Of a stretch of DNA of 64,000 nt, positions 1 through 64,000 are shown piece after piece. The stretch is from positions 43,099 to 107,098 of the forward strand of contig CASENE010000001.1 of NCBI GenBank assembly GCA_949289265.1. The letters run 5' to 3'. The notes under the pieces are model-generated. The model saw nothing but the letters and a program-made list of their open reading frames with translations, did not search any database and had not been told where the DNA came from. The DNA comes from an uncultured Bacteroides sp. (GTDB taxonomy: Bacteria > Bacteroidota > Bacteroidia > Bacteroidales > Bacteroidaceae). Position numbers and translations under genes: made by a program. The first letter of the stretch is position 1, and every line of letters starts with the position of its first letter.

Positions 1-1401
1 ATCAGCTGGAGTCCCGACGAGCAGAGCCTTTATCTCATCGAGCTGAACCGCGACCAGAACCACGCCAAACTTTGCCGCTACGACGCCCGCACGGGCAAAC
101 TGGCCGAAGTGCTCTACGAAGAAAAGCATCCCAAGTACGTGGAACCGCAGACGCCCATCATCTTCCTGCCCTGGGACGACACAAAGTTCATCCTGCAGAG
201 CCAGTGCGACGGCTTCAACCATCTTTACCTCTTCGACCTGACCAAGCGGAAATACCCGGAGACCTATACGACCGGCTTCGGCAGCGACTATCGCTCCGAG
301 TACGTGCACACGCAGCTGACGCAAGGCCCGTGGCTGGTGCAGTCGCTCCTCGGCTTCAACGAGAAGAAGAAGGAGATATACTTCGCCGCCACCAAGGAGT
401 CGCCCATGCAGACCAATATATATAAGGTACGCGCGAAGGGAGGGAAGGTCGTCCCGGTGGACAACGGCAAGGGCGTGCACTCCGCCCAACTGTCTGCATC
501 GGGCACGTACCTCATCGACCGCTACTCCACGCCCGACGTGCCGCGCAACATCGAACTTGTGTCTACCGCCGACGGACATCCCACGGCCCGCCTGCTTACC
601 GCCGCCGACCCCTTCCGCGGATTGGTGATGCCGCAGGTGGAGACCGGCACGATGCTGGCCGCGGACGACAGCACCACCCTGTACTGGCGCATGCTGAAGC
701 CCTCCGATTTCGACCCGGCGAAGAAGTATCCCGTCATTGTCTACGTCTACGGCGGACCGCACGCGCAGATGCTGGCCGCCAACTGGATGTATGCCGCCCG
801 CGGCTGGGATTTGTATATGGCCAACCGGGGCTACATCCTCTTCACCATCGACAACCGCGGCAGCAGCAACCGGGGCTTGGGCTTCGAGCAATGCACGTTC
901 CGCCGCCTGGGCATCGAGGAGGCGCGCGACCAGGCCAAGGCCGCACGCTGGCTGCAGACGCTGCCTTACGTGGACGGCGGGCGCATCGGCGTGCACGGAT
1001 GGAGCTTTGGCGGACACATGACGACCGGCCTGATGCTGCGTTATCCCGACCTTTACAAGGTGGGCGTGGCCGGAGGCCCGGTCATCGACTGGCGGTATTA
1101 CGAGGTGATGTATGGCGAACGCTACATGGATACGCCCCAAGCCAACCCCGAAGGCTATGAAGGCAGCGACCTCAAGACTTTGGCCGGACGGCTGGAGGGA
1201 CACCTGCTCCTCATCCACGACGACCACGACCGCACCTGCGTGCCGCAACACACGCTGTCGTTCCTCAAGGCCTGCGTGGACGCCCGCACCTATCCCGACC
1301 TCTTCATCTACCCCACGCACGACCACAACGTCCTGGGCCGCGACCGCGTGCACCTGCACGAGAAGATTACGCGCTACTTCGACGACTATCTGGGGAAATG
1401 A
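1..1401 (+). CDS. S9 family prolyl peptidase (DPP-IV-like), 5' end outside window
   Basis: The reading frame is open from base 1, so this is the C-terminal 466 residues of a larger protein. The first part is the end of a beta-propeller (DPP-IV N-terminal region, with WSPDEQSLYLIEL-type blades); the rest is an alpha/beta hydrolase. The catalytic serine lies in GWSFGG (Ser codon 1003-1005), followed by an Asp-containing HDDHDRTCVP segment and the His in THDHNV, the S9B triad order. The family removes dipeptides or tripeptides after proline or alanine from peptide N-termini, usually in the periplasm of Bacteroidales. A signal peptide cannot be checked because the start is missing. The stop is followed by an 84-base gap before purD. 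Confidence 0.9.
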   Translation: MSWSPDEQSLYLIELNRDQNHAKLCRYDARTGKLAEVLYEEKHPKYVEPQTPIIFLPWDDTKFILQSQCDGFNHLYLFDLTKRKYPETYTTGFGSDYRSEYVHTQLTQGPWLVQSLLGFNEKKKEIYFAATKESPMQTNIYKVRAKGGKVVPVDNGKGVHSAQLSASGTYLIDRYSTPDVPRNIELVSTADGHPTARLLTAADPFRGLVMPQVETGTMLAADDSTTLYWRMLKPSDFDPAKKYPVIVYVYGGPHAQMLAANWMYAARGWDLYMANRGYILFTIDNRGSSNRGLGFEQCTFRRLGIEEARDQAKAARWLQTLPYVDGGRIGVHGWSFGGHMTTGLMLRYPDLYKVGVAGGPVIDWRYYEVMYGERYMDTPQANPEGYEGSDLKTLAGRLEGHLLLIHDDHDRTCVPQHTLSFLKACVDARTYPDLFIYPTHDHNVLGRDRVHLHEKITRYFDDYLGK

Positions 1402-1485
1402 AGCAGGAAGAGCGGAGCGTGGAGAACGAAGCATGAGGAATCAGAGAAGCAAAGAACAAAGATTTTATCTTAAACTTATACTCTT

Positions 1486-2760
1486 ATGAACATATTGTTA
1501 CTCGGCTCGGGCGGCCGTGAGCACGCATTGGCGTGGAAGATAGCCCAAAGCCCCAAGGTGGGCAAACTGTATATCGCTCCGGGCAACGCCGGAACGGCGC
1601 TGGCGGGCGAGAACGTGGACATCAAGGCCACCGACTTTCCGGCGCTGAAGGACTTCGCCCTGACGCACGACGTGGAGATGGTGGTGGTGGGACCCGAGGA
1701 CCCGCTGGTGCGCGGCATCTACGACGACTTTGCCGACGACCCCCGCACCAAGCGCATCGCCGTCATCGGCCCGTCGCGGGCAGGCGCCGAGCTGGAGGGC
1801 AGCAAGGACTTTGCCAAGGCCTTCATGCTGCGACACGGCATTCCCACGGCCCGTCACAAGAGCATCACGCGCGACACGCTGGACGAGGGCCTGGCCTTCC
1901 TCGAAACCCTGCAGGCCCCCTACGTGCTGAAGGCCGACGGATTGTGCGCCGGCAAGGGCGTGCTCATCCTTCCCACTCTGGACGAAGCGAAGCGCGAGCT
2001 GCGGGAGATGCTGGGCGGCATGTTCGGACAGGCCAGCGACACGGTGCTGATTGAGGAATACCTGAGCGGCATCGAGTGTTCCGTCTTCGTGCTGACCGAC
2101 GGCCTGCACTACCAGGTGCTGCCCGTGGCCAAGGACTATAAGCGCATCGGCGAGGGCGACCAAGGCCTGAACACCGGCGGCATGGGCAGCGTGACGCCCG
2201 TGCCCTTTGCCGACGACGCGTTCATGCAGAAGGTGCGCGCCCGCATCATCGAGCCCACCGTGCGCGGACTGCGCCAGGAGGGCATCCTCTACAAGGGCTT
2301 CATCTTCCTGGGTCTGATGAACGTGGGCGGCGAGCCGTATGTCATCGAATACAACGTGCGCATGGGCGACCCGGAGACGGAGAGCGTGATGCTGCGCCTG
2401 AAGAGCGACCTGGTGGAACTGCTGGAAGCCGTGCGCGACGGCGACCTCGACCGCCACGTGCCCCAGGAAGACCCCCGCACGGCTGTCTGTGTCATGCTGG
2501 TGAGCGGCGGATATCCCGAGGCTTACGAGAAGGGCAAGGTGATGACCGGACTGGACGAGGCGGCGGCCACGGGCAGCATCCTGTTCCACGCCGGCACGGC
2601 CCTGAAGGACGGCCAGACGGTGACCAGCGGCGGGCGCGTCATTGCCGTCTGCTCCTATGGCGCCACGAAGGAAGAGGCCCTGGCGCAGAGCTACCGCGCT
2701 GCCGAACTGATTCGGTTCGACAAGAAGTATTGCCGCCGCGACATCGGTTTCGACCTCTGA
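1486..2760 (+). CDS. purD: Phosphoribosylamine-glycine ligase (GAR synthetase)
   Basis: A 424-residue protein of normal family length. It starts with the N-terminal Rossmann signature [17 protein letters not shown] and has the ATP-grasp domain with the A-loop region GLCAGKGV, the conserved [10 protein letters not shown] motif and metal-binding [12 protein letters not shown]. It ligates glycine to 5-phosphoribosylamine using ATP in the second step of de novo purine synthesis, in the cytoplasm. The start at 1486 gives the canonical N-terminus. The following genes up to 4914 run on the same strand with short gaps or overlaps, so co-transcription is plausible. Confidence 0.97.
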
Positions 2761-2788
2761 CCCATTTCCTCCCAAAGACGAAGCCGCA

Positions 2789-3793
2789 ATGGGTAAGAAA
2801 CTGTTTCAGGCCAGGGTGGTGGCGGGGCGTTACACGTTGCCTGCCGCCCTGGCGCTGTTGCTGGCCTGCCGCCTGCTGGAACTGTGGTTGCAGCCTGTCC
2901 CGGCTGACGACGGCGACGGCGGCGGAGGCACGCTGTGGCGGCGATATGCCAGCCTGCTGCCTCCCGGCATGTTCGCGTATTGGGCGGGGGTGGTGTTGCA
3001 CGTGGCCGTGGGCTGGATGCTGATTGTGCTGAACAACACCTTTGCCATCATCCGCACGCGCGCTTCCTTCCAGACCTCGGTCTACCTGCTGCTGACAGCC
3101 GTGCTCTGCCCCGCGCTCTACGTGCCCCGGGCGGGCGACGTGGGCACGGTGCTGTTCGTCGTCTCGCTGTTCTTCCTGTTCCGCAGCTACCGCCGTCCCG
3201 CGCCTTCGGCCGACCTGTTTGCCGCGTCGGCCTGCCTGGCCCTGGGCAGCCTGGCCGTGCCCCAGCTGCTTCTGTTGCTTCCGCTCTATTGGATAGGCAC
3301 CTATACGTTCCAGTCGCTCACGCCGCGCAGCTTCTGCGCGTCGCTGGTGGGCGCGTGGCTGCCCTATTGGTTCCTGCTGGCCCATGCCTGGTGGTACGGG
3401 GAGATGGACCTGTTTGCCGCGCCCTGGCACGACCTGGCCACGTTCACGCCCCTTTGCCGCGGGCTCGACGTGCGCCGTCTCTGCCTGCTGGGCTATTTGT
3501 TCCTGCTCTGCGCCGTGGCGGCGGGCCGTTTCTTTGCCAAAGGCTATGAGGACAAGATACGCACGCGCTGCTACCTGCGCTTTTTCATCCTGACGGCTTT
3601 CTGCCTGCTGGCCTTCGTCGTGCTGCAACCTTCTGTGGGGCAGACGCTGGTGCCGCTGCTGACGGTGTGCGTGTCCGTCCTGGCGGGCCATCTGTTCGTG
3701 CTCAGCCGGGGCCGGGCGGCCAATGTCTTCTTCTTGTTTTCCCTGCTGGGCCTGTTGGCCCTCTTCGTGCTGAACCTATGGATGCTTTCGTAG
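2789..3793 (+). CDS. Polytopic inner-membrane protein, unrecognised family
   Basis: A 334-residue protein dominated by hydrophobic segments (roughly eight to ten predicted helices, for example around residues 15-30, 65-85, 95-110, 115-130, 150-175, 180-205, 235-255 and the final 90 residues). No catalytic motif is visible. It begins 28 bases after purD and its 3' end overlaps the start of the downstream DedA-type gene by 16 bases, suggesting translational coupling within one operon. I do not recognise the family; hypothetical membrane proteins of this type next to purD are likely lineage-specific to Bacteroidales. Confidence 0.75.
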   Translation: MGKKLFQARVVAGRYTLPAALALLLACRLLELWLQPVPADDGDGGGGTLWRRYASLLPPGMFAYWAGVVLHVAVGWMLIVLNNTFAIIRTRASFQTSVYLLLTAVLCPALYVPRAGDVGTVLFVVSLFFLFRSYRRPAPSADLFAASACLALGSLAVPQLLLLLPLYWIGTYTFQSLTPRSFCASLVGAWLPYWFLLAHAWWYGEMDLFAAPWHDLATFTPLCRGLDVRRLCLLGYLFLLCAVAAGRFFAKGYEDKIRTRCYLRFFILTAFCLLAFVVLQPSVGQTLVPLLTVCVSVLAGHLFVLSRGRAANVFFLFSLLGLLALFVLNLWMLS

Positions 3794-4239
3794 ACGCTTT
3801 GGTGCAACTGCTGACCGATTGGGGCTACGTCGGCCTGTTCATCTCGGCCCTGCTGGCGGGCAGCATCATCCCCTTCAGTTCCGAGTTGGTGATGGGCGCG
3901 CTGGTGGCCATGGGGCTGGAGCCGTGGCTGTGCGTGCTCTCGGCCACGCTGGGCAACACCGCGGGCGGGCTCACCTGCTACTGGTTGGGACACTTGGGAC
4001 GGATGGACTGGATAGAGAAATACCTGGGCGTGAAGCGTGAGAAGGTGGAGCGCATGCGTCGGTTCCTGCAAGGGCGCGGCGCGCTGATGGCCTTCTTTGC
4101 CTTCCTGCCCTTCGTGGGCGAAGCCATAGCCGTGGCCCTGGGCTTCATGCGCAGCAACCTGTGGCTGACCACCGTCGCCATGTTTGCGGGCAAGCTGGCG
4201 CGCTATGTGGCCATGTTGTGGGTATTCCAGGCTTTGTAG
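3778..4239 (+). CDS. YqaA/DedA-family inner-membrane protein
   Basis: A 153-residue protein beginning MDAFVDALVQLLTDWGYVGL. The start at 3778 is preferred over an upstream in-frame Met because it gives the typical short YqaA-type N-terminus and overlaps the preceding stop by 16 bases. Conserved features are the GSIIPFSSELVMGAL loop after the first helix, a polar GNTAGG motif and the FLPFVGEAIAVALGFMR segment, as in SNARE-associated/DedA proteins. Members of the family are implicated in lipid flipping and membrane homeostasis, but the substrate of this short subgroup is not established. It probably shares an operon with the genes on either side. Confidence 0.85.
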   Translation: MDAFVDALVQLLTDWGYVGLFISALLAGSIIPFSSELVMGALVAMGLEPWLCVLSATLGNTAGGLTCYWLGHLGRMDWIEKYLGVKREKVERMRRFLQGRGALMAFFAFLPFVGEAIAVALGFMRSNLWLTTVAMFAGKLARYVAMLWVFQAL

Positions 4240-4263
4240 GCTGCCCGAAAAACAATTTATCCC

Positions 4264-4914
4264 ATGCACAGAACGATTCAACAGACAGCCGACGGCAGCC
4301 CCACGCTCTTTGTCCCCGAGTTGGACGAACACTACCACTCGGTGAAGGGCGCGCGCACGGAGTCGCAACACGTCTTTGTGGACACGGGCCTGCGCGCCTG
4401 CGCCGTCGCCGAGCCGCGGGTGCTGGAGGTGGGCTTCGGCACCGGGCTGAACGCCCTGCTCACGTGGGACGAGGCCGACGCCCGGAGCCGCCGCGTCCGT
4501 TACACCACGCTGGAGCGTTATCCCCTGTCGCCTGCCGAGGCCGCCGCGCTGCACTATGGCGACGATGCCCGCCTGCGCCGCCTGCACGAAGCGCCGTGGG
4601 AGGAGGCAGTCCGCCTCAGCCCGCACTTCACGCTGCTGAAGCGGCAGGCCGATTTCACCCGCCTCGCGCTCCCGTCCGAAGCCTTCGACGTGGTCTACTT
4701 CGACGCCTTCGCGCCGGAGAAGCAGCCGGACATGTGGGACGAGGGCCGCTTCGCGATGCTGTTTGCCGCGCTGGCGCCCGGAGGCATCCTGGCCACCTAT
4801 TGCGCCAAGGGGGCGGTGCGCCGCCTGCTGCAGCACGTCGGTTTCCTGACGGAGCGGCTGCCCGGCCCTCCCGGCGGCAAACGCGAGATATTGCGCGCCC
4901 GCAAACCCCTCTGA
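4264..4914 (+). CDS. mnmD: tRNA 5-methylaminomethyl-2-thiouridine methyltransferase (MnmD-type)
   Basis: A 216-residue class I SAM methyltransferase matching the N-terminal (DUF752) half of MnmC without the FAD oxidase half. Visible motifs are YHSVKGARTESQHVF near the N-terminus, the SAM-binding LEVGFGTGLNALL (residues about 55-67) and the motif IV-like DVVYFDAFAPEKQPDMWD. Stand-alone MnmD methylates 5-aminomethyl-2-thiouridine at the wobble position of tRNAs. A separate FAD-dependent MnmC2-like enzyme is not visible in the window. It starts 24 bases after the DedA gene. Confidence 0.9.
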   Translation: MHRTIQQTADGSPTLFVPELDEHYHSVKGARTESQHVFVDTGLRACAVAEPRVLEVGFGTGLNALLTWDEADARSRRVRYTTLERYPLSPAEAAALHYGDDARLRRLHEAPWEEAVRLSPHFTLLKRQADFTRLALPSEAFDVVYFDAFAPEKQPDMWDEGRFAMLFAALAPGGILATYCAKGAVRRLLQHVGFLTERLPGPPGGKREILRARKPL

Positions 4915-4979
4915 ACCCCCTCCGGGAGGCCTTGCAAGGGGACTGACCGGGCGTTACTGTTCCCGCCGGCTGGCATAGT

Positions 4980-5035
4980 AACGCCCGCCGGCTGGCGTAG
5001 TAATCCCCGGTCGGTGGCGTAGTAATCCCCGGTCG
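4980..5035. repeat. 22-bp tandem intergenic repeat array (array A)
   Basis: Between mnmD and the ABC binding protein there are at least three tandem 22-bp units (beginning near 4969, 4991 and 5013) with core GGCGTAGTAATCCCC or GGCATAGTAACGCCC, preceded by a more degenerate unit from about 4948. The upstream flank carries GGAGGCCTTGCAAGGGG, which also occurs beside array C at about 28.73 kb. There is no coding potential. The same family recurs at 12257-12344, 28770-28857, 41148-41279 and 51872-51960. Confidence 0.85.
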
Positions 5036-5094
5036 CGCCCTCTTGCGCCCCGAAAAACAGCCCTCGGCCGCCGCGCTTTTCGGAAATATATCCG

Positions 5095-5102
5095 TATCTT
5101 CG
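5095..5102 (+). promoter_or_regulatory. Possible -7 box for the metal ABC operon
   Basis: TATCTTCG differs by one base from the Bacteroidetes -7 consensus TAnnTTTG and lies about 43 bases before the lipoprotein start. No convincing -33 TTTG is visible. Confidence 0.4.
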
Positions 5103-5144
5103 CGACATGAAACCCGGAGAATCCGGAAACTTAAAACGAAGCAT

Positions 5145-6041
5145 ATGAAGAGACCCATCCTGCTGCTGGCGGCAGCGTTGCTGCTGCTGGCCGCCTGCAC
5201 CTCCCGCCCGAAGAAGGAAACGGCGACGGACGGCGAAGGCCGCCCGGTGCTGACCGTCACGATAGAACCCCTGCGCTACTTTGCCGAAGCGCTGGCGGGC
5301 GACCGCTTCCGCGTGGTCAGCATGGTGCCCCGCGGCGCCAGCCCGGAGACCTACGACTCCACGCCCCGTCAGCTGATGGAACTGTCGGAGAGTGTGGCCT
5401 ATCTGCGCATCGGCTACATCGGCTTCGAGCAGGCCTGGATGGACCGGCTGGAGGAAAATGCGCCCCACCTGCGTTTCTTCGACCTCTCGCGCGGCATCGA
5501 CCTGATTCGCGACGACACGCATCCCGCCCACGACGGCCACGGCCACGCTTCCGGCGTGGAGCCGCACCTGTGGAGCTCCGCCGTCAACGCGCGGCGCATC
5601 GTGGACAACCTGACCAACGCCCTCATCGTCCTCGACGCCGGGGCCGACTCGCTCTACCGCCACCGGTGCGACAGCCTGCAGCGCGTCGTCCAACGCACCG
5701 ACAGCCTGTGCCGCGCCTGCCTGTCGCAGCCCGGCGCCGACCGCGCTTTCCTCATCTACCATCCCGCCCTCTCGTACTTCGCCCGCGACTACGGCCTGCG
5801 GCAGATACCCATCGAGGCCGGGGGCAAGGAGCCGTCGCCCGCCTGGCTGAAGCAGCTGGTGGACGTGTGTCGCAAGGAGCGCGTGCGCGTCATCTTTGTG
5901 CAGCCCGAGTTCGACCGCCGCAACGCCGAGCTCATCGCGCAACAGGCGGGGGCGCGCGTGGTGGACGTCAATCCCCTGGCCTATGACTGGCCCGCGGAGA
6001 TGCTGCACGTGGCCGAGGTCTTGTCGGGAAAGGAGGAATGA
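5145..6041 (+). CDS. Metal (Zn/Mn) ABC transporter substrate-binding lipoprotein
   Basis: 298 residues from the Met that gives a lipoprotein signal peptide (MKRPILLLAAALLLLAAC, lipobox LAAC with Cys18). The upstream in-frame Met at 5043 is rejected because it would bury the signal. The body matches the cluster A-I (TroA/ZnuA) fold. Candidate metal ligands are a His-rich stretch HPAHDGHGHASGVEPHLW around residues 125-145, a His in YHPALSYFARDYGL and a C-terminal Asp/Glu region. It should capture Zn2+ or Mn2+ outside the inner membrane and deliver it to a permease. The next gene, 9 bases downstream, is the cognate ATPase, but no permease gene follows. Confidence 0.9.
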   Translation: MKRPILLLAAALLLLAACTSRPKKETATDGEGRPVLTVTIEPLRYFAEALAGDRFRVVSMVPRGASPETYDSTPRQLMELSESVAYLRIGYIGFEQAWMDRLEENAPHLRFFDLSRGIDLIRDDTHPAHDGHGHASGVEPHLWSSAVNARRIVDNLTNALIVLDAGADSLYRHRCDSLQRVVQRTDSLCRACLSQPGADRAFLIYHPALSYFARDYGLRQIPIEAGGKEPSPAWLKQLVDVCRKERVRVIFVQPEFDRRNAELIAQQAGARVVDVNPLAYDWPAEMLHVAEVLSGKEE

Positions 6042-6050
6042 AGATAGGGT

Positions 6051-6830
6051 ATGGAAGAAGAACAGAAGATATTGATAGAGGTGAAGGACCTCCGCGCCGC
6101 CTACGACGGGAAGACCGTGCTGCGCGACGTCAACCTCCGCGTCTACGACCGTGACTTTCTGGGCATCATCGGCCCCAACGGCGGCGGCAAGACCACGCTG
6201 GTGAGGTGTATCCTGGGACTGCTGAAGCCCACGGCGGGCGAGGTGGTGTGCCACTCGTGCCGGCCCACAGGCGGACGCGACGCGAAGTTCCGCATGGGCT
6301 ATCTGCCCCAGTATGCCCGCATCGACCGCAAGTTTCCCATCACGGTGGAAGAGGTAGTCCTCTCCGGCCTGGCCGGATGCAAGCCGCCCGTCGCCCGCTT
6401 TACCGCTGCCGACCGCGAGAAGGCCCGCAGCGTCATGGCCCGCATGGGGCTGGAGGGACTGGAGCGGCGGCCCATCGGCGCCCTGAGCGGCGGCCAGCTG
6501 CAACGCGCCCTGTTGGGGCGGGCCGTGGTGTCCGACCCCGAGGTGGTCATCCTCGACGAGCCCAGCACCTACCTCGACCGCCATTTCGAGGCGCGCCTCT
6601 ACGAGCTGCTGGCCGACCTGAACCGCGAGTGTGCCATCATCCTGGTGAGCCACGACATCGGCACCGTGCTCCGGCAGGTCAAGTCCATCGCCTGCGTCAA
6701 CGAAACGCTGGATTATCACCCCGATACCGGCATCACCCCCGAATGGTTGGAGCGCAACTTCCAGTGTCCCATCGACCTGCTGGGCCACGGCATGCTGCCC
6801 CACCGCGTGCTGGGGCAGCACCGTCATTAG
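6051..6830 (+). CDS. Metal ABC transporter ATP-binding protein (ZnuC-like)
   Basis: A 259-residue ABC ATPase with Walker A GPNGGGKTT (about residues 43-51), Q-loop LPQYARID, signature LSGGQLQRALLGRA, Walker B EVVILDEPS and H-loop LVSHDIG. The C-terminus is His-rich (GHGMLPHRVLGQHRH), which may bind metal. It energises import of the metal captured by the upstream lipoprotein. The gene ends in a TAG that overlaps the stop of rnr on the other strand by 4 bases (TTAG at 6827-6830), so a ZnuB-like permease is not part of this operon and must be encoded elsewhere. Confidence 0.92.
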   Translation: MEEEQKILIEVKDLRAAYDGKTVLRDVNLRVYDRDFLGIIGPNGGGKTTLVRCILGLLKPTAGEVVCHSCRPTGGRDAKFRMGYLPQYARIDRKFPITVEEVVLSGLAGCKPPVARFTAADREKARSVMARMGLEGLERRPIGALSGGQLQRALLGRAVVSDPEVVILDEPSTYLDRHFEARLYELLADLNRECAIILVSHDIGTVLRQVKSIACVNETLDYHPDTGITPEWLERNFQCPIDLLGHGMLPHRVLGQHRH

Positions 6831-8983
6831 TCTGCCAGCGCGAAGTCCAGCTGCTTCTTCTCCAGGTTGGCGCGGGCCACCTGGATGGTGACGGCGTCGC
6901 CCAGGCTGTAGACGTGCTTCTTGCGCCGTCCGCGCAGGCAGTAGTTCTTTTCGTCGTATTCGTAGTAGTCGTCGTCCAGGTCGCGGATGGGTATCATGCC
7001 CTCGCACTTGTTCTCGTTCAGCTCCACGTAGAGGCCCCACTCGGTGACGCCGGAGATAACGCCGTCGTACGTCTGCCCCACGTGTTCCTGCATGAACTCC
7101 ACCTGCTTGTATTTGATGCTGGCCCGCTCGGCGTTGGCGGCCAGTTGCTCCATGGCGCTGCTGTGGTCGCACAGGGCCTCGTATTTTTTTTCGCTGACGG
7201 TGCGTCCGTGTTCGTCCAGGTACTTCGTCAGCAAGCGATGCACCATCATGTCCGGATAGCGGCGGATGGGCGAGGTGAAGTGCGTGTAGTAGTCGAAGCC
7301 CAAGCCGTAGTGGCCTATGTTGTGCGTGGAGTAGCGTGCCTTCTGCATGGCGCGGATGGATACGGTCTCGATGAGGTTTTCTTCTTTCTTTCCCTTGACG
7401 TCCTTCAGCAGGTGGTTGATGGACTTGGAGAGGTCGGTCTTGTTGCCTGCCGTGCGCAGTTTGTAGCCGAAGCGTCCGATGAACTGGGCCAGGTTGTCCA
7501 GCTTGGCGGGGTCGGGCAGGTCGTGGATGCGGTAGGGGAAGACCTTGGCCTTCTTGCCCTTGGGCACCTTACCGATAGCTTCGGCCACGGTGCGGTTGGC
7601 CAGCAGCATGAACTCCTCCACCAGCTTGTTGGCGTCTTTCGACTCTTTGAAGTAGACGCGCAGGGGCTTGCCTTTTTCGTCAATCTCGAACTTCACCTCC
7701 ACGCGGTCGAACTCCAGCGCGCCGCCGGCAAATCGCTTCTCGCGCAGCTGCTTGGCCAGTCGGTCGAGTTCCAGCAACTCGAACTTGTAGTCTCCCTCGC
7801 CCGTCTCGATGACTTGCTGTGCCTCCTCGTAGGTAAAGCGGCGGTCGCTGCGGATGACGGTGTGCACGATGCGCGAGTCCTGCACCTCGGCCCGGTCGTT
7901 CAGGGTGAAGATGACGCTGTAGGCCAGCTTCTCTTCGTCGGGGCGGAGCGAGCAGAGCAGGTTGCAGAGCCGTTCGGGCAGCATGGGGATGGTGCGGTCG
8001 ACGAGGTAGACGGACGTGGCGCGCCGCTCGGCTTCCTTGTCGATGACGGTGCCCTCCTTGACGTAGTGGGTGACGTCGGCAATGTGCACGCCCACTTCCC
8101 ACAGTCCGCCTCCCAGGCTGCGGATGGACAGCGCGTCGTCGAAGTCTTTGGCGTCCTTGGGGTCGATGGTGAAGGTGGTGACGCGGCGGAAGTCCTCGCG
8201 CCGGGCGATTTCTTCGGGCGGTATCTCGTCGGGAATCTTGTCGGCGGCGGCTTCCACGTTCTTGGGGTAAGAGTAGGGCAGGCCGAACTCGGCCAGGATG
8301 GCGTGCATCTCGGTGTTGTTGTCGCCCGAGCGGCCCAGGATGTCCACCACCTGTCCGATGGGGTTCTTGGCCTTGTCGGGCCATTCGATGATTTTCACCA
8401 CGGCCTTGTCGCCCGTACGTCCGCCCTTCAGCTTGTCTTTAGGGATAAAGATATCGTTGGCCAGGGTGCGGTTTTCAGTTAGCAGGAAGGCGTAGCCGCG
8501 CGTTACCTCCAGCGTGCCCACGAAGCTGTCGTTGGCACGTTCCAGCACTTCCAGCACTTCGCCTTCGGCCGTCTTGCCGCGGCGGCGGGCGTAGTAGGCG
8601 ATGCGCACGCGGTCGTTGTTCATGGCGTGGGCCGAGTTGCGCTCGGCGATAAAGATAGGGTCGCCGCCGTCGTCGGGGATGAAGGAGTTCTTGCCGTTGC
8701 TCTTGCGCACGAAGCGGCCGGTCATCTCCACGCCGCGCTGGTGCAGGCGGTATTGGTGGTGTTCGGTCTCGTTGATGTAGTCGTCTTCCTTCAGGCCGGC
8801 CAGGATGTCCATGCAGAGCATCTTCATGGGGTGCGTGGTGAGGCGCAGTTGCTCGAAGATTTGCTTCAGCGACACGGTTTCGCCGCCTTTCGTGTGGAAG
8901 TAGTCCAGCAGCAGGCTCGTGAGTTGCTTCTTGCTCATGCGTTTGCCCGCCTTCTTTTCTCGTTTGTCTTTCTTCTTGCCCAT
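6827..8983 (-). CDS. rnr: Ribonuclease R
   Basis: 718 residues from the ATG at 8983, which gives a Lys-rich N-terminus (MGKKKDKREKKAGKRMSKKQ); an upstream in-frame Met (9139) would only add unrelated sequence. Domain order is a winged-helix/OB N-terminal part, cold-shock domains around residues 80-230, and an RNB catalytic domain with the signature DPKDAKDFDDA (near residue 280) and ISPIRRYPD-type HFTSPIRRYPDMMVHRLL. The C-terminal S1 domain begins YDGVISGVTEWGLYVEL. It is a processive 3'-5' exoribonuclease that degrades structured RNA. It converges on the ABC ATPase gene. Confidence 0.96.
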   Translation of the reverse strand: MGKKKDKREKKAGKRMSKKQLTSLLLDYFHTKGGETVSLKQIFEQLRLTTHPMKMLCMDILAGLKEDDYINETEHHQYRLHQRGVEMTGRFVRKSNGKNSFIPDDGGDPIFIAERNSAHAMNNDRVRIAYYARRRGKTAEGEVLEVLERANDSFVGTLEVTRGYAFLLTENRTLANDIFIPKDKLKGGRTGDKAVVKIIEWPDKAKNPIGQVVDILGRSGDNNTEMHAILAEFGLPYSYPKNVEAAADKIPDEIPPEEIARREDFRRVTTFTIDPKDAKDFDDALSIRSLGGGLWEVGVHIADVTHYVKEGTVIDKEAERRATSVYLVDRTIPMLPERLCNLLCSLRPDEEKLAYSVIFTLNDRAEVQDSRIVHTVIRSDRRFTYEEAQQVIETGEGDYKFELLELDRLAKQLREKRFAGGALEFDRVEVKFEIDEKGKPLRVYFKESKDANKLVEEFMLLANRTVAEAIGKVPKGKKAKVFPYRIHDLPDPAKLDNLAQFIGRFGYKLRTAGNKTDLSKSINHLLKDVKGKKEENLIETVSIRAMQKARYSTHNIGHYGLGFDYYTHFTSPIRRYPDMMVHRLLTKYLDEHGRTVSEKKYEALCDHSSAMEQLAANAERASIKYKQVEFMQEHVGQTYDGVISGVTEWGLYVELNENKCEGMIPIRDLDDDYYEYDEKNYCLRGRRKKHVYSLGDAVTIQVARANLEKKQLDFALAD

Positions 8984-9151
8984 AGCAGTGTGGTTAGTCT
9001 TTGCAAAGCTAAGAAATAATTGCATATGCGCCGCCGTTCGTGGGAAGAAAAAAATGCGCGCCTGCCTGTGGGGAGCGGCCTGCCGGCATCCCTTGACGGG
9101 AGACGATTGCTTAAAATCGCGCGGAATGGTGCGGCGCAAGGCAGAATGTGC

Positions 9152-9159
9152 TATCTTTG
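9152..9159 (+). promoter_or_regulatory. Bacteroidetes -7 promoter box upstream of CDF exporter
   Basis: TATCTTTG matches TAnnTTTG exactly and lies 33 bases before the ATG at 9192. The rest of 8984-9191 holds no gene. Confidence 0.7.
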
Positions 9160-9191
9160 CGCCGTCTTATCAACCAAGGAGAATATAGCGT

Positions 9192-10109
9192 ATGGATACA
9201 GGCAAGATTGGGACGGCGGACACCGTCCGGCGCGAACGTGAGATTTATCGGGTGACCATCGTGGGCAGCGTGGTCAACTTCGTGCTGCTGCTCTTCAAGT
9301 TTTTTGCAGGCATTGCGGGCCATAGCGCGGCCATGATTGCCGACGCGGTGCATTCACTGTCCGACTTCGTGACGGATATCATCGTGCTGGTGTTCGTGCG
9401 CATCTCGTCCAAGCCCGAGGACGAGGGGCATGACTACGGGCACGGCAAGTATGAGACGCTGGCCACGGCCATCATCGGCCTTTGTCTCTTTGCCGTGGGG
9501 CTGGGCATCTTGTGGAACGGGGCGGAGGCCATCTGGCACGTTGTCCGGGGCGGGACGCTGCCGCAGCCGGGTATGCTGGCGCTGTGGGCGGCTCTTATTT
9601 CCATCGTGTCCAAGGAAGCTCTTTACCAATACACGGTGTTCGTGGGGCGCAAGGTGCAGTCGCAGGCCGTGGTGGCCAACGCGTGGCATCACCGCAGCGA
9701 CGCCTTCTCGTCCATCGGCACGGCGGCGGGCATCGGCGGGGCCATCCTGCTGGGCGACCAGTGGCGCGTGCTCGACCCGATAGCGGCCGTCATCGTCAGC
9801 TTCTTCATCCTGAAGGTGTCCGTCAAGCTCCTGGTGCCCTCTATGAACGAACTGCTGGAGAAGTCGCTGCCCGCCGAGGTGGAGAACCGCATCAACGAGA
9901 TTGTTCTCTCTTATCCAGGCGTCACCTCGCCCCACCACCTGCGCACGCGCCGCATCGGCAACAGCTATTCCATCGACCTGCACGTGCGCATGGACGGCAG
10001 CCTCACGCTGGAGGAGGCCCACCGGCGGGCCACCGTCATCGAGCATCGCCTGCGCGAGGAGTTCGGCAAGGGGACGTACATCAGCCTGCATGTGGAACCG
10101 TTTAAATGA
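9192..10109 (+). CDS. Cation diffusion facilitator (CDF) family transporter
   Basis: A 305-residue inner-membrane protein with about six helices in the first 215 residues and a cytoplasmic C-terminal ferredoxin-like domain. CDF hallmarks are HSLSDFVTD in helix 2, HDYGHGKYETLA in the loop after helix 3 and HHRSDAFSS in helix 5. These His/Asp residues form the Zn2+/divalent-cation site in the family. It exports Zn2+, Fe2+ or similar metals in exchange for protons; the exact ion cannot be read from the sequence. It is transcribed alone, preceded by its own promoter box and followed by an inverted-repeat region. Confidence 0.93.
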   Translation: MDTGKIGTADTVRREREIYRVTIVGSVVNFVLLLFKFFAGIAGHSAAMIADAVHSLSDFVTDIIVLVFVRISSKPEDEGHDYGHGKYETLATAIIGLCLFAVGLGILWNGAEAIWHVVRGGTLPQPGMLALWAALISIVSKEALYQYTVFVGRKVQSQAVVANAWHHRSDAFSSIGTAAGIGGAILLGDQWRVLDPIAAVIVSFFILKVSVKLLVPSMNELLEKSLPAEVENRINEIVLSYPGVTSPHHLRTRRIGNSYSIDLHVRMDGSLTLEEAHRRATVIEHRLREEFGKGTYISLHVEPFK

Positions 10110-10114
10110 GTGAT

Positions 10115-10237
10115 AGCGGTTAGTGATGAGTGATTAGTGCGTGCGGACAGGCCGGAAATTAATCCCTAATAGCTAATCCCTAATCCTTAAACACTAATCG
10201 CTAAACATTAAACACTAATCACTGACCACTAACCGTT
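10115..10237. repeat. Long imperfect inverted repeat flanking an A/T-rich spacer
   Basis: A 25-base arm at 10115-10139 is the near-complement (22 of 25 positions) of 10213-10237. The spacer holds repeated CTAATCCCTAA- and ACACTAATC-like words. There is no gene in it. It could form a long stem-loop in RNA between the CDF gene and the epimerase gene, acting as a terminator or mRNA stabiliser, or be a decayed mobile palindrome. Confidence 0.7.
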
Positions 10238-10244
10238 AGTTGAC

Positions 10245-11255
10245 ATGAGCAAAAGCATCCTTATCACCGGCGCCAGCGGCTTCATCGGCAGCTTCCTTGT
10301 GGAAGAGGCCCTCCGCCGCGGCTTCGACACCTGGGCGGGCGTGCGCCCCACCAGCAGCCGGGCCTACCTGCAAGACCCGCGCATCCGTTTCATCGAACTG
10401 GACATGGCGCACCGCGACGTGCTGGCGCGTCAACTCCTGGAGCATCGCCGCGCGGAGGGAGGCTTCGACTACGTGGTGCACTGCGCCGGCGCCACCAAGT
10501 GCATCGACCCGGAGGACTTCGACCGCGTGAACCACGTGCAGACGTGCAACCTGGCGGACATGCTGACGGAGTGCGGCATGATGCCCCGCCAGTTCATCTT
10601 CATCAGCACGCTCAGCGTCTTCGGCCCCGTGCACGAGCAGACCTACGAGCCTATCCGCGAGACTGATGTCCCCTGTCCCAACACCGCTTACGGGCGCAGC
10701 AAGCTGAAGGCCGAACGCTACCTGGAAGGGCTGGACGGCTTCCCCTACGTCATCTTCCGACCCACCGGCGTCTACGGGCCCCGCGAGCGCGACTACTACG
10801 TGATGGCGCAGAGCATCGCCCGCCATGTGGACGTGGCCGCCGGCTTCCGCCGCCAAGACCTGACGTTTGTCTATGTGGCCGACGTGGTGCAGGCCGTCTT
10901 TCGGGCCATCGAGCGGGGCGTGGAGCGCCGTGCCTACTTCCTGTCCGACGGGCAGGTGTACAGCAGCCGCACCTTCTCCGACCTGCTCATCCGCGAGATG
11001 GGGCATCCGTGGGTTATCCGCCTGAAATTTCCGTTGTTTGCCCTAAAATGTGTATCTTTGTGCGCTGAATGGTGGGCGAAGCGGCGGGGAAAGACCAGCA
11101 CGCTCAACCGCGACAAGTATAACATTATGAAACAACGCAACTGGCGGTGCGACATCTCGCCGGCGGTCCGGGAATTGGGCTATGCCCCGGACTACGACCT
11201 GGACAAGGGCGTGCGGATAGCAGTGGCGTGGTATAAGGAAAATAAATGGCTTTAG
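10245..11255 (+). CDS. NAD-dependent epimerase/dehydratase (extended SDR)
   Basis: A 336-residue extended short-chain dehydrogenase. The Rossmann motif is GASGFIGSFL (residues 9-18), followed by HCAGATKC, a catalytic Ser in FISTLSVFGP and the Tyr-Lys pair in TAYGRSKLKAERYL. The C-terminal half carries the substrate lobe (FVYVADVVQAVFRAIERG). Substrates of this group include nucleotide sugars, dihydroflavonol-like compounds and 3-beta-hydroxysterol-like lipids. The downstream PAP2 membrane enzyme overlaps it by 10 bases, so a role in cell-envelope glycolipid or phospholipid metabolism is a reasonable but unproven inference. Confidence 0.85.
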   Translation: MSKSILITGASGFIGSFLVEEALRRGFDTWAGVRPTSSRAYLQDPRIRFIELDMAHRDVLARQLLEHRRAEGGFDYVVHCAGATKCIDPEDFDRVNHVQTCNLADMLTECGMMPRQFIFISTLSVFGPVHEQTYEPIRETDVPCPNTAYGRSKLKAERYLEGLDGFPYVIFRPTGVYGPRERDYYVMAQSIARHVDVAAGFRRQDLTFVYVADVVQAVFRAIERGVERRAYFLSDGQVYSSRTFSDLLIREMGHPWVIRLKFPLFALKCVSLCAEWWAKRRGKTSTLNRDKYNIMKQRNWRCDISPAVRELGYAPDYDLDKGVRIAVAWYKENKWL

Positions 11256-12244
11256 ACATATTCAAGCGCATAGAGACCCGCAAGGGACTGTTTGCCATCG
11301 AGAAAGTATCGCTGATATACAACCTTCTGACATCGGTGCTGATACTCATCCTCTACCAGCGGATGGACCATCCGGCGCAGATGTTGTGGGACAGGGCGCT
11401 CATCGCGCTGGTCACCTTCGTGCTGATGTATCTCTACCGCCTGGCCCCCTGCAAGTTCTCGGCCCTGGTGAGGGTCATCATACAGATGTCGCTGCTGTCG
11501 TACTGGTATCCCGACACGTTCGAGTTCAACCGCCTTTTCCCCAACCTCGACCACCTCTTTGCCGCGGCCGAACAGGCCCTGTTCGGCGGACAACCCGCCA
11601 TCTGGTTCAGCCAACGTTTCCCGCAGATGTGGGTCAGCGAGCCGCTCAACCTGGGCTACTTCTTCTATTATCCGATGATGCTCATCCTCTTGTTGTGGTA
11701 CTTTGTCTGCCGCTACGACTTGTTGGAGAAGGTGTCCTTCGTCCTCATCACCTCGTTTTTCATCTACTACCTCGTCTATATCTTCGTACCCGTGGCCGGC
11801 CCGCAGTTTTATTTCCCCGCCATCGGCTGCGACAACGTGGCGCAGGGCGTCTTTCCTGCCATAGGCGACTACTTCAACCACCACCAGGAGCTGCTGCCCG
11901 GCCCCGGCTACGAGCACGGCTTCTTCTACAGCCTGGTGGAAGGCTCGCAGCAGGTGGGCGAACGTCCCACGGCCGCCTTTCCCAGTTCGCACGTGGGCAT
12001 CTCCACCATCCTGATGCTGATGGCCTGGCGCGGCAGCCGGCGGCTCTTTGCCTGCCTGATGCCCTTCTACCTGCTGCTGTGCGGCGCCACGGTCTACATC
12101 CAGGCGCACTACGTCATCGACGCCATCGCCGGTTTCGTGTCGGCCTTCGTGCTCTACGGACTGGCGACGCGGATGTACAAGCGGTGGTTCGCGCGGCCCG
12201 TGTTCCGTGCGCGGCCCGTGCCCAAGCCCGATACTTGCCGTTAA
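11246..12244 (+). CDS. PAP2-superfamily integral membrane phosphatase/transferase
   Basis: A 332-residue protein with about six to eight membrane helices. The PAP2 signature is split as usual: AAFPSSHVG (motif 2, about residues 243-251) and HYVIDAIAGF (motif 3, about residues 289-298), each with its catalytic His. The N-terminal half resembles inositol-phosphorylceramide-synthase-like or PAP2_3 proteins rather than a short soluble phosphatase. It may hydrolyse a lipid phosphate or transfer a phospho-head group. It is coupled to the upstream epimerase by a 10-base overlap. Bacteroidales make sphingolipids and inositol lipids, so a role there is possible but cannot be shown here. Confidence 0.85.
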   Translation: MALDIFKRIETRKGLFAIEKVSLIYNLLTSVLILILYQRMDHPAQMLWDRALIALVTFVLMYLYRLAPCKFSALVRVIIQMSLLSYWYPDTFEFNRLFPNLDHLFAAAEQALFGGQPAIWFSQRFPQMWVSEPLNLGYFFYYPMMLILLLWYFVCRYDLLEKVSFVLITSFFIYYLVYIFVPVAGPQFYFPAIGCDNVAQGVFPAIGDYFNHHQELLPGPGYEHGFFYSLVEGSQQVGERPTAAFPSSHVGISTILMLMAWRGSRRLFACLMPFYLLLCGATVYIQAHYVIDAIAGFVSAFVLYGLATRMYKRWFARPVFRARPVPKPDTCR

Positions 12245-12256
12245 AGACGCCCGTTT

Positions 12257-12344
12257 GCTGGCGTAGTAATTCCCGCTTGCCGGGACTATAGTCCCCGCTC
12301 GCTGGGATAGTAACGCCCGGTCGGTGGGATAGTAATGCCCGTTT
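12257..12344. repeat. 22-bp tandem intergenic repeat array (array B)
   Basis: Four units in perfect 22-bp register start at 12257, 12279, 12301 and 12323. Cores are GCGTAGTAATTCCC, GGGACTATAGTCCC (a perfect 14-bp palindrome), GGGATAGTAACGCCC and GGGATAGTAATGCCC. The array is in the gap between the PAP2 gene and the aquaporin promoter. It has no unique spacers and no coding signal. Confidence 0.9.
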
Positions 12345-12442
12345 TCTCCCTTCCGACGCGCGCAGTGTGCAAAAAAGAGAGGAAACAGCTTCGCGCAGGT
12401 GATAAAATGCGGGCGAAGAGAACAACCTGTCTTGTAAATCCG

Positions 12443-12450
12443 TATATTTG
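12443..12450 (+). promoter_or_regulatory. -7 promoter box of aquaporin gene
   Basis: TATATTTG matches TAnnTTTG and is 31 bases before the ATG at 12481, a normal leader length. Confidence 0.7.
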
Positions 12451-12480
12451 GGGCGGATAAACTTTAAAATCAACAGGCTT

Positions 12481-13167
12481 ATGAAAAAGTATGTAGCAGA
12501 AATGGTGGGGACGATGGTCCTCGTGTTGATGGGTTGCGGCAGCGCCGTCTTTGCGGGGCATGCCGCTGGCGCGGTAAGCGCCGGTGTGGGCACATTGGGC
12601 GTAGCCTTGGCCTTCGGTTTGTCGGTAGTGGCCATGGCCTATACCATCGGCGGCATCTCGGGGTGCCACATCAATCCTGCCATCACGCTGGGCGTCTGGC
12701 TTTCGGGCCGGATGAGCGGCAAGGACGCAGGCATGTACATGGTGTTCCAGGTGATAGGGGCCGTCATCGGCTCGGCCATCCTGTGGGCTTTGGTGTCGAC
12801 GGGCGCGCACGGCGGTCCCACGGAGACAGGCAGCAACTCGTATGGCGACGGCATGATGCTGCAGGCCTTCCTGGCGGAGATGGTCTTCACGTTCATCTTT
12901 GTGCTGGTGGTGTTGGGCGCTACGGACAGCAAGAAGGGGGCCGGCAACCTGGCTGGACTGGCCATCGGCCTGACGCTGGTGTTGGTGCACATCGTCTGCA
13001 TCCCCATCACAGGCACGTCGGTCAACCCCGCGCGCAGCATCGGCCCGGCCTTGTTCGAGGGCGGGCAGGCTTTGTCTCAGCTGTGGCTCTTCATTGTGGC
13101 CCCGTTTGTGGGCGCAGCCATCAGTGCCCTGGTGTGGAACGCCATCGGGAGCGGCAAGTCTGCGTGA
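12481..13167 (+). CDS. aqpZ: Aquaporin / MIP-family channel (AqpZ-like)
   Basis: 228 residues from MKKYVAEMVGTMVLVLMGCG. An upstream in-frame Met at 12448 overlaps the promoter box and is rejected. It has six helices and two half-helix NPA loops, CHINPAITLG (about residue 63) and TSVNPARSIGPAL (about residue 180). His and Arg positions fit the narrow water-selective filter of AqpZ-type channels, although glycerol transport cannot be excluded. It is monocistronic, bounded by a promoter box upstream and a strong hairpin downstream. Confidence 0.93.
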   Translation: MKKYVAEMVGTMVLVLMGCGSAVFAGHAAGAVSAGVGTLGVALAFGLSVVAMAYTIGGISGCHINPAITLGVWLSGRMSGKDAGMYMVFQVIGAVIGSAILWALVSTGAHGGPTETGSNSYGDGMMLQAFLAEMVFTFIFVLVVLGATDSKKGAGNLAGLAIGLTLVLVHIVCIPITGTSVNPARSIGPALFEGGQALSQLWLFIVAPFVGAAISALVWNAIGSGKSA

Positions 13168-13188
13168 GGCGGCAGAAGGAAGTTAGAA

Positions 13189-13240
13189 AAAGGGAGCGAG
13201 AGGTGGCATTTTGTCCTCCCCTCGCTCCCTTTCGCTTTTT
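13189..13240. terminator. Bidirectional intrinsic terminator
   Basis: A perfect 12-bp stem AAAGGGAGCGAG (13189-13200) / CTCGCTCCCTTT (13221-13232) is followed by CGCTTTTT on the plus strand and by a T-containing tail on the minus strand. It lies between the convergent aquaporin and S41 protease genes. Confidence 0.85.
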
Positions 13241-13283
13241 CCGTTGCTTATAATCTCTTCTCGTCGCTCTTCATCATCGCTTT

Positions 13284-14936
13284 TCACAGCTCTTCGTCTT
13301 CCATGCGGATGGGTGCCAGCACGGGGCGCGTCAGCACCCGTTCGTATCCGCCTTCGTTCAGCACCTTCAGGGCCTGCTGCACGGTGCGGTCGGCGGTGTT
13401 CATCACTTGGAAATACTCGTTCATGTCCCACAGGTCGCGGGCGATGAGGGCCTTCAGTTGCGTCTTGACCAAGGGGAGCGAGCGGCGGTATTCTTCTTCG
13501 TCGAAGGCCACCTTTTCCGCCTCGGCCAGGGCCTTGACGTTGTCCATGAAGCTGTCGTCTATCTCGAACTTCCGGTTGAAGGCCTGGAAATCCTTGTATC
13601 GGCTCTTCAGCTCGCCGCGGTGCCGTTCGATGTAGCCCGTGGTGCTGCGGATGATGACTCCCTTGGCCGCGAGGTTGCGGTGCCAGTCGGTGTAGAGCGT
13701 GGTGTCGATGGGCACGAAGAAGTCCGGCATGATGCCCCCGCCGCCGTAGACGGTGCGTCCCAGGCGCCGGGTGCGGTATTTCAGCGAGTCGGGGAAGTGG
13801 ATGCTGTCCGCGTGCATCAGTTCGCCGTGGTTGTAGCGGTCGAGGAGGTCGCGGTGATATTGCTCCAACATGCCTTCGCCGTTGCCCGTCTTCTCATAGG
13901 GCTTCTGGATGCAGCGGCCTGCGGGCGTGTAGTAGCGTGCCACGGTGAGGCGTATCATCGAGCCGTCTGGCAGGTCGACGGGACGTTGCACCAGTCCCTT
14001 GCCGAAGGTGCGGCGGCCCACCACGATGCCCCGGTCCCAGTCCTGCACGGCGCCCGTCACAATCTCGCTGGCCGAGGCCGAATATTCGTCCACCAGCACC
14101 ACCAGCCGTCCCGCGGCCATCCGTCCGTTACCCTGGGCCAGGAAGTCGCGCCGCCGTTCGGCCCGTCCCTCGGTGTAGACAATCAGTTCGCCCTGTCTTA
14201 GGAACTGGTTGGCCAGGTCTATGGCCGCGTTGAGGTAGCCCCCGCCGTTGCCCTGCAGGTCCAGGATGAGGTCGCGCATGCCTTGCCTTTGCAGCTTCTT
14301 CAGGGCCTCCTGGAACTCGTCGGGCGTGGTGGCGGCAAAGCGGTTGATGCGTATGTAGCCGGTCTGGGGTTGAATCATGTAGGCGGCGTCGAGGCTGAAG
14401 ATGGGTATCTTGTCGCGCCGGACGCAGAAGGCCAGCGGCTCTTGCACGCCCCGGCGCGCGACGGTGAGGTCGACCCGCGTGCCCTTGGGCCCGCGCAAGC
14501 GTTTCATGATTTCGTCCGTGCTCATCTTCACGCCCGCGATGGCGGTGTCGTTGACGGCCGTGATACGGTCGCCCGCCAGGATGCCCGCCTTCTCCGAGGG
14601 GCCCCCGCTGACGGGCTGGATGACCAGCAGCGTGTCTTCAATCATCTGGAACTGGATGCCGATGCCGTCGAAGTTGCCTTGCAGCGGCTCGTTCATGGCG
14701 CGCACTTCTTCGGCGTTGTTGTAGGTGGAGTGCGGGTCCAGCTGGGCCAGCATCTCAACGATGGCGCTTTCCACCAGCTTGTCCTCGTCCACCGTGTCCA
14801 CGTAGAGGCGGCTGATGGCAAACTCGGCCATCTGGAGCTTGCGCAGGGGCAGGTTGCCTTGGGCCGCTGCCTGGAGGGCAAGGGCGCAGAGCAGCGTCGC
14901 GAGGGCAAGCGTCGTTCTTGTCTTTCTTTCTTTCAT
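13284..14936 (-). CDS. S41 family C-terminal processing peptidase
   Basis: 550 residues with a Sec signal peptide (MKERKTRTTLALATLLCALALQAAAQ). A PDZ domain (around residues 85-165, containing GPSEKAGILAGDRI) precedes the S41 catalytic domain, with substrate-binding LDLQGNGGGYLNAAI, catalytic Ser in EYSASASEIV and catalytic Lys in RTFGKGLVQ. A roughly 190-residue C-terminal extension is typical of Bacteroidales homologues. It is a periplasmic serine protease that trims protein C-termini. It lies directly downstream of coaD (52-base gap), the usual Bacteroides arrangement, and likely shares its promoter. Confidence 0.93.
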   Translation of the reverse strand: MKERKTRTTLALATLLCALALQAAAQGNLPLRKLQMAEFAISRLYVDTVDEDKLVESAIVEMLAQLDPHSTYNNAEEVRAMNEPLQGNFDGIGIQFQMIEDTLLVIQPVSGGPSEKAGILAGDRITAVNDTAIAGVKMSTDEIMKRLRGPKGTRVDLTVARRGVQEPLAFCVRRDKIPIFSLDAAYMIQPQTGYIRINRFAATTPDEFQEALKKLQRQGMRDLILDLQGNGGGYLNAAIDLANQFLRQGELIVYTEGRAERRRDFLAQGNGRMAAGRLVVLVDEYSASASEIVTGAVQDWDRGIVVGRRTFGKGLVQRPVDLPDGSMIRLTVARYYTPAGRCIQKPYEKTGNGEGMLEQYHRDLLDRYNHGELMHADSIHFPDSLKYRTRRLGRTVYGGGGIMPDFFVPIDTTLYTDWHRNLAAKGVIIRSTTGYIERHRGELKSRYKDFQAFNRKFEIDDSFMDNVKALAEAEKVAFDEEEYRRSLPLVKTQLKALIARDLWDMNEYFQVMNTADRTVQQALKVLNEGGYERVLTRPVLAPIRMEDEEL

Positions 14937-14988
14937 GCGATCATATTGTTTTATATTTTATGTTTCCCCCCTTGGGAACTGCCGACAT

Positions 14989-15513
14989 TTAGCACACGTG
15001 TAGCTCCTTTCCCGCGGAAGCACCTGAATCAGCCTCGGGAGAGACCGTGGCGGGGGAGGGGGGCAGTTTCATGCCTTGGGGAAGGAAGGGGGTGATGTCT
15101 TTCCGGAAACTTAACAGTTCGCGCACGATGGTAGAGCTGACGGAGGTGAGTTCCGGCTCGGTGAAGAGGAGGATGGTCTCGATGCCCGTCAGTTTGCGGT
15201 TGACGTCGGCAATGGTTTCCTCGTACTCGAAGTCGCGCACCGTGCGTATGCCGCGCACGATGAGGTTGGCCCCTGCCTGCCGGGCAAAGTCGGTGGTGAG
15301 ACCATCGTAGGCCTCGACCGTTATGCGCGGGTTGCCGCGGTAATAGTCGCGGATCATGCGCAGGCGCTGCTCCAGGGGGAAGTGCGTGTGCTTGTTCTCG
15401 TTGATGCCGATGGCGATGACGATTTCGTCGATGAACGTCAGCGCACGGCTGACGATGGAGGCATGCCCGACGGTGAAGGGGTCGAACGTGCCGGGGAAGA
15501 TGGCGCGGGTCAT
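14989..15513 (-). CDS. coaD: Phosphopantetheine adenylyltransferase
   Basis: 174 residues from the ATG at 15513; the longer frame to 15615 runs through the promoter and is rejected. The nucleotidyltransferase signature is [14 protein letters not shown] (T/HxGH) with the ISSTxxR-like motif [10 protein letters not shown] and the [12 protein letters not shown] substrate loop. It transfers AMP to 4'-phosphopantetheine to make dephospho-CoA. The last 20 or so residues ([19 protein letters not shown] and beyond) are a low-complexity tail not expected in the enzyme core. Confidence 0.95.
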
Positions 15514-15554
15514 AGTTCTTTCAGTGCAATATTCTGCTGTCAAATAACTCGTTG

Positions 15555-15585
15555 CAAAAGTAGCCAAAATCCTTGAACAGGCAAA
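15555..15585 (-). promoter_or_regulatory. coaD promoter (-7 and -33)
   Basis: On the minus strand TACTTTTG (15555-15562) matches TAnnTTTG and a TTTG -33 element (15582-15585) sits 19 bases upstream, the ideal Bacteroidetes spacing. The leader to the coaD ATG is about 37 nt. Confidence 0.8.
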
Positions 15586-15626
15586 GGTGTTGGCCATCTT
15601 TGCGGCATTTGCCATACGGATGACGG

Positions 15627-16679
15627 TTATGGTTCATTCTCCTTTTCATTTCTTTTGTTAAACTCACGTTGCTCTTCCACCATTTTCCGCACACTGTTCA
15701 CCTCGTTAATCAACTGCGACTGCGTAGGCAAATACAGTTTGTATTCACTTGCCAATATGGTCCTATTGTCTTCCGGCAAAGCCATGCGAACTGCCGTATC
15801 GTTTTTGTCGGTGCAGAGCAGAATGCCGATGGTAGGATTTTCTTCTGCGGTCTTTTCCACGCGGTCGTAATAGTTGACGTACATCTGCAACTGTCCCAGG
15901 TCCTGATGCGTCAGCTTGCCGGTTTTCAGTTCGATGACAACAAAACATCTTAGCAGGCGGTTGTAAAACACGAGGTCGGCAAAAAACTCATCGTCTTCCA
16001 ATAAGATGCGCTTCTGCCGTGCCACGAAAGTGAATCCTTGTCCCAGTTCAAGCAAGAAATGTTGCAGGTGGGTGATGATGGCCGACTCCAAGTCTTTCTC
16101 GTAATACGCAGCCTTGCGTTCCAATCCCAGGAACTCCAGAAACATCGGGTCTTTAATGATTTCCAAAGGTGATTGCGGAATCCGTTCCTTGCGGGCAATA
16201 GCCAGGACGGATTCCTTGTCATTGCTCAATAACAGGCGTTCGTAAAGTTGAGAATTGATTTGCCGCTCCGTCTCTCTTGCCGTCCAGCTGTTATTAACGG
16301 ATTCCAGTTCATAATACATGCGCTTATCGGGATCGTCTATCTGAATCAGCAGGCGATATTGTGTCCAGTTCAATTGTGAACGCAGTGCGTTCGCAATTGG
16401 ATAAGTTCGGTAGAATTGGCGGCAAAAGGCCAATTGGCGGTATGAAAAACCGCTTCCATATTCTGGTCCCAACTGCTTGGACAGATTCTTTATAAGATAT
16501 GCTCCGTAATCGGCACGGTCTTTGCCCTGTTGCTCTTCCTCAAAAATACGCTTGCCAATGTGCCAATACATCTGCACCCGGCAGAAATCCACACTACGCA
16601 CGGCTTGCGTCCTTGCGGCGTTTATAATCTCTCTGATATCATTCAGAAAAACTTCCTCTTTTTTCTGTAGTTCGCTCAT
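15627..16679 (-). CDS. YhcG/DUF1016-family PDDEXK nuclease
   Basis: A 350-residue protein with the DUF1016 N-terminal helical domain (residues about 10-150; [28 protein letters not shown]) and a C-terminal PD-(D/E)XK nuclease domain. The metal-binding core appears as [15 protein letters not shown] followed by [11 protein letters not shown] (the ExK motif). YhcG proteins are commonly linked to restriction or other defence loci and their biochemical role is still unclear. This copy is AT-richer than its neighbours and stands alone between coaD and parE, which are normally close together in Bacteroides, so horizontal insertion is likely. No methylase or specificity subunit is adjacent. Confidence 0.92.
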
Positions 16680-16949
16680 GGCTCAAGTTCTTATATCGCC
16701 CGGATTGGTTGAGATTGCAATCGCTCTCTTTGCTGTATGCTTGTCATTTTATGCCCTTCTTACTGAAATCATCCTATATTTCCTTGGAAGGCAGGTTTGC
16801 TCCTGTTTCCTTTGTCTTCGTCCCAACCTCTTTCAGCCAGTTTATATCTTCCATGCTGGTCATCATATGGAGTGGGGCGCAAGGTCAATGATTCTGTCCT
16901 GTTGGATAATCGGAGGCTGGCGAATGTCCGTCAACAAGCGTTTTTGGGA
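16680..16949. other. 270-base gap with a possible gene remnant
   Basis: AT-richer spacer between the YhcG gene and parE. The only coding hint is a 29-codon minus-strand frame (16774-16863, starting MTSMEDINWLKEVG) that continues past its stop in a similar composition. I see no recognisable domain and treat it as possible debris from the insertion that brought in the nuclease. Confidence 0.4.
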
Positions 16950-18890
16950 TTATTCCTCCTGCACCAAGTCTTCTTCCACCACCAGGTTCTGGATGATGAA
17001 GTTCTGCCGCTCCATGGTGTTCTTGCCCATGTAGAATTCCAGCATTTCCTTCACCAGGTCGGTCTTGCGCAGGGTGACGGGCTCCAGGCGCATGTCCTTG
17101 CCGATGAAGTGGCGGAACTCGTCGGGGGAGATTTCGCCCAAGCCCTTGAAGCGGGTGATTTCCGGGTTGGGACCCAGCTCTTGGATGGCGCGCAGGCGTT
17201 CGTCTTCGGTATAGCAATAGGTGGTTTTCTTCTTGTTACGCACGCGGAACAGGGGCGTCTGCAGGATGTAGACGTGTCCCTTCTTGATGAGGTCGGGGAA
17301 GAACTGTAGGAAGAACGTAATCATCAGCAGGCGGATGTGCATGCCGTCCACGTCGGCATCCGTGGCCACGATGACCTTGTTGTAGCGCAGGCCTTCCATG
17401 CCGTCCTCGATGTTGAGAGCCGCCTGCAGGAGGTTGAACTCTTCGTTCTCGTACACCACTTTCTTGGTCAGCCCGTAGCTGTTCAGCGGTTTGCCTCGCA
17501 GCGAGAAGACGGCCTGCGTGTTGACGTCGCGGCTCTTGGTGATGGAGCCGCTGGCCGAATCGCCCTCGGTGATGAAGATGCACGACTCCGCCTCCTGCTC
17601 CTTGCCCTTGCCGTCGCTCAGGTGGTAGCGGCAGTCGCGCAGCTTGCGGTTGTGCAGGTTGGCTTTTTTGGCGCGTTCGCGGGCCAGCTTCGTCACCCCG
17701 GCGATGGCCTTGCGCTCTTTCTCCGAGTCCTGTATCTTTTGCAGCATCACCTCGGCCACCAGCGGGTTCTTGTGCAGGTAGTTGTCCACCTCGGTCTTGA
17801 TGAAGTCGCCCACGTATTTGTTGATGGTCGGGCCGGCGGGCTTGTTTTCCTGCGGGACGGCCGGCCACATGTTGTTGCTGCCCAGTTTCGTCTTGGTCTG
17901 GCTCTCGAACATCGGTTCCTCCACGTTGATGGCGATGGCGGCCACCAGCCCGTTGCGGATGTCGGCGTAGTCGAAGTTCTTGTTGAAAAACTCTTTGATG
18001 GTGCGGGCCAGGTGTTCTTTCAGGGCCGACTGGTGCGTGCCCCCTTGCGTGGTGTGCTGCCCGTTGACGAAGGAGTAGTATTCCTCGCCGTATTGGTTGG
18101 TGTGGGTAAAGGCTATCTCGATGTCCTCGCCCTTCAGGTGGATGATGTCGTAGAGACCCTCGCTGGTCATGTTGTCCTTCAGCAAGTCCTCCAGTCCGTG
18201 GCGCGAGAGGATGCGCTGGCCGTTGTAGACGAAGGTCAGGCCCGTGTTGAGATAGGTGTAGTTGCGCAGCAGGTTTTCCACGAACTGGTTCTGGAAGCTG
18301 AAGCCCGTGAACAAGGTGTCGTCCGGCTCGAAGTAGATGAACGTGCCCGTCTCTTCGTTGCTTTCCTCGGTCGTGTCGCTTTGCAGCACGCCCCGCTCGA
18401 AGACCACGGCGCGCACCTTCCCGTCCCGATAGCTGCGCACCTCAAACCTGGAGCTCAGCGCGTTCACCGCCTTGATGCCCACGCCGTTCAGTCCCACGCT
18501 CTTCTTGAACGCCTTCGAGTCGTATTTGCCGCCCGTGTTCAGCTTGCTCACCGCCTCCACCAGCTTGCCCTGCGGGATGCCCCGTCCGTAGTCGCGCACG
18601 CTGACGCGGCGGTTGTCCTCGATGGTCACTTCGATTTTCTTGCCCGCTCCCATCTTGAACTCGTCTATCGAGTTGTCCAGCGTCTCCTTCAGCAGCACGT
18701 AGATGCCGTCGTCGCTCTGGCTTCCGTCGCCCAGGCGGCCGATGTACATGCCCGAGCGCACACGGATATGCTCCATGTCGTCCAGGTGTCGGATGTTTTC
18801 CTCGGTGTAGTCCACGGCGGGTTGCGTCACGTCTTGCGTGCCGTTCGCCTCGTCCAGCGGCAGTGTCAGGTTGTTATCGGGTGTCTCCAT
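16950..18890 (-). CDS. parE: DNA topoisomerase IV subunit B (GyrB/ParE type)
   Basis: 646 residues from the ATG at 18890. A GTG at 18914 is excluded because it overlaps the -7 promoter box. The GHKL ATPase domain shows [14 protein letters not shown], the Asn-containing [11 protein letters not shown] and [16 protein letters not shown] with the lid motif [14 protein letters not shown]. The transducer follows, and the TOPRIM domain has [10 protein letters not shown] and [14 protein letters not shown]. The length matches ParE rather than the longer GyrB. It forms the ATPase half of the decatenase; parC is not in the window. Confidence 0.93.
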
Positions 18891-18913
18891 ATGTTCAAGT
18901 CGGCAATTTGGCA

Positions 18914-18921
18914 CAAAGATA
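18914..18921 (-). promoter_or_regulatory. -7 promoter box of parE
   Basis: Minus-strand TATCTTTG is an exact TAnnTTTG match about 24 bases before the parE ATG and decides the start codon. Confidence 0.75.
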
Positions 18922-19050
18922 ATGATTTTTTTGATAAGTCGGGCCGGGGAGGCGGGCTGTTCGTTCCGCTGTTCAGAAAACTTGACTTTTCCGTCCGGAA
19001 TACCTGCCCCCTTCCACGGCTTTCGCTCGTCCGATGTTCGTCTTCCTGGA

Positions 19051-19094
19051 GACGAAGGAGGGACGAAGGAGGGACGACCCGGGGACGAAGGAGG
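19051..19094. repeat. 11-bp tandem direct repeat at the left edge of the AT-rich island
   Basis: GACGAAGGAGG occurs at 19051, 19062 and 19084, with a degenerate copy at 19073, all in strict 11-base register. The base composition switches from GC-rich to AT-rich immediately to the right. The rest of 18922-19200 holds only this repeat and the promoter of the downstream operon. Confidence 0.8.
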
Positions 19095-19158
19095 AGTGCG
19101 CGAGATGCATATTTGCCAAAAAAGTATTCTTAGGATACATATTTTCGAGAATATTTTT

Positions 19159-19166
19159 TACCTTTG
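19159..19166 (+). promoter_or_regulatory. -7 promoter box of the radical SAM/Tyr-peptide operon
   Basis: TACCTTTG matches TAnnTTTG, 34 bases before the first start codon. An imperfect dyad (GTATTCTTAGGATAC, 19124-19138) lies just upstream and could be an operator; no -33 TTTG at ideal spacing is seen. Confidence 0.65.
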
Positions 19167-19200
19167 TGGAAAGAAAATCTTTTCTACATGAATTACCTGT

Positions 19201-20199
19201 ATGCCTAATGTGCTTCTAACAGAAACGTGTGTCCGGAGTTGTCCTTATTGTTTTGCCAAACAATATATGCAGGATGCGGATGTTGGCGATGCTTTGACGT
19301 GGGATAACTTGATTTATATTGCAGATTTGCTTCTGGCTTCCGGCGAACGCCATCTCTCTCTTTTGGGTGGCGAGCCGTTGATACATCCGCAAGTGGCCGA
19401 GTTTATTGCCTACTTGAATAGGCGGGGCATTGCGGTGACTGTGTTTACAAGCGGCATCATGCCTGATAAGAAGTTTGAGCCGTTTGTCGAAAAACTTTTT
19501 TCATTTCCGGATTTGGAAGTGGCTTTTGTGGTGAATGTGAACGAGCCTAAATATTGCAAGCCCTCGGAGTTGGAAAGAGTGAGGCGTTTTTTGTCTGTTT
19601 TCTCTCAACGGGCATCGTTGAGTTTCAATATTTACAGGCTGGACTTTAATATGGCTTTTTTGGCCAATTACATCATTGATTATCATCTGAACAGGCACAT
19701 ACGGCTTGGCTTGGCTCATCCTATTCCCGGGAAGAAAAACCTGTACATATCGCCCGAACATTTTGGCGAGGTGAAGGATAAACTTCTTGCTTTCTTCAGA
19801 GAGTTTGAGAAATTGCATATAGATCCTGGCTTTGATTGCGGTTTCCCGATGTGTATGTTTACAGACGAAGAGTTAGGTAGGGTGTTCAAATACACTGTCG
19901 GACAATGCTCGTTTCAATGTGGGCCGGCCATTGATATCGGTACGGATCTGAGTGTATGGTCTTGTTTTCCGCTTTCCGGATTCAAGAAGCGTAGCCTGCT
20001 GGAGTTTAACAGCTTTGGCGAGATTGTCGATTTTTATCAGGCAGAGATAGAAAAGGTCCGGCAAGAAGGAGGGGGCATTTATCCGGCATGTTCTACTTGT
20101 CTTTACAGACAGAAGCGTCTTTGCTCGGGAGGATGTTTGGCTCATGTATTAAACCATTGGATGGAAGAAGGGAGGTGGAATGAGGATGTCACAGCATAG
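19201..20199 (+). CDS. Radical SAM enzyme 1 of putative RiPP operon, with C-terminal Cys-rich (SPASM/twitch-like) region
   Basis: 332 residues. The 4Fe-4S/SAM motif CxxxCxxC is at residues 10-17 (TETCVRSCPYC), followed by the GGE motif in LLGGEPLIHP. The start at 19201 is the first Met after an in-frame stop. The C-terminal third carries many cysteines: FDCGFPMC, GQCSFQCGP, SCFPLSG and CSTCLYRQKRLCSGGC, consistent with auxiliary Fe-S clusters as in peptide-modifying SPASM/twitch enzymes. It is the first gene of an AT-rich operon ending in an exported Tyr/Asn-rich peptide, so peptide modification is the likely role; the exact reaction is unknown. It overlaps the next gene by 20 bases. Confidence 0.85.
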   Translation: MPNVLLTETCVRSCPYCFAKQYMQDADVGDALTWDNLIYIADLLLASGERHLSLLGGEPLIHPQVAEFIAYLNRRGIAVTVFTSGIMPDKKFEPFVEKLFSFPDLEVAFVVNVNEPKYCKPSELERVRRFLSVFSQRASLSFNIYRLDFNMAFLANYIIDYHLNRHIRLGLAHPIPGKKNLYISPEHFGEVKDKLLAFFREFEKLHIDPGFDCGFPMCMFTDEELGRVFKYTVGQCSFQCGPAIDIGTDLSVWSCFPLSGFKKRSLLEFNSFGEIVDFYQAEIEKVRQEGGGIYPACSTCLYRQKRLCSGGCLAHVLNHWMEEGRWNEDVTA

Positions 20200-20830
20200 T
20201 GGAGAAATGCTTGCAGACGGGCATGCATGTCGTTTGCTTGACTATGGCCAGCAAATGCTTTCGGAGATAAATTTTGATGCTTCGTGGCGTGAGTTTCATG
20301 GGGGCGTCAAAGTGGGTGGAATGGGTGATGTGATGGCGGTTTTGAGGGATATCGACAGGCTGCGGGAAATAGATGTACGTGTCTATTTTCCGGGTGATGA
20401 TGTCCAAAGTTATTCTCATCTGAAAATGTTAGCTTCTTTAGGCGTTGGTTGTGGTTTGTGGCTGGATGAGGAGGTGCAGCTCAGTGATGAGTATTTTGTG
20501 GATTTGGCATCTTATCATTTCATGTCTCCGGTGCCTCATGCGGGGATAGAGCCTTTTGCTTATATTTCATCGCGTCTTGACGAGGAGAAAAACATACGCC
20601 CGTTAGACCTGTACTCGGCCATGGATACCCGGGATGCGGCGGATGCTGATTTTGAGTCGCGCCTGCGCACGTATTATCATCATTTTATGGAATTGGACGC
20701 TTGCGCTAAATGCAAGGCCTTCCGTATTTGTTGCGGATGTCTGAAAAATAATTTTTCTGATTGCGAGCAAGTCATGGGTGAAACGTTGGAATATGTTGTC
20801 CTTGGCGAAAGGTTAAAGAATAATGAATGA
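20180..20830 (+). CDS. Truncated SPASM-like partner protein lacking the radical SAM cluster motif
   Basis: 216 residues (Met at 20180 or 20186; GGAGGT lies just upstream). No CxxxCxxC motif is present. The middle (VRVYFPGDDVQSYSHLKMLASLGVGCGLWL) looks like the late half of a radical SAM barrel. The C-terminus has a Cys cluster (CAKCKAFRICCGC, about residues 175-187, then a later Cys) like a SPASM motif that could hold an Fe-S cluster. It overlaps enzyme 1 by 20 bases and is followed after 3 bases by enzyme 2. It could be a catalytically inactive partner or recognition subunit, comparable in principle to pseudo-rSAM proteins of other Bacteroidales peptide systems. I do not recognise a named family. 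Confidence 0.8.
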   Translation: MRMSQHSGEMLADGHACRLLDYGQQMLSEINFDASWREFHGGVKVGGMGDVMAVLRDIDRLREIDVRVYFPGDDVQSYSHLKMLASLGVGCGLWLDEEVQLSDEYFVDLASYHFMSPVPHAGIEPFAYISSRLDEEKNIRPLDLYSAMDTRDAADADFESRLRTYYHHFMELDACAKCKAFRICCGCLKNNFSDCEQVMGETLEYVVLGERLKNNE

Positions 20831-20833
20831 AAT

Positions 20834-21943
20834 ATGCCTACATTGATATTTAAAGAGACGGAAGCCTGCAATTCCAATTGCATTTATTGTGATGTGATTG
20901 CGCGTAAGCAACCTAAGACGATTAGTCTTGAATTGCTTGAGAGGGTTTTTGCAAGCATCAATGATTATCTGGAGGAGAATCCGAAAGAGTGGATGAGTAT
21001 TGTGTGGCATGGGGGGGAGCCCTGCATAGTAGGGGCTGGTTTTTATCGAAAGGTGCTTGACATTGTTCGCAAGGTTTGTCCTCAGACCATGCAACGAATT
21101 GAATATGATATCCAGACCAATCTTACGCTTATCAATCAAGAATTGATAGATGTTTTCAAAGAAATGGGAATAGATAGGGTAGGAACCAGTTATGAACCTT
21201 ATAAAGGCATTCGCGGATTTGGTGCACAACGGGATTCGGACGCGTATAATCGTTTGTTTTTTCGCGGGATAGACTTGATTGAGCGCAACGGTTTTTCTTG
21301 GGGATTCATTTATGTGGTTACGAAGCGTGTGCTTGACAAACCGCTTGAATTGTTCCGTTTGCTGACAAATTTCAAGGTGCGTGGCGGATTCCAGTTGCAT
21401 CCTGTGTATTCTTATAAGAATGAAGATCCGAATGGTGTGGGAATAACAGCTAAAGAGTTTGCTGATTTTTTAGGGGTTATTTTTAAGGAATGGTGGAGTT
21501 TGCGAGAATTATATCCTTTTGTGGAGCCGTTTTTTTCGTATATGAATCATTATGGGAGAGGGGGTGCTGTTTGCTGTAGTGACAGTGGCGAGTGTGCCTA
21601 TTCTCATATTTACATAGGTCCCGATGGAGAAATCTCTCATTGTGGGCGTTCTTCGGATTGGGACGTGTTTGAGGTGGGGAATATTAGGGATATGAGTGTT
21701 TCGGAGGCATTCAGGAGCGCTTATCGCGAGGATATCGCACGGCGTTCTTCTTATTTGCAGAATAACGATTGCAAGGGATGCGAGTATTTCAAGATATGTC
21801 ATGGTGGTTGTCCTTTGGATGGTTGGAATGCAAAGGGTACTATATTCGCAAAGACGGAATGGTGTTTGAGTAAGAAGTATTTTCTGAAGGAATATTTCGA
21901 GCCAATAACGGGTTTGAAATTTGATGGAAGTAAGTATTTGTAA
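20834..21943 (+). CDS. Radical SAM/SPASM peptide maturase (enzyme 2)
   Basis: 369 residues. The motif CNSNCIYC lies at 12-19 within LIFKETEACNSNCIYCDV, followed by the GGE motif WHGGEPCIVG. A SPASM domain near the C-terminus shows SGEC, IYIGPDGEISHCG and CKGCEYFKICHGGCPLDGW, then a final TEWC. The layout matches anSME-like SPASM maturases, including those that install three-residue cyclophanes. The substrate is most likely the Tyr/Asn-rich peptide encoded 25 bases downstream. Composition is AT-rich compared with housekeeping genes of the window, indicating acquisition. Confidence 0.9.
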   Translation: MPTLIFKETEACNSNCIYCDVIARKQPKTISLELLERVFASINDYLEENPKEWMSIVWHGGEPCIVGAGFYRKVLDIVRKVCPQTMQRIEYDIQTNLTLINQELIDVFKEMGIDRVGTSYEPYKGIRGFGAQRDSDAYNRLFFRGIDLIERNGFSWGFIYVVTKRVLDKPLELFRLLTNFKVRGGFQLHPVYSYKNEDPNGVGITAKEFADFLGVIFKEWWSLRELYPFVEPFFSYMNHYGRGGAVCCSDSGECAYSHIYIGPDGEISHCGRSSDWDVFEVGNIRDMSVSEAFRSAYREDIARRSSYLQNNDCKGCEYFKICHGGCPLDGWNAKGTIFAKTEWCLSKKYFLKEYFEPITGLKFDGSKYL

Positions 21944-21968
21944 TCAGGGATGTCTAAATATTTGAGGT

Positions 21969-22358
21969 ATGGAAAATGACAAAAAAATGACACGGCGTGA
22001 GGCTTTAAAGCGTATGGCGAAAGTTGCTACAGGCATAATAGGCTTGGCAGCATTACCTTCTGTCGTGGCTGATGCGCAATATTATTATAAGTATTATAAC
22101 TACTATAATTCAGGCTATGGGCATGGCGGTTATACGAAATACTATAATTATTACCGAAATTACTACAATTATTATTCTAATTACTATAATTATTCCAATT
22201 ACAGTAATTATATGAACTATAGTAACTATTATAGTAATTATATGGATTATAACAACTATAGTAATTACTATAATGTGTCATACTATTATACCAATTATTC
22301 CAATTACTATCGCAATTATTATAATAGATATTATAATTATCTTAAATTCGGATATTGA
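21969..22358 (+). CDS. Exported Tyr/Asn-repeat peptide, candidate RiPP precursor
   Basis: 129 residues. Residues 1-36 form a signal peptide with a twin-arginine-like start (TRREALKRM), a hydrophobic core (ATGIIGLAALP) and a likely cleavage after ADA36. The remaining 93 residues contain 42 Tyr and 21 Asn and no Cys. Twenty of the 21 Asn lie in Y-x-N triplets (for example Y75-S-N77, Y78-S-N80, Y81-M-N83) and one more site is Y-M-D (91-93). Spacing is mostly three residues, sometimes four. This fits aromatic-x-Asn three-residue crosslinking by a radical SAM enzyme, although a structural or amyloid-like low-complexity protein is an alternative. Its stop overlaps the next start (TGATG). Confidence 0.85.
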   Translation: MENDKKMTRREALKRMAKVATGIIGLAALPSVVADAQYYYKYYNYYNSGYGHGGYTKYYNYYRNYYNYYSNYYNYSNYSNYMNYSNYYSNYMDYNNYSNYYNVSYYYTNYSNYYRNYYNRYYNYLKFGY

Positions 22359-23068
22359 TGTCGCTGAATATTGCTGTGTTTGTGCCAGAAGGCATTGTGA
22401 TTTCTTCGGATACGCTTTCATTCGTGAAAAACGGGGATGATGGCTATTTTTCAGTGGCAGAACGTACTTTCTGCTTGTGGAATCGTTACATCCTGTCTTT
22501 TGCCGGCAATGGCTATATGGATGGATTGCCTTATGGATATTATGTCAATGCCTTTTTGTCCGAATATCATTCGCATGATGTGGAGACAACGGATTGCTTG
22601 ATGAAACTCTTTTCTGGTTTCGTGATGCGGTGTGTCCCTGATAATGAAGAGGTCATTTATTGTGCAGGCTATGATGCCGAAGGGACTCGTCAGATTCCTT
22701 GCCTTTGGTTATGGGATAAAGGACAGATGGCTCGTCTGAATTATGATGAACGCTGTTCTCAGCCGTTGTATAATTATCATACCGTAGGAAATAGTGTGTG
22801 GATAAACAAATTGCTTCTTCCTACTACTTTTGAGGATTCGGTTGTTAATAGGAAAGAGGAGTTTCTGGCAGCCGATATAGATTTTTCTAAGTATTCTATA
22901 TCGACAGCGGTGGAGTTCGCTCATTTCCTGTTGGATTTGACAGGGACAATGGATGTTGTCACGCAAAGGAGAATTACTGTAAACAAATCGTTTACAACGG
23001 CATGTGTAGTTCCTGTGAAAGGCGCTTACATACAGCGTAGAGATATTCAGGCTTCTTTTCTTTTTTAG
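22358..23068 (+). CDS. Proteasome-like Ntn-hydrolase candidate of the RiPP operon
   Basis: 236 residues from the ATG at 22358 (a TTG at 22355 is also possible). After removal of Met1 the chain would start with Ser. Counting that Ser as 1, a Gly falls at 11 and Asp at 17 (EGIVISSDT), the positions of Gly11 and catalytic Asp17 in proteasome beta subunits after Thr1. A later LSFAGNGYMDG resembles the proteasomal AG..xD segment, and TAVEFAHFLLDLTGTMDVVTQRRITV resembles the C-terminal helix-strand. The usual Lys33 is not obvious. I infer an Ntn-type hydrolase or a degenerate relative that may cleave the peptide. It is translationally coupled to the precursor and converges on a GNAT gene with a 4-base overlap. 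Confidence 0.6.
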   Translation: MSLNIAVFVPEGIVISSDTLSFVKNGDDGYFSVAERTFCLWNRYILSFAGNGYMDGLPYGYYVNAFLSEYHSHDVETTDCLMKLFSGFVMRCVPDNEEVIYCAGYDAEGTRQIPCLWLWDKGQMARLNYDERCSQPLYNYHTVGNSVWINKLLLPTTFEDSVVNRKEEFLAADIDFSKYSISTAVEFAHFLLDLTGTMDVVTQRRITVNKSFTTACVVPVKGAYIQRRDIQASFLF

Positions 23069-24201
23069 CTAATCTCTTTCACGAACGCCCGTCTCCGCTT
23101 GTGCTGTTCCGTCCGGAAGTATTCCCATTGGGCCTGCACCTTGCCGTTCAGTTCCAGTTCGGGATTGCTTTCGGCGTATTCAAAGCCCAGCTGTTGGTAG
23201 ACGGGGATGAGGTCGGAGAAGAGCAGGGCGTTGACTCCCTTGTTCTGGTATTCGGGCTTGACGGCTACGAGCAGGAGGTCGAGGATGTGCGAACGCTTCT
23301 TGAAGAACAGGGCCTTGAGCAGGTAGAACCAGCCGAAGGGCAGGAGGCGTCCGTGTGACTTCTGCAACGCGCGGGACAGCGAGGGCATGGAGATGCCCAC
23401 GGCCACCAGTTGGTCGGTTGCGTCGGTGATGAGGGTCACCATGCGCAGGTCGAGGATGGGCAGGTACATCTTGACGTACTGGTCTATCTGGCCTTGCGTC
23501 AGGGCGGAATAGCCGTAGAGGGGCTGGTAGGCTTCGTTGACCAGCTCGAAGATGGCCTGGCCGTATTCTTGGGCCAGCTTCTTGCCGGAGGTGTATTTCT
23601 TGATTTTCAGGTTGTATTTGCGCTGGATGAGGTCGGAGATGCGGCGGTGCTTGTCGGGGATGGCGTCGGGGACGTATATCTTGTATTCCACCCAGTCGGC
23701 GTCTTTCCGGAAGCCCAGGCGTTCGATGTGCTGCGGGTAGTAGGGATAGTTGTAGGTGGTGGCCATCGTGCCCAGCTGGTCGAAGCCTTCGATGAGCATG
23801 CCCTCGGCGTCCATGTCGGTGAAGCCCAGGGGACCTACGATGTCCGTCATGCCGCGCTCCTTGCCCCATTGTTCCACAGTGCGGATCAGGGCCTCGGACA
23901 CTTCCGTGTCGTCCGTGAAGTCTATCCACCCGAAACGGACGTTCTTCTTCCCCCATGCCTGGTTGGCGCGGTGGTTGATGATGGCGGCCACGCGGCCTGC
24001 CAGCCGTCCGTCTTTGTAGGCCAGGAAGTAGTCGGCCTCGCAGAACTCGAAGGCGGCATTCTTCTGGGGGTTGAACGTGTTGAGCATGTCGTCGTAGAGG
24101 TCGGGCACGGAGTAGGGGTTGCCTTTGTAGAGCTCGTAGTTGAAGCGGATGAAGCGCTTCAGGTCGCGCCGGGTGGTGACTTTCTTGATGGTAATGGCCA
24201 T
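23065..24201 (-). CDS. GNAT-like N-acyltransferase family protein
   Basis: 378 residues, GC-rich like the chromosome. The N-terminal part contains ITIKKVTTRRDLKRFIRFN and DGRLAGRVAAIINHRAN, the second half a GNAT-like region ending VAVKPEYQNKGVNALLF (an acetyl-CoA-loop-like QxxGVN). It belongs to a Bacteroidales family of conserved proteins usually annotated only as hypothetical or GNAT; the acyl donor and acceptor are unknown. A full-length paralogue is at 29003-30139 at the head of the polyene/lipid operon. The gene has its own promoter box about 24 bases upstream. Confidence 0.8.
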   Translation of the reverse strand: MAITIKKVTTRRDLKRFIRFNYELYKGNPYSVPDLYDDMLNTFNPQKNAAFEFCEADYFLAYKDGRLAGRVAAIINHRANQAWGKKNVRFGWIDFTDDTEVSEALIRTVEQWGKERGMTDIVGPLGFTDMDAEGMLIEGFDQLGTMATTYNYPYYPQHIERLGFRKDADWVEYKIYVPDAIPDKHRRISDLIQRKYNLKIKKYTSGKKLAQEYGQAIFELVNEAYQPLYGYSALTQGQIDQYVKMYLPILDLRMVTLITDATDQLVAVGISMPSLSRALQKSHGRLLPFGWFYLLKALFFKKRSHILDLLLVAVKPEYQNKGVNALLFSDLIPVYQQLGFEYAESNPELELNGKVQAQWEYFRTEQHKRRRAFVKEIS

Positions 24202-24224
24202 GTTCCTATTTGTTTATGCGGGTG

Positions 24225-24232
24225 CAAAGATA
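24225..24232 (-). promoter_or_regulatory. -7 promoter box of GNAT-like gene
   Basis: Minus-strand TATCTTTG, exact TAnnTTTG match, 24 bases before the ATG at 24201. Confidence 0.7.
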
Positions 24233-24328
24233 ATGCAAACCGAGTGCAGGACAAAACAAACTCGTTTGTTTTTCATGCCGAGGTGCAACTTATCTTATTT
24301 AAAGATAAGGCTTTTCCGCTTCATACAA

Positions 24329-24367
24329 AAATCCCCTCCCGACATTCTTCGGCCGGAGAGGGGATTT
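24329..24367 (-). terminator. Intrinsic terminator of metallophosphatase gene
   Basis: Stem AAATCCCCTC / GAGGGGATTT (10 bp) around a 19-base loop. On the minus strand it is followed by TTTTTG, right after the phosphatase stop at 24391. Confidence 0.85.
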
Positions 24368-24390
24368 GAAGCAATGGTTTGATAGCGGCT

Positions 24391-25332
24391 TTACTTCGTG
24401 TGCGTCACCGTGTGCAGCACCTGCCCGTGTTTGTCTATCATGCGCAGTTCCAGCGTGGTGGGCGTGGCGGAGAGAATGGAGAAGCCCGGCTCGCTGCTGC
24501 AGAACACCGTGCCCTCCACGGGCTTCACCTTGCGGCTGAGCGAGCCGGAGGAGTTGGTGACGTAGTCTATCGGGCTGCCCGCCATGCGGATGTGCTGGAA
24601 GTTGTGGATATGGCCATTGATGTACATGGCTACGTTACTGTGGCGGCGCAGGATGCTGTCCACGCGTTTCTGCATGTCCTGTCGCTCCACGTCGTCCTTC
24701 GAGGTCTCGGCGTAGATGGGGTGATGGCCCACGACGACTACCCAGTCTTCCTTGGCCGAGGTCAGCGTGGCGTCCAACCATTGCAGCTGGGCGTCGATGT
24801 CCTGTTGGCAGGCGTCGGGATACTTGGTGAACTCCTGACGGTACTTGTCGATGAGGGGCGTGGTGTCAATGAAGACAATGCGCACGCTGGTACCTTCTTC
24901 GTTGAACGTCTTCGTATAGTAGCGGGCGGGCATCTCCCAGCGGCGGCTGACATGGCTATAATCCAAGACGGCTTGTGTCGAGCCCCTGTATTCATGATTG
25001 CCGCAGATGGGGTACCAGGCTATCATCAGTTCAGGGTGCGAGTAGATAAGCTCATAGTTTGTCATCCACAGCGGGTCTTCGGTAGAGATGACGCCCTCAA
25101 AGTGGTGTACGTCGCCCGCAGCAATGACACATTCAGGGCCTACTTCCTCGGCCATGACGCCCATCAGTTCGGCGATAGACTTCTGGTCATAATAGCCGTT
25201 GCGACCCAGGTCGTTGGCGATGTAGAAGTTGCACTTGTCGTCGTAGACGCTATAGTCTATCTTCGGTTGAGTTTGGGCCAGGGCCCAGTTGCCCAGCAGG
25301 GCAACAGCAAGTAAAAGGAATAGTTTCTTCAT
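24391..25332 (-). CDS. Secreted purple-acid-phosphatase-like metallophosphoesterase
   Basis: 313 residues with a signal peptide (MKKLFLLLAVALLGNWALAQ). Five metal-ligand blocks are visible in order: NDLGRNGYYDQ, AAGDVHH, GNHEY, GHHPIY and GHIHNFQH, as in type 5 (tartrate-resistant) acid phosphatases. Block 2 has GDVHH where GDNFY-like sequence is common. It should hydrolyse phosphomonoesters in the periplasm or at the surface. It follows a TonB-dependent receptor gene on the same strand, separated by a 23-bp repeat array and its own promoter box; together they may serve phosphate or organic-phosphate uptake. Confidence 0.88.
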   Translation of the reverse strand: MKKLFLLLAVALLGNWALAQTQPKIDYSVYDDKCNFYIANDLGRNGYYDQKSIAELMGVMAEEVGPECVIAAGDVHHFEGVISTEDPLWMTNYELIYSHPELMIAWYPICGNHEYRGSTQAVLDYSHVSRRWEMPARYYTKTFNEEGTSVRIVFIDTTPLIDKYRQEFTKYPDACQQDIDAQLQWLDATLTSAKEDWVVVVGHHPIYAETSKDDVERQDMQKRVDSILRRHSNVAMYINGHIHNFQHIRMAGSPIDYVTNSSGSLSRKVKPVEGTVFCSSEPGFSILSATPTTLELRMIDKHGQVLHTVTHTK

Positions 25333-25379
25333 TGTTTCGATGATTTTTATTGTTTGATAATTCTTATTCTTATATACTG

Positions 25380-25387
25380 CAAAGATA
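25380..25387 (-). promoter_or_regulatory. -7 promoter box of metallophosphatase gene
   Basis: Minus-strand TATCTTTG, 48 bases before the ATG at 25332 and immediately beyond the repeat array. Confidence 0.7.
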
Positions 25388-25419
25388 GGTACTCTTTCTG
25401 GAATCTTTTAGGAACCGAT

Positions 25420-25810
25420 ATACCTATATGTCTGATGTTGATGTCTTGATATAGCTGGTACTCATATCTTAATAGGACTGATACCCATATCTTAATAAGA
25501 CAGATACTGATATCTTAATAGGACTGATACCTATATCTCGATAGAACTGATATCCATATCTTGATAGAACTAATACTAATGTCCCGGTATAGCAGATGCA
25601 GATATCATGATATAACCCTTACTTACATCCTGATGTAGCTTATCAAAAGGTGTACGGCTTTCCATATATAAGGTGTACACCTTTTCATGTATAAGGTGTA
25701 CACCTTTTAGGTTACTAGATTCGGGTATAGCTATGTGTCAGATTCCTGTATCATCCTATATCATATGCCTGTATCGAGGGATGTCAGATTCCTGTATCGG
25801 TGATGGTCAG
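25420..25810. repeat. 23-bp periodic degenerate tandem array, about 17 units
   Basis: From about 25420 to 25810 the sequence divides without gaps into 17 units of exactly 23 bases (25443, 25466, 25489 and so on to 25788). The early units share the core ATCTTAATAGGACTGATA. Units at 25650, 25673 and 25696 share GTGTACACCTTTT, and the last ones ATTCCTGTATC. Sequence drifts along the array while the period is kept. The last unit covers the stop codon of the TonB-dependent receptor (25807-25809). It has no unique-spacer pattern and no coding signal; it fills almost the whole 474-base gap. Confidence 0.85.
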
Positions 25811-28605
25811 AAGCTGATTTTCACACCGGCATTCACCCGTACGCCGTAGTACTCAGCCTGCTTGGAGCGGTCGGGCGTACCCTGGTAGTAGCGCAGGGGC
25901 TGATTCAGCAGGTTGGTGGCTTCGGCGTAGAAGGTGGTCTTGAACGCGCGGCCGAAGGTGTAGCTGGCGTTGACGTCCATGTAGTTCACCTTGTCGTAGT
26001 AGACATCGTAGAAGGCTTCCTCGCCCACTTCGTCGATGAAGTCGGAGGCGAAGTTGTAGCTCCAGCGCAGGTTGAAGCCGGCCTTCTCGAAGTAGAGCGA
26101 GAGGTTGGCCGTGTGCTCGGGCGAGCCGGGCAGGCGCAGGTCGTCGTTCTCGCGGCCCTCGAAGTTGAAGTGGTTCACCTTGCTGTACGTGTAAGTGTAG
26201 TTTCCGTATAGGCCGATGCACTTCAGTGCCGGGTGGATGAAGCCGAAGTCGCGCTGGTAGGCCACCTCGATGCCCAGCAGGTTGGCGTCGCCTGCGTTGA
26301 TGGGGGTCTTCATCTCGTCGTAGGTCACACCGTTATACTGGTAGTTCTGCTGGCGGTAGTCCACGATGAAGTCGTTGATTTTCTTGTAGAACAGTCCCGC
26401 GCTGACCAGGCCGACGGACTTGAAGTAGTACTCGGCGCTGAGATCGAGGTTGTAGGAGAGCGTGGCGTTCAGGTCAGGGTTGCCGAAGGCGATGTCCTCC
26501 TTGTCGATGATGACGTTGGGCACGAGGTCGGCGTACTTGGGACGGGAGAGGGTGTTGGTGAAGGCGGCGCGCAGCTTGAGGTCGTCACTGACATCCCACT
26601 TCAGCAGCAACGAGGGCAGGGCGTTGAGGTAGCTCTTGGATTGCTTGCCGGTGGGGTTGAGGCTTTCGTCGCCCCCGGTCATGTCGCCGTCGTCGTAGAC
26701 GTAACCGCTGTAGGTGACGTGCGTGTTCTCCAGGCGGAGTCCGGCCATGAGGTTCCAGCGTTTGCCCAGCTGCTGGTCGAAGCGGAGGTAACCGGCTGTC
26801 ACCGTCTCGTGTGCCTCGAAGTTCTCGGCCATCTCGTCCAGCTTGATTTCTTCCTCGAAGTCGGCGGAGTTCTTCACATTGATGTTGCCCAGGTATTTCT
26901 TGTCTACGTAGTTACCTACGCGGTAGCGGTCTCCCGCCATGTATCCGTCGCGGTCTTGGTTGAGGAGATGTCCGAAGGCTCCCGCCAGGAAAGCGTCTTC
27001 GTCCGTGGGCTTGTATTCGTAGAAGTCAATCCACTTGTCCTTGTTCTTGTCTACCACCTTGGCTCCGAACTTCAGTTTGTTGGCGAAGCGGCCTTGCACG
27101 AGGGGCAACTCGAAGTTGGCGCTGAACTTGAGGTCTTTCTCCTTGATGTCCTCGAACTGTTCGGTCAGCTCGTCCAGCTCGAAGCCGTTGCTGTTCGAGG
27201 CATCCAGCAGGTAGTCGGCGGCGGAAACGGGTCGCATGAAGGGGCGTCGGATGTCGCTGAAGTCGGTCTCCATGGCCACGCCTTCGCGCTTGAAGGAAAG
27301 GTAGCGTTCGTGGGGGCGCTTCTCGCCGGCCTGGGCGTAAGACGCCTTCCAGTCGAACTGCAAGCGGCCGAAGAGGTGCTCACCACCCAGGGTGAAGTCC
27401 ATGGTGCGCTGCTGCTCCAGGCGGGCGTAACGCTGGTCGGGGCCTCCGGCCTTGCTTTCGAATATCATTTCGTATTCGTTCGGCGTGGCGTCGTCCCACT
27501 TATACTGGCGGCGGTAGCGGTTCTCCCAGTCGTTGCGGTTGTTGAAGATGCCCTTGAAGTCCAGGCGGTGGTTCTCGTTGATTTCCCAGTCGAGGGCCAG
27601 GGAGTAGCTCTGGCGTTGGCGGGTGACGTAGTATTGGCGCACTTCGTATTCGTCCAGCACCACTTCGCCGTCGTCGTTGCGCTCGTAGGCCATCTCCACG
27701 TCGTCGCTGCCTGCGGGGTTGTTCTGGTAGGAGGCGGAGAGCATCAGGCCCAGCTTGTCGTTGAAGAAGCGGTCGCCATAGGTGAAGCCCAGGTTGAGGT
27801 TCATCTTGTCGGCCACGAAGTTATAGCCCGTACCGGCGGTGGCGCTGATGAAGCGTTTGTAGGGCGAGTTCTTGGTGACGAGGTTGATGCTGCCGCCGAT
27901 GGCGTCGGCGTCCATGTCCGGGGTCACTACCTTGTTGACTTCGATGGTCTGAATCATGTCGGCGGGGATGAGGTCGAGCTGCACGTTGCGGGTCTCGCCT
28001 TCGGCCGAGGGGATGCGGTTGCCGTTGATGGTGACGGAACTCATGTCGGCGCTCGTGCCGCGCACCTGTCCGAAGCGCGCCTCGCCCTGGTCATACTGCA
28101 CGTTGATGCCGCTGATGCGCTTCAAGGCGTCGCCGATGTTGGAGTCGGGAAACTTGCCCACCTGGTCGGCAGACACGACGTTGGTGATGCCCAGCGCGTT
28201 TTTCTGCGAAGCAAGGGCGCGTCGCTGGCCTTGGAACGTGCCGCCCACCACTACCTCCTGCAGCTCGAGGCCCTCGTTCAGCGTGACGTCGCGCATCACG
28301 GTCTGCCCTTCGGGGATGGTGATGGTCAGCTCGACGGGCGAGTAGCCCACGTAGGACACCTTCACGCGGTAGGTGCCCGGCTTGAGGTTGGGCAGGGTGT
28401 AGAAGCCGTTGACGTCGCTCACCACTCCCGTGTGGAGCGATTCGATGTAGATGCTGGCGCCGGGCAGGGTCTGCTGCGTGTTGTCCACGATGCGTCCGCG
28501 GATGGCGCCTTGCTTGGTTTCGTTCACAAATTCGTCGGCGCGGACGGGCAGTCCGGCCATCATCAGGATGAGCAGGGATAAGAGTGCTCGCTCGATTTGT
28601 TTCAT
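25807..28605 (-). CDS. TonB-dependent outer-membrane receptor
   Basis: 932 residues with signal peptide (1-23). A carboxypeptidase-regulatory-like domain at about 35-115 (GRIVDNTQQTLPGASIYIES, GVVSDVNGFYTLPNLKPG) precedes a plug domain (GDALKRISGINVQYDQG, NRIPSAEGE, VNKVVTPDMDADAIGGSINLVTK), and the rest is a roughly 22-strand barrel ending in a C-terminal aromatic (VKISF). It imports a substrate across the outer membrane using TonB energy. No SusD partner is adjacent, so a SusCD glycan importer is unlikely. The nearby secreted phosphatase suggests a phosphorylated ligand or phosphate-related nutrient. The stop lies within the last 23-bp repeat unit. Confidence 0.93.
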   Translation of the reverse strand: MKQIERALLSLLILMMAGLPVRADEFVNETKQGAIRGRIVDNTQQTLPGASIYIESLHTGVVSDVNGFYTLPNLKPGTYRVKVSYVGYSPVELTITIPEGQTVMRDVTLNEGLELQEVVVGGTFQGQRRALASQKNALGITNVVSADQVGKFPDSNIGDALKRISGINVQYDQGEARFGQVRGTSADMSSVTINGNRIPSAEGETRNVQLDLIPADMIQTIEVNKVVTPDMDADAIGGSINLVTKNSPYKRFISATAGTGYNFVADKMNLNLGFTYGDRFFNDKLGLMLSASYQNNPAGSDDVEMAYERNDDGEVVLDEYEVRQYYVTRQRQSYSLALDWEINENHRLDFKGIFNNRNDWENRYRRQYKWDDATPNEYEMIFESKAGGPDQRYARLEQQRTMDFTLGGEHLFGRLQFDWKASYAQAGEKRPHERYLSFKREGVAMETDFSDIRRPFMRPVSAADYLLDASNSNGFELDELTEQFEDIKEKDLKFSANFELPLVQGRFANKLKFGAKVVDKNKDKWIDFYEYKPTDEDAFLAGAFGHLLNQDRDGYMAGDRYRVGNYVDKKYLGNINVKNSADFEEEIKLDEMAENFEAHETVTAGYLRFDQQLGKRWNLMAGLRLENTHVTYSGYVYDDGDMTGGDESLNPTGKQSKSYLNALPSLLLKWDVSDDLKLRAAFTNTLSRPKYADLVPNVIIDKEDIAFGNPDLNATLSYNLDLSAEYYFKSVGLVSAGLFYKKINDFIVDYRQQNYQYNGVTYDEMKTPINAGDANLLGIEVAYQRDFGFIHPALKCIGLYGNYTYTYSKVNHFNFEGRENDDLRLPGSPEHTANLSLYFEKAGFNLRWSYNFASDFIDEVGEEAFYDVYYDKVNYMDVNASYTFGRAFKTTFYAEATNLLNQPLRYYQGTPDRSKQAEYYGVRVNAGVKISF

Positions 28606-28639
28606 ATTGGTGTCTATAAGTTGTTTTGATTTTTCGCCG

Positions 28640-28647
28640 CAAAAGTA
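28640..28647 (-). promoter_or_regulatory. -7 promoter box of TonB-dependent receptor
   Basis: Minus-strand TACTTTTG matches TAnnTTTG, 35 bases before the ATG at 28605. Confidence 0.7.
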
Positions 28648-28769
28648 GGGCGAGGCTGTTACATGGTTCTTTCACGCTCTTTAAGGAGGTTTGACAAATG
28701 CGTTACAACGCTGTTACGTCCCCCCGGAGGCCTTGCAAGGGGGCCGGGAGGGGCTTCTGGAGGCGGTTT

Positions 28770-28857
28770 GCTGGGACTGTAATGTCTGCCGGCTGGGATA
28801 GTAACGCCCGCTTGCTGGGATAGTAATCCCCGCCGGCTGCGACTTAAGTCCCCGGTC
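28770..28857. repeat. 22-bp tandem intergenic repeat array (array C)
   Basis: Four units at 28770, 28792, 28814 and 28836 with cores GGGACTGTAATGTC, GGGATAGTAACGCCC, GGGATAGTAATCCCC and a degenerate CGACTTAAGTCCCC. It lies in the divergent gap (28606-29002) between the receptor and GNAT genes. GGAGGCCTTGCAAGGGG upstream matches the flank of array A. Apart from the two promoter boxes I see nothing else in this gap. Confidence 0.88.
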
Positions 28858-28985
28858 AGCCCCGTTGTAACCCCTCTGCAGGGGCTTCCTGAGGGGGGCG
28901 GGGAGGGCGTAGGGCGGGATTGGTCTTTTGTGCCCGAAAAATGGCCGTAAGGTTAGTTCTACCTTGCCCGCCGAAAACTTTTGCC

Positions 28986-28993
28986 TACTTTTG
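28986..28993 (+). promoter_or_regulatory. -7 promoter box very close to the start of the second GNAT gene
   Basis: TACTTTTG matches TAnnTTTG and ends only 9 bases before the ATG at 29003, implying a very short (about 5 nt) leader if used. Confidence 0.6.
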
Positions 28994-29002
28994 CGCCCTG
29001 AT

Positions 29003-30139
29003 ATGGACAGGATTTGTATAAAAAAGGTACAAGACGGACGCGGGATGGACGACTTCGTGCATCTGCCCCGCCGGCTCTATGCGGGCAACCCCTGCTACGT
29101 GCCCGACTTGGAGCAAGACGTCCGCGACACGTTCGACCCGCGCAAGAATGCGGGGCTGGAGTTCTCGGAAATCCAGGCCTTCGTGGCCTACGACGAGGCG
29201 GGCCGGCCCGTGGGCCGCATTGCCGGCATCATCAACCACCATGCCAACGAGAAGTGGAACGCGAAGAACGTGCGTTTCGGCTTCATCGAGTTCACGGACG
29301 ACCTGCAGGTGTCGGCCGCCCTGCTCGACGCGGCGGCTGCCTGGGGACGCGAGCGCGGCATGGACACCATCGTGGGCCCCATGGGCATCTTCGACTTCGA
29401 CAAGGAGGGGATGCTGGTGGAGGACTTCGACCGCCTGGGCTCGTCCATCGCCATCTACAATCCGCCCTATTATCCGCGCCACCTGGAGGCCCTGGGCTTC
29501 GTGAAAGAGGTGGACTGGGTGCACGCCCGCGTGGCCGTGCCCAAAGAAATCCCGCCCCGCTATGCCCGCACGGCAGCCTTGGCGCAAGAGATGTTCGGCC
29601 TCAAGGTGCATGCCCTGACGGAGGAGGACTTGAAGAAGCGCGACTACGGGCACAAGGTGTTCCGGCTGCTCAACGAAGCCTTTGCCCCGCTGTATGGCTA
29701 TTCCGAGTTGCAGGACAGGCAGATAGACGAGTACCTGCAGCGTTACGTCCCCCTGCTGGACTTCCGTATGGTGCCGCTGGTGGAGAACGCCGAGGGCGAG
29801 CTGGTGGGCGTGGCCATCACCCTGCCCAGCCTGTCCGAAGCCCTGCGCAAGAGCGGCGGGCGGATGCTGCCCCTGGGCTGGTTCCACCTGCTGCGCGCGC
29901 TGAAGTGGAAGCGGGCCGACACGGCCGACCTCTACCTGGTGGGCGTCCGGCCCGACTACCAGGGGATGGGCGTCAACGCCTTGTTCTTCACCCACCTGAT
30001 TCCCATCTACAACCAACTGGGCTTCAAGTATGCCGAGACAGGCCCCCAGCTGGAAGACAACGTGAAGGAACTGGGACAGTGGGCGCCCCTGCACCCGGAG
30101 CTCGTCAAACGCCGCCGGTGCTACAAGAAGACGCTCTGA
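29003..30139 (+). CDS. GNAT-like N-acyltransferase family protein, paralogue of 23065-24201
   Basis: 378 residues from MDRICIKKVQDGRG; this start aligns with the N-terminus of the paralogue (MAITIKKVTTRRD). Shared features are GNPCYVPDLEQDV, GRPVGRIAGIINHHAN, NPPYYPRHLEALGF, PLYGYSEL and the acyl-CoA-loop-like VRPDYQGMGVNALFF. The function is not known. It lies 108 bases upstream of the ketosynthase operon on the same strand and may contribute an acyltransfer step to that product, or simply be a neighbour. An alternative start at 29045 would lengthen the leader but lose conserved sequence. Confidence 0.82.
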   Translation: MDRICIKKVQDGRGMDDFVHLPRRLYAGNPCYVPDLEQDVRDTFDPRKNAGLEFSEIQAFVAYDEAGRPVGRIAGIINHHANEKWNAKNVRFGFIEFTDDLQVSAALLDAAAAWGRERGMDTIVGPMGIFDFDKEGMLVEDFDRLGSSIAIYNPPYYPRHLEALGFVKEVDWVHARVAVPKEIPPRYARTAALAQEMFGLKVHALTEEDLKKRDYGHKVFRLLNEAFAPLYGYSELQDRQIDEYLQRYVPLLDFRMVPLVENAEGELVGVAITLPSLSEALRKSGGRMLPLGWFHLLRALKWKRADTADLYLVGVRPDYQGMGVNALFFTHLIPIYNQLGFKYAETGPQLEDNVKELGQWAPLHPELVKRRRCYKKTL

Positions 30140-30202
30140 GCCTCTCCGCCCGGAGCGGAAACCGATGGGAAGTGCATATATAATATATAATAAGGTATAG
30201 GC

Positions 30203-30233
30203 GTCCGGCTCCGTGCCGCCGCCCCTGCCGGAC
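30203..30233 (+). promoter_or_regulatory. Leader hairpin before the ketosynthase operon
   Basis: GTCCGGC (30203-30209) pairs with GCCGGAC (30227-30233) over a 17-base loop. It comes after an AT-rich run (about 30175-30200, promoter-like but without a clear TAnnTTTG) and 14 bases before the ketosynthase start. It may be a weak attenuator or a 5' mRNA stem. Confidence 0.4.
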
Positions 30234-30247
30234 AGACAAGAAGAGAT

Positions 30248-31468
30248 ATGGAAAGAAGAGTTGTTATAACAGGCCTGGGCATCTGGTCGTGCCTGGGCAC
30301 CACGCTGGACGACGTGTGCCGTTCGCTCTACGAAGGCCGCAGCGGCGTCATCTTCAGCCAGGAACGCAAGGATGCCGGCTTCCGTTCGGCCCTGTGTACG
30401 GCTGTCCCCAAACCCGATTTGAAACCCTACGTGTCGCGCAACCTGCGCCAGTTCATGCCCGAAGAGGCCCAGTATGCCTACATGGCCACGCGGGCAGCCC
30501 TTGAACATGCCCGTCTGGACGCCGACTACATCGCCGCCCACGAGGTAGGCATCATCTACGGCAACGACTCCGTGGCCGAAGCCACGATGGAAGGGCTTGA
30601 CAAGTTCCGCGAGTTCCACGACACGGCCGCCTGCGGCAGCGGCAGCATCTTCCAGTCCATGAACTCCACCGTCACCATGAACCTGGCCTGCCTGTTCAAG
30701 CTGCGCGGCATCAACCTCACGGCTTCGGGCGCTTGTGCCTCGGGCAGTCACGCCGTGGGCCTGGCCTGGTTGCTCATCCGCAACGGGCTGCAAGACTGCG
30801 TGGTGTGCGGCGGCGCGCAAGAGAACAACATGTATAGCGTGGCCTCCTTCGACGGCATCCAGTCGTTCTCCGTGCGCGAGGCCGAACCTGCGAAGGCCAG
30901 CCGTCCCTTCGACCGCGACCGCGACGGCCTGGTGCCCGGAGGCGGAGCCGCCACGCTGGTGGTGGAGAGCTACGAGAGCGCCGTGCGTCGCGGGGCGCCC
31001 ATCCTGGCAGAGATAGTCAGCTGGGGCTTCTCCGGCAACGGCGACCATATCTCCACGCCCAACGTCGAAGGGCCTGCCCGCTCGTTGGAGCTTTGCTTGC
31101 AGCACGCCGGGCTTACCCCGGCCGACATCGGCTATGTCAACGCCCACGCCACGTCCACCCGCATCGGCGACGCCCGCGAGGCACAGGCCATCGCCCGCAT
31201 CTTCGGCGACTACCGCGTGCCCGTCACCTCCACCAAGGGACAGACCGGACACGAGATGTGGATGGCCGGCGCTTCCGAGCTGATATACTCGCTCCTGATG
31301 ATGAAGAACCAATTCATCGCCGGAAACCTCAATTTCGAGCACCCGGACGACGATACTGCCTGCCTGAACATCGTACCCGAGACGCGCGAGGCTCACTTCG
31401 ACCGTTTCCTGTCCAACTCCTTCGGCTTCGGCGGAACCAATTCGACGCTGATTGTGCAAAACCTGTAA
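30248..31468 (+). CDS. Beta-ketoacyl-ACP synthase (FabF/ApeO-like)
   Basis: A 406-residue condensing enzyme. The active-site Cys163 is in TASGACASGSHAVG, with histidines in NAHATSTRIGD and KGQTGHEMWMAGA (the C-H-H triad), and the C-terminal glycine-rich loop is SFGFGGTNST. It elongates an acyl-ACP with malonyl-ACP. It is more divergent than housekeeping FabF and heads an operon with its own ACP, two hotdog dehydratases, a ketoreductase, an MMPL exporter and a LolA-like protein, which points to a dedicated polyene or specialised fatty acid such as an aryl polyene. Only one ketosynthase and no chain-length factor are present. Confidence 0.88.
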   Translation: MERRVVITGLGIWSCLGTTLDDVCRSLYEGRSGVIFSQERKDAGFRSALCTAVPKPDLKPYVSRNLRQFMPEEAQYAYMATRAALEHARLDADYIAAHEVGIIYGNDSVAEATMEGLDKFREFHDTAACGSGSIFQSMNSTVTMNLACLFKLRGINLTASGACASGSHAVGLAWLLIRNGLQDCVVCGGAQENNMYSVASFDGIQSFSVREAEPAKASRPFDRDRDGLVPGGGAATLVVESYESAVRRGAPILAEIVSWGFSGNGDHISTPNVEGPARSLELCLQHAGLTPADIGYVNAHATSTRIGDAREAQAIARIFGDYRVPVTSTKGQTGHEMWMAGASELIYSLLMMKNQFIAGNLNFEHPDDDTACLNIVPETREAHFDRFLSNSFGFGGTNSTLIVQNL

Positions 31469-31488
31469 TCACTTAACACTTAAAAGAT

Positions 31489-31737
31489 ATGACACGCGAA
31501 GAAATCGTAGAGAAAGTAAACAGCCTCCTGGCTGACGAGTTTGAAGTAGATGCTGCCCTGTTCACTCCGGACGCCAACGTGCGCGAGACGCTGCAGCTGG
31601 ACAGCCTGAGCCTGGTGGACCTGGTGGCGCTGATACAGCAGACGTACAAGATCAAGATTCCTGTCAACGAACTGCGCACCATCCAGACCTTCGACAACCT
31701 GTATGACTACATCCTGTCCCACCTGCCCCAAGCCTGA
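31489..31737 (+). CDS. Acyl carrier protein
   Basis: An 82-residue four-helix carrier. The phosphopantetheine attachment Ser is in the motif LDSLSLVDLVALI (about residue 37). It is acidic, as expected for ACPs. It lies between ketosynthase and dehydratase genes, so it probably carries the growing chain of this pathway rather than general fatty acid intermediates. Gaps of 20 and 13 bases separate it from the flanking genes. Confidence 0.92.
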   Translation: MTREEIVEKVNSLLADEFEVDAALFTPDANVRETLQLDSLSLVDLVALIQQTYKIKIPVNELRTIQTFDNLYDYILSHLPQA

Positions 31738-31750
31738 GGCGGAGGGTCGC

Positions 31751-32185
31751 ATGCCCGACATCACGAGGCTCATCCCGCAGCGGGCGCCCATCCTGCTGGT
31801 GGACCGCCTGCTGCGCGCCACGGACGAAGAGGCCGAGACGTGCTACACCGTGCCCGCCGACGGCTTCCTGCTGGACGATGAAGGCCGCCTGGCCGAGACG
31901 GGCCTGCTGGAGCACATAGCCCAGTCGGCTTCGGCCCTGGCCGGTTGGCGGGCCTGTCAGGCCGGAGGAGACGAGGCTCCGTTGGGCTTCATCGGCGAAG
32001 TAAAGAAATTCCGCTGCTACGGCCGTCCGGCCCCGGGCAGCGAGTTGCACACCACCATCCGCCTGACCGCCGAGGCCGGCGATGTCCTGCTGGTGGAGGG
32101 AGAGACGCGTGCGGACGGCAACGTCTTGGCCGAAACGCGGCTGAAGGTGGCCATCCGTCCGCAAGAGGGCGCGACAGAAAACTAA
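31751..32185 (+). CDS. Hotdog-fold 3-hydroxyacyl-ACP dehydratase (ApeP/FabZ-like)
   Basis: 144 residues from MPDITRLIPQRAPILLVDRLL, the FabZ-like N-terminus (PxRxPxLLVD). An in-frame Met at 31703 lies inside the ACP gene and is rejected. The segment ETGLLEHIAQSASALAGW supplies the conserved helix with Glu/His that corresponds to the hotdog catalytic helix. It likely removes water from 3-hydroxyacyl-ACP. It pairs with a second dehydratase 13 bases downstream, as in aryl polyene clusters (ApeI and ApeP). Confidence 0.82.
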   Translation: MPDITRLIPQRAPILLVDRLLRATDEEAETCYTVPADGFLLDDEGRLAETGLLEHIAQSASALAGWRACQAGGDEAPLGFIGEVKKFRCYGRPAPGSELHTTIRLTAEAGDVLLVEGETRADGNVLAETRLKVAIRPQEGATEN

Positions 32186-32198
32186 CGAGAAACAACGT

Positions 32199-32573
32199 AT
32201 GGCAGTCTTAGCATTGGAAAATAACTACTACCGCCTGGAGAGCTGGCAGCCTGCCGGCGACGGCGCGGTCTTCCGGGTGGCCCTGTTGTCCGACAGCGAG
32301 GTCTATCGGGGGCACTTCCCCGGCCGTCCGGTATGTCCCGGCGTGTGCCACATCGAGCTGGTGCGCCAGTGTGCCGAGCGTCTGGCGGGACAACGCTTGC
32401 GCATCCGCACGGTAGCCCTGTGCCGTTTCCCGGCCATGGCCTCTCCGGCCTCGTGCCCGCAGGCAGAGGTCTGCGTCCGCATCAGCCCGTCTACTGAAGG
32501 CTTTGCCGTCAATGCCACCCTGCAGTCCGGCGGGAAGACGCTGCTGGAGTTTAAAGGAGAGATGAGCGTATGA
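32199..32573 (+). CDS. Second hotdog-fold dehydratase (ApeI-like)
   Basis: 124 residues with the FabA/FabZ active-site sequence YRGHFPGRPVCPGVCHIELV, where His of GHFPG is the catalytic residue. It is shorter than FabZ but typical of ApeI-like dehydratases. It probably performs dehydration on the ACP-bound chain. The stop overlaps the MMPL start by four bases (ATGA). Confidence 0.85.
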   Translation: MAVLALENNYYRLESWQPAGDGAVFRVALLSDSEVYRGHFPGRPVCPGVCHIELVRQCAERLAGQRLRIRTVALCRFPAMASPASCPQAEVCVRISPSTEGFAVNATLQSGGKTLLEFKGEMSV

Positions 32574-35062
32574 CCGCACTTTGCCTGAAGATATACCGGT
32601 ATTTCCGCCGGAACCGTCTGGCGTGCTGGGGCTCCATGCTGCTGCTGTTCGGGCTGTTGGGCTTCCTGGCCTCGCAAATCCATTTGGAGGAAGACATCAA
32701 CAAACTGATGCCCTCGTCGAAAAACGAAGACGGCAGCACCAAGCTGGCCTTTGCCGAACTGCGCATCAAGGACAAGACGTTCCTGCTGTTCGAAGGGCGG
32801 GAGGGCGCTACGGTGGAACACATCGCCGCCACGTGCGACGCCTTCGTGGACTCGTTGCTGGCCGAAGAGGCCGCGCTCGACTCGTCCCGGCAGGCCATAG
32901 GCGACGTGTTCTACCGCTTGCCCGACGACCTGCTGCCGGATGTCATTGACTACCTCACGCTTCACCTGCCCGCCTATGTCGATACTTCGGCCTATGCCGC
33001 CTTCGACACGCTGCTGACCCGCGAACATCTCTCCCGCCAGATGCCGGCCAACCGCGACGACCTGCTGAAGCCCCTGGGCACGGCTTTCCCCGAACTGATT
33101 CAGATGGACCCATTGGGCCTGCGCGCCGTGCTGGCCGACCGGCTGAAGCCTCTGATGGCTGGTTCCACAGGGGGCTACCGCACTTTGGAAGGCCATTTCT
33201 TCGTGCCCGACTCCACGGTGTGCGTGGCCTTCATCACTCCCCGTTATGCTGCCACAAACACCGGACAAGGCTCGGCGCTGTTTGAACGCCTGAACCGCCG
33301 CATCGAGCAGTTTGCCGCTTCGACGCCCGACGTGCGCATCAGTTATCATGGCACGCCTGCCAGTGGCTTCTACAACGCCTCGCGCATCAAGTCCGACCTC
33401 GTCGGTACGGTGGGGGCTGCGTTGTTGCTGGTTCTGGTGCTCATTTCGGTGTGCTTCCGCAATGCGGACACCGTCCCGTTGTTGTTGCTCCCTGTGGTGT
33501 TCGGCACGTTGCTGGGCCTGGCGGGCATGTATCTCCTCAAAGGGCAGTTTTCGTTGCTGGCGCTGGGCATCGGGTCGGTGGTGCTGGGCGTGGCCTTCAG
33601 CTACGTGCTGCACGTCATGACCCATTTCAAATACTTGGGCGACCCGGAGCAGGTGTTGCGCGACGAGGTGAAGCCGGTTTGTCTGGGATGTCTCACCACC
33701 ATAGGCTCTTTCCTGGGGCTTATCTTCGTGCGGACGGAGCTGTTGCAAGATTTCGGGCTGTTTGCTGCTTTCTCCATCGTGGGCACCACGGCCTTCAGCC
33801 TGGTGTGGTTGCCCCAGATGCTGCGCCCTGCCCACAACCGGGTCAACCGCCGGGCCTTTGCCTGGATTGACCGCATCAATGCCACTCCCTTCGACCGTAA
33901 CAAGCCGTTGCTGCTGGTGCTTTTGCTGGCCACGCTGGCTTGCATCGCTCTCTATGCGGTGCGGGGCACCCAGTTTGATGCCGATATGCACAACCTGGGC
34001 TACCGTGCGGACATCACGACCCATTCGGAAGAACTGCTGCGGGCCAAGACTTACACGGGCGACAAGCAGAAGTATTTTGCCGCTTCGGGCAGCACTCGCG
34101 AGGAGGCCCTGTCGCGCTTTTCCGCCTTGGCCGTGCAGCTGGATTCTCTGAAGCAGGCTGGGTTGGTCAAGAGCTATACGCCCACTCACTTGTTGCTGGT
34201 GCCTCTGGACGTGCAACAGCAGCGCATAGACGCCTGGAAGGCCTATTGGACAGACGAACGCCTGGATTTGGCGCGCCGCCTGGTGGCAGAGGCTGCTCCC
34301 CGCGCCGGGTTGCGCCCCGAAGCCTTCGAGCCTTTCTTCGACCTGGCACAGGCAGACTATGAGCCGGATGCCTTGTATGAGGCCGGTCTGATTCCCGAAG
34401 GCTATCTCTCCACGCTGATGGAGGAAACCTATGGCGGCACGGCCTTGTGCTTCACTTCCGTGCGTTGTGCCAACGACTCCGTGCGCAGCGACGACAGCGA
34501 TTATCACCGCATCTGCGAGGCCGTGGCCTCGCGCCCCCATCAGTTGGTGCTGGACACTTATTATTATACCACCGATGCGCTGAAGCAGCTGAATGCCGAT
34601 TTCAACGTGTTGCAATGGGTGTCGATGGCCTTTGTGCTGGTAGTGCTCTTCTTCAGTTTCCACGGCAACCTGCGGCACACGTTGTTGGGCTTCATGCCGA
34701 TACTGCTGAGCTGGTTTGTGGTGTTGGGAATGATGGCTTTGTTTGATATGCATTTCAACTTGGTGAACATCATCATCTCCACCTTCATCTTTGGTATCGG
34801 AGTGGACTACAGTATCTTTGTGATGAACGGGCTGATAGACGGCGGGCAGAAGCCCCATTTGTTGGAATACCACAAGACGGCTATCTTCTTCAGTGCCGTC
34901 ATACTGGTGCTGACGGTGGGTTCCATGCTGTTTGCCGTGCATCCGGCCATCCGTTCGGTGGGCTTCTCCACGCTGACGGGACTGGTTTCGGCCGTGGTGT
35001 TGTCGTATGTGGTGCAGCCGGCCGTGTATCGTTGGATCAACCAGAAACGGCGTCGCACATGA
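32570..35062 (+). CDS. MMPL/RND-family exporter
   Basis: 830 residues. One N-terminal membrane helix (about 20-37) is followed by a large periplasmic loop, then a group of helices (about 270-450), a second periplasmic loop and a final helix group (about 680-815): the duplicated 12-helix RND topology. MMPL transporters export lipids and polyketide-like products; in aryl polyene clusters such a protein is thought to move the product towards the outer membrane. The gene overlaps both neighbours by 4 bases, so it is translationally coupled to the dehydratase and the oxidoreductase. Confidence 0.9.
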   Translation: MTALCLKIYRYFRRNRLACWGSMLLLFGLLGFLASQIHLEEDINKLMPSSKNEDGSTKLAFAELRIKDKTFLLFEGREGATVEHIAATCDAFVDSLLAEEAALDSSRQAIGDVFYRLPDDLLPDVIDYLTLHLPAYVDTSAYAAFDTLLTREHLSRQMPANRDDLLKPLGTAFPELIQMDPLGLRAVLADRLKPLMAGSTGGYRTLEGHFFVPDSTVCVAFITPRYAATNTGQGSALFERLNRRIEQFAASTPDVRISYHGTPASGFYNASRIKSDLVGTVGAALLLVLVLISVCFRNADTVPLLLLPVVFGTLLGLAGMYLLKGQFSLLALGIGSVVLGVAFSYVLHVMTHFKYLGDPEQVLRDEVKPVCLGCLTTIGSFLGLIFVRTELLQDFGLFAAFSIVGTTAFSLVWLPQMLRPAHNRVNRRAFAWIDRINATPFDRNKPLLLVLLLATLACIALYAVRGTQFDADMHNLGYRADITTHSEELLRAKTYTGDKQKYFAASGSTREEALSRFSALAVQLDSLKQAGLVKSYTPTHLLLVPLDVQQQRIDAWKAYWTDERLDLARRLVAEAAPRAGLRPEAFEPFFDLAQADYEPDALYEAGLIPEGYLSTLMEETYGGTALCFTSVRCANDSVRSDDSDYHRICEAVASRPHQLVLDTYYYTTDALKQLNADFNVLQWVSMAFVLVVLFFSFHGNLRHTLLGFMPILLSWFVVLGMMALFDMHFNLVNIIISTFIFGIGVDYSIFVMNGLIDGGQKPHLLEYHKTAIFFSAVILVLTVGSMLFAVHPAIRSVGFSTLTGLVSAVVLSYVVQPAVYRWINQKRRRT

Positions 35063-36555
35063 AGCACGATGTGGTTATCATAGGAGCCGGCCTGGGAGGC
35101 TTGGCCTGCGGCTACATCTTGTCGCGGGCGGGCCTGAACGTGCAGGTGCTGGAACGGGAAAGCCAGACGGGCGGATGCCTGCAAAGCTACCGGCGGAACG
35201 GGATGACCTACGACACGGGTTTCCATTACGTGGGCGGCTTGGACGAGGGTCAGTCGCTGCATGCCGTTTTCCGCTACCTGGGCCTGCTGGATTTGCCCTG
35301 GCACCGTCTGGACGATGCGTTCGACCGTATCCGGCTGGAGGGACAGGACTTCGCTTTGGTGCAAGGAGGATATACGGCTTTTGCCGATGCATTGGCAGAT
35401 AGATTCCCGTCCGAGCGCGAGGCACTGCATCGCTATGCAGCCTTGCTGGGCAAGGTGTCGGCTCATCAATATGATGGGTTGAATCCGGCTTTCGGGCAGG
35501 ACGATGCCTTGACTGCTACGACATGGATGGAGCAGGGCGCCTGGCCTTATTTGGAAGAGAACTTCCGCGCCCCTTTGCTTCGCCAGGTGTTGAGCGGCAA
35601 TGCTATCCGCATGGAGCTGAGGCGCGAATCGTTGCCGCTGTTCACCTTTGCCCATTGTAATGCCGGCTACGTGGAAAGCAGTTGGCGTTTGCAAGGCGAC
35701 GGGGCACAGATAGCAGAAACCCTGTGCAGAGGCATCCGTGCGCAGGGGGGCGAGGTGACTTGCCGGGCCGATGTGAAGGAACTGGTGGAGAAAGACGGAC
35801 GAGTGGCGGCGGCGGTTTGTTCCGATGGCCGGACGTACGAGGCAAATACGTTTGTCAGCGATGTCCATCCGGCGGTGACGTGCGCTTGGCTGAAGGACAG
35901 CAGGGTGCTGAAGAAAGTCTATCGCCGACGCATGGCCAGCCTGGAAAACACCTTTGGCCTGTGCACCGTGTCGCTTCGGCTCAAGCCCAAGGCTTTGCCC
36001 TACTTCAACTGGAACCAATACATCTACAGCGGGTCGGACGTATGGACGTTCTATCACCAACAGCACGGCGGCCCGGTGTCGGGCGTACTGGTCAGTTGCC
36101 GGGTGCCTGCCCCCGGCGACGGCGGATATACGCGCCAGGTAGACCTGCTGACTCCCATGACGTGGGACCAGTGTCTGCCTTGGGCCGGGACTTCGGTGGG
36201 CAGGCGGGGCGAAGACTATCTGGCCATGAAGGAACACGTGGCCGATGAGTGCGTGGCCCTGGCCGAACAGTGTTTCCCCGGCCTGTCCGGCCTGGTGGAA
36301 GAACGTTACGTCAGCACGCCGTTGACCTACCGCGATTACACTTGCACGCCCCAAGGCTCGGCCTACGGCGTGCGAAAGGACTACCGCAATCCGCTCCTGA
36401 CGCTGCTCACTCCCCGTATGCCCGTGCCCAACCTGTTGCTGACGGGGCAGAGCCTGATGCTGCACGGGATACACGGCGTGGCGATGACGGCCCTGTTTAC
36501 CTGCGCGGCCTTGCTGGGCAAGGACTGGGTGTGGCAACATATAGTAAGAAAGTAA
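35059..36555 (+). CDS. FAD/NAD(P)-dependent oxidoreductase, phytoene-desaturase-like
   Basis: 498 residues from MKHDVVIIGAGLGGLACGYIL; the FAD-binding GxGxxG begins at residue 9. The start overlaps the MMPL stop (ATGA). Motif 2 is LERESQTGGCLQSYRRNG and the C-terminal FAD-contact region is NLLLTGQSLMLHGIHGVAMTAL, as in the CrtI/RetSat superfamily. It may desaturate or isomerise the conjugated chain. Such enzymes appear in some Bacteroidetes pigment clusters, but the reaction here is inferred. Confidence 0.87.
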   Translation: MKHDVVIIGAGLGGLACGYILSRAGLNVQVLERESQTGGCLQSYRRNGMTYDTGFHYVGGLDEGQSLHAVFRYLGLLDLPWHRLDDAFDRIRLEGQDFALVQGGYTAFADALADRFPSEREALHRYAALLGKVSAHQYDGLNPAFGQDDALTATTWMEQGAWPYLEENFRAPLLRQVLSGNAIRMELRRESLPLFTFAHCNAGYVESSWRLQGDGAQIAETLCRGIRAQGGEVTCRADVKELVEKDGRVAAAVCSDGRTYEANTFVSDVHPAVTCAWLKDSRVLKKVYRRRMASLENTFGLCTVSLRLKPKALPYFNWNQYIYSGSDVWTFYHQQHGGPVSGVLVSCRVPAPGDGGYTRQVDLLTPMTWDQCLPWAGTSVGRRGEDYLAMKEHVADECVALAEQCFPGLSGLVEERYVSTPLTYRDYTCTPQGSAYGVRKDYRNPLLTLLTPRMPVPNLLLTGQSLMLHGIHGVAMTALFTCAALLGKDWVWQHIVRK

Positions 36556-36591
36556 ATAACCCACAATAAACAGCGAGAAAGAATCGTAGTT

Positions 36592-37320
36592 ATGAAGTAT
36601 GCATTAATAACCGGAGGCAGCCGGGGCATTGGCCGGGCTGTCTGTCTGCAGTTGGCACGGATGGGCTATCATGTCCTTATCAACTATGTGCACAATACGG
36701 TGGAAGCCAAGAAAACCCTTGACCTAGTGCGCGAGGCCGGTGGAGAGGGAGAAGTCCTGATGTTCGACGTGGCCGACCGGCAGCAAGTGTCCAAGGCGCT
36801 GGAGGTATGGGAGAAGGAACATCCCGACCAATACATCGAGGTGCTGGTAAACAACGCCGGCATCCGGCGCGACAACATCCTGGCCCTGATGCCCGAAGGC
36901 GACTGGAGCCGCGTGCTCGACACCACCTTGGGCGGATTCTACAACGTGACGCAGGCCGTGCTGCAAGGGATGCTCTTCCACAAGAACGGACGCATTGTCA
37001 ACATGGCCAGCGTGACCGGCCTGAAGGGCATGCCGGGACAGGCCAACTATGCGGCGGCCAAGGGCGGGCTGATTGCCGCCACCAAGTCGCTGGCGCTGGA
37101 GGTGGCCCGCAAGCGCGTCACGGTGAACGCCGTGGCACCCGGCTTTATCCAGACCGATATGGTGGAGGGGCTGGACGAAGACAGCCTGCGCCGCACCATT
37201 CCTTTGGGACGCTTCGGCACGCCCGACGAGGTGGCCGCCTTGGTAGGTTTCCTGGTGTCGCCGGCTGCGGCCTATATCACGGGCGAAGTCATCTCCATCA
37301 ACGGAGGCCTGTACACCTGA
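36592..37320 (+). CDS. 3-oxoacyl-ACP reductase (FabG-like SDR)
   Basis: A 242-residue classical short-chain dehydrogenase. It has TGGSRGIGRAVCLQL for NADP(H) binding, NNAGIRRD, catalytic Ser in NMASVTGLKG, Tyr-Lys in YAAAKGGL and GFIQTDM. It reduces the ketone made by the operon's ketosynthase, completing the elongation cycle with the ACP and dehydratases. It is probably a dedicated copy; the housekeeping fabG would be elsewhere. It sits 36 bases after the FAD enzyme. Confidence 0.93.
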   Translation: MKYALITGGSRGIGRAVCLQLARMGYHVLINYVHNTVEAKKTLDLVREAGGEGEVLMFDVADRQQVSKALEVWEKEHPDQYIEVLVNNAGIRRDNILALMPEGDWSRVLDTTLGGFYNVTQAVLQGMLFHKNGRIVNMASVTGLKGMPGQANYAAAKGGLIAATKSLALEVARKRVTVNAVAPGFIQTDMVEGLDEDSLRRTIPLGRFGTPDEVAALVGFLVSPAAAYITGEVISINGGLYT

Positions 37321-37353
37321 GTCTTGTATGTTTACCCTTTATTCCCATTTCTT

Positions 37354-37986
37354 ATGATGAAGAAACTCATTGCCATATGCCTGGCTTTCCTCTTCCCCTA
37401 CCTGACGCTGTGGGCGCAGGAGGCCGATATCCGCCGCATGGCGGAGGAGTATGCCGACGTGCAGACGCTGTCGGCGCGGGTCGTCCGCACCAGCCACAAC
37501 CCGGCCCTGGCCGAAGACGTGGTGACCCAAGGCGCGTTCTACCTGAAAAAGCCCGGCAAGATGTGTCTGACCTTTGACAACAACAAGGATATGCTGCTGA
37601 TGGACGGCACGACTTTCACCCTGGTGCAGGGCGGACGGAAGGCCGTGGCCAAGGGACGGAACGGCAGGCTGATGGCCGGGCTGGGCACCGTGTTGCGCGC
37701 CCTCTTTGCCGACGGGGCCTACCAGCCGGATGCCGAGGCGATGGAGGTGAAAGCCGAGCGGCAAGGCGCCCGCTGCGTCCTCACCTTGTCTCCGCGCCTG
37801 GCCAGCGCCAAAGAGAAGCGTCGCCTGATGTTCACCTCGTTTGTGCTGACCATCGACACGGCCACCTCGCGCCTGCTGTCCCTGCGCATGGAGGGCAGGG
37901 GAGGCAGCTATACGCAATACGACCTGTCGGATTACCGGAGCGGCGTCTCCGTGCCCGACGAGGTCTTTATCCCCGCGGCGCAATGA
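37354..37986 (+). CDS. LolA-like outer-membrane lipoprotein carrier family protein
   Basis: About 210 residues starting at one of two adjacent Met codons (37354 or 37357), with signal peptide KKLIAICLAFLFPYLTLWAQ. The LolA-type beta-sheet sequence is visible in QGAFYLKKPGKMCLTFDNNKDMLLMDGTTFTLVQ. It likely carries a lipophilic product or lipoprotein across the periplasm; a LolA-like gene is a regular member of aryl polyene clusters. Its stop overlaps the thioesterase start by 4 bases. Confidence 0.85.
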   Translation: MMKKLIAICLAFLFPYLTLWAQEADIRRMAEEYADVQTLSARVVRTSHNPALAEDVVTQGAFYLKKPGKMCLTFDNNKDMLLMDGTTFTLVQGGRKAVAKGRNGRLMAGLGTVLRALFADGAYQPDAEAMEVKAERQGARCVLTLSPRLASAKEKRRLMFTSFVLTIDTATSRLLSLRMEGRGGSYTQYDLSDYRSGVSVPDEVFIPAAQ

Positions 37987-38408
37987 CCAAGGTGCTGGAA
38001 GACATCTGCCGTATCCGCGTGAAGTTTGGGGAGACCGACGCCATGCGCTGCGTGTGGCACGGCTCCTACGTCAGCTACCTGGAAGACGGGCGCGAATCCT
38101 TCGGCCGCCGCTATCCGGGCATCGGCTATGTGGACATCAGCCGCTCGGGCATCTACGCGCCTGTCTACGACCTGCACGTCCGCTACGTGGCCCCGCTGGG
38201 CATCGACGACGTGGCCGAGATACATACGCGCTACGTCTACAAGCCCGGCGCCCGCCTGGACTTCAGCTACGAGATATACCGCGGGCGCGACCATGCCTTG
38301 TGCGCCACCGCTTCGACCACGCAGCTGTTCATCGACCCTCAGGGCCAGTTGCTGGTCGACCCTCCCGATTATTACGTGCGCTGGCAGGAGAGATTCCTAA
38401 AGGAATAA
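37983..38408 (+). CDS. 4HBT-family acyl thioesterase
   Basis: A 141-residue hotdog thioesterase with the signature FGETDAMRCVWHGSYVSYLEDGRESF, equivalent to the catalytic Asp/Glu region of YbgC-type enzymes. It would release or edit acyl chains from ACP or CoA. It is the last gene of the operon (30248-38408), overlapping the LolA-like gene by 4 bases. A second 4HBT gene at 57498-57911 is in a different context. Confidence 0.87.
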   Translation: MTKVLEDICRIRVKFGETDAMRCVWHGSYVSYLEDGRESFGRRYPGIGYVDISRSGIYAPVYDLHVRYVAPLGIDDVAEIHTRYVYKPGARLDFSYEIYRGRDHALCATASTTQLFIDPQGQLLVDPPDYYVRWQERFLKE

Positions 38409-38450
38409 AACCTGCGCCCTTCGGGACAACTGCCAGAGGGAGAAGTGTCG

Positions 38451-38458
38451 TACCTTTG
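38451..38458 (+). promoter_or_regulatory. -7 promoter box of DUF5686 gene
   Basis: TACCTTTG matches TAnnTTTG. The likely transcription start near 38463 makes upstream start codons at 38467 or 38491 less likely than 38512. Confidence 0.7.
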
Positions 38459-38511
38459 CAGCGGCCTTGCGAGAGGCAGGGCTTTATATAATGATTCATT
38501 GGTTGTTTGTT

Positions 38512-41100
38512 ATGCGGAAAGAAAGAACCCTACATACTGTCTTGCTGTGGATAACCCTGTTGTGTGGCTGGTGTCTGTGTCCGTCGGCGGCGCAAGCCCA
38601 ACGCACGGTGGTGCGTGGCACGGTGACCGACTCTATCACGGGGGAGACCCTGCCGTTCGCCTCGTTGGTGTGGCGGGGCACCACTACGGGCGCCAAGACC
38701 GACATCGACGGTCGCTTTTCCTTCGTCTCCGGCGGGCAGAACCGGGTGCTTGAGGTCACCTACGTGGGCTATGACACCCAGTGGGTGACGGTGCGCCCCG
38801 GCACGACCAACGACCTCAATATCCGTCTCCGCCCGTCCACCGTCGCCTTGCAGGAGGTGCAGGTGAAGCCCAAGCGCGAGCACTACAAGCGGCGGGGCAA
38901 TCCGGCGGTGGAGTTTGTGCGGAAGGTCATAGCCCGCCGCGACGCCCACGACCCGCACAGCCACGACTACTTCAGCTACGAACGATACCAGCGCATGGTC
39001 TTCGCCCTGAACGACTACCAGCCCAAGCCGCGCAAAGAGGGACAGAAGGCGGGACGCTTCGACTTCGTGCGCGAGTTTGCCGACACGCTGGAGACGGGCA
39101 TCACCGTCTTGCCCCTGAGCGAGCGCGAGCGCATGGAGCGTGTGTTCTACCGGCGCGAGCCCCACAGCCAGAAGAGCCTGCTGATGGCCGCCAAGTCGAA
39201 CGGAGTGGACGAGGTGTTCTCGCGCGAAGGCATCCAGCAGTTCCTCAACGAGGCTTTCCGCGAGGTGGACATCTTTCAGAACAACATCCCCCTCTTCTTG
39301 CAACGCTTTGTCAGTCCGTTGTCCACGCTGGGCCCTGCCTTCTACAAGTATTACCTGTTGGACACGGTGCAGGTGAATGGCGGGCCGTGCATGGACTTGG
39401 GCTTTGTGCCCTTCAACTCCGAGTCGTTCGGCTTCACCGGACATTTGTACGTGGCCTTGGACTCGACCTATTTCGTCAAGCGGGCCGTCCTCAACGTGGC
39501 CAAGGACATCAACCTGAACTTTGTTTCGGCTATGACCATCGACCAGGAGTTCGAGCGCACGGCGGACAGCACGAGGCTCATCACGAAGGACGACATCCGC
39601 GTCAACTTCAAGCTGACTGAAAAGTCGAAAGGCATGTACGCCCAGCGGCTCAACGTCTATAGCCGCCACTCGTTCGACCCGCCCGCAGCCGCCGACGCCG
39701 CCCTCTTCGATCAGCCCGCGCCCGTGGTGGAGCTGGACAATGCCTATCGCCGTCCGGACACTTTCTGGGCCGAAAACCGTCCGGCCGAGGCCCAGAAGAA
39801 GAATCCCAACGGGGTGGACAAGCTGATGAAGCGGCTGCGCTCCGTCCCCATCTTCTACTTTACCGAGAAGGTGGTGACCACGCTTGTCTCCGGCTACATC
39901 CCTACCAACAAGAATCCGGAAAAGAACAAGTTCGACCTGGGGCCCATGAACAGCACCATCAACGGCAATGCCATCGAGGGCGCGCGCTTTCGCCTGGGCG
40001 GGGGAACTACGCCCCAACTGAACAAGCACTGGTTCTTCGAGGGATACGCCGCCTATGGTACGAAAGACCGGAAGATGAAGTACGACGCGCTGGTGGAATA
40101 CTCCTTCAACCCGCGCAAGGACTTCCGGCTGGAGTTTCCGCGGCATGCGCTGACGCTGGAGTATATGTATGACATCAACAAGCTGGGACAGAACTACATG
40201 TACACCAGCAAGGACAACGTGATGCTGGCCATCAAGCGGCAGAAGGACACGCGCGCCACCTACCTGCGGCGCGCCGAGTTGACCTACACGCGCGAGCACT
40301 ACAACGGCATCTCCTACGGCGCCACGGTGCGCAACCTGCGCGAGTATGCCACGCCCTACGCCCCCTTCAACCGCATCGGGGCGGACGGCACGCAGGCTCC
40401 TGTCCCCCACTACGACATGACCGAGCTGGAGCTGCGCTTCCGCTACGGGCGGGGCGAGAAGTTCTACCAGACGCGCACGCAGCGCATCCCCATCACCTTC
40501 GACGCCTTCATCTTCAACCTGAGCCACACCATGGCGCGCAAGGGCTTCCTGGGTTCGTCCTACGACCTGCAGCGCACCGAGGTGGGCATGCAGAAGCGTT
40601 TCTGGTTTTCGGCCTTCGGCTATCTGGACGTGATTGCCAAGGGCGGAAAGGTGTGGACCAAGGTGCCCTATCCGCTGTTGCTGCTGCCCAACGCCAATAT
40701 CACCTACACCATCCAGCCCGAGAGTTACACCAACATGAACGCGCTGGAGTTCATCAACGACGAATACCTGTCGTGGGATGTCACCTATTACATGAACGGC
40801 ATCCTGCTCAACCGCATCCCCCTCATCAAGAAGCTGCGCTGGCGCGAGGTGTTCTGCTTCCGCGGCCTGTGGGGACACTTGACGGACAAGAACGACCCGG
40901 CCCGGCAGGGCGCCGAAGGGCTGTATGCCTTCCCCTCCACCACCTACCGCATGGGGCGCGAACCTTATATGGAGGCCAGCGTGGGCATCGAGAACATCTT
41001 CAACTTCCTCCGCCTGGACTACGTGTGGCGCCTGAACTACCGCAACCATCCCGGCATCCAGACGCGCGGCGTCCGCGCCACCATGAAGCTTTCTTTCTGA
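38512..41100 (+). CDS. DUF5686/carboxypeptidase-regulatory-like outer-membrane protein
   Basis: 862 residues from MRKERTLHTVLLWITLLCG, giving a signal peptide cleaved near AQA. A carboxypeptidase-D regulatory-like domain (about residues 30-110: GTVTDSITGETLPFASLVW, TDIDGRFSF, TYVGYDTQWV) is followed by the DUF5686 region, which ends as a beta-barrel (repeated alternating strands, C-terminal MKLSF). Family members are common in Bacteroidetes outer membranes and have no assigned function. It has its own promoter box and follows the polyene/lipid operon on the same strand. Confidence 0.88.
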   Translation: MRKERTLHTVLLWITLLCGWCLCPSAAQAQRTVVRGTVTDSITGETLPFASLVWRGTTTGAKTDIDGRFSFVSGGQNRVLEVTYVGYDTQWVTVRPGTTNDLNIRLRPSTVALQEVQVKPKREHYKRRGNPAVEFVRKVIARRDAHDPHSHDYFSYERYQRMVFALNDYQPKPRKEGQKAGRFDFVREFADTLETGITVLPLSERERMERVFYRREPHSQKSLLMAAKSNGVDEVFSREGIQQFLNEAFREVDIFQNNIPLFLQRFVSPLSTLGPAFYKYYLLDTVQVNGGPCMDLGFVPFNSESFGFTGHLYVALDSTYFVKRAVLNVAKDINLNFVSAMTIDQEFERTADSTRLITKDDIRVNFKLTEKSKGMYAQRLNVYSRHSFDPPAAADAALFDQPAPVVELDNAYRRPDTFWAENRPAEAQKKNPNGVDKLMKRLRSVPIFYFTEKVVTTLVSGYIPTNKNPEKNKFDLGPMNSTINGNAIEGARFRLGGGTTPQLNKHWFFEGYAAYGTKDRKMKYDALVEYSFNPRKDFRLEFPRHALTLEYMYDINKLGQNYMYTSKDNVMLAIKRQKDTRATYLRRAELTYTREHYNGISYGATVRNLREYATPYAPFNRIGADGTQAPVPHYDMTELELRFRYGRGEKFYQTRTQRIPITFDAFIFNLSHTMARKGFLGSSYDLQRTEVGMQKRFWFSAFGYLDVIAKGGKVWTKVPYPLLLLPNANITYTIQPESYTNMNALEFINDEYLSWDVTYYMNGILLNRIPLIKKLRWREVFCFRGLWGHLTDKNDPARQGAEGLYAFPSTTYRMGREPYMEASVGIENIFNFLRLDYVWRLNYRNHPGIQTRGVRATMKLSF

Positions 41101-41147
41101 CCGGGGGCGGCCAGAGCCCCCTCTGTGCGGGGTTTTATCCCCCGACA

Positions 41148-41279
41148 GCTGGCATAGTAGTTCCCGCTTGCCGGGACTATAGTCCCCGGTCGCTGGGATA
41201 GTAACGCCCGGTCGCTGGGATAGTAACGCCCGGTCGGTGGGATAGTAATGCCCGGTCGGCGGGGTTGTGATGCCCGGCA
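41148..41279. repeat. 22-bp tandem intergenic repeat array (array D), six units
   Basis: Units at 41148, 41170, 41192, 41214, 41236 and 41258, all 22 bases. Cores are GGCATAGTAGTTCCC, GGGACTATAGTCCC (the same perfect palindrome as in array B), GGGATAGTAACGCCC twice, GGGATAGTAATGCCC and a degenerate GGGGTTGTGATGCCC. It is the longest of the five arrays, located between convergent genes and just before a strong terminator. Confidence 0.92.
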
Positions 41280-41292
41280 GGGGGCAACAGAA

Positions 41293-41337
41293 AGCCCGTC
41301 CGGCGGAGGTCTCGTTCCGCCGGACGGGCTGTTTTTC
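41293..41337. terminator. Strong intrinsic terminator
   Basis: A perfect 15-bp stem AGCCCGTCCGGCGGA / TCCGCCGGACGGGCT with 8-base loop is followed by GTTTTT on the plus strand. It separates the DUF5686 gene from the convergent CDP-alcohol phosphatidyltransferase gene. Confidence 0.92.
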
Positions 41338-41360
41338 ATCCGGATGCGGGCTTTGCCGGC

Positions 41361-42053
41361 TTACTGTTTCTTGTTTCTGACGAGCGGGTCTTTCGCGCCC
41401 AGTTCCCGCTTGTCTTTCAGGAACTGCGTGAGGAAGATGAGGAAAAGGATGGCGGCCACGGCCAGGCCCACCAGGTCGAACACGCCCATGTCGCACCCCA
41501 GCACGTCGAAACGCAACGTCGACCACGGCGCGTAGATGTAGACCGTGTTGATGAGGATGAGCAGCAGGCGGAATTCGGTCGGCCCGAAGCAGCCGTACGT
41601 CAGGCGGAACTCGTCCTTGATGATGGTGCAGACGTAGGTATAGATGGAGAGGCACAGATAGCCGGCCAGGGCCAGCAGGGCTATGTCCATGCGCAACACG
41701 GGCGACAGTCCGGCGCCCAGGAAGATGAAGAGCGTGGTGATGGCGTCCAACGTGTGGTCGATGAAGAAGCCGTACACCGGCCGCTGCGTGTTGCGCACAC
41801 GGGCCAGCGTCCCGTCCAGGCTGTCGCCGTACCAGTGGACGAAGAGTCCGAACGATGCCAGCCACAGCCAGTTGAGGTTAAGGTTGGACAGGGCGCCGCC
41901 CACGACGAACAGCAGCGAGCCGAAGACGCCGATGTAGGTCAGTGTGTCCGACGTCATCCACTCCGGTTGTCGCTGGGCCAGCCAAATCAATGCTTTCTTT
42001 TCTGCGCTGTTAAGCAGCGAAGTCTGGATTCTCTGTGATGTTTCTTTTCCCAT
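41361..42053 (-). CDS. CDP-alcohol phosphatidyltransferase family protein
   Basis: 230 residues with about six helices. The family motif D-G-x2-A-R-x9-G-x3-D-x3-D is intact (DGTLARVRN then YGFFIDHTLD, about residues 79-102). It transfers a phosphatidyl group from CDP-diacylglycerol to an alcohol such as inositol, inositol phosphate, glycerol phosphate or another head group. The acceptor cannot be identified from sequence alone. It has its own promoter box upstream and lies downstream of the THUMP-like methyltransferase gene on the same strand. Confidence 0.9.
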   Translation of the reverse strand: MGKETSQRIQTSLLNSAEKKALIWLAQRQPEWMTSDTLTYIGVFGSLLFVVGGALSNLNLNWLWLASFGLFVHWYGDSLDGTLARVRNTQRPVYGFFIDHTLDAITTLFIFLGAGLSPVLRMDIALLALAGYLCLSIYTYVCTIIKDEFRLTYGCFGPTEFRLLLILINTVYIYAPWSTLRFDVLGCDMGVFDLVGLAVAAILFLIFLTQFLKDKRELGAKDPLVRNKKQ

Positions 42054-42079
42054 AAATCTCTTGTTTGATTAAATTAGGT

Positions 42080-42087
42080 CAAAAGTA
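42080..42087 (-). promoter_or_regulatory. -7 promoter box of CDP-alcohol phosphatidyltransferase gene
   Basis: Minus-strand TACTTTTG matches TAnnTTTG, 27 bases before the ATG at 42053. Confidence 0.7.
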
Positions 42088-42166
42088 GGACTTCTTTGCT
42101 ACACGGCAGTGTCCCGGATGGGTCGACAAATGGCCTGATGTGCCGACAGAGGCCGCGGGCGGTGGC

Positions 42167-43390
42167 TTAGCAGCCGGTTTTGGCGGCACGTATCAGCACT
42201 TTCTGCCCGTCGGCCAGCGTGGTGGCGAAGAGGTAGACGTCGCCGCCCTCTGCCAGGCGCAGACGCTTGCGCAGGTCGGCCACCGAGGCGGGGAAGTTGC
42301 GCACGCTCAGGTTGGCCCGTTTCTCCGCGCCCAGCAATGCCTTCAGCTCCTTTTTGCCGAAGCCGCTCCAGCCCTCCACGCGGAAGGCGCGTCCCGGGAA
42401 GTCCTCCACCCGCCTGTCCGACGTGTAGAGGTGGCTGCTGGGGTGCAGTTTGTGCAGGGCGTAGGCGGCTGCCACCTGGCGGAAGGCCCCGGCCTTGAGC
42501 AGGGCGGCGTTGGGTTCGTAGAGGTAGGCGTGCGGGGCGTCGGCCAGGGGGCAGGGGGCTTCGCGCTCCGTGCGGCGGCTGAAGGTGAAGGGGGGCGCGC
42601 CGCCGTCGTCGTCCGCCTTGGCAGACAGGTTGACGCAAGAGATGGGCACGTCGTCGGGGGCAGTCTCGTAGTCCCGCTCCAGCACGAGCAGCAGCTCCTT
42701 GCACTCGTTGTCCACCGCCGCCACGCAGGCTTCGCGCACGTGCTTCAGCGTCTGTAGGGCCTGCGTCAGGTCCAGCATGGGCGACAGCTTGAGCAGGGTG
42801 TGGCGGGCCTTTTCCAGCAAGAGCGGCTCCAGGCGGGCGGCGTCCGGCTCGCAGTCGGCGATGGCCACTGTCCGTCCGCCGTGATCGTCGCGCCGCGCAG
42901 GATCCATAAAGAGCCAGTCGGCGGCAGGCAGGTCGCGCAAGAAGTCGGCCGCGTCGGCCCGGTGCACCTGGATATGGTCCAGTCCCAGCGTGGGAAAGTT
43001 GTGGCGGGCCAGGTCGCAAAGCTCTTCCTGCCGCTCCACGTAGTCCACCTCGGCAAACATCGGCGCCAGAAACGAGCAGTCAATGCCCAGCCCGCCCGTC
43101 AGGTCGGCCAGCCTCCGGCGCGGGCCTTCGTAGCGGCCTACGATGCGGGCCTTGTGGCGGGCCGTGGCTTCGGAAGAGCACTGTTCCAGCGACAGGCGTT
43201 GCGGGCACAGGATGTCTGCGTGTCCGGCCCACAGGGGCACCTTGGCGGCCAGCACCTGCCGGCCGGCTATCTGGGTGATGGCTGCGGCCAGGTCTACGCC
43301 GGGGGTGTGCCGGGCGTGCAGGGCCAGCATGCGCACGTCGTCGCGGGCGTGCCGGCGGATAAAGCGGAGGGTTTCGTCGTTGAGGGTCAT
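42167..43390 (-). CDS. Class I SAM methyltransferase with THUMP-like domain
   Basis: 407 residues from the ATG at 43390; the upstream Met at 43420 overlaps the -7 box and is rejected. The SAM motif is LADLTGGLGIDCSF (about residues 94-107), followed by VDYVERQEEL and a motif IV-like DWLFMDPARRD. The C-terminal part is the THUMP-like domain. It resembles RNA methyltransferases, but the target nucleotide is unknown. It is monocistronic or co-transcribed with the gene downstream. Confidence 0.85.
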   Translation of the reverse strand: MTLNDETLRFIRRHARDDVRMLALHARHTPGVDLAAAITQIAGRQVLAAKVPLWAGHADILCPQRLSLEQCSSEATARHKARIVGRYEGPRRRLADLTGGLGIDCSFLAPMFAEVDYVERQEELCDLARHNFPTLGLDHIQVHRADAADFLRDLPAADWLFMDPARRDDHGGRTVAIADCEPDAARLEPLLLEKARHTLLKLSPMLDLTQALQTLKHVREACVAAVDNECKELLLVLERDYETAPDDVPISCVNLSAKADDDGGAPPFTFSRRTEREAPCPLADAPHAYLYEPNAALLKAGAFRQVAAAYALHKLHPSSHLYTSDRRVEDFPGRAFRVEGWSGFGKKELKALLGAEKRANLSVRNFPASVADLRKRLRLAEGGDVYLFATTLADGQKVLIRAAKTGC

Positions 43391-43417
43391 AAGGAAAGAG
43401 GAGTTTGAATGCGGGTG

Positions 43418-43425
43418 CAAAGATA
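43418..43425 (-). promoter_or_regulatory. -7 promoter box of THUMP-like methyltransferase gene
   Basis: Minus-strand TATCTTTG, exact TAnnTTTG match, 28 bases before the ATG at 43390. Confidence 0.72.
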
Positions 43426-43471
43426 AGGCATTCGGCGGACATTTGCACCCTTTGCCGCTGTCCCCGGGCCT

Positions 43472-46400
43472 TTAGCGTCCGGCGGCGGCGACTTCGCTGG
43501 GCGGCATGCCGAACTGGCGCTTGAAGCTGCGCGAGAAGTTGGCCGGCGACGAGCTGCCCACCTGGTAGCATACTTCGGTCACGGTGTACCGGCCCGTCTT
43601 CAGCAGTTCCATGGCCGTGTTCATGCGGTAGGTGCTCAGGAAGTTCTGGGGCGTCTGCCCGGTCAGTGCTTTCACCTTGGCGTAGAGCGTGCTGTAGCTG
43701 ATGCAGAGTTCCTGGGCCAGGGTATTGATGCTGAACTCGCCGTCGGCCAGATGGGCGTCCAGTTGGGCATAGAGCTTGCTCAGGAAGTGGCGTTCGCCCT
43801 CGTCCAGCGGCACGTCCTGTCCGGGCTGCTCGCGCAGGCTCTTCGAGGTCAGCCCCGCCACGGCTTGTTGTATCCTCCGGCGGTTCTCCAGCAAATTCTC
43901 TACGACCGCTTGCAGATAGAAGGGGTCGAAAGGTTTGCCCACGTAGGCATCGGCTCCCTGTTTCAGGCCTTCGATGCGTTCGTCCAGGTTGCCTTTGGCC
44001 GTGAGCAGCACGACGGGGATGTGGGCCAGGTCGGGGTTCGACTTGAGGGTGCGGCACATCCGGTAGCCGTCCATGCGGGGCATGACCACGTCGCTCACCA
44101 CCAGGTCGGTGGGATTGGCCGTCAGCCATTCCAGCGCCTCTTCGCCGTTCTGTACGGCCACCACGTTGTAGCGCGGCATCAGCAGAGTCCGCAGGTATTC
44201 GCGCACCTCCACATCGTCTTCGGCCACGAGCAACGTGTGTGTCTTCCGGCAGGTCTGTTTCGCCGGGGGCGGGCAGGCGGGCGTAGGGAGAGGGGGCAGG
44301 GCGTTGGCTAGGAGGTGCTCGTTGTCGTTGTAGGCAGCGACTGGTTGCGGCAGGCTGATGGTGAAGCAAGAGCCCTGCGGGTGGTTGGGGGCGTAGCTGA
44401 TGCGGCCCTTGTGCAGCTGTGCCAGGTGTTGTGCGTAGTGCAGTCCCACCCCTTTCCCGTTCACGTCGGGGTGCAGCCTGTCGGCGTCCAGTCGCTCGAA
44501 ACGGCCGAACAGCTGTTCTTGCTTTTCGGGTGGGATGCCTTGGCCCGTGTCGCACACGTGGATGCGGGCCGTCTGTCCGTCGCCCTCCACCGCCAGGCCG
44601 ATGTGTCCGCCGCGTGGCGTATATTTGATGGCGTTGCTGATGAGATTATACAGCATCTTCTCTACTTTTTCTGCATCGAAGCAGGCTTTTACCTCAGCGT
44701 CCGCGTGTATGTCCAGGGCGAGTCCCTTCTCGTGTATGGCAAAGCGGAAGTTTTCGGCCAGCGTGCGGACAAAGCCTGCCAGGTCGGCCGGGGCGGCCTG
44801 CAGGCGTTTCTCGTCTTTTTCGCTCTGGTTCGAGTCCACTATCTGGGTGCTCAGGCGCATCAGGCGGTCGGCGTTGCGCTGCATGGTGCCAATCAGGGCG
44901 CGGCCGTGTCCGCTCAGGGTGTTGTCCTTGGCCAGTTCCTGCAGGGGCGCGTAGATGAGGGTGAGCGGCGTACGGAACTCGTGGGAGATGTTGGTCACGA
45001 AGTCCACGTGTTCCTGGTTCAGCTCTTTTTCGCGTTCGGTCAGCGCCAGCCTTTCTTTTTGCATCTTCCAGCGGAGCAAGAGCCACACACCCAGACACAG
45101 CAGGGCGAGTCCCGTCAGGGCATAGAGGCCGAGCGCCCAGGCTGAGGCCCACGGGGCGGGATGGATGGTGATGGGCAGGGCGAGCTCGGGCTGGCTCCAC
45201 TGTCCGTCCAGTTTCTTCACTCGGACGCGGAAAACGTAGTCGCCGGGAGGCAAGTTGGGGTAGGAGGCACGTGTGTTGTTGCCGGCATCGTTCCACTTCC
45301 GCTCGAAGCCGTCGAGGCGGTAGGCGTAATGGAGGAACGAACCCGACTCGAAGCTGAGGCCTGAGTAATAAAACGTCACTCCGTTATCCGGATAATGCAG
45401 CTCCAGTTTGTTGCCGACGTCGTCCAGCGGTTCTCCGTTGATGAGGACGCGGTCGAAGGACAGGGGGATGTCTCTGACGGCGGCTTTCACCCGGTCGGGA
45501 TAGACGATGGTGACGCTGCCCTGCCCGCCGAAGAACAAGCGCCCGTCGGGCGTGGTGGCGGCGCAGTTGAGGGAATAGAGCTTGCCGTTCTGGAAGTGTG
45601 GGTCGTAGAGATACGAGCACGACTGAGTCTGCCGGTCGTACTTGTTGATACCCGTGGAGGTACTGAACCAAATGTTTCCTTCCTTGTCCTCAGTGATAGA
45701 CTTGATGTTGTTGTCCAGCAGGCCCGTGCCGGTGTCAAACTGTCTCACTTCTTGCGTCTGCGGGTCGTAGTAGGTTAGGCCGGCGTTGTAGGTGCCTATC
45801 CAGTAGGCTTTGTTGCGGTCGATGTGCACGCTGTTGGGGTTGAGGGCCGGCACGTCCAGGGGGAAGAACTGGCGGTCGTCGCCGAACTCGTAGATGCCGT
45901 TGTTTGTGGTGTAGAGAAACATCTTGCCTGAGGGCTGTACGGACCACAGGGTCGAAAAGGCCACGCCGTCGGGCGCGTTCTTGTAGCTGAGGCTTCCGTC
46001 GGGGTGGATGATGGCAAAGCGGTCGGTGAGCGTGGCCCAGATATTGCCCTCGCGGTCTTCGCACACGGCGAATACATTGCCCTGGAAACGGAAGCTGCGC
46101 CTGAGCGTGGGCCTTCCGTTTGAAAGCGTGTAGTGGTTCAGGCGGTCGTAGGGGTTAATGGTCCACAATGTTCCCTTCGAGTCGATGAGCAGGCAGCCAT
46201 AGGGTCCGTCGTGCGCGTCGTGGTACAGCAGGCGTTCGTCCTCCATGTCATAGCAGGCCAGGTCGTTGCTGGTGCGCATCCAGAGGTACCCTTCCCGGTC
46301 TACGGCGATGTTCCGGATGATGGGGTCGGTCAGGAAGTCTTGCACCGAGGTGAGCGATTCGTAGAAGAACTGCGCGGGATAGAACTTCACGCCCGTGTGG

Positions 46401-47368
46401 GTGTCGGATAGCCAGATGTTTTGTCGTGAATCCACGAAGCAGACATATTGCTTGTCCGTCAGCCGCTGCTGGCGGTGCAGGGGGGTGAGCGTTCCGGCCC
46501 GTTTGTCGTAACAGAACATGCCCTGTCCTCCCACGCCGATGAGCAGGCACGAGTCGCGGTAGACCTGCAGGAAGTGTATGGGGCCACGTCGACGCAGGCC
46601 TTTCAGGGCGGCGGGCAACGGACGTTCTTGCGGGATGTGGGCGCCGGTGCGGTAGCAGCGTATGTCCCGTTGCGTCACCAGCCAGATATCGCCGTCGGAG
46701 TCCTTGGCCAGGAGTTCGGCGGGGGCGGTCAAGGGCAAGGTCTGTTGCAGGCGCAGGTCATTGTCCAAAATATAAATAAGGTGTCCCGACTGGGGCGTAC
46801 TGTTGGCCACCCACACCTGTCCGTTGCCGGACACGGCCAACACCTGGGCCAGGCTCAGTCCGTTGCGTACGAAGCGTGCCTCTTCCTGCAGGTGTTGTTT
46901 GTTGATTTTGGCAATGCCGTTGCGGTCGGATACGATGAGGTGTTCCACGTCCAGGTCGGCCAGTTGGGGAATCAGGTGGAAGCCGTTGTTGGGCAGGTGC
47001 CTGAAGCGGCCGCGCTCCCTGACGCTCAGTCCGCACTCCGTGCCTATCCACAGCCGGCCTTCGGCATCGGTCATCAGGGTCTTGATGTCGTCGTTGTTCA
47101 GCCCTGCGGAGTCCCTTTGCGAGTAATAGGTCAGGTAGTTGCTGCCGCTGAAGCGGTTCAGTCCGTGCGTGGTGCCTATCCAGATGTAGCCCTGGCTATC
47201 TTCGGTCAGAGCGGTGACGTATTGGCTGGAGAGTTGGTCGGAGGTGGTATACTGCGCGTGCAGTCCTGCGGGCAGGCCGACGGGCAGGAGGAGCAGGAGC
47301 AAGGTGTACAGCCGCGCGAAGGCCCAAGGTAGCCGGCGGCGGTTCGGAAGACTCGTCTCATGGTTCAT
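43472..47368 (-). CDS. Hybrid two-component system sensor/regulator (HTCS)
   Basis: 1298 residues with signal peptide (about 1-38). A periplasmic two-component-regulator beta-propeller (about 40-660, repeated GYIWIGT/GNIWFSTSTG blades) and Y_Y_Y domain (about 665-730) precede a membrane helix (about 736-765). HisKA follows with phospho-His in NISHEFRTPL near residue 796, then a HATPase (DTGQGIPPEKQ, GKGVGLHYAQ), a receiver domain (Asp near 1092 in VVSDVVMPRMDG) and a C-terminal AraC HTH (about 1195-1298). HTCS proteins sense oligosaccharides and activate polysaccharide-utilisation genes. It is divergent from the esterase/GH3 genes, which are its likely targets. Confidence 0.96.
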   Translation of the reverse strand: MNHETSLPNRRRLPWAFARLYTLLLLLLPVGLPAGLHAQYTTSDQLSSQYVTALTEDSQGYIWIGTTHGLNRFSGSNYLTYYSQRDSAGLNNDDIKTLMTDAEGRLWIGTECGLSVRERGRFRHLPNNGFHLIPQLADLDVEHLIVSDRNGIAKINKQHLQEEARFVRNGLSLAQVLAVSGNGQVWVANSTPQSGHLIYILDNDLRLQQTLPLTAPAELLAKDSDGDIWLVTQRDIRCYRTGAHIPQERPLPAALKGLRRRGPIHFLQVYRDSCLLIGVGGQGMFCYDKRAGTLTPLHRQQRLTDKQYVCFVDSRQNIWLSDTHTGVKFYPAQFFYESLTSVQDFLTDPIIRNIAVDREGYLWMRTSNDLACYDMEDERLLYHDAHDGPYGCLLIDSKGTLWTINPYDRLNHYTLSNGRPTLRRSFRFQGNVFAVCEDREGNIWATLTDRFAIIHPDGSLSYKNAPDGVAFSTLWSVQPSGKMFLYTTNNGIYEFGDDRQFFPLDVPALNPNSVHIDRNKAYWIGTYNAGLTYYDPQTQEVRQFDTGTGLLDNNIKSITEDKEGNIWFSTSTGINKYDRQTQSCSYLYDPHFQNGKLYSLNCAATTPDGRLFFGGQGSVTIVYPDRVKAAVRDIPLSFDRVLINGEPLDDVGNKLELHYPDNGVTFYYSGLSFESGSFLHYAYRLDGFERKWNDAGNNTRASYPNLPPGDYVFRVRVKKLDGQWSQPELALPITIHPAPWASAWALGLYALTGLALLCLGVWLLLRWKMQKERLALTEREKELNQEHVDFVTNISHEFRTPLTLIYAPLQELAKDNTLSGHGRALIGTMQRNADRLMRLSTQIVDSNQSEKDEKRLQAAPADLAGFVRTLAENFRFAIHEKGLALDIHADAEVKACFDAEKVEKMLYNLISNAIKYTPRGGHIGLAVEGDGQTARIHVCDTGQGIPPEKQEQLFGRFERLDADRLHPDVNGKGVGLHYAQHLAQLHKGRISYAPNHPQGSCFTISLPQPVAAYNDNEHLLANALPPLPTPACPPPAKQTCRKTHTLLVAEDDVEVREYLRTLLMPRYNVVAVQNGEEALEWLTANPTDLVVSDVVMPRMDGYRMCRTLKSNPDLAHIPVVLLTAKGNLDERIEGLKQGADAYVGKPFDPFYLQAVVENLLENRRRIQQAVAGLTSKSLREQPGQDVPLDEGERHFLSKLYAQLDAHLADGEFSINTLAQELCISYSTLYAKVKALTGQTPQNFLSTYRMNTAMELLKTGRYTVTEVCYQVGSSSPANFSRSFKRQFGMPPSEVAAAGR

Positions 47369-47450
47369 GGGCGCAAGTTAGGCAGAAATGCGGTAATACG
47401 CAAGAAAAACCCCCGAAATCCCTCCTCAAGGCTTTATGAACGGCTGTTCT

Positions 47451-47513
47451 GAAGATACTGACAAGCGGCAAGAAGGTGCTGACAAGCGAAAAGAAGATGG
47501 TGCAAAAGCGTTT
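47451..47513. promoter_or_regulatory. Three 21-bp direct repeats, candidate HTCS/AraC operator
   Basis: Contiguous 21-base repeats start at 47451, 47472 and 47493, with shared word GAAGRTRCTGACAAGCG (third copy more degenerate, GAAGATGGTGCAAAAGCG). They lie in the divergent control region between the HTCS gene and the first esterase, on the same helical face. AraC-type dimers bind direct repeats spaced about two turns apart, so this is the likely binding site. Confidence 0.6.
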
Positions 47514-47565
47514 TGGGGCAGGTTGGCGAATTTTGCAGAAACGAAACCCGAAGAAACTACGTATC

Positions 47566-49233
47566 ATGAAAGCAATCCCTTCACTCCGATTTTCCGGCGG
47601 CCTCGTCCTGTGGTTGTGGACGGGGATGTGCCTGGCTGCTTTGGCGGCCTGCTCGTCTCCCGCGGGCGGCGGCCGGACTGCGGCGCAAGCCGACGAACAG
47701 CAACTGTACATTGGCGACTCTATCGCCGTGGCCCGGACTCAGTATGGCCAAGTGCGCGGCTACATCCTGCGCGACATCTATACCTTCCGCGGCATTCCCT
47801 ACGGCGCCAGCACGGCGGGCAGCAACCGCTTCATGCCGCCCCGCGAACCCGAACCTTGGGAGGGCATCCGTCCCGCCGTCTTTTGGGGGGCTTCGGCTCC
47901 GCAGCTGACCGAGGGGAAATACCGCAACGATTACAACACCTTCAGCGACCATTGGAACTATTACGACGTGGGCGAGGACTGCCTGATGCTCAACGTCTGG
48001 ACGCCTGCATTGGCCGACGGCAAGAAGCGCCCGGTGCTGGTGTGGCTGCACGGGGGCGGATTCACCAACGGCAATGCCTACGAGCAAGACGGTTACAACG
48101 GCGAGAACCTGAGCCGCTACGGCGACATTGTCTTTGTGTCCCTCAACCATCGCTTGGGCCCCATCGGCTTCAGCGACTTCTCGGCCGTGGACAAGAAGTT
48201 TGCCGAGTCGGGAAACGTGGGCATCCTGGACGTGGTGGCCGGACTGAAGTGGGTGCACAACAACATCGAGGCCTTCGGCGGCGACCCTGCCAACGTCACC
48301 ATCATGGGGCAGAGCGGCGGAGGAGCCAAAGTCTGCACGCTGGTGGCCATGGCCGAGACCAAGGGCCTTGTGCACAAGGGCGTGGCCCTGAGCGGCAACA
48401 TCACCGGGGCCATCGACAGCCGCTATAGCGCCGGCTTGGGCCGCTACATCCTGAAAGAGGCCGGCCTGAAGCCCGGACAGATGGCGAAGCTGCAGCAGAT
48501 GCCTTGGCACGACTACATCGAGTTGGCCAATCGGGCGGCGGAGAAGTATAACCGCGAGAAGGGCGGCAGCGGCATGATGCGCGGCGCCTTCGGCCCCGTG
48601 GGCGACGGGTTCCACGTGCCGATGGACGTCTTTTATGCCGACACGCACGCGCCTTCCAACAACGTGCCCATGCTGTTCTGCACCACCAACTGCGAGTTCT
48701 CGCTGAGCCGCACCGACGCTGCGCTCGAGCAGATGACGCGCGAGCAGTTGCTGGAGTGGGTGGGCCGGATGAAGGGGGCTGACAAGGCAAAGGCCCTCGT
48801 CGACGCCTACGACCGGGCTTTCCCCGGCAAGAAACCCATCGAACTGCTGGGGCTTATCCTGAGCGCGCGCGACAAAGTGATTGCCGCGGCCAACGCCAAG
48901 GCCCGCCAGGACGCTCCCGTCTACCTGGCCTGGTTCGGTTGGAATCCGCCCTTGTTCGACGGACGCATGCGCGCCTTCCATTGCCTCGACATCAGTTTCT
49001 GGCTGAAGAACACCGACGTGATGCTGACGCACACCGGCGGAGGCAGCCGTCCGCGCGCCTTGTCCGACAAGATGGCCGACGCCCTGCTGAGCTTCATGCG
49101 CACGGGCAATCCCAACTGCGACGCCCTGCCCCATTGGCCCGAATATACGCCCGAAGAGGGAGCCACCATGCTGCTGAACGACACCTGCAGCGTGGCCTAC
49201 GACCCCGACCGCGAGGCACGCAAAGCTCTCTGA
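47566..49233 (+). CDS. Type B carboxylesterase lipoprotein
   Basis: 555 residues from MKAIPSLRFSGGLVLW; the earlier in-frame Met at 47476 falls inside the operator repeats and is rejected. It has a lipoprotein signal with lipobox LAAC. The type B carboxylesterase fold shows FRGIPYG, EDCLMLNVWTP, oxyanion WLHGGGFTNG and a nucleophile Ser250 in MGQSGGGAK. The C-terminal His is probably in the LTHTGGGSRP segment. It probably removes acyl or aryl esters from plant or host glycans or small molecules at the cell surface. It is the first gene of the set facing the HTCS, with related esterases downstream. Confidence 0.9.
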   Translation: MKAIPSLRFSGGLVLWLWTGMCLAALAACSSPAGGGRTAAQADEQQLYIGDSIAVARTQYGQVRGYILRDIYTFRGIPYGASTAGSNRFMPPREPEPWEGIRPAVFWGASAPQLTEGKYRNDYNTFSDHWNYYDVGEDCLMLNVWTPALADGKKRPVLVWLHGGGFTNGNAYEQDGYNGENLSRYGDIVFVSLNHRLGPIGFSDFSAVDKKFAESGNVGILDVVAGLKWVHNNIEAFGGDPANVTIMGQSGGGAKVCTLVAMAETKGLVHKGVALSGNITGAIDSRYSAGLGRYILKEAGLKPGQMAKLQQMPWHDYIELANRAAEKYNREKGGSGMMRGAFGPVGDGFHVPMDVFYADTHAPSNNVPMLFCTTNCEFSLSRTDAALEQMTREQLLEWVGRMKGADKAKALVDAYDRAFPGKKPIELLGLILSARDKVIAAANAKARQDAPVYLAWFGWNPPLFDGRMRAFHCLDISFWLKNTDVMLTHTGGGSRPRALSDKMADALLSFMRTGNPNCDALPHWPEYTPEEGATMLLNDTCSVAYDPDREARKAL

Positions 49234-49347
49234 CCGGGGATTCCTGCAGAACCGGCAGCCGTCCCTTGCGCGTGGTTCGCCCGGGGCGGAACGTCGATAT
49301 CTTTCGACCGAATGATTCATCCAATAACCTATAATAAGAACAAAACA

Positions 49348-51717
49348 ATGAAAAGTATGATTCGCATGTTCGGCCTCGGTCTGGCCGCTTGCTGCCTGTC
49401 GGTCTCGGTCGCGCAGGCGCAAGTGAAGCTGAGCGCCGACAACATTGACGAGGTCATCGGCCAGATGACCTTGGAAGAGAAAGTACGCATGTGCATTGGC
49501 TGCGGCATGGCCATGGGCGACGACGCAAAGTTTCCCGGCACGGCCGGACGCACCTACGACATCCCGCGCCTGGGCATCCCCTCGGTCTACATGGCCGACG
49601 GCCCGCACCGCCTGGCCATGGCTGTCAAGCGCGACTTCGACAGCCGTTTCTACTACACCACGGAGTTCCCTTCGGGCATGACGGTGGCCGCCACCTTCGA
49701 CCCGCAGGCCGCCTTCCGGGTGGGGGCTGCGCTGGGCGAGGAGGTAAAGGATTACGGCATGGACGTGCTGCTGGCGCCGGGAGCCAACCTGGTGCGCAAC
49801 GCCTTGTGCGGCCGTAACCACGAGTATTATTCCGAAGACCCCGTGCTGACGGGCCTGATGGCGGCCGGATACATCAACGGCGTGCAGAGCCAGGGCGTAG
49901 GCGCGTGCCTGAAGCACTTTGCCGTGAACAACCAGGAGACGAACCGCAACAACAACGACTCGCGCCTGGACCAGCGTCCGCTGCGCGAACTCTACCTGAA
50001 GGGCTTCGAGATTGCCGTGAAGCAGTCGCAACCGTGGTCCATCATGACTTCCTACAACAAGGTGAACGGCAAATACACCTGCGAGGACAAGGAACTGACG
50101 GAAGACATCCTGCGCGGAGAATGGGGATTCAAGGGCGTGGTGATGTCCGACTGGAACGCCGGTAAGGACGCCGTGGCCTCCATGGTGGCCGGCAACGACA
50201 TGTTGCAGCCCGGGCAAGACCGCCAGTACAAGGCCATCCTGGAAGCGGTGAAGAACGGCACCCTGGCCGAAGACATCGTTGACCGCAACGTGAAGCGCAT
50301 CCTGGAGCTGGTGGTGAAGTGCCACTCCTTTGCCGGATACCGCTATGCCAACGAGACCGATCTGAAGGCGCACTCCTTGGTAGACCGCGAGGTGGGAGCC
50401 GAGGGCATCGTGCTGCTGGACAACCGCCAGGCCCTGCCGCTGGCACAGGGAGTGAAGAAGGTGGCCTTGTATGGCACGACGTCGTATGACATGGTGCCCG
50501 CAGGCATGGGATTCGGCGGAACGGGACATGGATACTACACCGTGTCGCTGGTGGAAGGCATGCGCAACGCCGGTTATGTGGTGGACGCAGGCCTTGTCAA
50601 GCAATACAAGAAGCACCTGGCCGACGAGCAGAAACGTCTGTTCCCCAAGGGCATGCCGCCCTTCTCGCTGACGCCGCCCGCCCGTGCCGACGAGTTCGTG
50701 CCCACGGCCGACGAGCTGGCCAAGCAAGTGGCGGAGAACGACGTGGCCGTCCTGACGCTGGGACGCACCTGCGGCGAGGCTTCGGACCGCCGCGTGTCCG
50801 AGTTCAACCTGAAGGGCAACGAAGGCGCGCTGATAGACGCCGTGGCCCGCGCTTACCACGCTGCCGGCAAGAAGGTGGTGGTCGTCCTCAACATCTGTAG
50901 CGCCATGGAGACCGCCTCGTGGAAGGACAAGGTGGACGCCGTGGTATGCGCCTTCCAGCCCGGCGCCGAGGTGGGCAACTGCGTGGCCGACGTGCTGAGC
51001 GGACGGGTGAACCCTTCGGGCAAGCTGCCCATGACCTTCGCCGTGAAGTATGGAGACGCTCCCTCGGACGCCAACTTCCCCTACGACTACGAGTTCCAGA
51101 TGCCCGACTTCGCCATGGGCAGCGGCATGAACCTGCAGAACAAGAAGAAGAAAGAAGCAGACGCAAAGCCCAAGGAGCCGGAACGCAACGTGGATTATAC
51201 GGACTACGAGGAGGGCATCTACGTGGGCTATCGCTACTATGACACCTTCGCTCAGCCCGTGTCCTACGCCTTTGGCCACGGACTGTCCTACACCACGTTT
51301 GACTACGACATCGTGGGCTCCAGCGTGGACGGCGACCGTTGCAGCCTGCAGGTGGCCGTGACCAACACGGGCCAGCGCGCCGGTCGCGAAGCCGTGCAGC
51401 TCTATGTCAAGGCACCCGCAGGCCGTCTGGAGAAACCTGCCAAGGAACTCAAGGCCATCGGCAAGACCCGCCTGCTGCAGCCGGGCGAAAGCCAGACGCT
51501 GACGCTGGAGTGGAACACGATGGACATGGCTTCGTTCAACGAGAAGTCCAGCGCGTGGGAACTGGCCAAGGGCACCTATCAGTGGATGGTGGCCGCCTCG
51601 TCGGCCGACGTGCGCGACACGGTGGAACAACGCATCGACCGGACACGGAAGCTGAAGGTGAACGACGCCATGGCGCCCCAGGTTGAAATAAAAGTTAATC
51701 CGATGGTAAAGCGATAG
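49348..51717 (+). CDS. Glycoside hydrolase family 3 (beta-glucosidase/xylosidase-type)
   Basis: 789 residues from MKSMIRMFGLGLAACCLSVSVAQAQ (Sec signal). The GH3 N-domain has the substrate/nucleophile region GVVMSDWNAGK with Asp268, and conserved KHFAVNNQETNRN and GANLVRNALCGRNHEYYSEDP. The C-domain spans about residues 350-640 and the fibronectin III-like domain about 680-775. It hydrolyses terminal beta-linked sugars from oligosaccharides in the periplasm; the substrate could be beta-glucoside, xyloside or similar. It lies between two carboxylesterases, suggesting joint attack on an acylated glycan. Confidence 0.93.
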   Translation: MKSMIRMFGLGLAACCLSVSVAQAQVKLSADNIDEVIGQMTLEEKVRMCIGCGMAMGDDAKFPGTAGRTYDIPRLGIPSVYMADGPHRLAMAVKRDFDSRFYYTTEFPSGMTVAATFDPQAAFRVGAALGEEVKDYGMDVLLAPGANLVRNALCGRNHEYYSEDPVLTGLMAAGYINGVQSQGVGACLKHFAVNNQETNRNNNDSRLDQRPLRELYLKGFEIAVKQSQPWSIMTSYNKVNGKYTCEDKELTEDILRGEWGFKGVVMSDWNAGKDAVASMVAGNDMLQPGQDRQYKAILEAVKNGTLAEDIVDRNVKRILELVVKCHSFAGYRYANETDLKAHSLVDREVGAEGIVLLDNRQALPLAQGVKKVALYGTTSYDMVPAGMGFGGTGHGYYTVSLVEGMRNAGYVVDAGLVKQYKKHLADEQKRLFPKGMPPFSLTPPARADEFVPTADELAKQVAENDVAVLTLGRTCGEASDRRVSEFNLKGNEGALIDAVARAYHAAGKKVVVVLNICSAMETASWKDKVDAVVCAFQPGAEVGNCVADVLSGRVNPSGKLPMTFAVKYGDAPSDANFPYDYEFQMPDFAMGSGMNLQNKKKKEADAKPKEPERNVDYTDYEEGIYVGYRYYDTFAQPVSYAFGHGLSYTTFDYDIVGSSVDGDRCSLQVAVTNTGQRAGREAVQLYVKAPAGRLEKPAKELKAIGKTRLLQPGESQTLTLEWNTMDMASFNEKSSAWELAKGTYQWMVAASSADVRDTVEQRIDRTRKLKVNDAMAPQVEIKVNPMVKR

Positions 51718-51871
51718 GCTTTCCCGCGCTTTTCCGTAATTTTGGATGACCTGTCCGCCGGACGGCGGGCTGCCCGGCAGCCGCAGGACGCGTCGGCCCT
51801 TCGCCGCGAGGGGTTCCGATGCCCCGGCGGCTGCCTTGCGGCATCTCTGCAACAGGTTGGTAATGAGCCGT

Positions 51872-51960
51872 CAGTGGGACTATAGTCCCGGCCCGGTGGC
51901 ACAGTAGTCCCAGCGTACGGAGACTATAGTCCCAGGCGGCTGGCGTTATAACGCCCGGTC
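51872..51960. repeat. 22-bp tandem intergenic repeat array (array E)
   Basis: Units at 51872, 51894, 51916 and 51939 (one extra base before the last). Cores are GGGACTATAGTCCC (perfect palindrome), GGCACAGTAGTCCC, GAGACTATAGTCCC and GGCGTTATAACGCCC (also palindromic). It lies in the 292-base gap between the GH3 and second esterase genes; nothing else recognisable is in that gap. Confidence 0.85.
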
Positions 51961-52009
51961 GGCGGGGAGGGGAGAGGCGGAACAAGGACTTTTAAACACA
52001 GCAAGCGAT

Positions 52010-53422
52010 ATGAAGAAATTTTGGAAACAGACACTCTGCGCCTGCCTCTGGTGCGTGGGCGCAGCCTGGCCGGCACAGGCGCAGCAGACGCCGGTGCTGA
52101 CGGTGGACGGAGGCCGGATAGAGGGCGTCGTGGACGAGGCGGGCGTGACCGTCTACCGGGGCATCCCCTATGCCGCCCCGCCCGTGGGCGAACTGCGCTG
52201 GAAGCAGCCCCAACCCGTAGAACCCTGGCAGGGCGTGCGCCGGTGCGACACCTTTGGCAACGCCTCCCTGCAGGGCGGGCAGCAGGAAGGCTCGTTCTAC
52301 TGGAAAGAGTTCTACCAGGACGGCAACCCCGCCATGAGCGAGGACTGCCTCTATCTCAACGTCTGGACGCCTGCCGCCGGGCGCACGGACGCCGCCTTGC
52401 CGGTGATGGTGTGGATACACGGCGGGGCCTTCATGAACGGCTTCGGCCACGAGATTGAGTTCGGAGGCGACGCCTATGCCCGCAAAGGCGTGGTGCTGGT
52501 GACGATAAACTACCGCCTGGGCATGTGCGGCTTCCTGGCCCATCCGCTGCTGACGGCCGAAAACGGCGGGCGCGGCTCGGGCAACTACGGCCTCTTCGAC
52601 CAATTGGCCGCCCTGAAGTGGGTAAAGAAGAACATCGCCCAGTTTGGCGGAGACCCGGACAACGTCACTCTGTTCGGACAGAGCGCGGGTGCCGGCAGCG
52701 TGCAGGCGCTCGTCTCCTCGCCCCTGGCCAAGGGATATATCCAGCGCGCCATCATCCAGAGCGGCGGCGGGCTGGGCGGCATCATCGTCCCGCGCACGTT
52801 GCGCCAGGCCGAAGAAGAGGGCCAAGCCATGTGGGACGCCGCCGGGTTCACCACCCTCGAGGCCATGCGCGCCTGTCCGCCCGAACGCTTCGGCGAGGTG
52901 ATGGCGGCTTACATGAAGACGCAGAAGATTCCTGTCGGCCTGCCCTACGGCCCCTGTGTGGACGGGCAGCTGCTCACCGCCACCACCGACGAAACGGCCA
53001 TCGACGCCCGCCAACTGGACATCCCCTACCTGATAGGCTATACCTCGGACGACATCGACCCCGAGACCATGCGCCGCGCCGCCGTCGACTGGAGCCTCCT
53101 CCTGGAGCAGCAGGGACGCCGTCCGGCCTACGTCTATTGCTTCAGCCGCGACCTGCCGGGCGAGGACATGCCTCCCACGCCGGGCAGCTTTGGCGACATG
53201 AAGGGAGCCTTCCATTCTTCCGAGCTGTGGTACGTCTTCGGCACGCTGGACAAGTGCTGGCGGCCCATGACCGATGCCGACCGCGAGCTGAGCGAACGCA
53301 TGGTGACCTACTGGACCAACTTTGCCCGCACGGGCAATCCCAACGGCACGGGCGTGCCCCTTTGGCAGCCGTGCACCGCGCAAGACCGCCACGTGCAGAC
53401 GCTGGATGTGGCACCCCGGTAA
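52010..53422 (+). CDS. Secreted type B carboxylesterase
   Basis: 470 residues with signal peptide (MKKFWKQTLCACLWCVGAAWPAQAQ). The carboxylesterase motifs are VYRGIPYAAPPVGELRWK, SEDCLYLNVWTP, oxyanion WIHGGAFMNG and nucleophile Ser225 in FGQSAGAGS. A glutamate/histidine pair follows, the His likely in the GAFHSSELWYVF segment. It is related to but clearly distinct from the lipoprotein esterase at 47566. It probably deacylates the same class of substrate. The downstream CE1-type esterase starts 63 bases later. Confidence 0.92.
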   Translation: MKKFWKQTLCACLWCVGAAWPAQAQQTPVLTVDGGRIEGVVDEAGVTVYRGIPYAAPPVGELRWKQPQPVEPWQGVRRCDTFGNASLQGGQQEGSFYWKEFYQDGNPAMSEDCLYLNVWTPAAGRTDAALPVMVWIHGGAFMNGFGHEIEFGGDAYARKGVVLVTINYRLGMCGFLAHPLLTAENGGRGSGNYGLFDQLAALKWVKKNIAQFGGDPDNVTLFGQSAGAGSVQALVSSPLAKGYIQRAIIQSGGGLGGIIVPRTLRQAEEEGQAMWDAAGFTTLEAMRACPPERFGEVMAAYMKTQKIPVGLPYGPCVDGQLLTATTDETAIDARQLDIPYLIGYTSDDIDPETMRRAAVDWSLLLEQQGRRPAYVYCFSRDLPGEDMPPTPGSFGDMKGAFHSSELWYVFGTLDKCWRPMTDADRELSERMVTYWTNFARTGNPNGTGVPLWQPCTAQDRHVQTLDVAPR

Positions 53423-53473
53423 GCCGGACAGACCGGATACTTCGGACATATTTAATTCTTACATAATCTTTAA

Positions 53474-54715
<1,242 letters not shown>

Positions 54716-54738
54716 GGCGCTCCGCTCCCTGTGCATAC

Positions 54739-54784
54739 GCAGAGGCATCCGGCCAGACTTCTCTCCGGATGTCTCTGCTTTTTT
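54739..54784 (+). terminator. Intrinsic terminator of the esterase/GH3 cluster
   Basis: 14-bp stem GCAGAGGCATCCGG / CCGGATGTCTCTGC (one G-T wobble) followed by TTTTTT. Confidence 0.9.
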
Positions 54785-54921
54785 ATGCCCGTGTCCGTCC
54801 GGCGGCACGTTTCCGTCCGGGCGGCGGGCCGTTCCAGAATTTTTCCAGAATCGTTCCGTTCCTTTGCCACAGATATGAGTGACTGATATCCTTTATTCCT
54901 TTTACCAAAACTGATGAAACA

Positions 54922-56250
54922 ATGAAGAAACTATTAGCTGCTTGTTTCCTGCTCTCAGGATTGTTTATGACGTTGGTCTCCTGTTCGGACGACTCTAATT
55001 CTGCTCCTCCTCCAGGCACTTCGGACGTGCCCCAGAGCATTTTGGCTCAATTCAGTGAAGATTATCCCGATGCGCGGGACGCTACGTGGAGCCTGACCCA
55101 GGACGGGTATTACACCGTGGAGTTCTCCACGTCCGAGTCGGCCCGGAATACTTCGTGGTATGACAAGCAGGGCCGCCGGGACATGGCCCAGCATGAAATC
55201 TTCTTCGACCAGCTGCCCGATGCCGTGCGCGACGGTTTTGCTGCCACCGAATATGGTCAGACCGGCTCGGAATGGCGCGCAGACCGCGAGGTGGACGTGC
55301 TGAAACGCCGGGGTAGCGGCAATGGCAACGGCGAGACTGGCGAGACGCTCTACATCATTGAAGTGGAGGGGCCGGACGGCACCGAGGTCGACCTCTACTT
55401 TACGGCCGACGGCATCCTGGTGCAGGAGGTGGTGGACGCCGGGCCGGACAAGAACTACGGACAATACCTGCCACAGGCTCCTGCTGCCGACATGAAGGAC
55501 TGGCTGGACACGCATTTCCCCGGCTATCGCCTGATAGACATCGAAGGCGAGGACGGCGGACTGGAAGTGGAGTTCGTCTTCGACAGACGCAAGTACGAGG
55601 CCTTCTTTGGCCCTGGCAACCAGTGGCTTTATTATAAGACCGAACTGCACTATGGCAGCAGCCTGATACCCGATGTGGTGAAAGCCACGGTGGAGGCATC
55701 GGAACTGATGCAGCAGGGTGCCCGCGTGGACGAGGTGGAGATGTATGTGGTGAACGACGGAGGCACGGAGGTAGCTTACTTCTGCTTCGAGTTGGAGACC
55801 CGCTTTGACGACGACCGGAAGATGTATGTCCGCGCCGACGGAACGGAAGAACGCCCCCAGCTAGGTGGCGGTGGAAGCCAAGGCGGCATGCCGGTCGAGA
55901 CGGACGTGGAGGCCTTCCTGAACGAGCGTTATCCGGGTGCCGTGGTGGTGGAGCGCGACCATGACGACGGGTTCCTGGAGATAACCATCCGCCACGAAGG
56001 CGTGCTGAAGGAAGTGCGTTTCAACGGCCGTCACGAATGGGTGCGCACCGAGTGGGAGACCCGTTCGCTGCCCGACGCCGTGCGCCAAGGCATTGAGGCC
56101 GAGGGCTACCGCATCAGCGACAACGAGTTTGAGCGCATTGAGAAGCCGGATGGCAGCTGGTATGAGGTGGAAGCCGTGAAGGACCGCCGGGAGTGGCAGC
56201 TCCACGTGGCCGACGACGGCACGATACTTGCGGCTCATCGCGACGATTGA
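54922..56250 (+). CDS. Lipoprotein with three PepSY-like repeats
   Basis: 442 residues. The lipoprotein signal is MKKLLAACFLLSGLFMTLVSC with Cys21. The mature part has three related segments starting near residues 40, 190 and 325, each with a [Y/F]P[D/G][A/Y] turn (FSEDYPDARDATW, LDTHFPGYRLIDIE, LNERYPGAVVVERDHDDG) and later PDAVR/PDVVK-G/A-EA helices. This fits the PepSY-like (DUF2874) family of Bacteroidetes exported proteins. It is acidic and probably anchored in a membrane facing the periplasm. Function is unknown; a ligand-binding or protease-inhibitor-like role is possible by fold analogy. Confidence 0.82.
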   Translation: MKKLLAACFLLSGLFMTLVSCSDDSNSAPPPGTSDVPQSILAQFSEDYPDARDATWSLTQDGYYTVEFSTSESARNTSWYDKQGRRDMAQHEIFFDQLPDAVRDGFAATEYGQTGSEWRADREVDVLKRRGSGNGNGETGETLYIIEVEGPDGTEVDLYFTADGILVQEVVDAGPDKNYGQYLPQAPAADMKDWLDTHFPGYRLIDIEGEDGGLEVEFVFDRRKYEAFFGPGNQWLYYKTELHYGSSLIPDVVKATVEASELMQQGARVDEVEMYVVNDGGTEVAYFCFELETRFDDDRKMYVRADGTEERPQLGGGGSQGGMPVETDVEAFLNERYPGAVVVERDHDDGFLEITIRHEGVLKEVRFNGRHEWVRTEWETRSLPDAVRQGIEAEGYRISDNEFERIEKPDGSWYEVEAVKDRREWQLHVADDGTILAAHRDD

Positions 56251-56275
56251 CCTCCGGGCTTCGGATGAAACAAAG

Positions 56276-56320
56276 CGGGCCACGAATTCTGACTGCATCA
56301 GGGTTCGTGGCCCGGTTTGT
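56276..56320. terminator. Bidirectional intrinsic terminator
   Basis: 16-bp stem (CGGGCCACGAATTCTG / CAGGGTTCGTGGCCCG with two G-T pairs) and T-rich tails on both sides, between the convergent PepSY-like gene and dprA. Confidence 0.88.
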
Positions 56321-56337
56321 TTCTGTTAGGGGTGGCT

Positions 56338-57501
56338 TCAGCCCAGCAGGTGATATACGTTGCCGGCCAAGGCTTTGACAAGGCCTTTCATCTCCATCTC
56401 GAAGAGCAGGGCGCTGAGGCGGGCGACGGGGATGCTACTTTCCACGGTCAGCGTGTTGATGGACAGGTCGCCGTGGCGGGCCAGCAGTTGGGTGACAAGG
56501 GTTTCTTCCGCCGTCAGTTCCTGAAACAGTTGGCGTTGCACGGGCTTCTGTCCTGCCGCGACGGTGCTCCAGCCCATGGCCTGCACGAAGTCCTCGGCAT
56601 CTTGCACCAAGGCGGCTTTGTTGTCGCGAATCAGGCGGTTGCAGCCGGCCGACTGCTCGTCGCTCACACGGCCCGGTACGGCAAAACACTCGCGGTTGTA
56701 GTCGTTGGCCAGGGCTGCCGTGATGAGCGAGCCGCCCTTGATGCCCGATTCTACCACGACCACGGCATCGGCCATGCCTGCCACGATGCGGTTGCGGCTG
56801 ATGAAGTTGTAGCGTTCGGGCTCCGTGCCGGTCAGAAACTCGGTCAGCAGGCCTCCTTCGTGCAGCATGTCGGCAGCGGTCTTGCGGTGTACGTAGGGGT
56901 AGATGCGGTCCAGGCCGTGGGCCAGTACTGCCACGGTGGGCACGTGATGCTCCAGCGCGGCGCGGTGTGCGGCCACGTCGATGCCATAGGCCAGTCCGCT
57001 TACCACGAGCAGGTCGGGGCAGAGGTCGGACAGCCGGTGCACGAAGTTGCTGCAGAACTGTTTGCCGTATTCCGTGGCATGGCGCGTGCCCACCAGACTG
57101 ACCACGCGCAGGCTGTTCAGGTCGGCCTGTCCCTTGAAGAATAGGTAGAGGGGCGCGTCGTTGCAGGTATTCAGGCGGTGGGGAAAACGGACGTCGTCCG
57201 GTGTCAGGCAGTCGATGCCGTTCCTTGTGGCAAAGTCCATCTCTTGTTCGGCCCGTTGGAAGACGCCCGGCGTGTCCAAAGCGTTTCGTATCGAGGCCGA
57301 GGCATTCAGGTCGGGCAACAGCTGCGCGAGTTCGTTGCGGCGGGCGAATACTTGGACCGCACTGCCTGCGGCTTCTATCAGTCGTTTGGCTGTGGTGAGG
57401 CCGATGCCCGGACAGAGAGTGAGGGCGATGCGGCAGATGCGTTCGTCGGTGCTGGTGGTGGAGGAGGTGTGGTTGTTCTTCATGGCGGTGCGGTTGTTCA
57501 T
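56338..57501 (-). CDS. dprA: DNA-processing protein DprA
   Basis: 387 residues from the ATG at 57501, which overlaps the thioesterase stop by 4 bases; the much longer frame to 57861 is spurious. An N-terminal HhH-like region (TLCPGIGLTTAKRLIE) is followed by the Rossmann DprA core, with VSLVGTRHATEYG, SGLAYGIDVAAHRAAL, AHGLDRIYPYVHRK, RNRIVAGMADAVVVVES and a C-terminal winged-helix domain (DLSINTLTVES). It loads RecA on incoming single-stranded DNA. It forms an operon with the thioesterase and probably pdxB. Confidence 0.95.
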   Translation of the reverse strand: MNNRTAMKNNHTSSTTSTDERICRIALTLCPGIGLTTAKRLIEAAGSAVQVFARRNELAQLLPDLNASASIRNALDTPGVFQRAEQEMDFATRNGIDCLTPDDVRFPHRLNTCNDAPLYLFFKGQADLNSLRVVSLVGTRHATEYGKQFCSNFVHRLSDLCPDLLVVSGLAYGIDVAAHRAALEHHVPTVAVLAHGLDRIYPYVHRKTAADMLHEGGLLTEFLTGTEPERYNFISRNRIVAGMADAVVVVESGIKGGSLITAALANDYNRECFAVPGRVSDEQSAGCNRLIRDNKAALVQDAEDFVQAMGWSTVAAGQKPVQRQLFQELTAEETLVTQLLARHGDLSINTLTVESSIPVARLSALLFEMEMKGLVKALAGNVYHLLG

Positions 57502-57911
57502 TCGTCCTTCAGGTAGGGAGCAAACAAGCGGGCGAAGAGGGGACTGTCCGCCAGGCGTCCGTCCACGAGGCACACGGCTTCCACCACGCCCTTCAACACC
57601 AGTTTCTCGTCCGAAGCACGGTAGATGTCCTGGCAGAAGACGTACTTGATGCCTTCTTTGCGCAAGGCCAGGCGGCAGACAAACTCGTCGCCGCTGCGCA
57701 ACGGTGTCTTGAACGACAGGTTGATGCGGGCTACCACCGGGTCGATGCCCTGCCGGTGCAGGTCGGCAAACCCGGCACCCGTGCTGAGCAGGAACTCGTG
57801 GCGGGCATGCTCCAGATAGTGTTGGTAGTTGGCGTTGTTGACGATGCCTTGCAGGTCGCATTCGTAGTCGCGCACCTTCAGGCGCAGTTCGTGGATGTAG
57901 TGTGGGGTCAT
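57498..57911 (-). CDS. YbgC-like 4HBT acyl-CoA thioesterase
   Basis: A 137-residue hotdog thioesterase with signature VRDYECDLQGIVNNANYQHYLEHARHEFL, the Asp/Asn active-site stretch of the YbgC/FadM group. It hydrolyses acyl-CoA thioesters; natural substrate unknown. It is translationally coupled to dprA (4-base overlap) and lies 56 bases after pdxB. Confidence 0.9.
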   Translation of the reverse strand: MTPHYIHELRLKVRDYECDLQGIVNNANYQHYLEHARHEFLLSTGAGFADLHRQGIDPVVARINLSFKTPLRSGDEFVCRLALRKEGIKYVFCQDIYRASDEKLVLKGVVEAVCLVDGRLADSPLFARLFAPYLKDE

Positions 57912-57967
57912 GGCATATGTGTGATATAAAGTAAGTATCGCGTATGTCCGGGGATGTCTGCGGAGGC

Positions 57968-59011
57968 TCAGGCGTGGCGGAACAGGTAGGCCTGGCGTTC
58001 GCGCCGCAGGGGGTAGTCGCCTCGCAGTTGCTCGAAGCGTTCGGGGTGCGCCTTCAGTGCGTCGCTGTCGCGCCGTGGGTCGTACACCTGCAGGCAGGCC
58101 TCAGTCTCCGTGGCAGCAGTGATGACGGGGTTCAGCGGTTTGGGCGGGGCGATGTGGGAGTCGGGCCGGATGTCGAAGAAGCGGCACAAGGCGTTGAGGG
58201 CCATGCGTGTGGCGTTGGCCTTGCCGTCGGCGGAGTAGCCGGCGATGTGCGGCGTGCCGATAAAGGCGCGTTGCAGCAGGGTGCGGTCTATGTCTGGCTC
58301 GTTTTCCCATACGTCGATGACGGCATCAGCCACCAGTCCCTCGTCCAACGCCCGCAGCAGGGCTTGCGTGTCGTGCACCTCGCCTCTCGACGTGTTGATG
58401 AAGACGGGTCGGCGTTGCAGCGAGCGGAAGAAACGGTCGTCGGCCAAGTGATATGTGGGGTACCGCCCCTCGCGCACCAAGGGCACGTGCAGGCTGATGA
58501 TGTCGCACTCGGCTGCCAATTCGTCCAGCGTGTGGAAGCGTCCCGGCCCTTCCTGCTCCTCACGCGGCGGGTCGTTGGCCAGCACCTTCAGGCCCATGTC
58601 CGTGGCTACCTCGGTGACCAGGCTGCCTACGTGGCCCACGCCTACGATGCCCATCGTCAGTCCGGCCAGGGGTTTGTCGCGCTTCAACTGCAGCAGCAGG
58701 AGGACGGATTGGATGTATTGTGCCACCGACGGAGCGTTGCATCCCGGCGCGTTGGCCCATTGGATGCCCGCCTGGCGGCAATAGTCGGTGTCAATATGGT
58801 CGAAGCCGATGGTGGCGGTGGCGATGAACCTCACACGGCTGCCTTCCAGCAGATGGCGGTCGCAGCGGGTGCGGGTGCGGATGATGAGGGCGTCGGCGTC
58901 TCTCACAAGTTCCGGCGTGAATCCGTTGCCGGGTGCGTATACCACTTCGTCGGCGATGTGCTCCACGGCCTCGCGGATGAAGGGGATTTTATTATCGACA
59001 ATGACTTTCAT
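57968..59011 (-). CDS. pdxB: 4-phosphoerythronate dehydrogenase
   Basis: 347 residues from MKVIVDNKIPFIREAVE at 59011; the longer frame to 59224 crosses the promoter and terminator. The D-isomer 2-hydroxyacid dehydrogenase fold has TATIGFDHIDTDYC, NAD-binding GIVGVGHVGSLV, Arg in NTSRGEVHD, Glu in DVWENEPDID and His in GTPHIAGYSADGK. The PdxB-specific C-terminal dimerisation domain follows. It oxidises 4-phosphoerythronate in the DXP-independent branch leading to pyridoxal phosphate. Confidence 0.95.
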   Translation of the reverse strand: MKVIVDNKIPFIREAVEHIADEVVYAPGNGFTPELVRDADALIIRTRTRCDRHLLEGSRVRFIATATIGFDHIDTDYCRQAGIQWANAPGCNAPSVAQYIQSVLLLLQLKRDKPLAGLTMGIVGVGHVGSLVTEVATDMGLKVLANDPPREEQEGPGRFHTLDELAAECDIISLHVPLVREGRYPTYHLADDRFFRSLQRRPVFINTSRGEVHDTQALLRALDEGLVADAVIDVWENEPDIDRTLLQRAFIGTPHIAGYSADGKANATRMALNALCRFFDIRPDSHIAPPKPLNPVITAATETEACLQVYDPRRDSDALKAHPERFEQLRGDYPLRRERQAYLFRHA

Positions 59012-59051
59012 AACTCTGCTCTTCTTTCCCCGAAGGGGGATTTTCGGGGTG

Positions 59052-59059
59052 CAAATATA
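59052..59059 (-). promoter_or_regulatory. -7 promoter box of pdxB operon
   Basis: Minus-strand TATATTTG matches TAnnTTTG, 41 bases before the pdxB ATG. A TTTG about 23 bases further upstream is a loosely spaced -33 candidate. Confidence 0.65.
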
Positions 59060-59149
59060 CGCTTTCTTGGGCGGAATGCGTGCAAAGCCGCCTTCTTTTT
59101 TTCGCCCGGCCTCTCGGCCCTGCAGGCCTTTGGGGGCGGGAAATGAGAA

Positions 59150-59188
59150 GGGGACGGGCGGCGCATCCCTCTGCGTCCGCCCGTCCCC
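59150..59188 (-). terminator. GC-rich hairpin downstream of korB
   Basis: 12-bp stem GGGGACGGGCGG / CCGCCCGTCCCC with additional inner pairs, just after the korB stop; a T-rich but interrupted tail (TTCTCATTTCCC) follows on the minus strand. Confidence 0.75.
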
Positions 59189-59208
59189 AAGTCTTTCTGT
59201 GTGTCGGC

Positions 59209-60228
59209 TTATTTTACCTCCCACGTGTCGTTTGTCAGCAGCAGTTCCTCGAAGTTGTGGTACTTCTTTTGTGCGCTGACCTCTTCGATTTGTGCGTGTA
59301 CGGCCTCGTCGTACGTGGGCTCGTCGACGTCGCGGATGACGCCCAGGGCGATGGGGAAGTCCGGCCCTTCCATCAATGCCAGTTTCAGTTGCAGCGTGTT
59401 GTCCATGCAGTGCGCGTCGTGGACGAGGATGTCTTTCTCCGTCACGCCGTTCTCGCCGAGTTTCACCACCTTCAGTCCGAAGCCCTCTTGCATGAGACCG
59501 AACTCGTGGTTCTCGCCGTACAGCATCGGCTTGCCGTGCTCCAGGTAGATGGCGTTCTTGGCGCGTCCTTCCTTATTATATACCGAGTCGTGCGTGCCGT
59601 TGTTGAAGATGACGCAGTTCTGCAGGATTTCGCACACGGCGGCGCCCTTGTGGCGGGCGGCAGCCTTCAGGATTTCCACCGTGCCCGGCGCATCCGTGGC
59701 TACGGCGCGGGCAAAGAAGCGTCCGCGTGCGCCGAAGCACAGTTCGGCGGGATGGAAGGGGTCTTCCACGGTGCCGTAGGGCGACGACTTGCTGACGAAG
59801 CCGCGGGGCGAGGTGGGCGAATATTGTCCCTTGGTCAGTCCGTAGATGCGGTTGTTCAGCAGAATCATGTTGATGTCCACGTTGCGGCGGATGGCGTGTA
59901 TGAAGTGGTTTCCGCCGATGGCCAGTCCGTCTCCGTCGCCCGAGATTTGCCACACGCTCAGTGCCGGGTTGGCCACCTTGGCGCCGGTGGAGATGGCGGC
60001 CGCGCGGCCGTGGATGGTCTGCATGGCGTAGGTGTTCATGTAGTAAGGCAGGCGGCTGGAGCAGCCGATGCCGGAGATGACGGCCGTCTGCCACGGGGCG
60101 ATGCCCAGTTCGGCCATGGCCTTGTGCAGCGAGGCCAGAAAGAAGTGGTCGCCGCAACCGGGACACCAGCGGGGCTGTCCCTTCTTGAAGTCTTTTGCTG
60201 TATAGGTGGGGGTATTGTTGTTGTCCAT
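59209..60228 (-). CDS. korB: 2-oxoglutarate:ferredoxin oxidoreductase, beta subunit
   Basis: A 339-residue thiamine-diphosphate subunit. It starts with the conserved region WCPGCGDHFFLAS, has the glycine/Asp TPP-binding motif SGDGDGLAIGGNH and NNRIYGLTKGQYSPTS, and the usual Cys residues for a 4Fe-4S cluster. With KorA it converts 2-oxoglutarate and CoA to succinyl-CoA, CO2 and reduced ferredoxin (or runs in reverse). It is 18 bases downstream of korA in the same operon. No KorC/KorD partner is present here. Confidence 0.95.
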   Translation of the reverse strand: MDNNNTPTYTAKDFKKGQPRWCPGCGDHFFLASLHKAMAELGIAPWQTAVISGIGCSSRLPYYMNTYAMQTIHGRAAAISTGAKVANPALSVWQISGDGDGLAIGGNHFIHAIRRNVDINMILLNNRIYGLTKGQYSPTSPRGFVSKSSPYGTVEDPFHPAELCFGARGRFFARAVATDAPGTVEILKAAARHKGAAVCEILQNCVIFNNGTHDSVYNKEGRAKNAIYLEHGKPMLYGENHEFGLMQEGFGLKVVKLGENGVTEKDILVHDAHCMDNTLQLKLALMEGPDFPIALGVIRDVDEPTYDEAVHAQIEEVSAQKKYHNFEELLLTNDTWEVK

Positions 60229-60246
60229 GATGTAGTCCTCCTCGGG

Positions 60247-62097
60247 TTATTTAGTTAAGATATCGTTGAACGCAGCCACCAGTTCGCTCACCACGAAGGG
60301 TTGGCCTTTCACCTCGTTGTACTGATAGGGCACGAAGCCGTCCACCTTCATGCGCAGGTATCCGGCAAACTGCCCCAGGTTCTGCTCGGCCACGACGACC
60401 TTGGGATACCGTCTCAGCACCTCCGCCGTGTTCTTGGGCAGCGGGTTGATGTAGTTGAAGTGGGCCAGGGCCACCTTGCGTCCCGCCTTGTTCAGTTCGT
60501 CCATGGCGGAATAGAGGTGTCCGAACGTTCCGCCGAAGCCCACGATGAGCAGGTCGGCATCGTCGGCGCGGCCATATACTGGGACGTCGGGCACGGGAAT
60601 CTTGGCTACCTTCTCGGCACGCAGGCGGCACATCAGGTTGTGGTTCTCCGGGTCGGTGGAGATGGCGCCCGTCCAGCTGTCCTTCTCCAGACCGCCCAGG
60701 ATGTGGGCGAAGCCCTCTTGCCCGGGGATGGCCCAGTAGCGCACGCCCGTCTCGGCGTTGCGGCGGTAGGGGGCATAGTGTCCCTTCATGGCCTCCTGCA
60801 CGTAGGGCGGGCGGATGTCGGGATAGGCGGCCAGGTCAGGCAGGCGCCACGCGCCCGAGCCGTTGGCCACGTAGCCGTCGGTCAGCAGCACCACGGGCGT
60901 CATGTGTTCCAGGGCAATCTTGCAGGCCATGTAGGCGGCGTCGAAGCAGTTGGTGGGCGACGTGGCGGCGATGACCGGCATGGGGCTTTCGCCGTTGCGG
61001 CCGAACAGGGCCTGCAGCAGGTCGGTCTGCTCAGACTTGGTGGGCAGGCCCGTGGAGGGGCCGCCGCGCTGCACGTCCAGCACCACCAGGGGAAGCTCGG
61101 TGATGACGGCCAGGTTCATGGCTTCGGACTTGAGGCAGACGCCGGGGCCCGAGGTGGACGTCACGGCCAGTGCTCCGGCAAACGAGGCGCCGATGGCCGT
61201 GGAGCAGCCCGAAATCTCGTCCTCGCACTGCACGGTCATCACGCCCAGCGACTTGTGTTTGGACAGTTCATGCAGCACGTCGGTGGCCGGAGTGATGGGG
61301 TAGGAGCCGAGGAACAGCTTGAGGCCGGCCTTTTCGGCGGCGGCGATGAAGCCGTAGGCTGTGGCTTTGTTGCCCGTGATGTCCATGTAGCGGCCCGGCA
61401 CTTTCTCTTTGCTCTCGATGCGGCAGGTGGCATGGGCGATGGAGGCGTGCGTGTTGTGCCCGTAGTCCCATCCGGCGTGAATCACCTTGATGTTGGCCTC
61501 GGCCACCTGCGGCTTCTTGGCAAACTTCTCGCGCAGGAACACTTCGGCTATGGTCAGGTCGCGGTCGAAAAGCCAGCACACCAGTCCTACCACAAACATG
61601 TTGCGGCACTTCAGCATCGCCTTGTTGTCCATGCCCGTGTCGGCCAGGCAGTCCTTGACCATCCGGGTGATGGGCGCGGCGATGAGTTCCTGCCGGATGC
61701 CCAGTTCCTGGATGGGGTCGTCGGTGGCGAAGGCCGCCTTCTCCAAGTCCGACTTCTGGAACGCATCGGTGTCTATGATGATGCATCCGTTCGGCTTGGC
61801 AAACTTGTATTGTGTCTTCAGGGCGGCGGCATTCATGGCCACCAGCACGTCGCACTGGTCGCCCGGCGTGTAGACCTTGCGGGCGCCCACGTGCACCTGG
61901 AAGCCCGATACGCCCGTCAGCGAGCCTTGCGGGGCGCGGATGTCTGCCGGATAGTCGGGGAAGGTGCTGATGTCGTTTCCCACCGTAGCCGAAACTGTTG
62001 AAAAGATGTTGCCGGCGAGCTGCATACCGTCGCCGGAGTCACCGGAAAAGCGTACTACCACTTCGTCCAGTTCTTTGACCATCATGTCGTTTGCCAT
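60247..62097 (-). CDS. korA: 2-oxoglutarate:ferredoxin oxidoreductase, fused gamma-alpha subunit
   Basis: 616 residues from MANDMMVKELDEVVVRFSGDSGDGMQLAG at 62097; an upstream Met at 62154 adds unrelated sequence. The N-terminal gamma-type domain (about 10-190; FPDYPADIRAPQGSLTGVSGFQ) is fused to the pyrimidine-binding alpha domain (GSYPITPATDVLHELSKHK; EDEISG; SGPGVCLKSEAMNLA) and a C-terminal domain II (VVVAEQNLGQFAGYLR). This gamma-alpha fusion is normal for Bacteroidetes KorA. It binds the 2-oxoacid and works with KorB. Confidence 0.95.
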   Translation of the reverse strand: MANDMMVKELDEVVVRFSGDSGDGMQLAGNIFSTVSATVGNDISTFPDYPADIRAPQGSLTGVSGFQVHVGARKVYTPGDQCDVLVAMNAAALKTQYKFAKPNGCIIIDTDAFQKSDLEKAAFATDDPIQELGIRQELIAAPITRMVKDCLADTGMDNKAMLKCRNMFVVGLVCWLFDRDLTIAEVFLREKFAKKPQVAEANIKVIHAGWDYGHNTHASIAHATCRIESKEKVPGRYMDITGNKATAYGFIAAAEKAGLKLFLGSYPITPATDVLHELSKHKSLGVMTVQCEDEISGCSTAIGASFAGALAVTSTSGPGVCLKSEAMNLAVITELPLVVLDVQRGGPSTGLPTKSEQTDLLQALFGRNGESPMPVIAATSPTNCFDAAYMACKIALEHMTPVVLLTDGYVANGSGAWRLPDLAAYPDIRPPYVQEAMKGHYAPYRRNAETGVRYWAIPGQEGFAHILGGLEKDSWTGAISTDPENHNLMCRLRAEKVAKIPVPDVPVYGRADDADLLIVGFGGTFGHLYSAMDELNKAGRKVALAHFNYINPLPKNTAEVLRRYPKVVVAEQNLGQFAGYLRMKVDGFVPYQYNEVKGQPFVVSELVAAFNDILTK

Positions 62098-62167
62098 AAT
62101 CTCTATATATTCTTGTTTATTGGGTATTCGTTTTGCATGGTATCGCCCAGGCATCGGGCAAATTTCG

Positions 62168-62175
62168 CAAAGTTA
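62168..62175 (-). promoter_or_regulatory. -7 promoter box of korAB
   Basis: Minus-strand TAACTTTG matches TAnnTTTG, about 70 bases before the korA ATG, divergent from the tRNA promoter. Confidence 0.6.
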
Positions 62176-62219
62176 ATCGGATTCACAAAACATTTCTTCG
62201 TAAAATCAACCGAAAGCAT

Positions 62220-62227
62220 TATCTTTG
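62220..62227 (+). promoter_or_regulatory. -7 promoter box of tRNA-Arg
   Basis: TATCTTTG, exact TAnnTTTG match, 29 bases before the mature tRNA 5' end. Confidence 0.75.
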
Positions 62228-62256
62228 CGTCCAAAATACGCCGCTTGGCGTGTCCG

Positions 62257-62331
62257 GCCTTGGTAGTTCAACGGATAGAACAAGTGTTTCCTAAACATTA
62301 AATAGGGGTTCGATTCCCCTCCGAGGTACCA
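62257..62331 (+). tRNA. tRNA-Arg (anticodon CCT)
   Basis: A complete 75-base cloverleaf including encoded CCA. Acceptor GCCTTGG pairs with CCGAGGT (one G-T and one T-G wobble), D stem GTTC/GAAC, anticodon stem AGTGT/ACATT with loop TTCCTAA (anticodon at 62290-62292), 4-base variable loop, and T arm AGGGG-TTCGATT-CCCCT. The discriminator is A. It reads AGG codons. The 3' end borders an AT-rich region with small accessory genes, consistent with use as an integration site. Confidence 0.95.
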
Positions 62332-62510
62332 CAAAATATACTTATTTTATTATTAATCAACTATTTATATTTTATCGGGTTGCCAAAGGGTTGCCAATAT
62401 ATTAAAATACTCCACTTTTAGGGTAATTACAGGGAACTTGTTGGAACTGCCCAATATAACAAACGGGCAAAGCCTTTGAAGCTCCACCCGTTTCTCATTT
62501 CAACCGTTTT
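62332..62510. other. AT-rich junction after tRNA-Arg, possible attachment-site region
   Basis: The sequence becomes strongly AT-rich immediately after the tRNA CCA. GGGTTGCCAA occurs twice in an 11-base register (62377-62386 and 62388-62397), a pattern seen near recombinase arm sites. AAACGGG...CCCGTTT (62461-62493) may be a weak terminator for the minus-strand gene to the right. No gene or integrase is visible in this 179-base stretch. Confidence 0.5.
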
Positions 62511-63107
62511 TCAACCGATTATTGATTTTATCTTTTCTTCAAGTCGCTTGCTTGCCGCCAAATCAAACTTTCTATAATACTCTAAAGCCTTATCCACTTG
62601 TGGGCATTTGCTATCAACATCATACAGTCTTGTTAATAATGCCTCTCTACAATCATACAGATAACAGGAAAAGGCTTTTTCCTTTTTAAACATCGTTCTG
62701 GCTTCTTTCAAATCCCGCCTTAGTGATTTTTCATCATCGGCATAGGCGGCAATGTATTTGCCAAATGCAGATGCTTCCACCTTGTTAAGTTTCTCTTTCT
62801 TTGATAGGTAGTTTTCATAAGTCACTTTCTTAAACTTCATATACTCCCTTATCTTGCCCTCTATTTCCTCTTTGTTGAGGCTTCTTGCTTCCAATAGTGC
62901 CAAATGCAGGAACTCCACACAATCATAATAGTAGGCGGTATGCTCTATTTCCATTTCAAGCCGCCTTGCCGCTTTCCTGTGTTCCATTGCTTCATCCACA
63001 TAAAGCCGCCTTAATCTGGCTCTGTCCTGCTCACACTTCCATAACAAACGCTGTGCCTTTGCCACCGTGCCTAAGTTCTGGCACACTCTTACTTTTTTCT
63101 TCTTCAT
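62511..63107 (-). CDS. Hypothetical helical protein of mobile element
   Basis: 198 residues from MKKKKVRVCQNLGTVAKAQ (an in-frame Met at 63137 would add 10 residues). It is rich in Lys, Glu, Arg and Leu with long helical stretches (KCEQDRARLRRLYVDEAME, IEGKIREYMKFKKVTYENYL) and probable coiled-coil character; no catalytic motif or membrane segment. Composition is AT-rich, unlike the chromosome to the left. I do not recognise the family; accessory proteins of Bacteroides integrative elements are candidates. Confidence 0.7.
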   Translation of the reverse strand: MKKKKVRVCQNLGTVAKAQRLLWKCEQDRARLRRLYVDEAMEHRKAARRLEMEIEHTAYYYDCVEFLHLALLEARSLNKEEIEGKIREYMKFKKVTYENYLSKKEKLNKVEASAFGKYIAAYADDEKSLRRDLKEARTMFKKEKAFSCYLYDCREALLTRLYDVDSKCPQVDKALEYYRKFDLAASKRLEEKIKSIIG

Positions 63108-63137
63108 TACTTGATATATTGATAGACATTTAGGCAC

Positions 63138-63482
63138 AAAGAAACGGTGTGCCTTTCCCGCTGTCTATCACCTTATCAAGTAGGCTGTAAGTCCATTACA
63201 GACATTACACGGGGGTACACACCGCTAACTTATAGAGTGCAAAGCCTCAATCAGTAGATACAAAAAATCCACCAATCGGCAAAGACGGTGGAAACGTGCC
63301 ACCTACTTGACATTAAAATGATAGACAATGCAAAAGTAGCCTTTTCCTTTGGCACGGCAAAACTTTCAAGCCCCAAATAAGCTGTTTTAAGGCAAAATAA
63401 AAGGTTGGGCGATACATTTACCGTCCAACCTGTTTTAATTGAATGTAGTGCTGGTTCCTGCCGTCTGTCAGCCGTTCCCCCG
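63138..63482. other. 345-base non-coding stretch with promoter-like box and terminator
   Basis: It contains a minus-strand TACTTTTG box (63331-63338) about 220 bases upstream of the 62511-63107 gene, and a terminator for the genes to the right. An 88-codon frame through this region (63251-63517) has no family resemblance and runs across the terminator, so I do not call it. Confidence 0.5.
63397..63431 (-). terminator. Intrinsic terminator of the small-gene operon
   Basis: 10-bp stem AGGTTGGGCG / CGTCCAACCT (one wobble) followed on the minus strand by TTTATTTTG. Confidence 0.8.
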
Positions 63483-63683
63483 TCACTCAATCCAGCCGAT
63501 AGCCTTTTTAAGCTCATTGATAGCCTCCAGCGTGACTTTTCCCACGTTCCTGTATTTCAAAAACTCACAATCTGGCATTGTCATAAGCAAACTAACATCT
63601 ATCAGCGTGTGGCAATCCTCATACCTAACCACGTTTGCCATTTTCAAGGCATTTCTTGTCATTGTCTTTAATCTATCTTCCAT
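63483..63683 (-). CDS. Small protein resembling RNA polymerase alpha C-terminal domain
   Basis: 66 residues. The C-terminal half (FLKYRNVGKVTLEAINELKK) closely follows the helix-hairpin-helix of the RpoA C-terminal domain, in which a conserved N-[LV]-G-K-K/x-[ST]-L-x-E-I pattern contacts DNA. It lacks the polymerase assembly domain. It could bind DNA or act as a regulator within the mobile element. It overlaps the preceding gene by 11 bases. Confidence 0.7.
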   Translation of the reverse strand: MEDRLKTMTRNALKMANVVRYEDCHTLIDVSLLMTMPDCEFLKYRNVGKVTLEAINELKKAIGWIE

Positions 63684-63855
63684 CGTTATCTATGTTATCT
63701 TCTTCATCTGCATCAAGTTGTATCAATAAGTCCAGAAAGTCATTGTTGCCCCTAATCTCTTTGTAAAGTCTGGGTATCTTGGCGGTGTCTAACTCGCCTT
63801 TGCTCACGGCTACCAACAAAGCCGCTTTTTCTTCTTTGTTCAACTTTAGCTTCAT
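63673..63855 (-). CDS. Small hypothetical protein of mobile element
   Basis: 60 residues from the ATG at 63855 (GTG at 63861 is an alternative); AGGGGTG lies just upstream. It is acidic at the C-terminus and mostly helical (LNKEEKAALLVAVSKGEL). No family recognised. It overlaps the alpha-CTD-like gene by 11 bases and starts 2 bases after the upstream stop, so the three genes are one transcription unit. Confidence 0.6.
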   Translation of the reverse strand: MKLKLNKEEKAALLVAVSKGELDTAKIPRLYKEIRGNNDFLDLLIQLDADEEDNIDNDGR

Positions 63856-63857
63856 AC

Positions 63858-64000
63858 TCACCCCTGTTGATACTCATCTGGCAAATTAACCCCTTTAATA
63901 TCTATTCTGAAAGTCATTTCCACACGGGTAAACTTCTTACCCCGTCTTTCCAGAACTTGATAGCCTGTTTCTGTTTCTTTCAAATAGCCCTTATCAAACA
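63858..64000 (-). CDS. C-terminal fragment of a replication-initiator-like protein (cut by window end)
   Basis: An open frame enters from the right edge and gives 46 C-terminal residues ending with a TGA at 63858-63860. The segment GYQVLERRGKKFTRVEMTF resembles the C-terminal KRGRKV..IxFT strand of Rep_3-type plasmid initiators, but the fragment is too short for a firm call. It sits at the head of the small-gene operon of the mobile element. Confidence 0.45.
   Translation of the reverse strand, partial: FDKGYLKETETGYQVLERRGKKFTRVEMTFRIDIKGVNLPDEYQQG

Follow-up and report, generated by a model that had tools for sequence, protein, structure and literature searches.

A candidate RiPP-like cassette combining two radical SAM enzymes with Tyr-rich repeat peptides that bear twin-arginine leaders

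Among the described systems closest to the locus reported here, the His-Xaa-Ser (Hxs) system comprises two radical SAM (rSAM) enzymes, HxsB and HxsC, together with HxsD and a repeat peptide, and the dynobactin and darobactin systems have precursors and gene sets that differ from those of our cassette. HxsB and HxsC are named in PMC9062424, and YxdB, of an enzyme class with i to i+2 links, forms a C3(Tyr)-C-beta(Asp) link (PMC11002830). On the side of secreted surface proteins, TibC glycosylates adhesins (PMC4358343). Literature searches found no published natural link between rSAM peptide modification and the Tat pathway, the engineered case being nisin sent through Tat (PMC11048544).

Cassette layout and insertion site

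Within the window (the whole 64,000-nucleotide stretch of Bacteroidales DNA analysed here), we found a five-gene cassette, all on the + strand, in the order rSAM1, SPASM-like partner, rSAM2, peptide and last gene (Table 1). The rSAM1 and SPASM-like reading frames overlap by 20 bases, gaps of 3 and 25 bases separate the SPASM-like frame from rSAM2 and rSAM2 from the peptide gene, and the peptide stop overlaps the ATG of the last gene by 1 base (TGATG; we used this start, 22358, where the ORF list gives a TTG at 22355). G+C content is 0.421 in the cassette versus 0.606 in the rest of the window, and third-position G+C spans 0.32-0.49 in the cassette genes versus 0.86 and 0.88 in the two neighbouring genes. 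A preliminary description of this DNA had proposed five coupled genes forming an AT-rich operon, and its coordinates, overlaps and gaps were all reproduced; the cassette has 42% G+C within a 61% window.

Table 1. Positions of the cassette genes and of the inserted segment in the window
Feature	Position	Strand	Description
rSAM1	19201..20199	+	332 aa; N-terminal CxxxCxxC, Cys-rich C-terminal region; PF04055
SPASM-like partner	20180..20830	+	216 aa; without CxxxCxxC; profile alignment with rSAM2
rSAM2	20834..21943	+	369 aa; radical SAM/SPASM, peptide-maturase type; PF04055 and PF13186
Putative precursor peptide	21969..22358	+	129 aa; twin-arginine leader, Tyr/Asn repeat core
Accessory protein (last gene)	22358..23068	+	236 aa; relative only in L007 among 14 loci
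Inserted segment	18822..23064		No DNA match in L065; from comparison with same-genus regions

The insertion sits between a ParE-like gene (16950-18914, minus strand) and a GNAT-like gene (23065-24201, minus strand). Comparison with 14 fetched same-genus regions revealed these flanking genes adjoining without the cassette in six (L065, L071, L073, L074, L075, L076), another gene between them in two (L067, L069) and a different arrangement in L072, with the ParE-like gene falling outside the stretch in five. Because the flanks adjoin in those six regions, the cassette is an insertion, apparently an acquired one. In other regions, the ends of the matches fall within tens of bases of the segment edges. 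The unmatched segment begins inside the ParE-like gene, whose 5' end has diverged and extends to 18914, which places the true left edge further right. No tRNA lies at the insertion site (in the window, a single tRNA was found, at 62257-62331), and a search there for a clear target-site duplication found none; a 15-base near-repeat (93%) occupies 18986-19000 and 23104-23118, its second copy within the GNAT-like gene. Phage or plasmid carriage was rejected, given that rSAM2 had no tblastn match among plasmids (E 1e-30) and that 33 pattern matches checked among viral contigs included no rSAM1 relative.

Conservation of the cassette and its enzymes

Searches with limits of E 1e-20 in some cases and 1e-40 in others revealed 13 related loci in 13 other genomes, spanning the window's order (taken as Bacteroidales) and one other class. 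The resulting 14 loci (the window, L007, L008, L009, L024, L025, L026, L027, L028, L056, L059, L060, L061 and L062) include three cut by contig ends (L026; L056, whose peptide is open at its end; and L061, which stops before rSAM2), a nearly identical pair (L059 and L060) and three from one family (L024, L028, L056). A second order-level search added neither genome nor cassette, and rSAM1 occurs in 1 of 345 genomes of a class-level sample, that one being the window's own (G000).

Within the reach of the contigs, all 14 loci show the order rSAM1, SPASM-like partner, rSAM2, and a Tyr-rich repeat peptide adjoins the enzymes in 13, downstream in ten and upstream in three (L027, L061, L062), with the L026 contig ending 145 bases after rSAM2. 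Putative precursor and modifying enzymes are thus linked and co-conserved, as in RiPP systems, in 13/14 loci. The preliminary description had held that enzyme homologues occurring without the peptide would speak against it, and our neighbourhood survey turned up none outside the contig-cut L026. A distant rSAM1-like pair in G291 (L029; 219 and 155 bits), with no Tyr peptide within the 18 kb read, we treat as another family and exclude from the locus counts; counted as a homologue, it would weigh against peptide linkage. By eye, the same stretch holds a PqqD-like small ORF. Modification of the peptide is a prediction from gene content, and low-complexity proteins can gain tandem Tyr repeats without modification, so the enzymes might act on some other target, with the Tyr-rich protein an unmodified surface protein sharing the operon by chance; yet peptide and enzymes stay linked in 13/14 loci across two classes, with the peptide on either side, and we regard such a coincidence as very improbable.

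Both rSAM1 (48.0 bits) and rSAM2 (39.4 bits) exceed the PF04055 Radical_SAM cut-off of 29.5, upholding the earlier reading of two radical SAM enzymes, and rSAM2 also passes PF13186 SPASM (29.5 bits vs 21.5). The NCBIfam matches of rSAM1 score low and fall mainly in its N-terminal part (17.2 of 27 bits for the SPASM model), and the HxsC model is absent from the 16 NCBIfam families that its members match at E <= 1e-5. Its Cys 10, 14, 17, 213, 218, 240, 255, 297, 300 and 308 are invariant in 14/14 loci and Cys 312 is kept in 13/14, counts that leave out the G291 pair. Between L008 and L009, the rSAM genes have dN of 0.048-0.077 versus dS of 1.2-1.3, a contrast that we count in favour of the reading proposed below.

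For rSAM2, all nine members scanned match DynA, sulfatase maturase, DarE and DarW at E <= 1e-20, and eight of the nine match GrrM/OscB, AmcB and YhhB at that limit. Scores of the window rSAM2 against NCBIfam cut-offs are 143 bits vs 349 for sulfatase maturase, 138 vs 450 for DynA, 103 vs 310 for GrrM/OscB (E 1.5e-29), 100 vs 425 for AmcB, 89 vs 445 for YhhB (E 3.8e-25), 63.7 vs 370 for HxsB, 62 vs 370 for FxsB and 61 vs 450 for XyeB. Among the matches listed, rSAM2 is below cut-off for every named cyclophane-forming rSAM/SPASM family, and the generic SPASM domain model is the only NCBIfam model that any cassette protein passes; the HMM search proposed in the preliminary description thus returned no named family above cut-off among those matches. 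Invariant in 13/13 rSAM2 members are Cys 12, 16, 19, 248, 254, 270, 313, 316, 322 and 326 as well as Gly271, the position after the third SPASM Cys. The closest solved structures by sequence, 4k36 and 4k37 (anSME), have at this position an Asp that we take to be catalytic in anSME; with Gly in its place and a score below the family cut-off, rSAM2 does not qualify as an anSME. Judged from these comparisons, rSAM2 is a radical SAM/SPASM enzyme of the peptide-maturase kind. None of the proteins scanned with Pfam lists a match to PqqD (the RRE recognition domain), and the RRE is missing from many RiPP systems.

The SPASM-like partner, present in 14/14 loci, has no Pfam or PDB-sequence match and only three chance-level NCBIfam matches. 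In profile comparison it aligned with rSAM2 over 177 columns (82.6% probability), in the second half of that enzyme and with the C-terminal Cys motif included, versus no homology with rSAM1 (probability 1.2%). Its length varies from 153-154 aa in three loci of one genus, through 216 aa in the window, to 274-307 aa in ten relatives. We consider it a probable pseudo-radical-SAM partner, and the earlier label of a truncated SPASM-like partner seems fair in view of the alignment.

The last gene matched nothing in Pfam (limit E 10, with weak matches mostly filtered out), NCBIfam or PHROGs, nor any PDB sequence significantly (best E 0.39), and occurs in 2/14 loci, its L007 relative sharing 36% identity. 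Its earlier description as proteasome-like, and with it a proteasome/Ntn hydrolase reading, was dropped for want of family or sequence support and in view of this distribution, by which the gene is peripheral to the cassette core.

Repeat peptides and twin-arginine leaders

The window peptide consists of a leader of about residues 1-36 and a repeat core of 93 residues, bearing out the earlier description of a 129-residue, Tyr/Asn-rich peptide with an export signal. Its core holds 24 non-overlapping [YFWH]-x-[NDSQKR] triplets versus 14.3 expected, a count reached in 0/500 shuffles, with the proviso that shuffling overstates significance where repeats are tandem. Across the family, such aromatic-x-polar triplets exceed all 500 shuffles in 11/16 peptides, whereas enrichment is weak in L056, L059, L060 and L062 (4-29 of 500 shuffles reach the observed count) and lacking in L061, with its repeat GYGVSGDYVAS (403/500). 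The majority of repeats are rich in Tyr-x-Asn/Asp/Ser and one is clearly otherwise; at a period of three, Y-x-N is indistinguishable from N-Y.

We favour a cyclophane chemistry because of the triplet enrichment in 11/16 peptides and the published triceptide-type C-C link between Tyr and Asp (PMC11002830). Modification of the peptide also gains from rSAM2 having peptide-modifying enzymes and sulfatase maturases as its closest families; against it counts that, among the matches listed, no peptide family outscores sulfatase maturase for the window protein (138 vs 143 bits). The triplet enrichment and the published link weigh against, without removing, a substantial minority chance that the logic of rSAM modification and Tat export holds with other chemistry, rSAM1 and rSAM2 performing different reactions (e.g., Tyr oxidation, ether links, decarboxylation, hydroxylation, epimerisation). 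Such chemistry would fit the rSAM2 scores under the cut-offs of cyclophane families among the matches listed, the weak matches of rSAM1 members to peptide-maturase models (PapB best, E about 7e-8), the departure of the L061 repeat from the triplet, and the ether link made by the darobactin synthase DarE (PMC9055067).

Fifteen of the 16 peptides carry a twin-arginine (Tat-type) leader, RR followed by a hydrophobic stretch as in Tat substrates, with the L027 peptide being without RR. None of 11 peptides scanned passes the TIGR01409 Tat-signal model (cut-off 16.7 bits): L061 reaches 16.5, L024 15.5, the second L009 copy 13.2, the 168-aa L025 copy 13.0 and L007 12.2, and the model is unlisted for six, the window's included. 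A same-strand tatA lies in or beside the cassette in 5/14 loci (L008, L009, L024, L028, L062), and tatC is also near it in two; this tatA linkage has P = 3e-8 if the chance per locus is 0.7%, a guessed rate applied to loci that are not all independent. Near the cassette, the other nine loci, window included, show no tat gene (contig ends cut three of these nine), and in G000 one tatC was found, with tatA adjoining, on another contig. Of the earlier claim that the peptide brings its own export signal, the leader therefore stands, but its Tat type and the tatA and tatC genes of some relatives had been missed.

Turning to the likely destination, 3/16 peptides end in a C-terminal Lcl_C adhesin domain (Pfam), two of the three from loci with nearly identical rSAMs, and a GT9 glycosyltransferase-like gene occurs in 8/14 loci (four Pfam-confirmed; none in the window cassette), which together point to a surface product. 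A conventional RiPP, released as a small diffusible bacteriocin or signal peptide, seems improbable against these Lcl_C fusions, against the repetitive cores, which span 49-145 residues in the 13 peptides that carry no further domain, and against ORF lists in which we recognised no peptidase or ABC transporter by eye (the family search covering part of the neighbours). It would agree with the dynobactin and darobactin maturases standing among the nearest rSAM2 models listed, with the action of darobactin on Gram-negative bacteria (PMC9055067), and with the two peptide copies in each of L008, L009 and L025.

Proposed pathway and comparison with described systems

We tentatively read the cassette, at slightly less than an even chance, as a RiPP-like family with cytosolic modification, folded export through Tat and a probable surface destination. 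The preliminary description's candidate new RiPP, an unnamed family of rSAM enzymes with a repeat peptide, gains from the conserved linkage, with no named NCBIfam family passing among the matches listed. The Tyr-rich precursor would be made with its twin-arginine leader, and rSAM1 and rSAM2, aided by the SPASM-like partner, would modify the repeat region in the cytosol, the most likely link running from the Tyr ring to the C-beta two residues on (Tyr-x-Asn/Asp/Ser) and producing small cyclophanes in series. The GT9-like enzyme of some relatives may also glycosylate the product. The stiffened product would then leave folded via the Tat translocase, whose genes adjoin the cassette in some relatives and lie at another place in the window's genome; the leader would be cut at an AxA-like site, and the product would probably end at the cell surface. 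A more specific version, which we hold to be unlikely in its entirety, has a Tyr cyclophane ladder along most of the peptide, sometimes glycosylated, that would be too stiff to thread through Sec and so would depend on a partly dedicated Tat, forming a rigid surface fibre or adhesin stalk.

If true, the tentative reading would connect radical SAM peptide modification with Tat, a pathway that carries folded proteins. It would explain how a peptide modified in the cytosol, and perhaps impossible to thread, exits a Gram-negative cell, supply a testable Tat cargo, and suggest that rSAM chemistry builds surface structures as well as antibiotics. In the fibre version, cyclophane chemistry would also serve a structural role, and the peptides would form a RiPP class that uses Tat naturally for export. 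Comprising the peptide, two rSAMs and the partner, the minimal gene set is compact enough to be tested in laboratory E. coli.

Compared with described systems, cassette relatives resemble the TibC family (GT9 autotransporter heptosyltransferases) in that a GT9 gene neighbours a secreted protein of surface type, but the window cassette lacks GT9 and only the broad Pfam family is common. With anSME, rSAM2 shares aligned SPASM cysteines but differs in its score and in Gly271 (13/13) where anSME has Asp. DynA, DarE and DarW are, with sulfatase maturases, the nearest rSAM2 families among the NCBIfam matches listed, yet even DynA is far under its cut-off. The Hxs system likewise combines a pair of rSAM enzymes with a partner and a repeat peptide, but its repeats are of His rather than Tyr, the HxsB model scores far under its cut-off and no HxsC model figures among the rSAM1 matches at E <= 1e-5. 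Triceptide enzymes (XncB, OscB/GrrM, MscB, YxdB, HaaB, YhhB) are likewise SPASM rSAMs with a neighbouring peptide that carries aromatic-x-(Asn/Asp/Ser) motifs, and the window peptide has the repeated aromatic-x-(N/D/S/Q/K/R) motif of that class. Unlike them, our cassette, with its predicted cross-link, has an rSAM2 scoring far below the family cut-offs, two rSAMs with a probable pseudo-rSAM partner, a twin-arginine leader, tat genes in some loci and long Tyr-rich cores.

Gene content and insertion of the cassette

Reading the open reading frames of the window, we found five genes in the cassette, all in the same direction (rSAM1, a SPASM-like partner, rSAM2, a Tyr-rich precursor peptide and an accessory gene), and the overlaps and gaps proposed in the preliminary description were borne out by the ORFs and the sequence. 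In Pfam, rSAM1 and rSAM2 each score above the cut-off for radical SAM, and rSAM2 scores above that for SPASM too. The middle gene product had no match in Pfam and none by sequence in the PDB; profile comparison aligned it with the second half of rSAM2 over 177 columns (82.6% probability), CxxxCxxC is absent from it, and it looks like a pseudo-radical-SAM partner. The window peptide begins with MENDKKMTRREALKRMAKVATGIIGLAALPSVVADA. By eye this is laid out like a twin-arginine signal whose end is AxA-like, and the core after it consists mainly of Tyr, Asn and Ser.

G+C content is 42.1% in the cassette versus 60.6% in the remainder of the window, and its third-position G+C is 0.32–0.49, while the GNAT-like and ParE-like genes that flank it have 0.86 and 0.88. 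The SPASM-like protein occurred in 1/151 genomes sampled from the family, only that of the window (G000), and the GNAT-like gene in 40/41 genomes of the same genus. Across 14 same-genus regions from other genomes, GNAT-like is present in all 14 and ParE-like in 9, and the two adjoin in 6 of those 9 (L065, L071, L073, L074, L075, L076), the four measured spacings between flank alignments being 415 (L065), 188 (L071), 10 (L073) and 175 (L076) bases; a further gene sits between them in L067 and L069, and L072 has a different arrangement. Window positions ~18822-23055 had no blastn match in any of the 14 stretches. Because the flanks adjoin elsewhere and this segment is unmatched there, the cassette has been inserted here, and the site is a variable one.

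In L067 and L069, from two other genomes of the genus, the site is occupied by an unrelated gene of 617–628 aa, hexosaminidase-like by eye. The second AT-rich stretch of the window may be another acquired segment, and the transposase-like ORFs of L059 are a possible route of cassette spread.

Coordinates of the cassette, its flanks and features of related loci
Sequence	Position	Strand	Feature
Window	16950-18914	minus	ParE-like gene
Window	19051-19094		tandem of four 11-base G+C-rich units (3 identical, 1 variant), immediately upstream of cassette
Window	19201-23068		five-gene cassette
Window	23065-24201	minus	GNAT-like gene
Window	62001-64000		second AT-rich stretch, 41% G+C, with small ORFs
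Window	62257-62331		tRNA-Arg
L029 (G291)	7232-9398		tandem distant rSAM1-like enzymes with PqqD-like small ORF (by eye)
L059	3478-4673		transposase-like ORFs (by eye) beside cassette
L061	7478-7840		divergent RR-leader peptide, GYGVSGDYVAS repeats, adjoining same kind of enzymes

Enzymes and spread of the family

Across 14 loci, rSAM1 and the partner are present in 14, rSAM2 in 13 (the L061 contig stops before it) and a Tyr-rich peptide in 13 (the L026 contig stops 145 bases past rSAM2), giving 16 peptides, with two apiece in L008, L009 and L025. The window's last gene is confined to 2/14 loci, the window and L007. A GT9-like (glycosyltransferase) gene accompanies 8/14 loci; Pfam assigned GT9 in 4 of 5 tested (L024, L025, L028 and L060, not L007), those of L056 and L062 are homologues of L007's gene, and an L059 ORF opens like L060's.

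Scanning genome contigs with rSAM2 returned three loci, namely L007 (Muribaculaceae, water buffalo omasum; 76% identity to window rSAM2), L008 (Bacteroidaceae, red deer; 63%) and L009 (Bacteroidales, sheep rumen; 63%). All three belong to Bacteroidales, and on that ground we assign the window to this order as well. Profiles of rSAM1 hit 7/393 genomes in the order sample (G000, five further cassette carriers, and G291, whose pair is distant), 1/345 in the class sample (G000) and 5/395 in the phylum sample (G000 and four of one genus in another class), and sampling that other class itself gave the identical four (4/98). By family, they hit 3/6 genomes for G165, 1/1 for G189 and 1/4 for G471.

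Trees paired the window with L007, adjacent to L008/L009, with support of at least 0.93, the other order members and the other class forming further groups; in the rSAM1 tree the G291 pair fell among those of the other class (support 0.47). This tandem pair looks like a separate kind of peptide-modification cluster. Between L008 and L009, dN/dS were 0.077/1.175 for rSAM1, 0.048/1.324 for rSAM2 and 0.196/1.367 for the partner, and the peptides changed more quickly (dN 0.26–0.28); dS between the window and L007 was saturated, giving no ratio.

At E <= 1e-20, rSAM2 matched DynA, sulfatase maturase, DarE, DarW and TIGR04083 in 9/9 scanned members and GrrM/OscB, AmcB and YhhB in 8/9, with bit scores for the window and L062 far below those families' cut-offs. 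The structures nearest rSAM2 by sequence are those of anSME (4k36/4k37), with which its SPASM cysteines align, but Gly271 (Gly in 13/13 members) replaces the Asp after one SPASM Cys, which we take to be catalytic in anSME. Matches of window rSAM1 to MoaA, viperin and PqqE models are confined to its N-terminal third; with conserved C-terminal cysteines, rSAM1 looks like a family of its own.

Precursor peptides and Tat genes

Twin arginines occur in 15/16 leaders, L027 being the exception. Among 11 peptides scanned, five matched the Tat-signal model TIGR01409 at 16.5, 15.5, 13.2, 13.0 and 12.2 bits, all below its cut-off of 16.7, and the model was not among the matches listed for the other 6.

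Non-overlapping [YFWH]-x-[NDSQKR] triplets exceeded all 500 shuffles in 11/16 peptides; their count was reached by 4/500 in L056, by 8/500, 14/500 and 29/500 in L062, L060 and L059, where the test took in the Lcl_C part, and by 403/500 in L061. The repeats of L061 make the motif wider than Tyr-x-Asn. For the window and L007, z peaked at offset +2 (5.3 and 4.9), and +1 outscored +2 in L024 and both L025 peptides, these z-scores being generous since shuffles preserve composition and not repeat history. An Lcl_C domain (PF07603), named from the Legionella collagen-like adhesin (PMC11162425), follows the repeat in L059 (39.1 bits), L060 (41.4) and L062 (44.9; cut-off 34.9).

Pfam confirmed TatA in 5/14 loci (L008, L009, L024, L028, L062) and TatC in 2/14 (L008, L009); five tatA neighbours have a chance probability of 3e-8 at a guessed 0.7% per locus, with the five loci not all independent. 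Tat transports folded cargo, and tat genes near some cassettes fit with cargo that Sec cannot thread. The cassette-side tatC is the only one found in the L009 genome, and the L008 genome has a second. In G000 one tatC was found; its neighbour on contig C23 is tatA, which makes Tat export possible there. We consider export of the peptide via Tat very likely. An engineered route through Tat has been described for nisin (PMC11048544).

Proposed mechanism and comparison with known systems

Some radical SAM modification of the peptide is, in our judgement, highly probable. The peptide would be modified first and exported second, an order that is likeliest for SAM enzymes that work in the cytosol and whose clusters are sensitive to oxygen. 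The triceptide enzyme YxdB makes a Tyr-to-Asp C-C link, and triceptide links connect i and i+2 (PMC11002830); with the Tyr-x-Asn/Asp/Ser repeats, this suggests that the peptide would carry a chain of such links, and we put the chances evenly on their being cyclophanes. TibC-family GT9 enzymes add sugars to adhesins (PMC4358343), which together with the Lcl_C fusions favours a surface product, and we lean towards a surface role.

Our literature search, confined to papers readable without a subscription (and so not the 2022 survey of triceptides that PMC11002830 cites), returned no paper joining radical SAM, twin-arginine and precursor peptide, and no title or abstract opening among the related matches listed described such a family. 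The accessible text of a Bacteroidales RiPP survey (PMC10352776) is without 'Tat', 'twin' or 'tyros'. Radical SAM clusters with aromatic-x-Asn motifs in their peptides are described in PMC9062424, whose main text, as far as accessible, is without 'Tat' or 'Bacteroid', and some cluster there may touch the cassette family. Within these literature limits, we regard the gene set and Tat-type export as new here, and the logic of RiPPs made by radical SAM enzymes as known.
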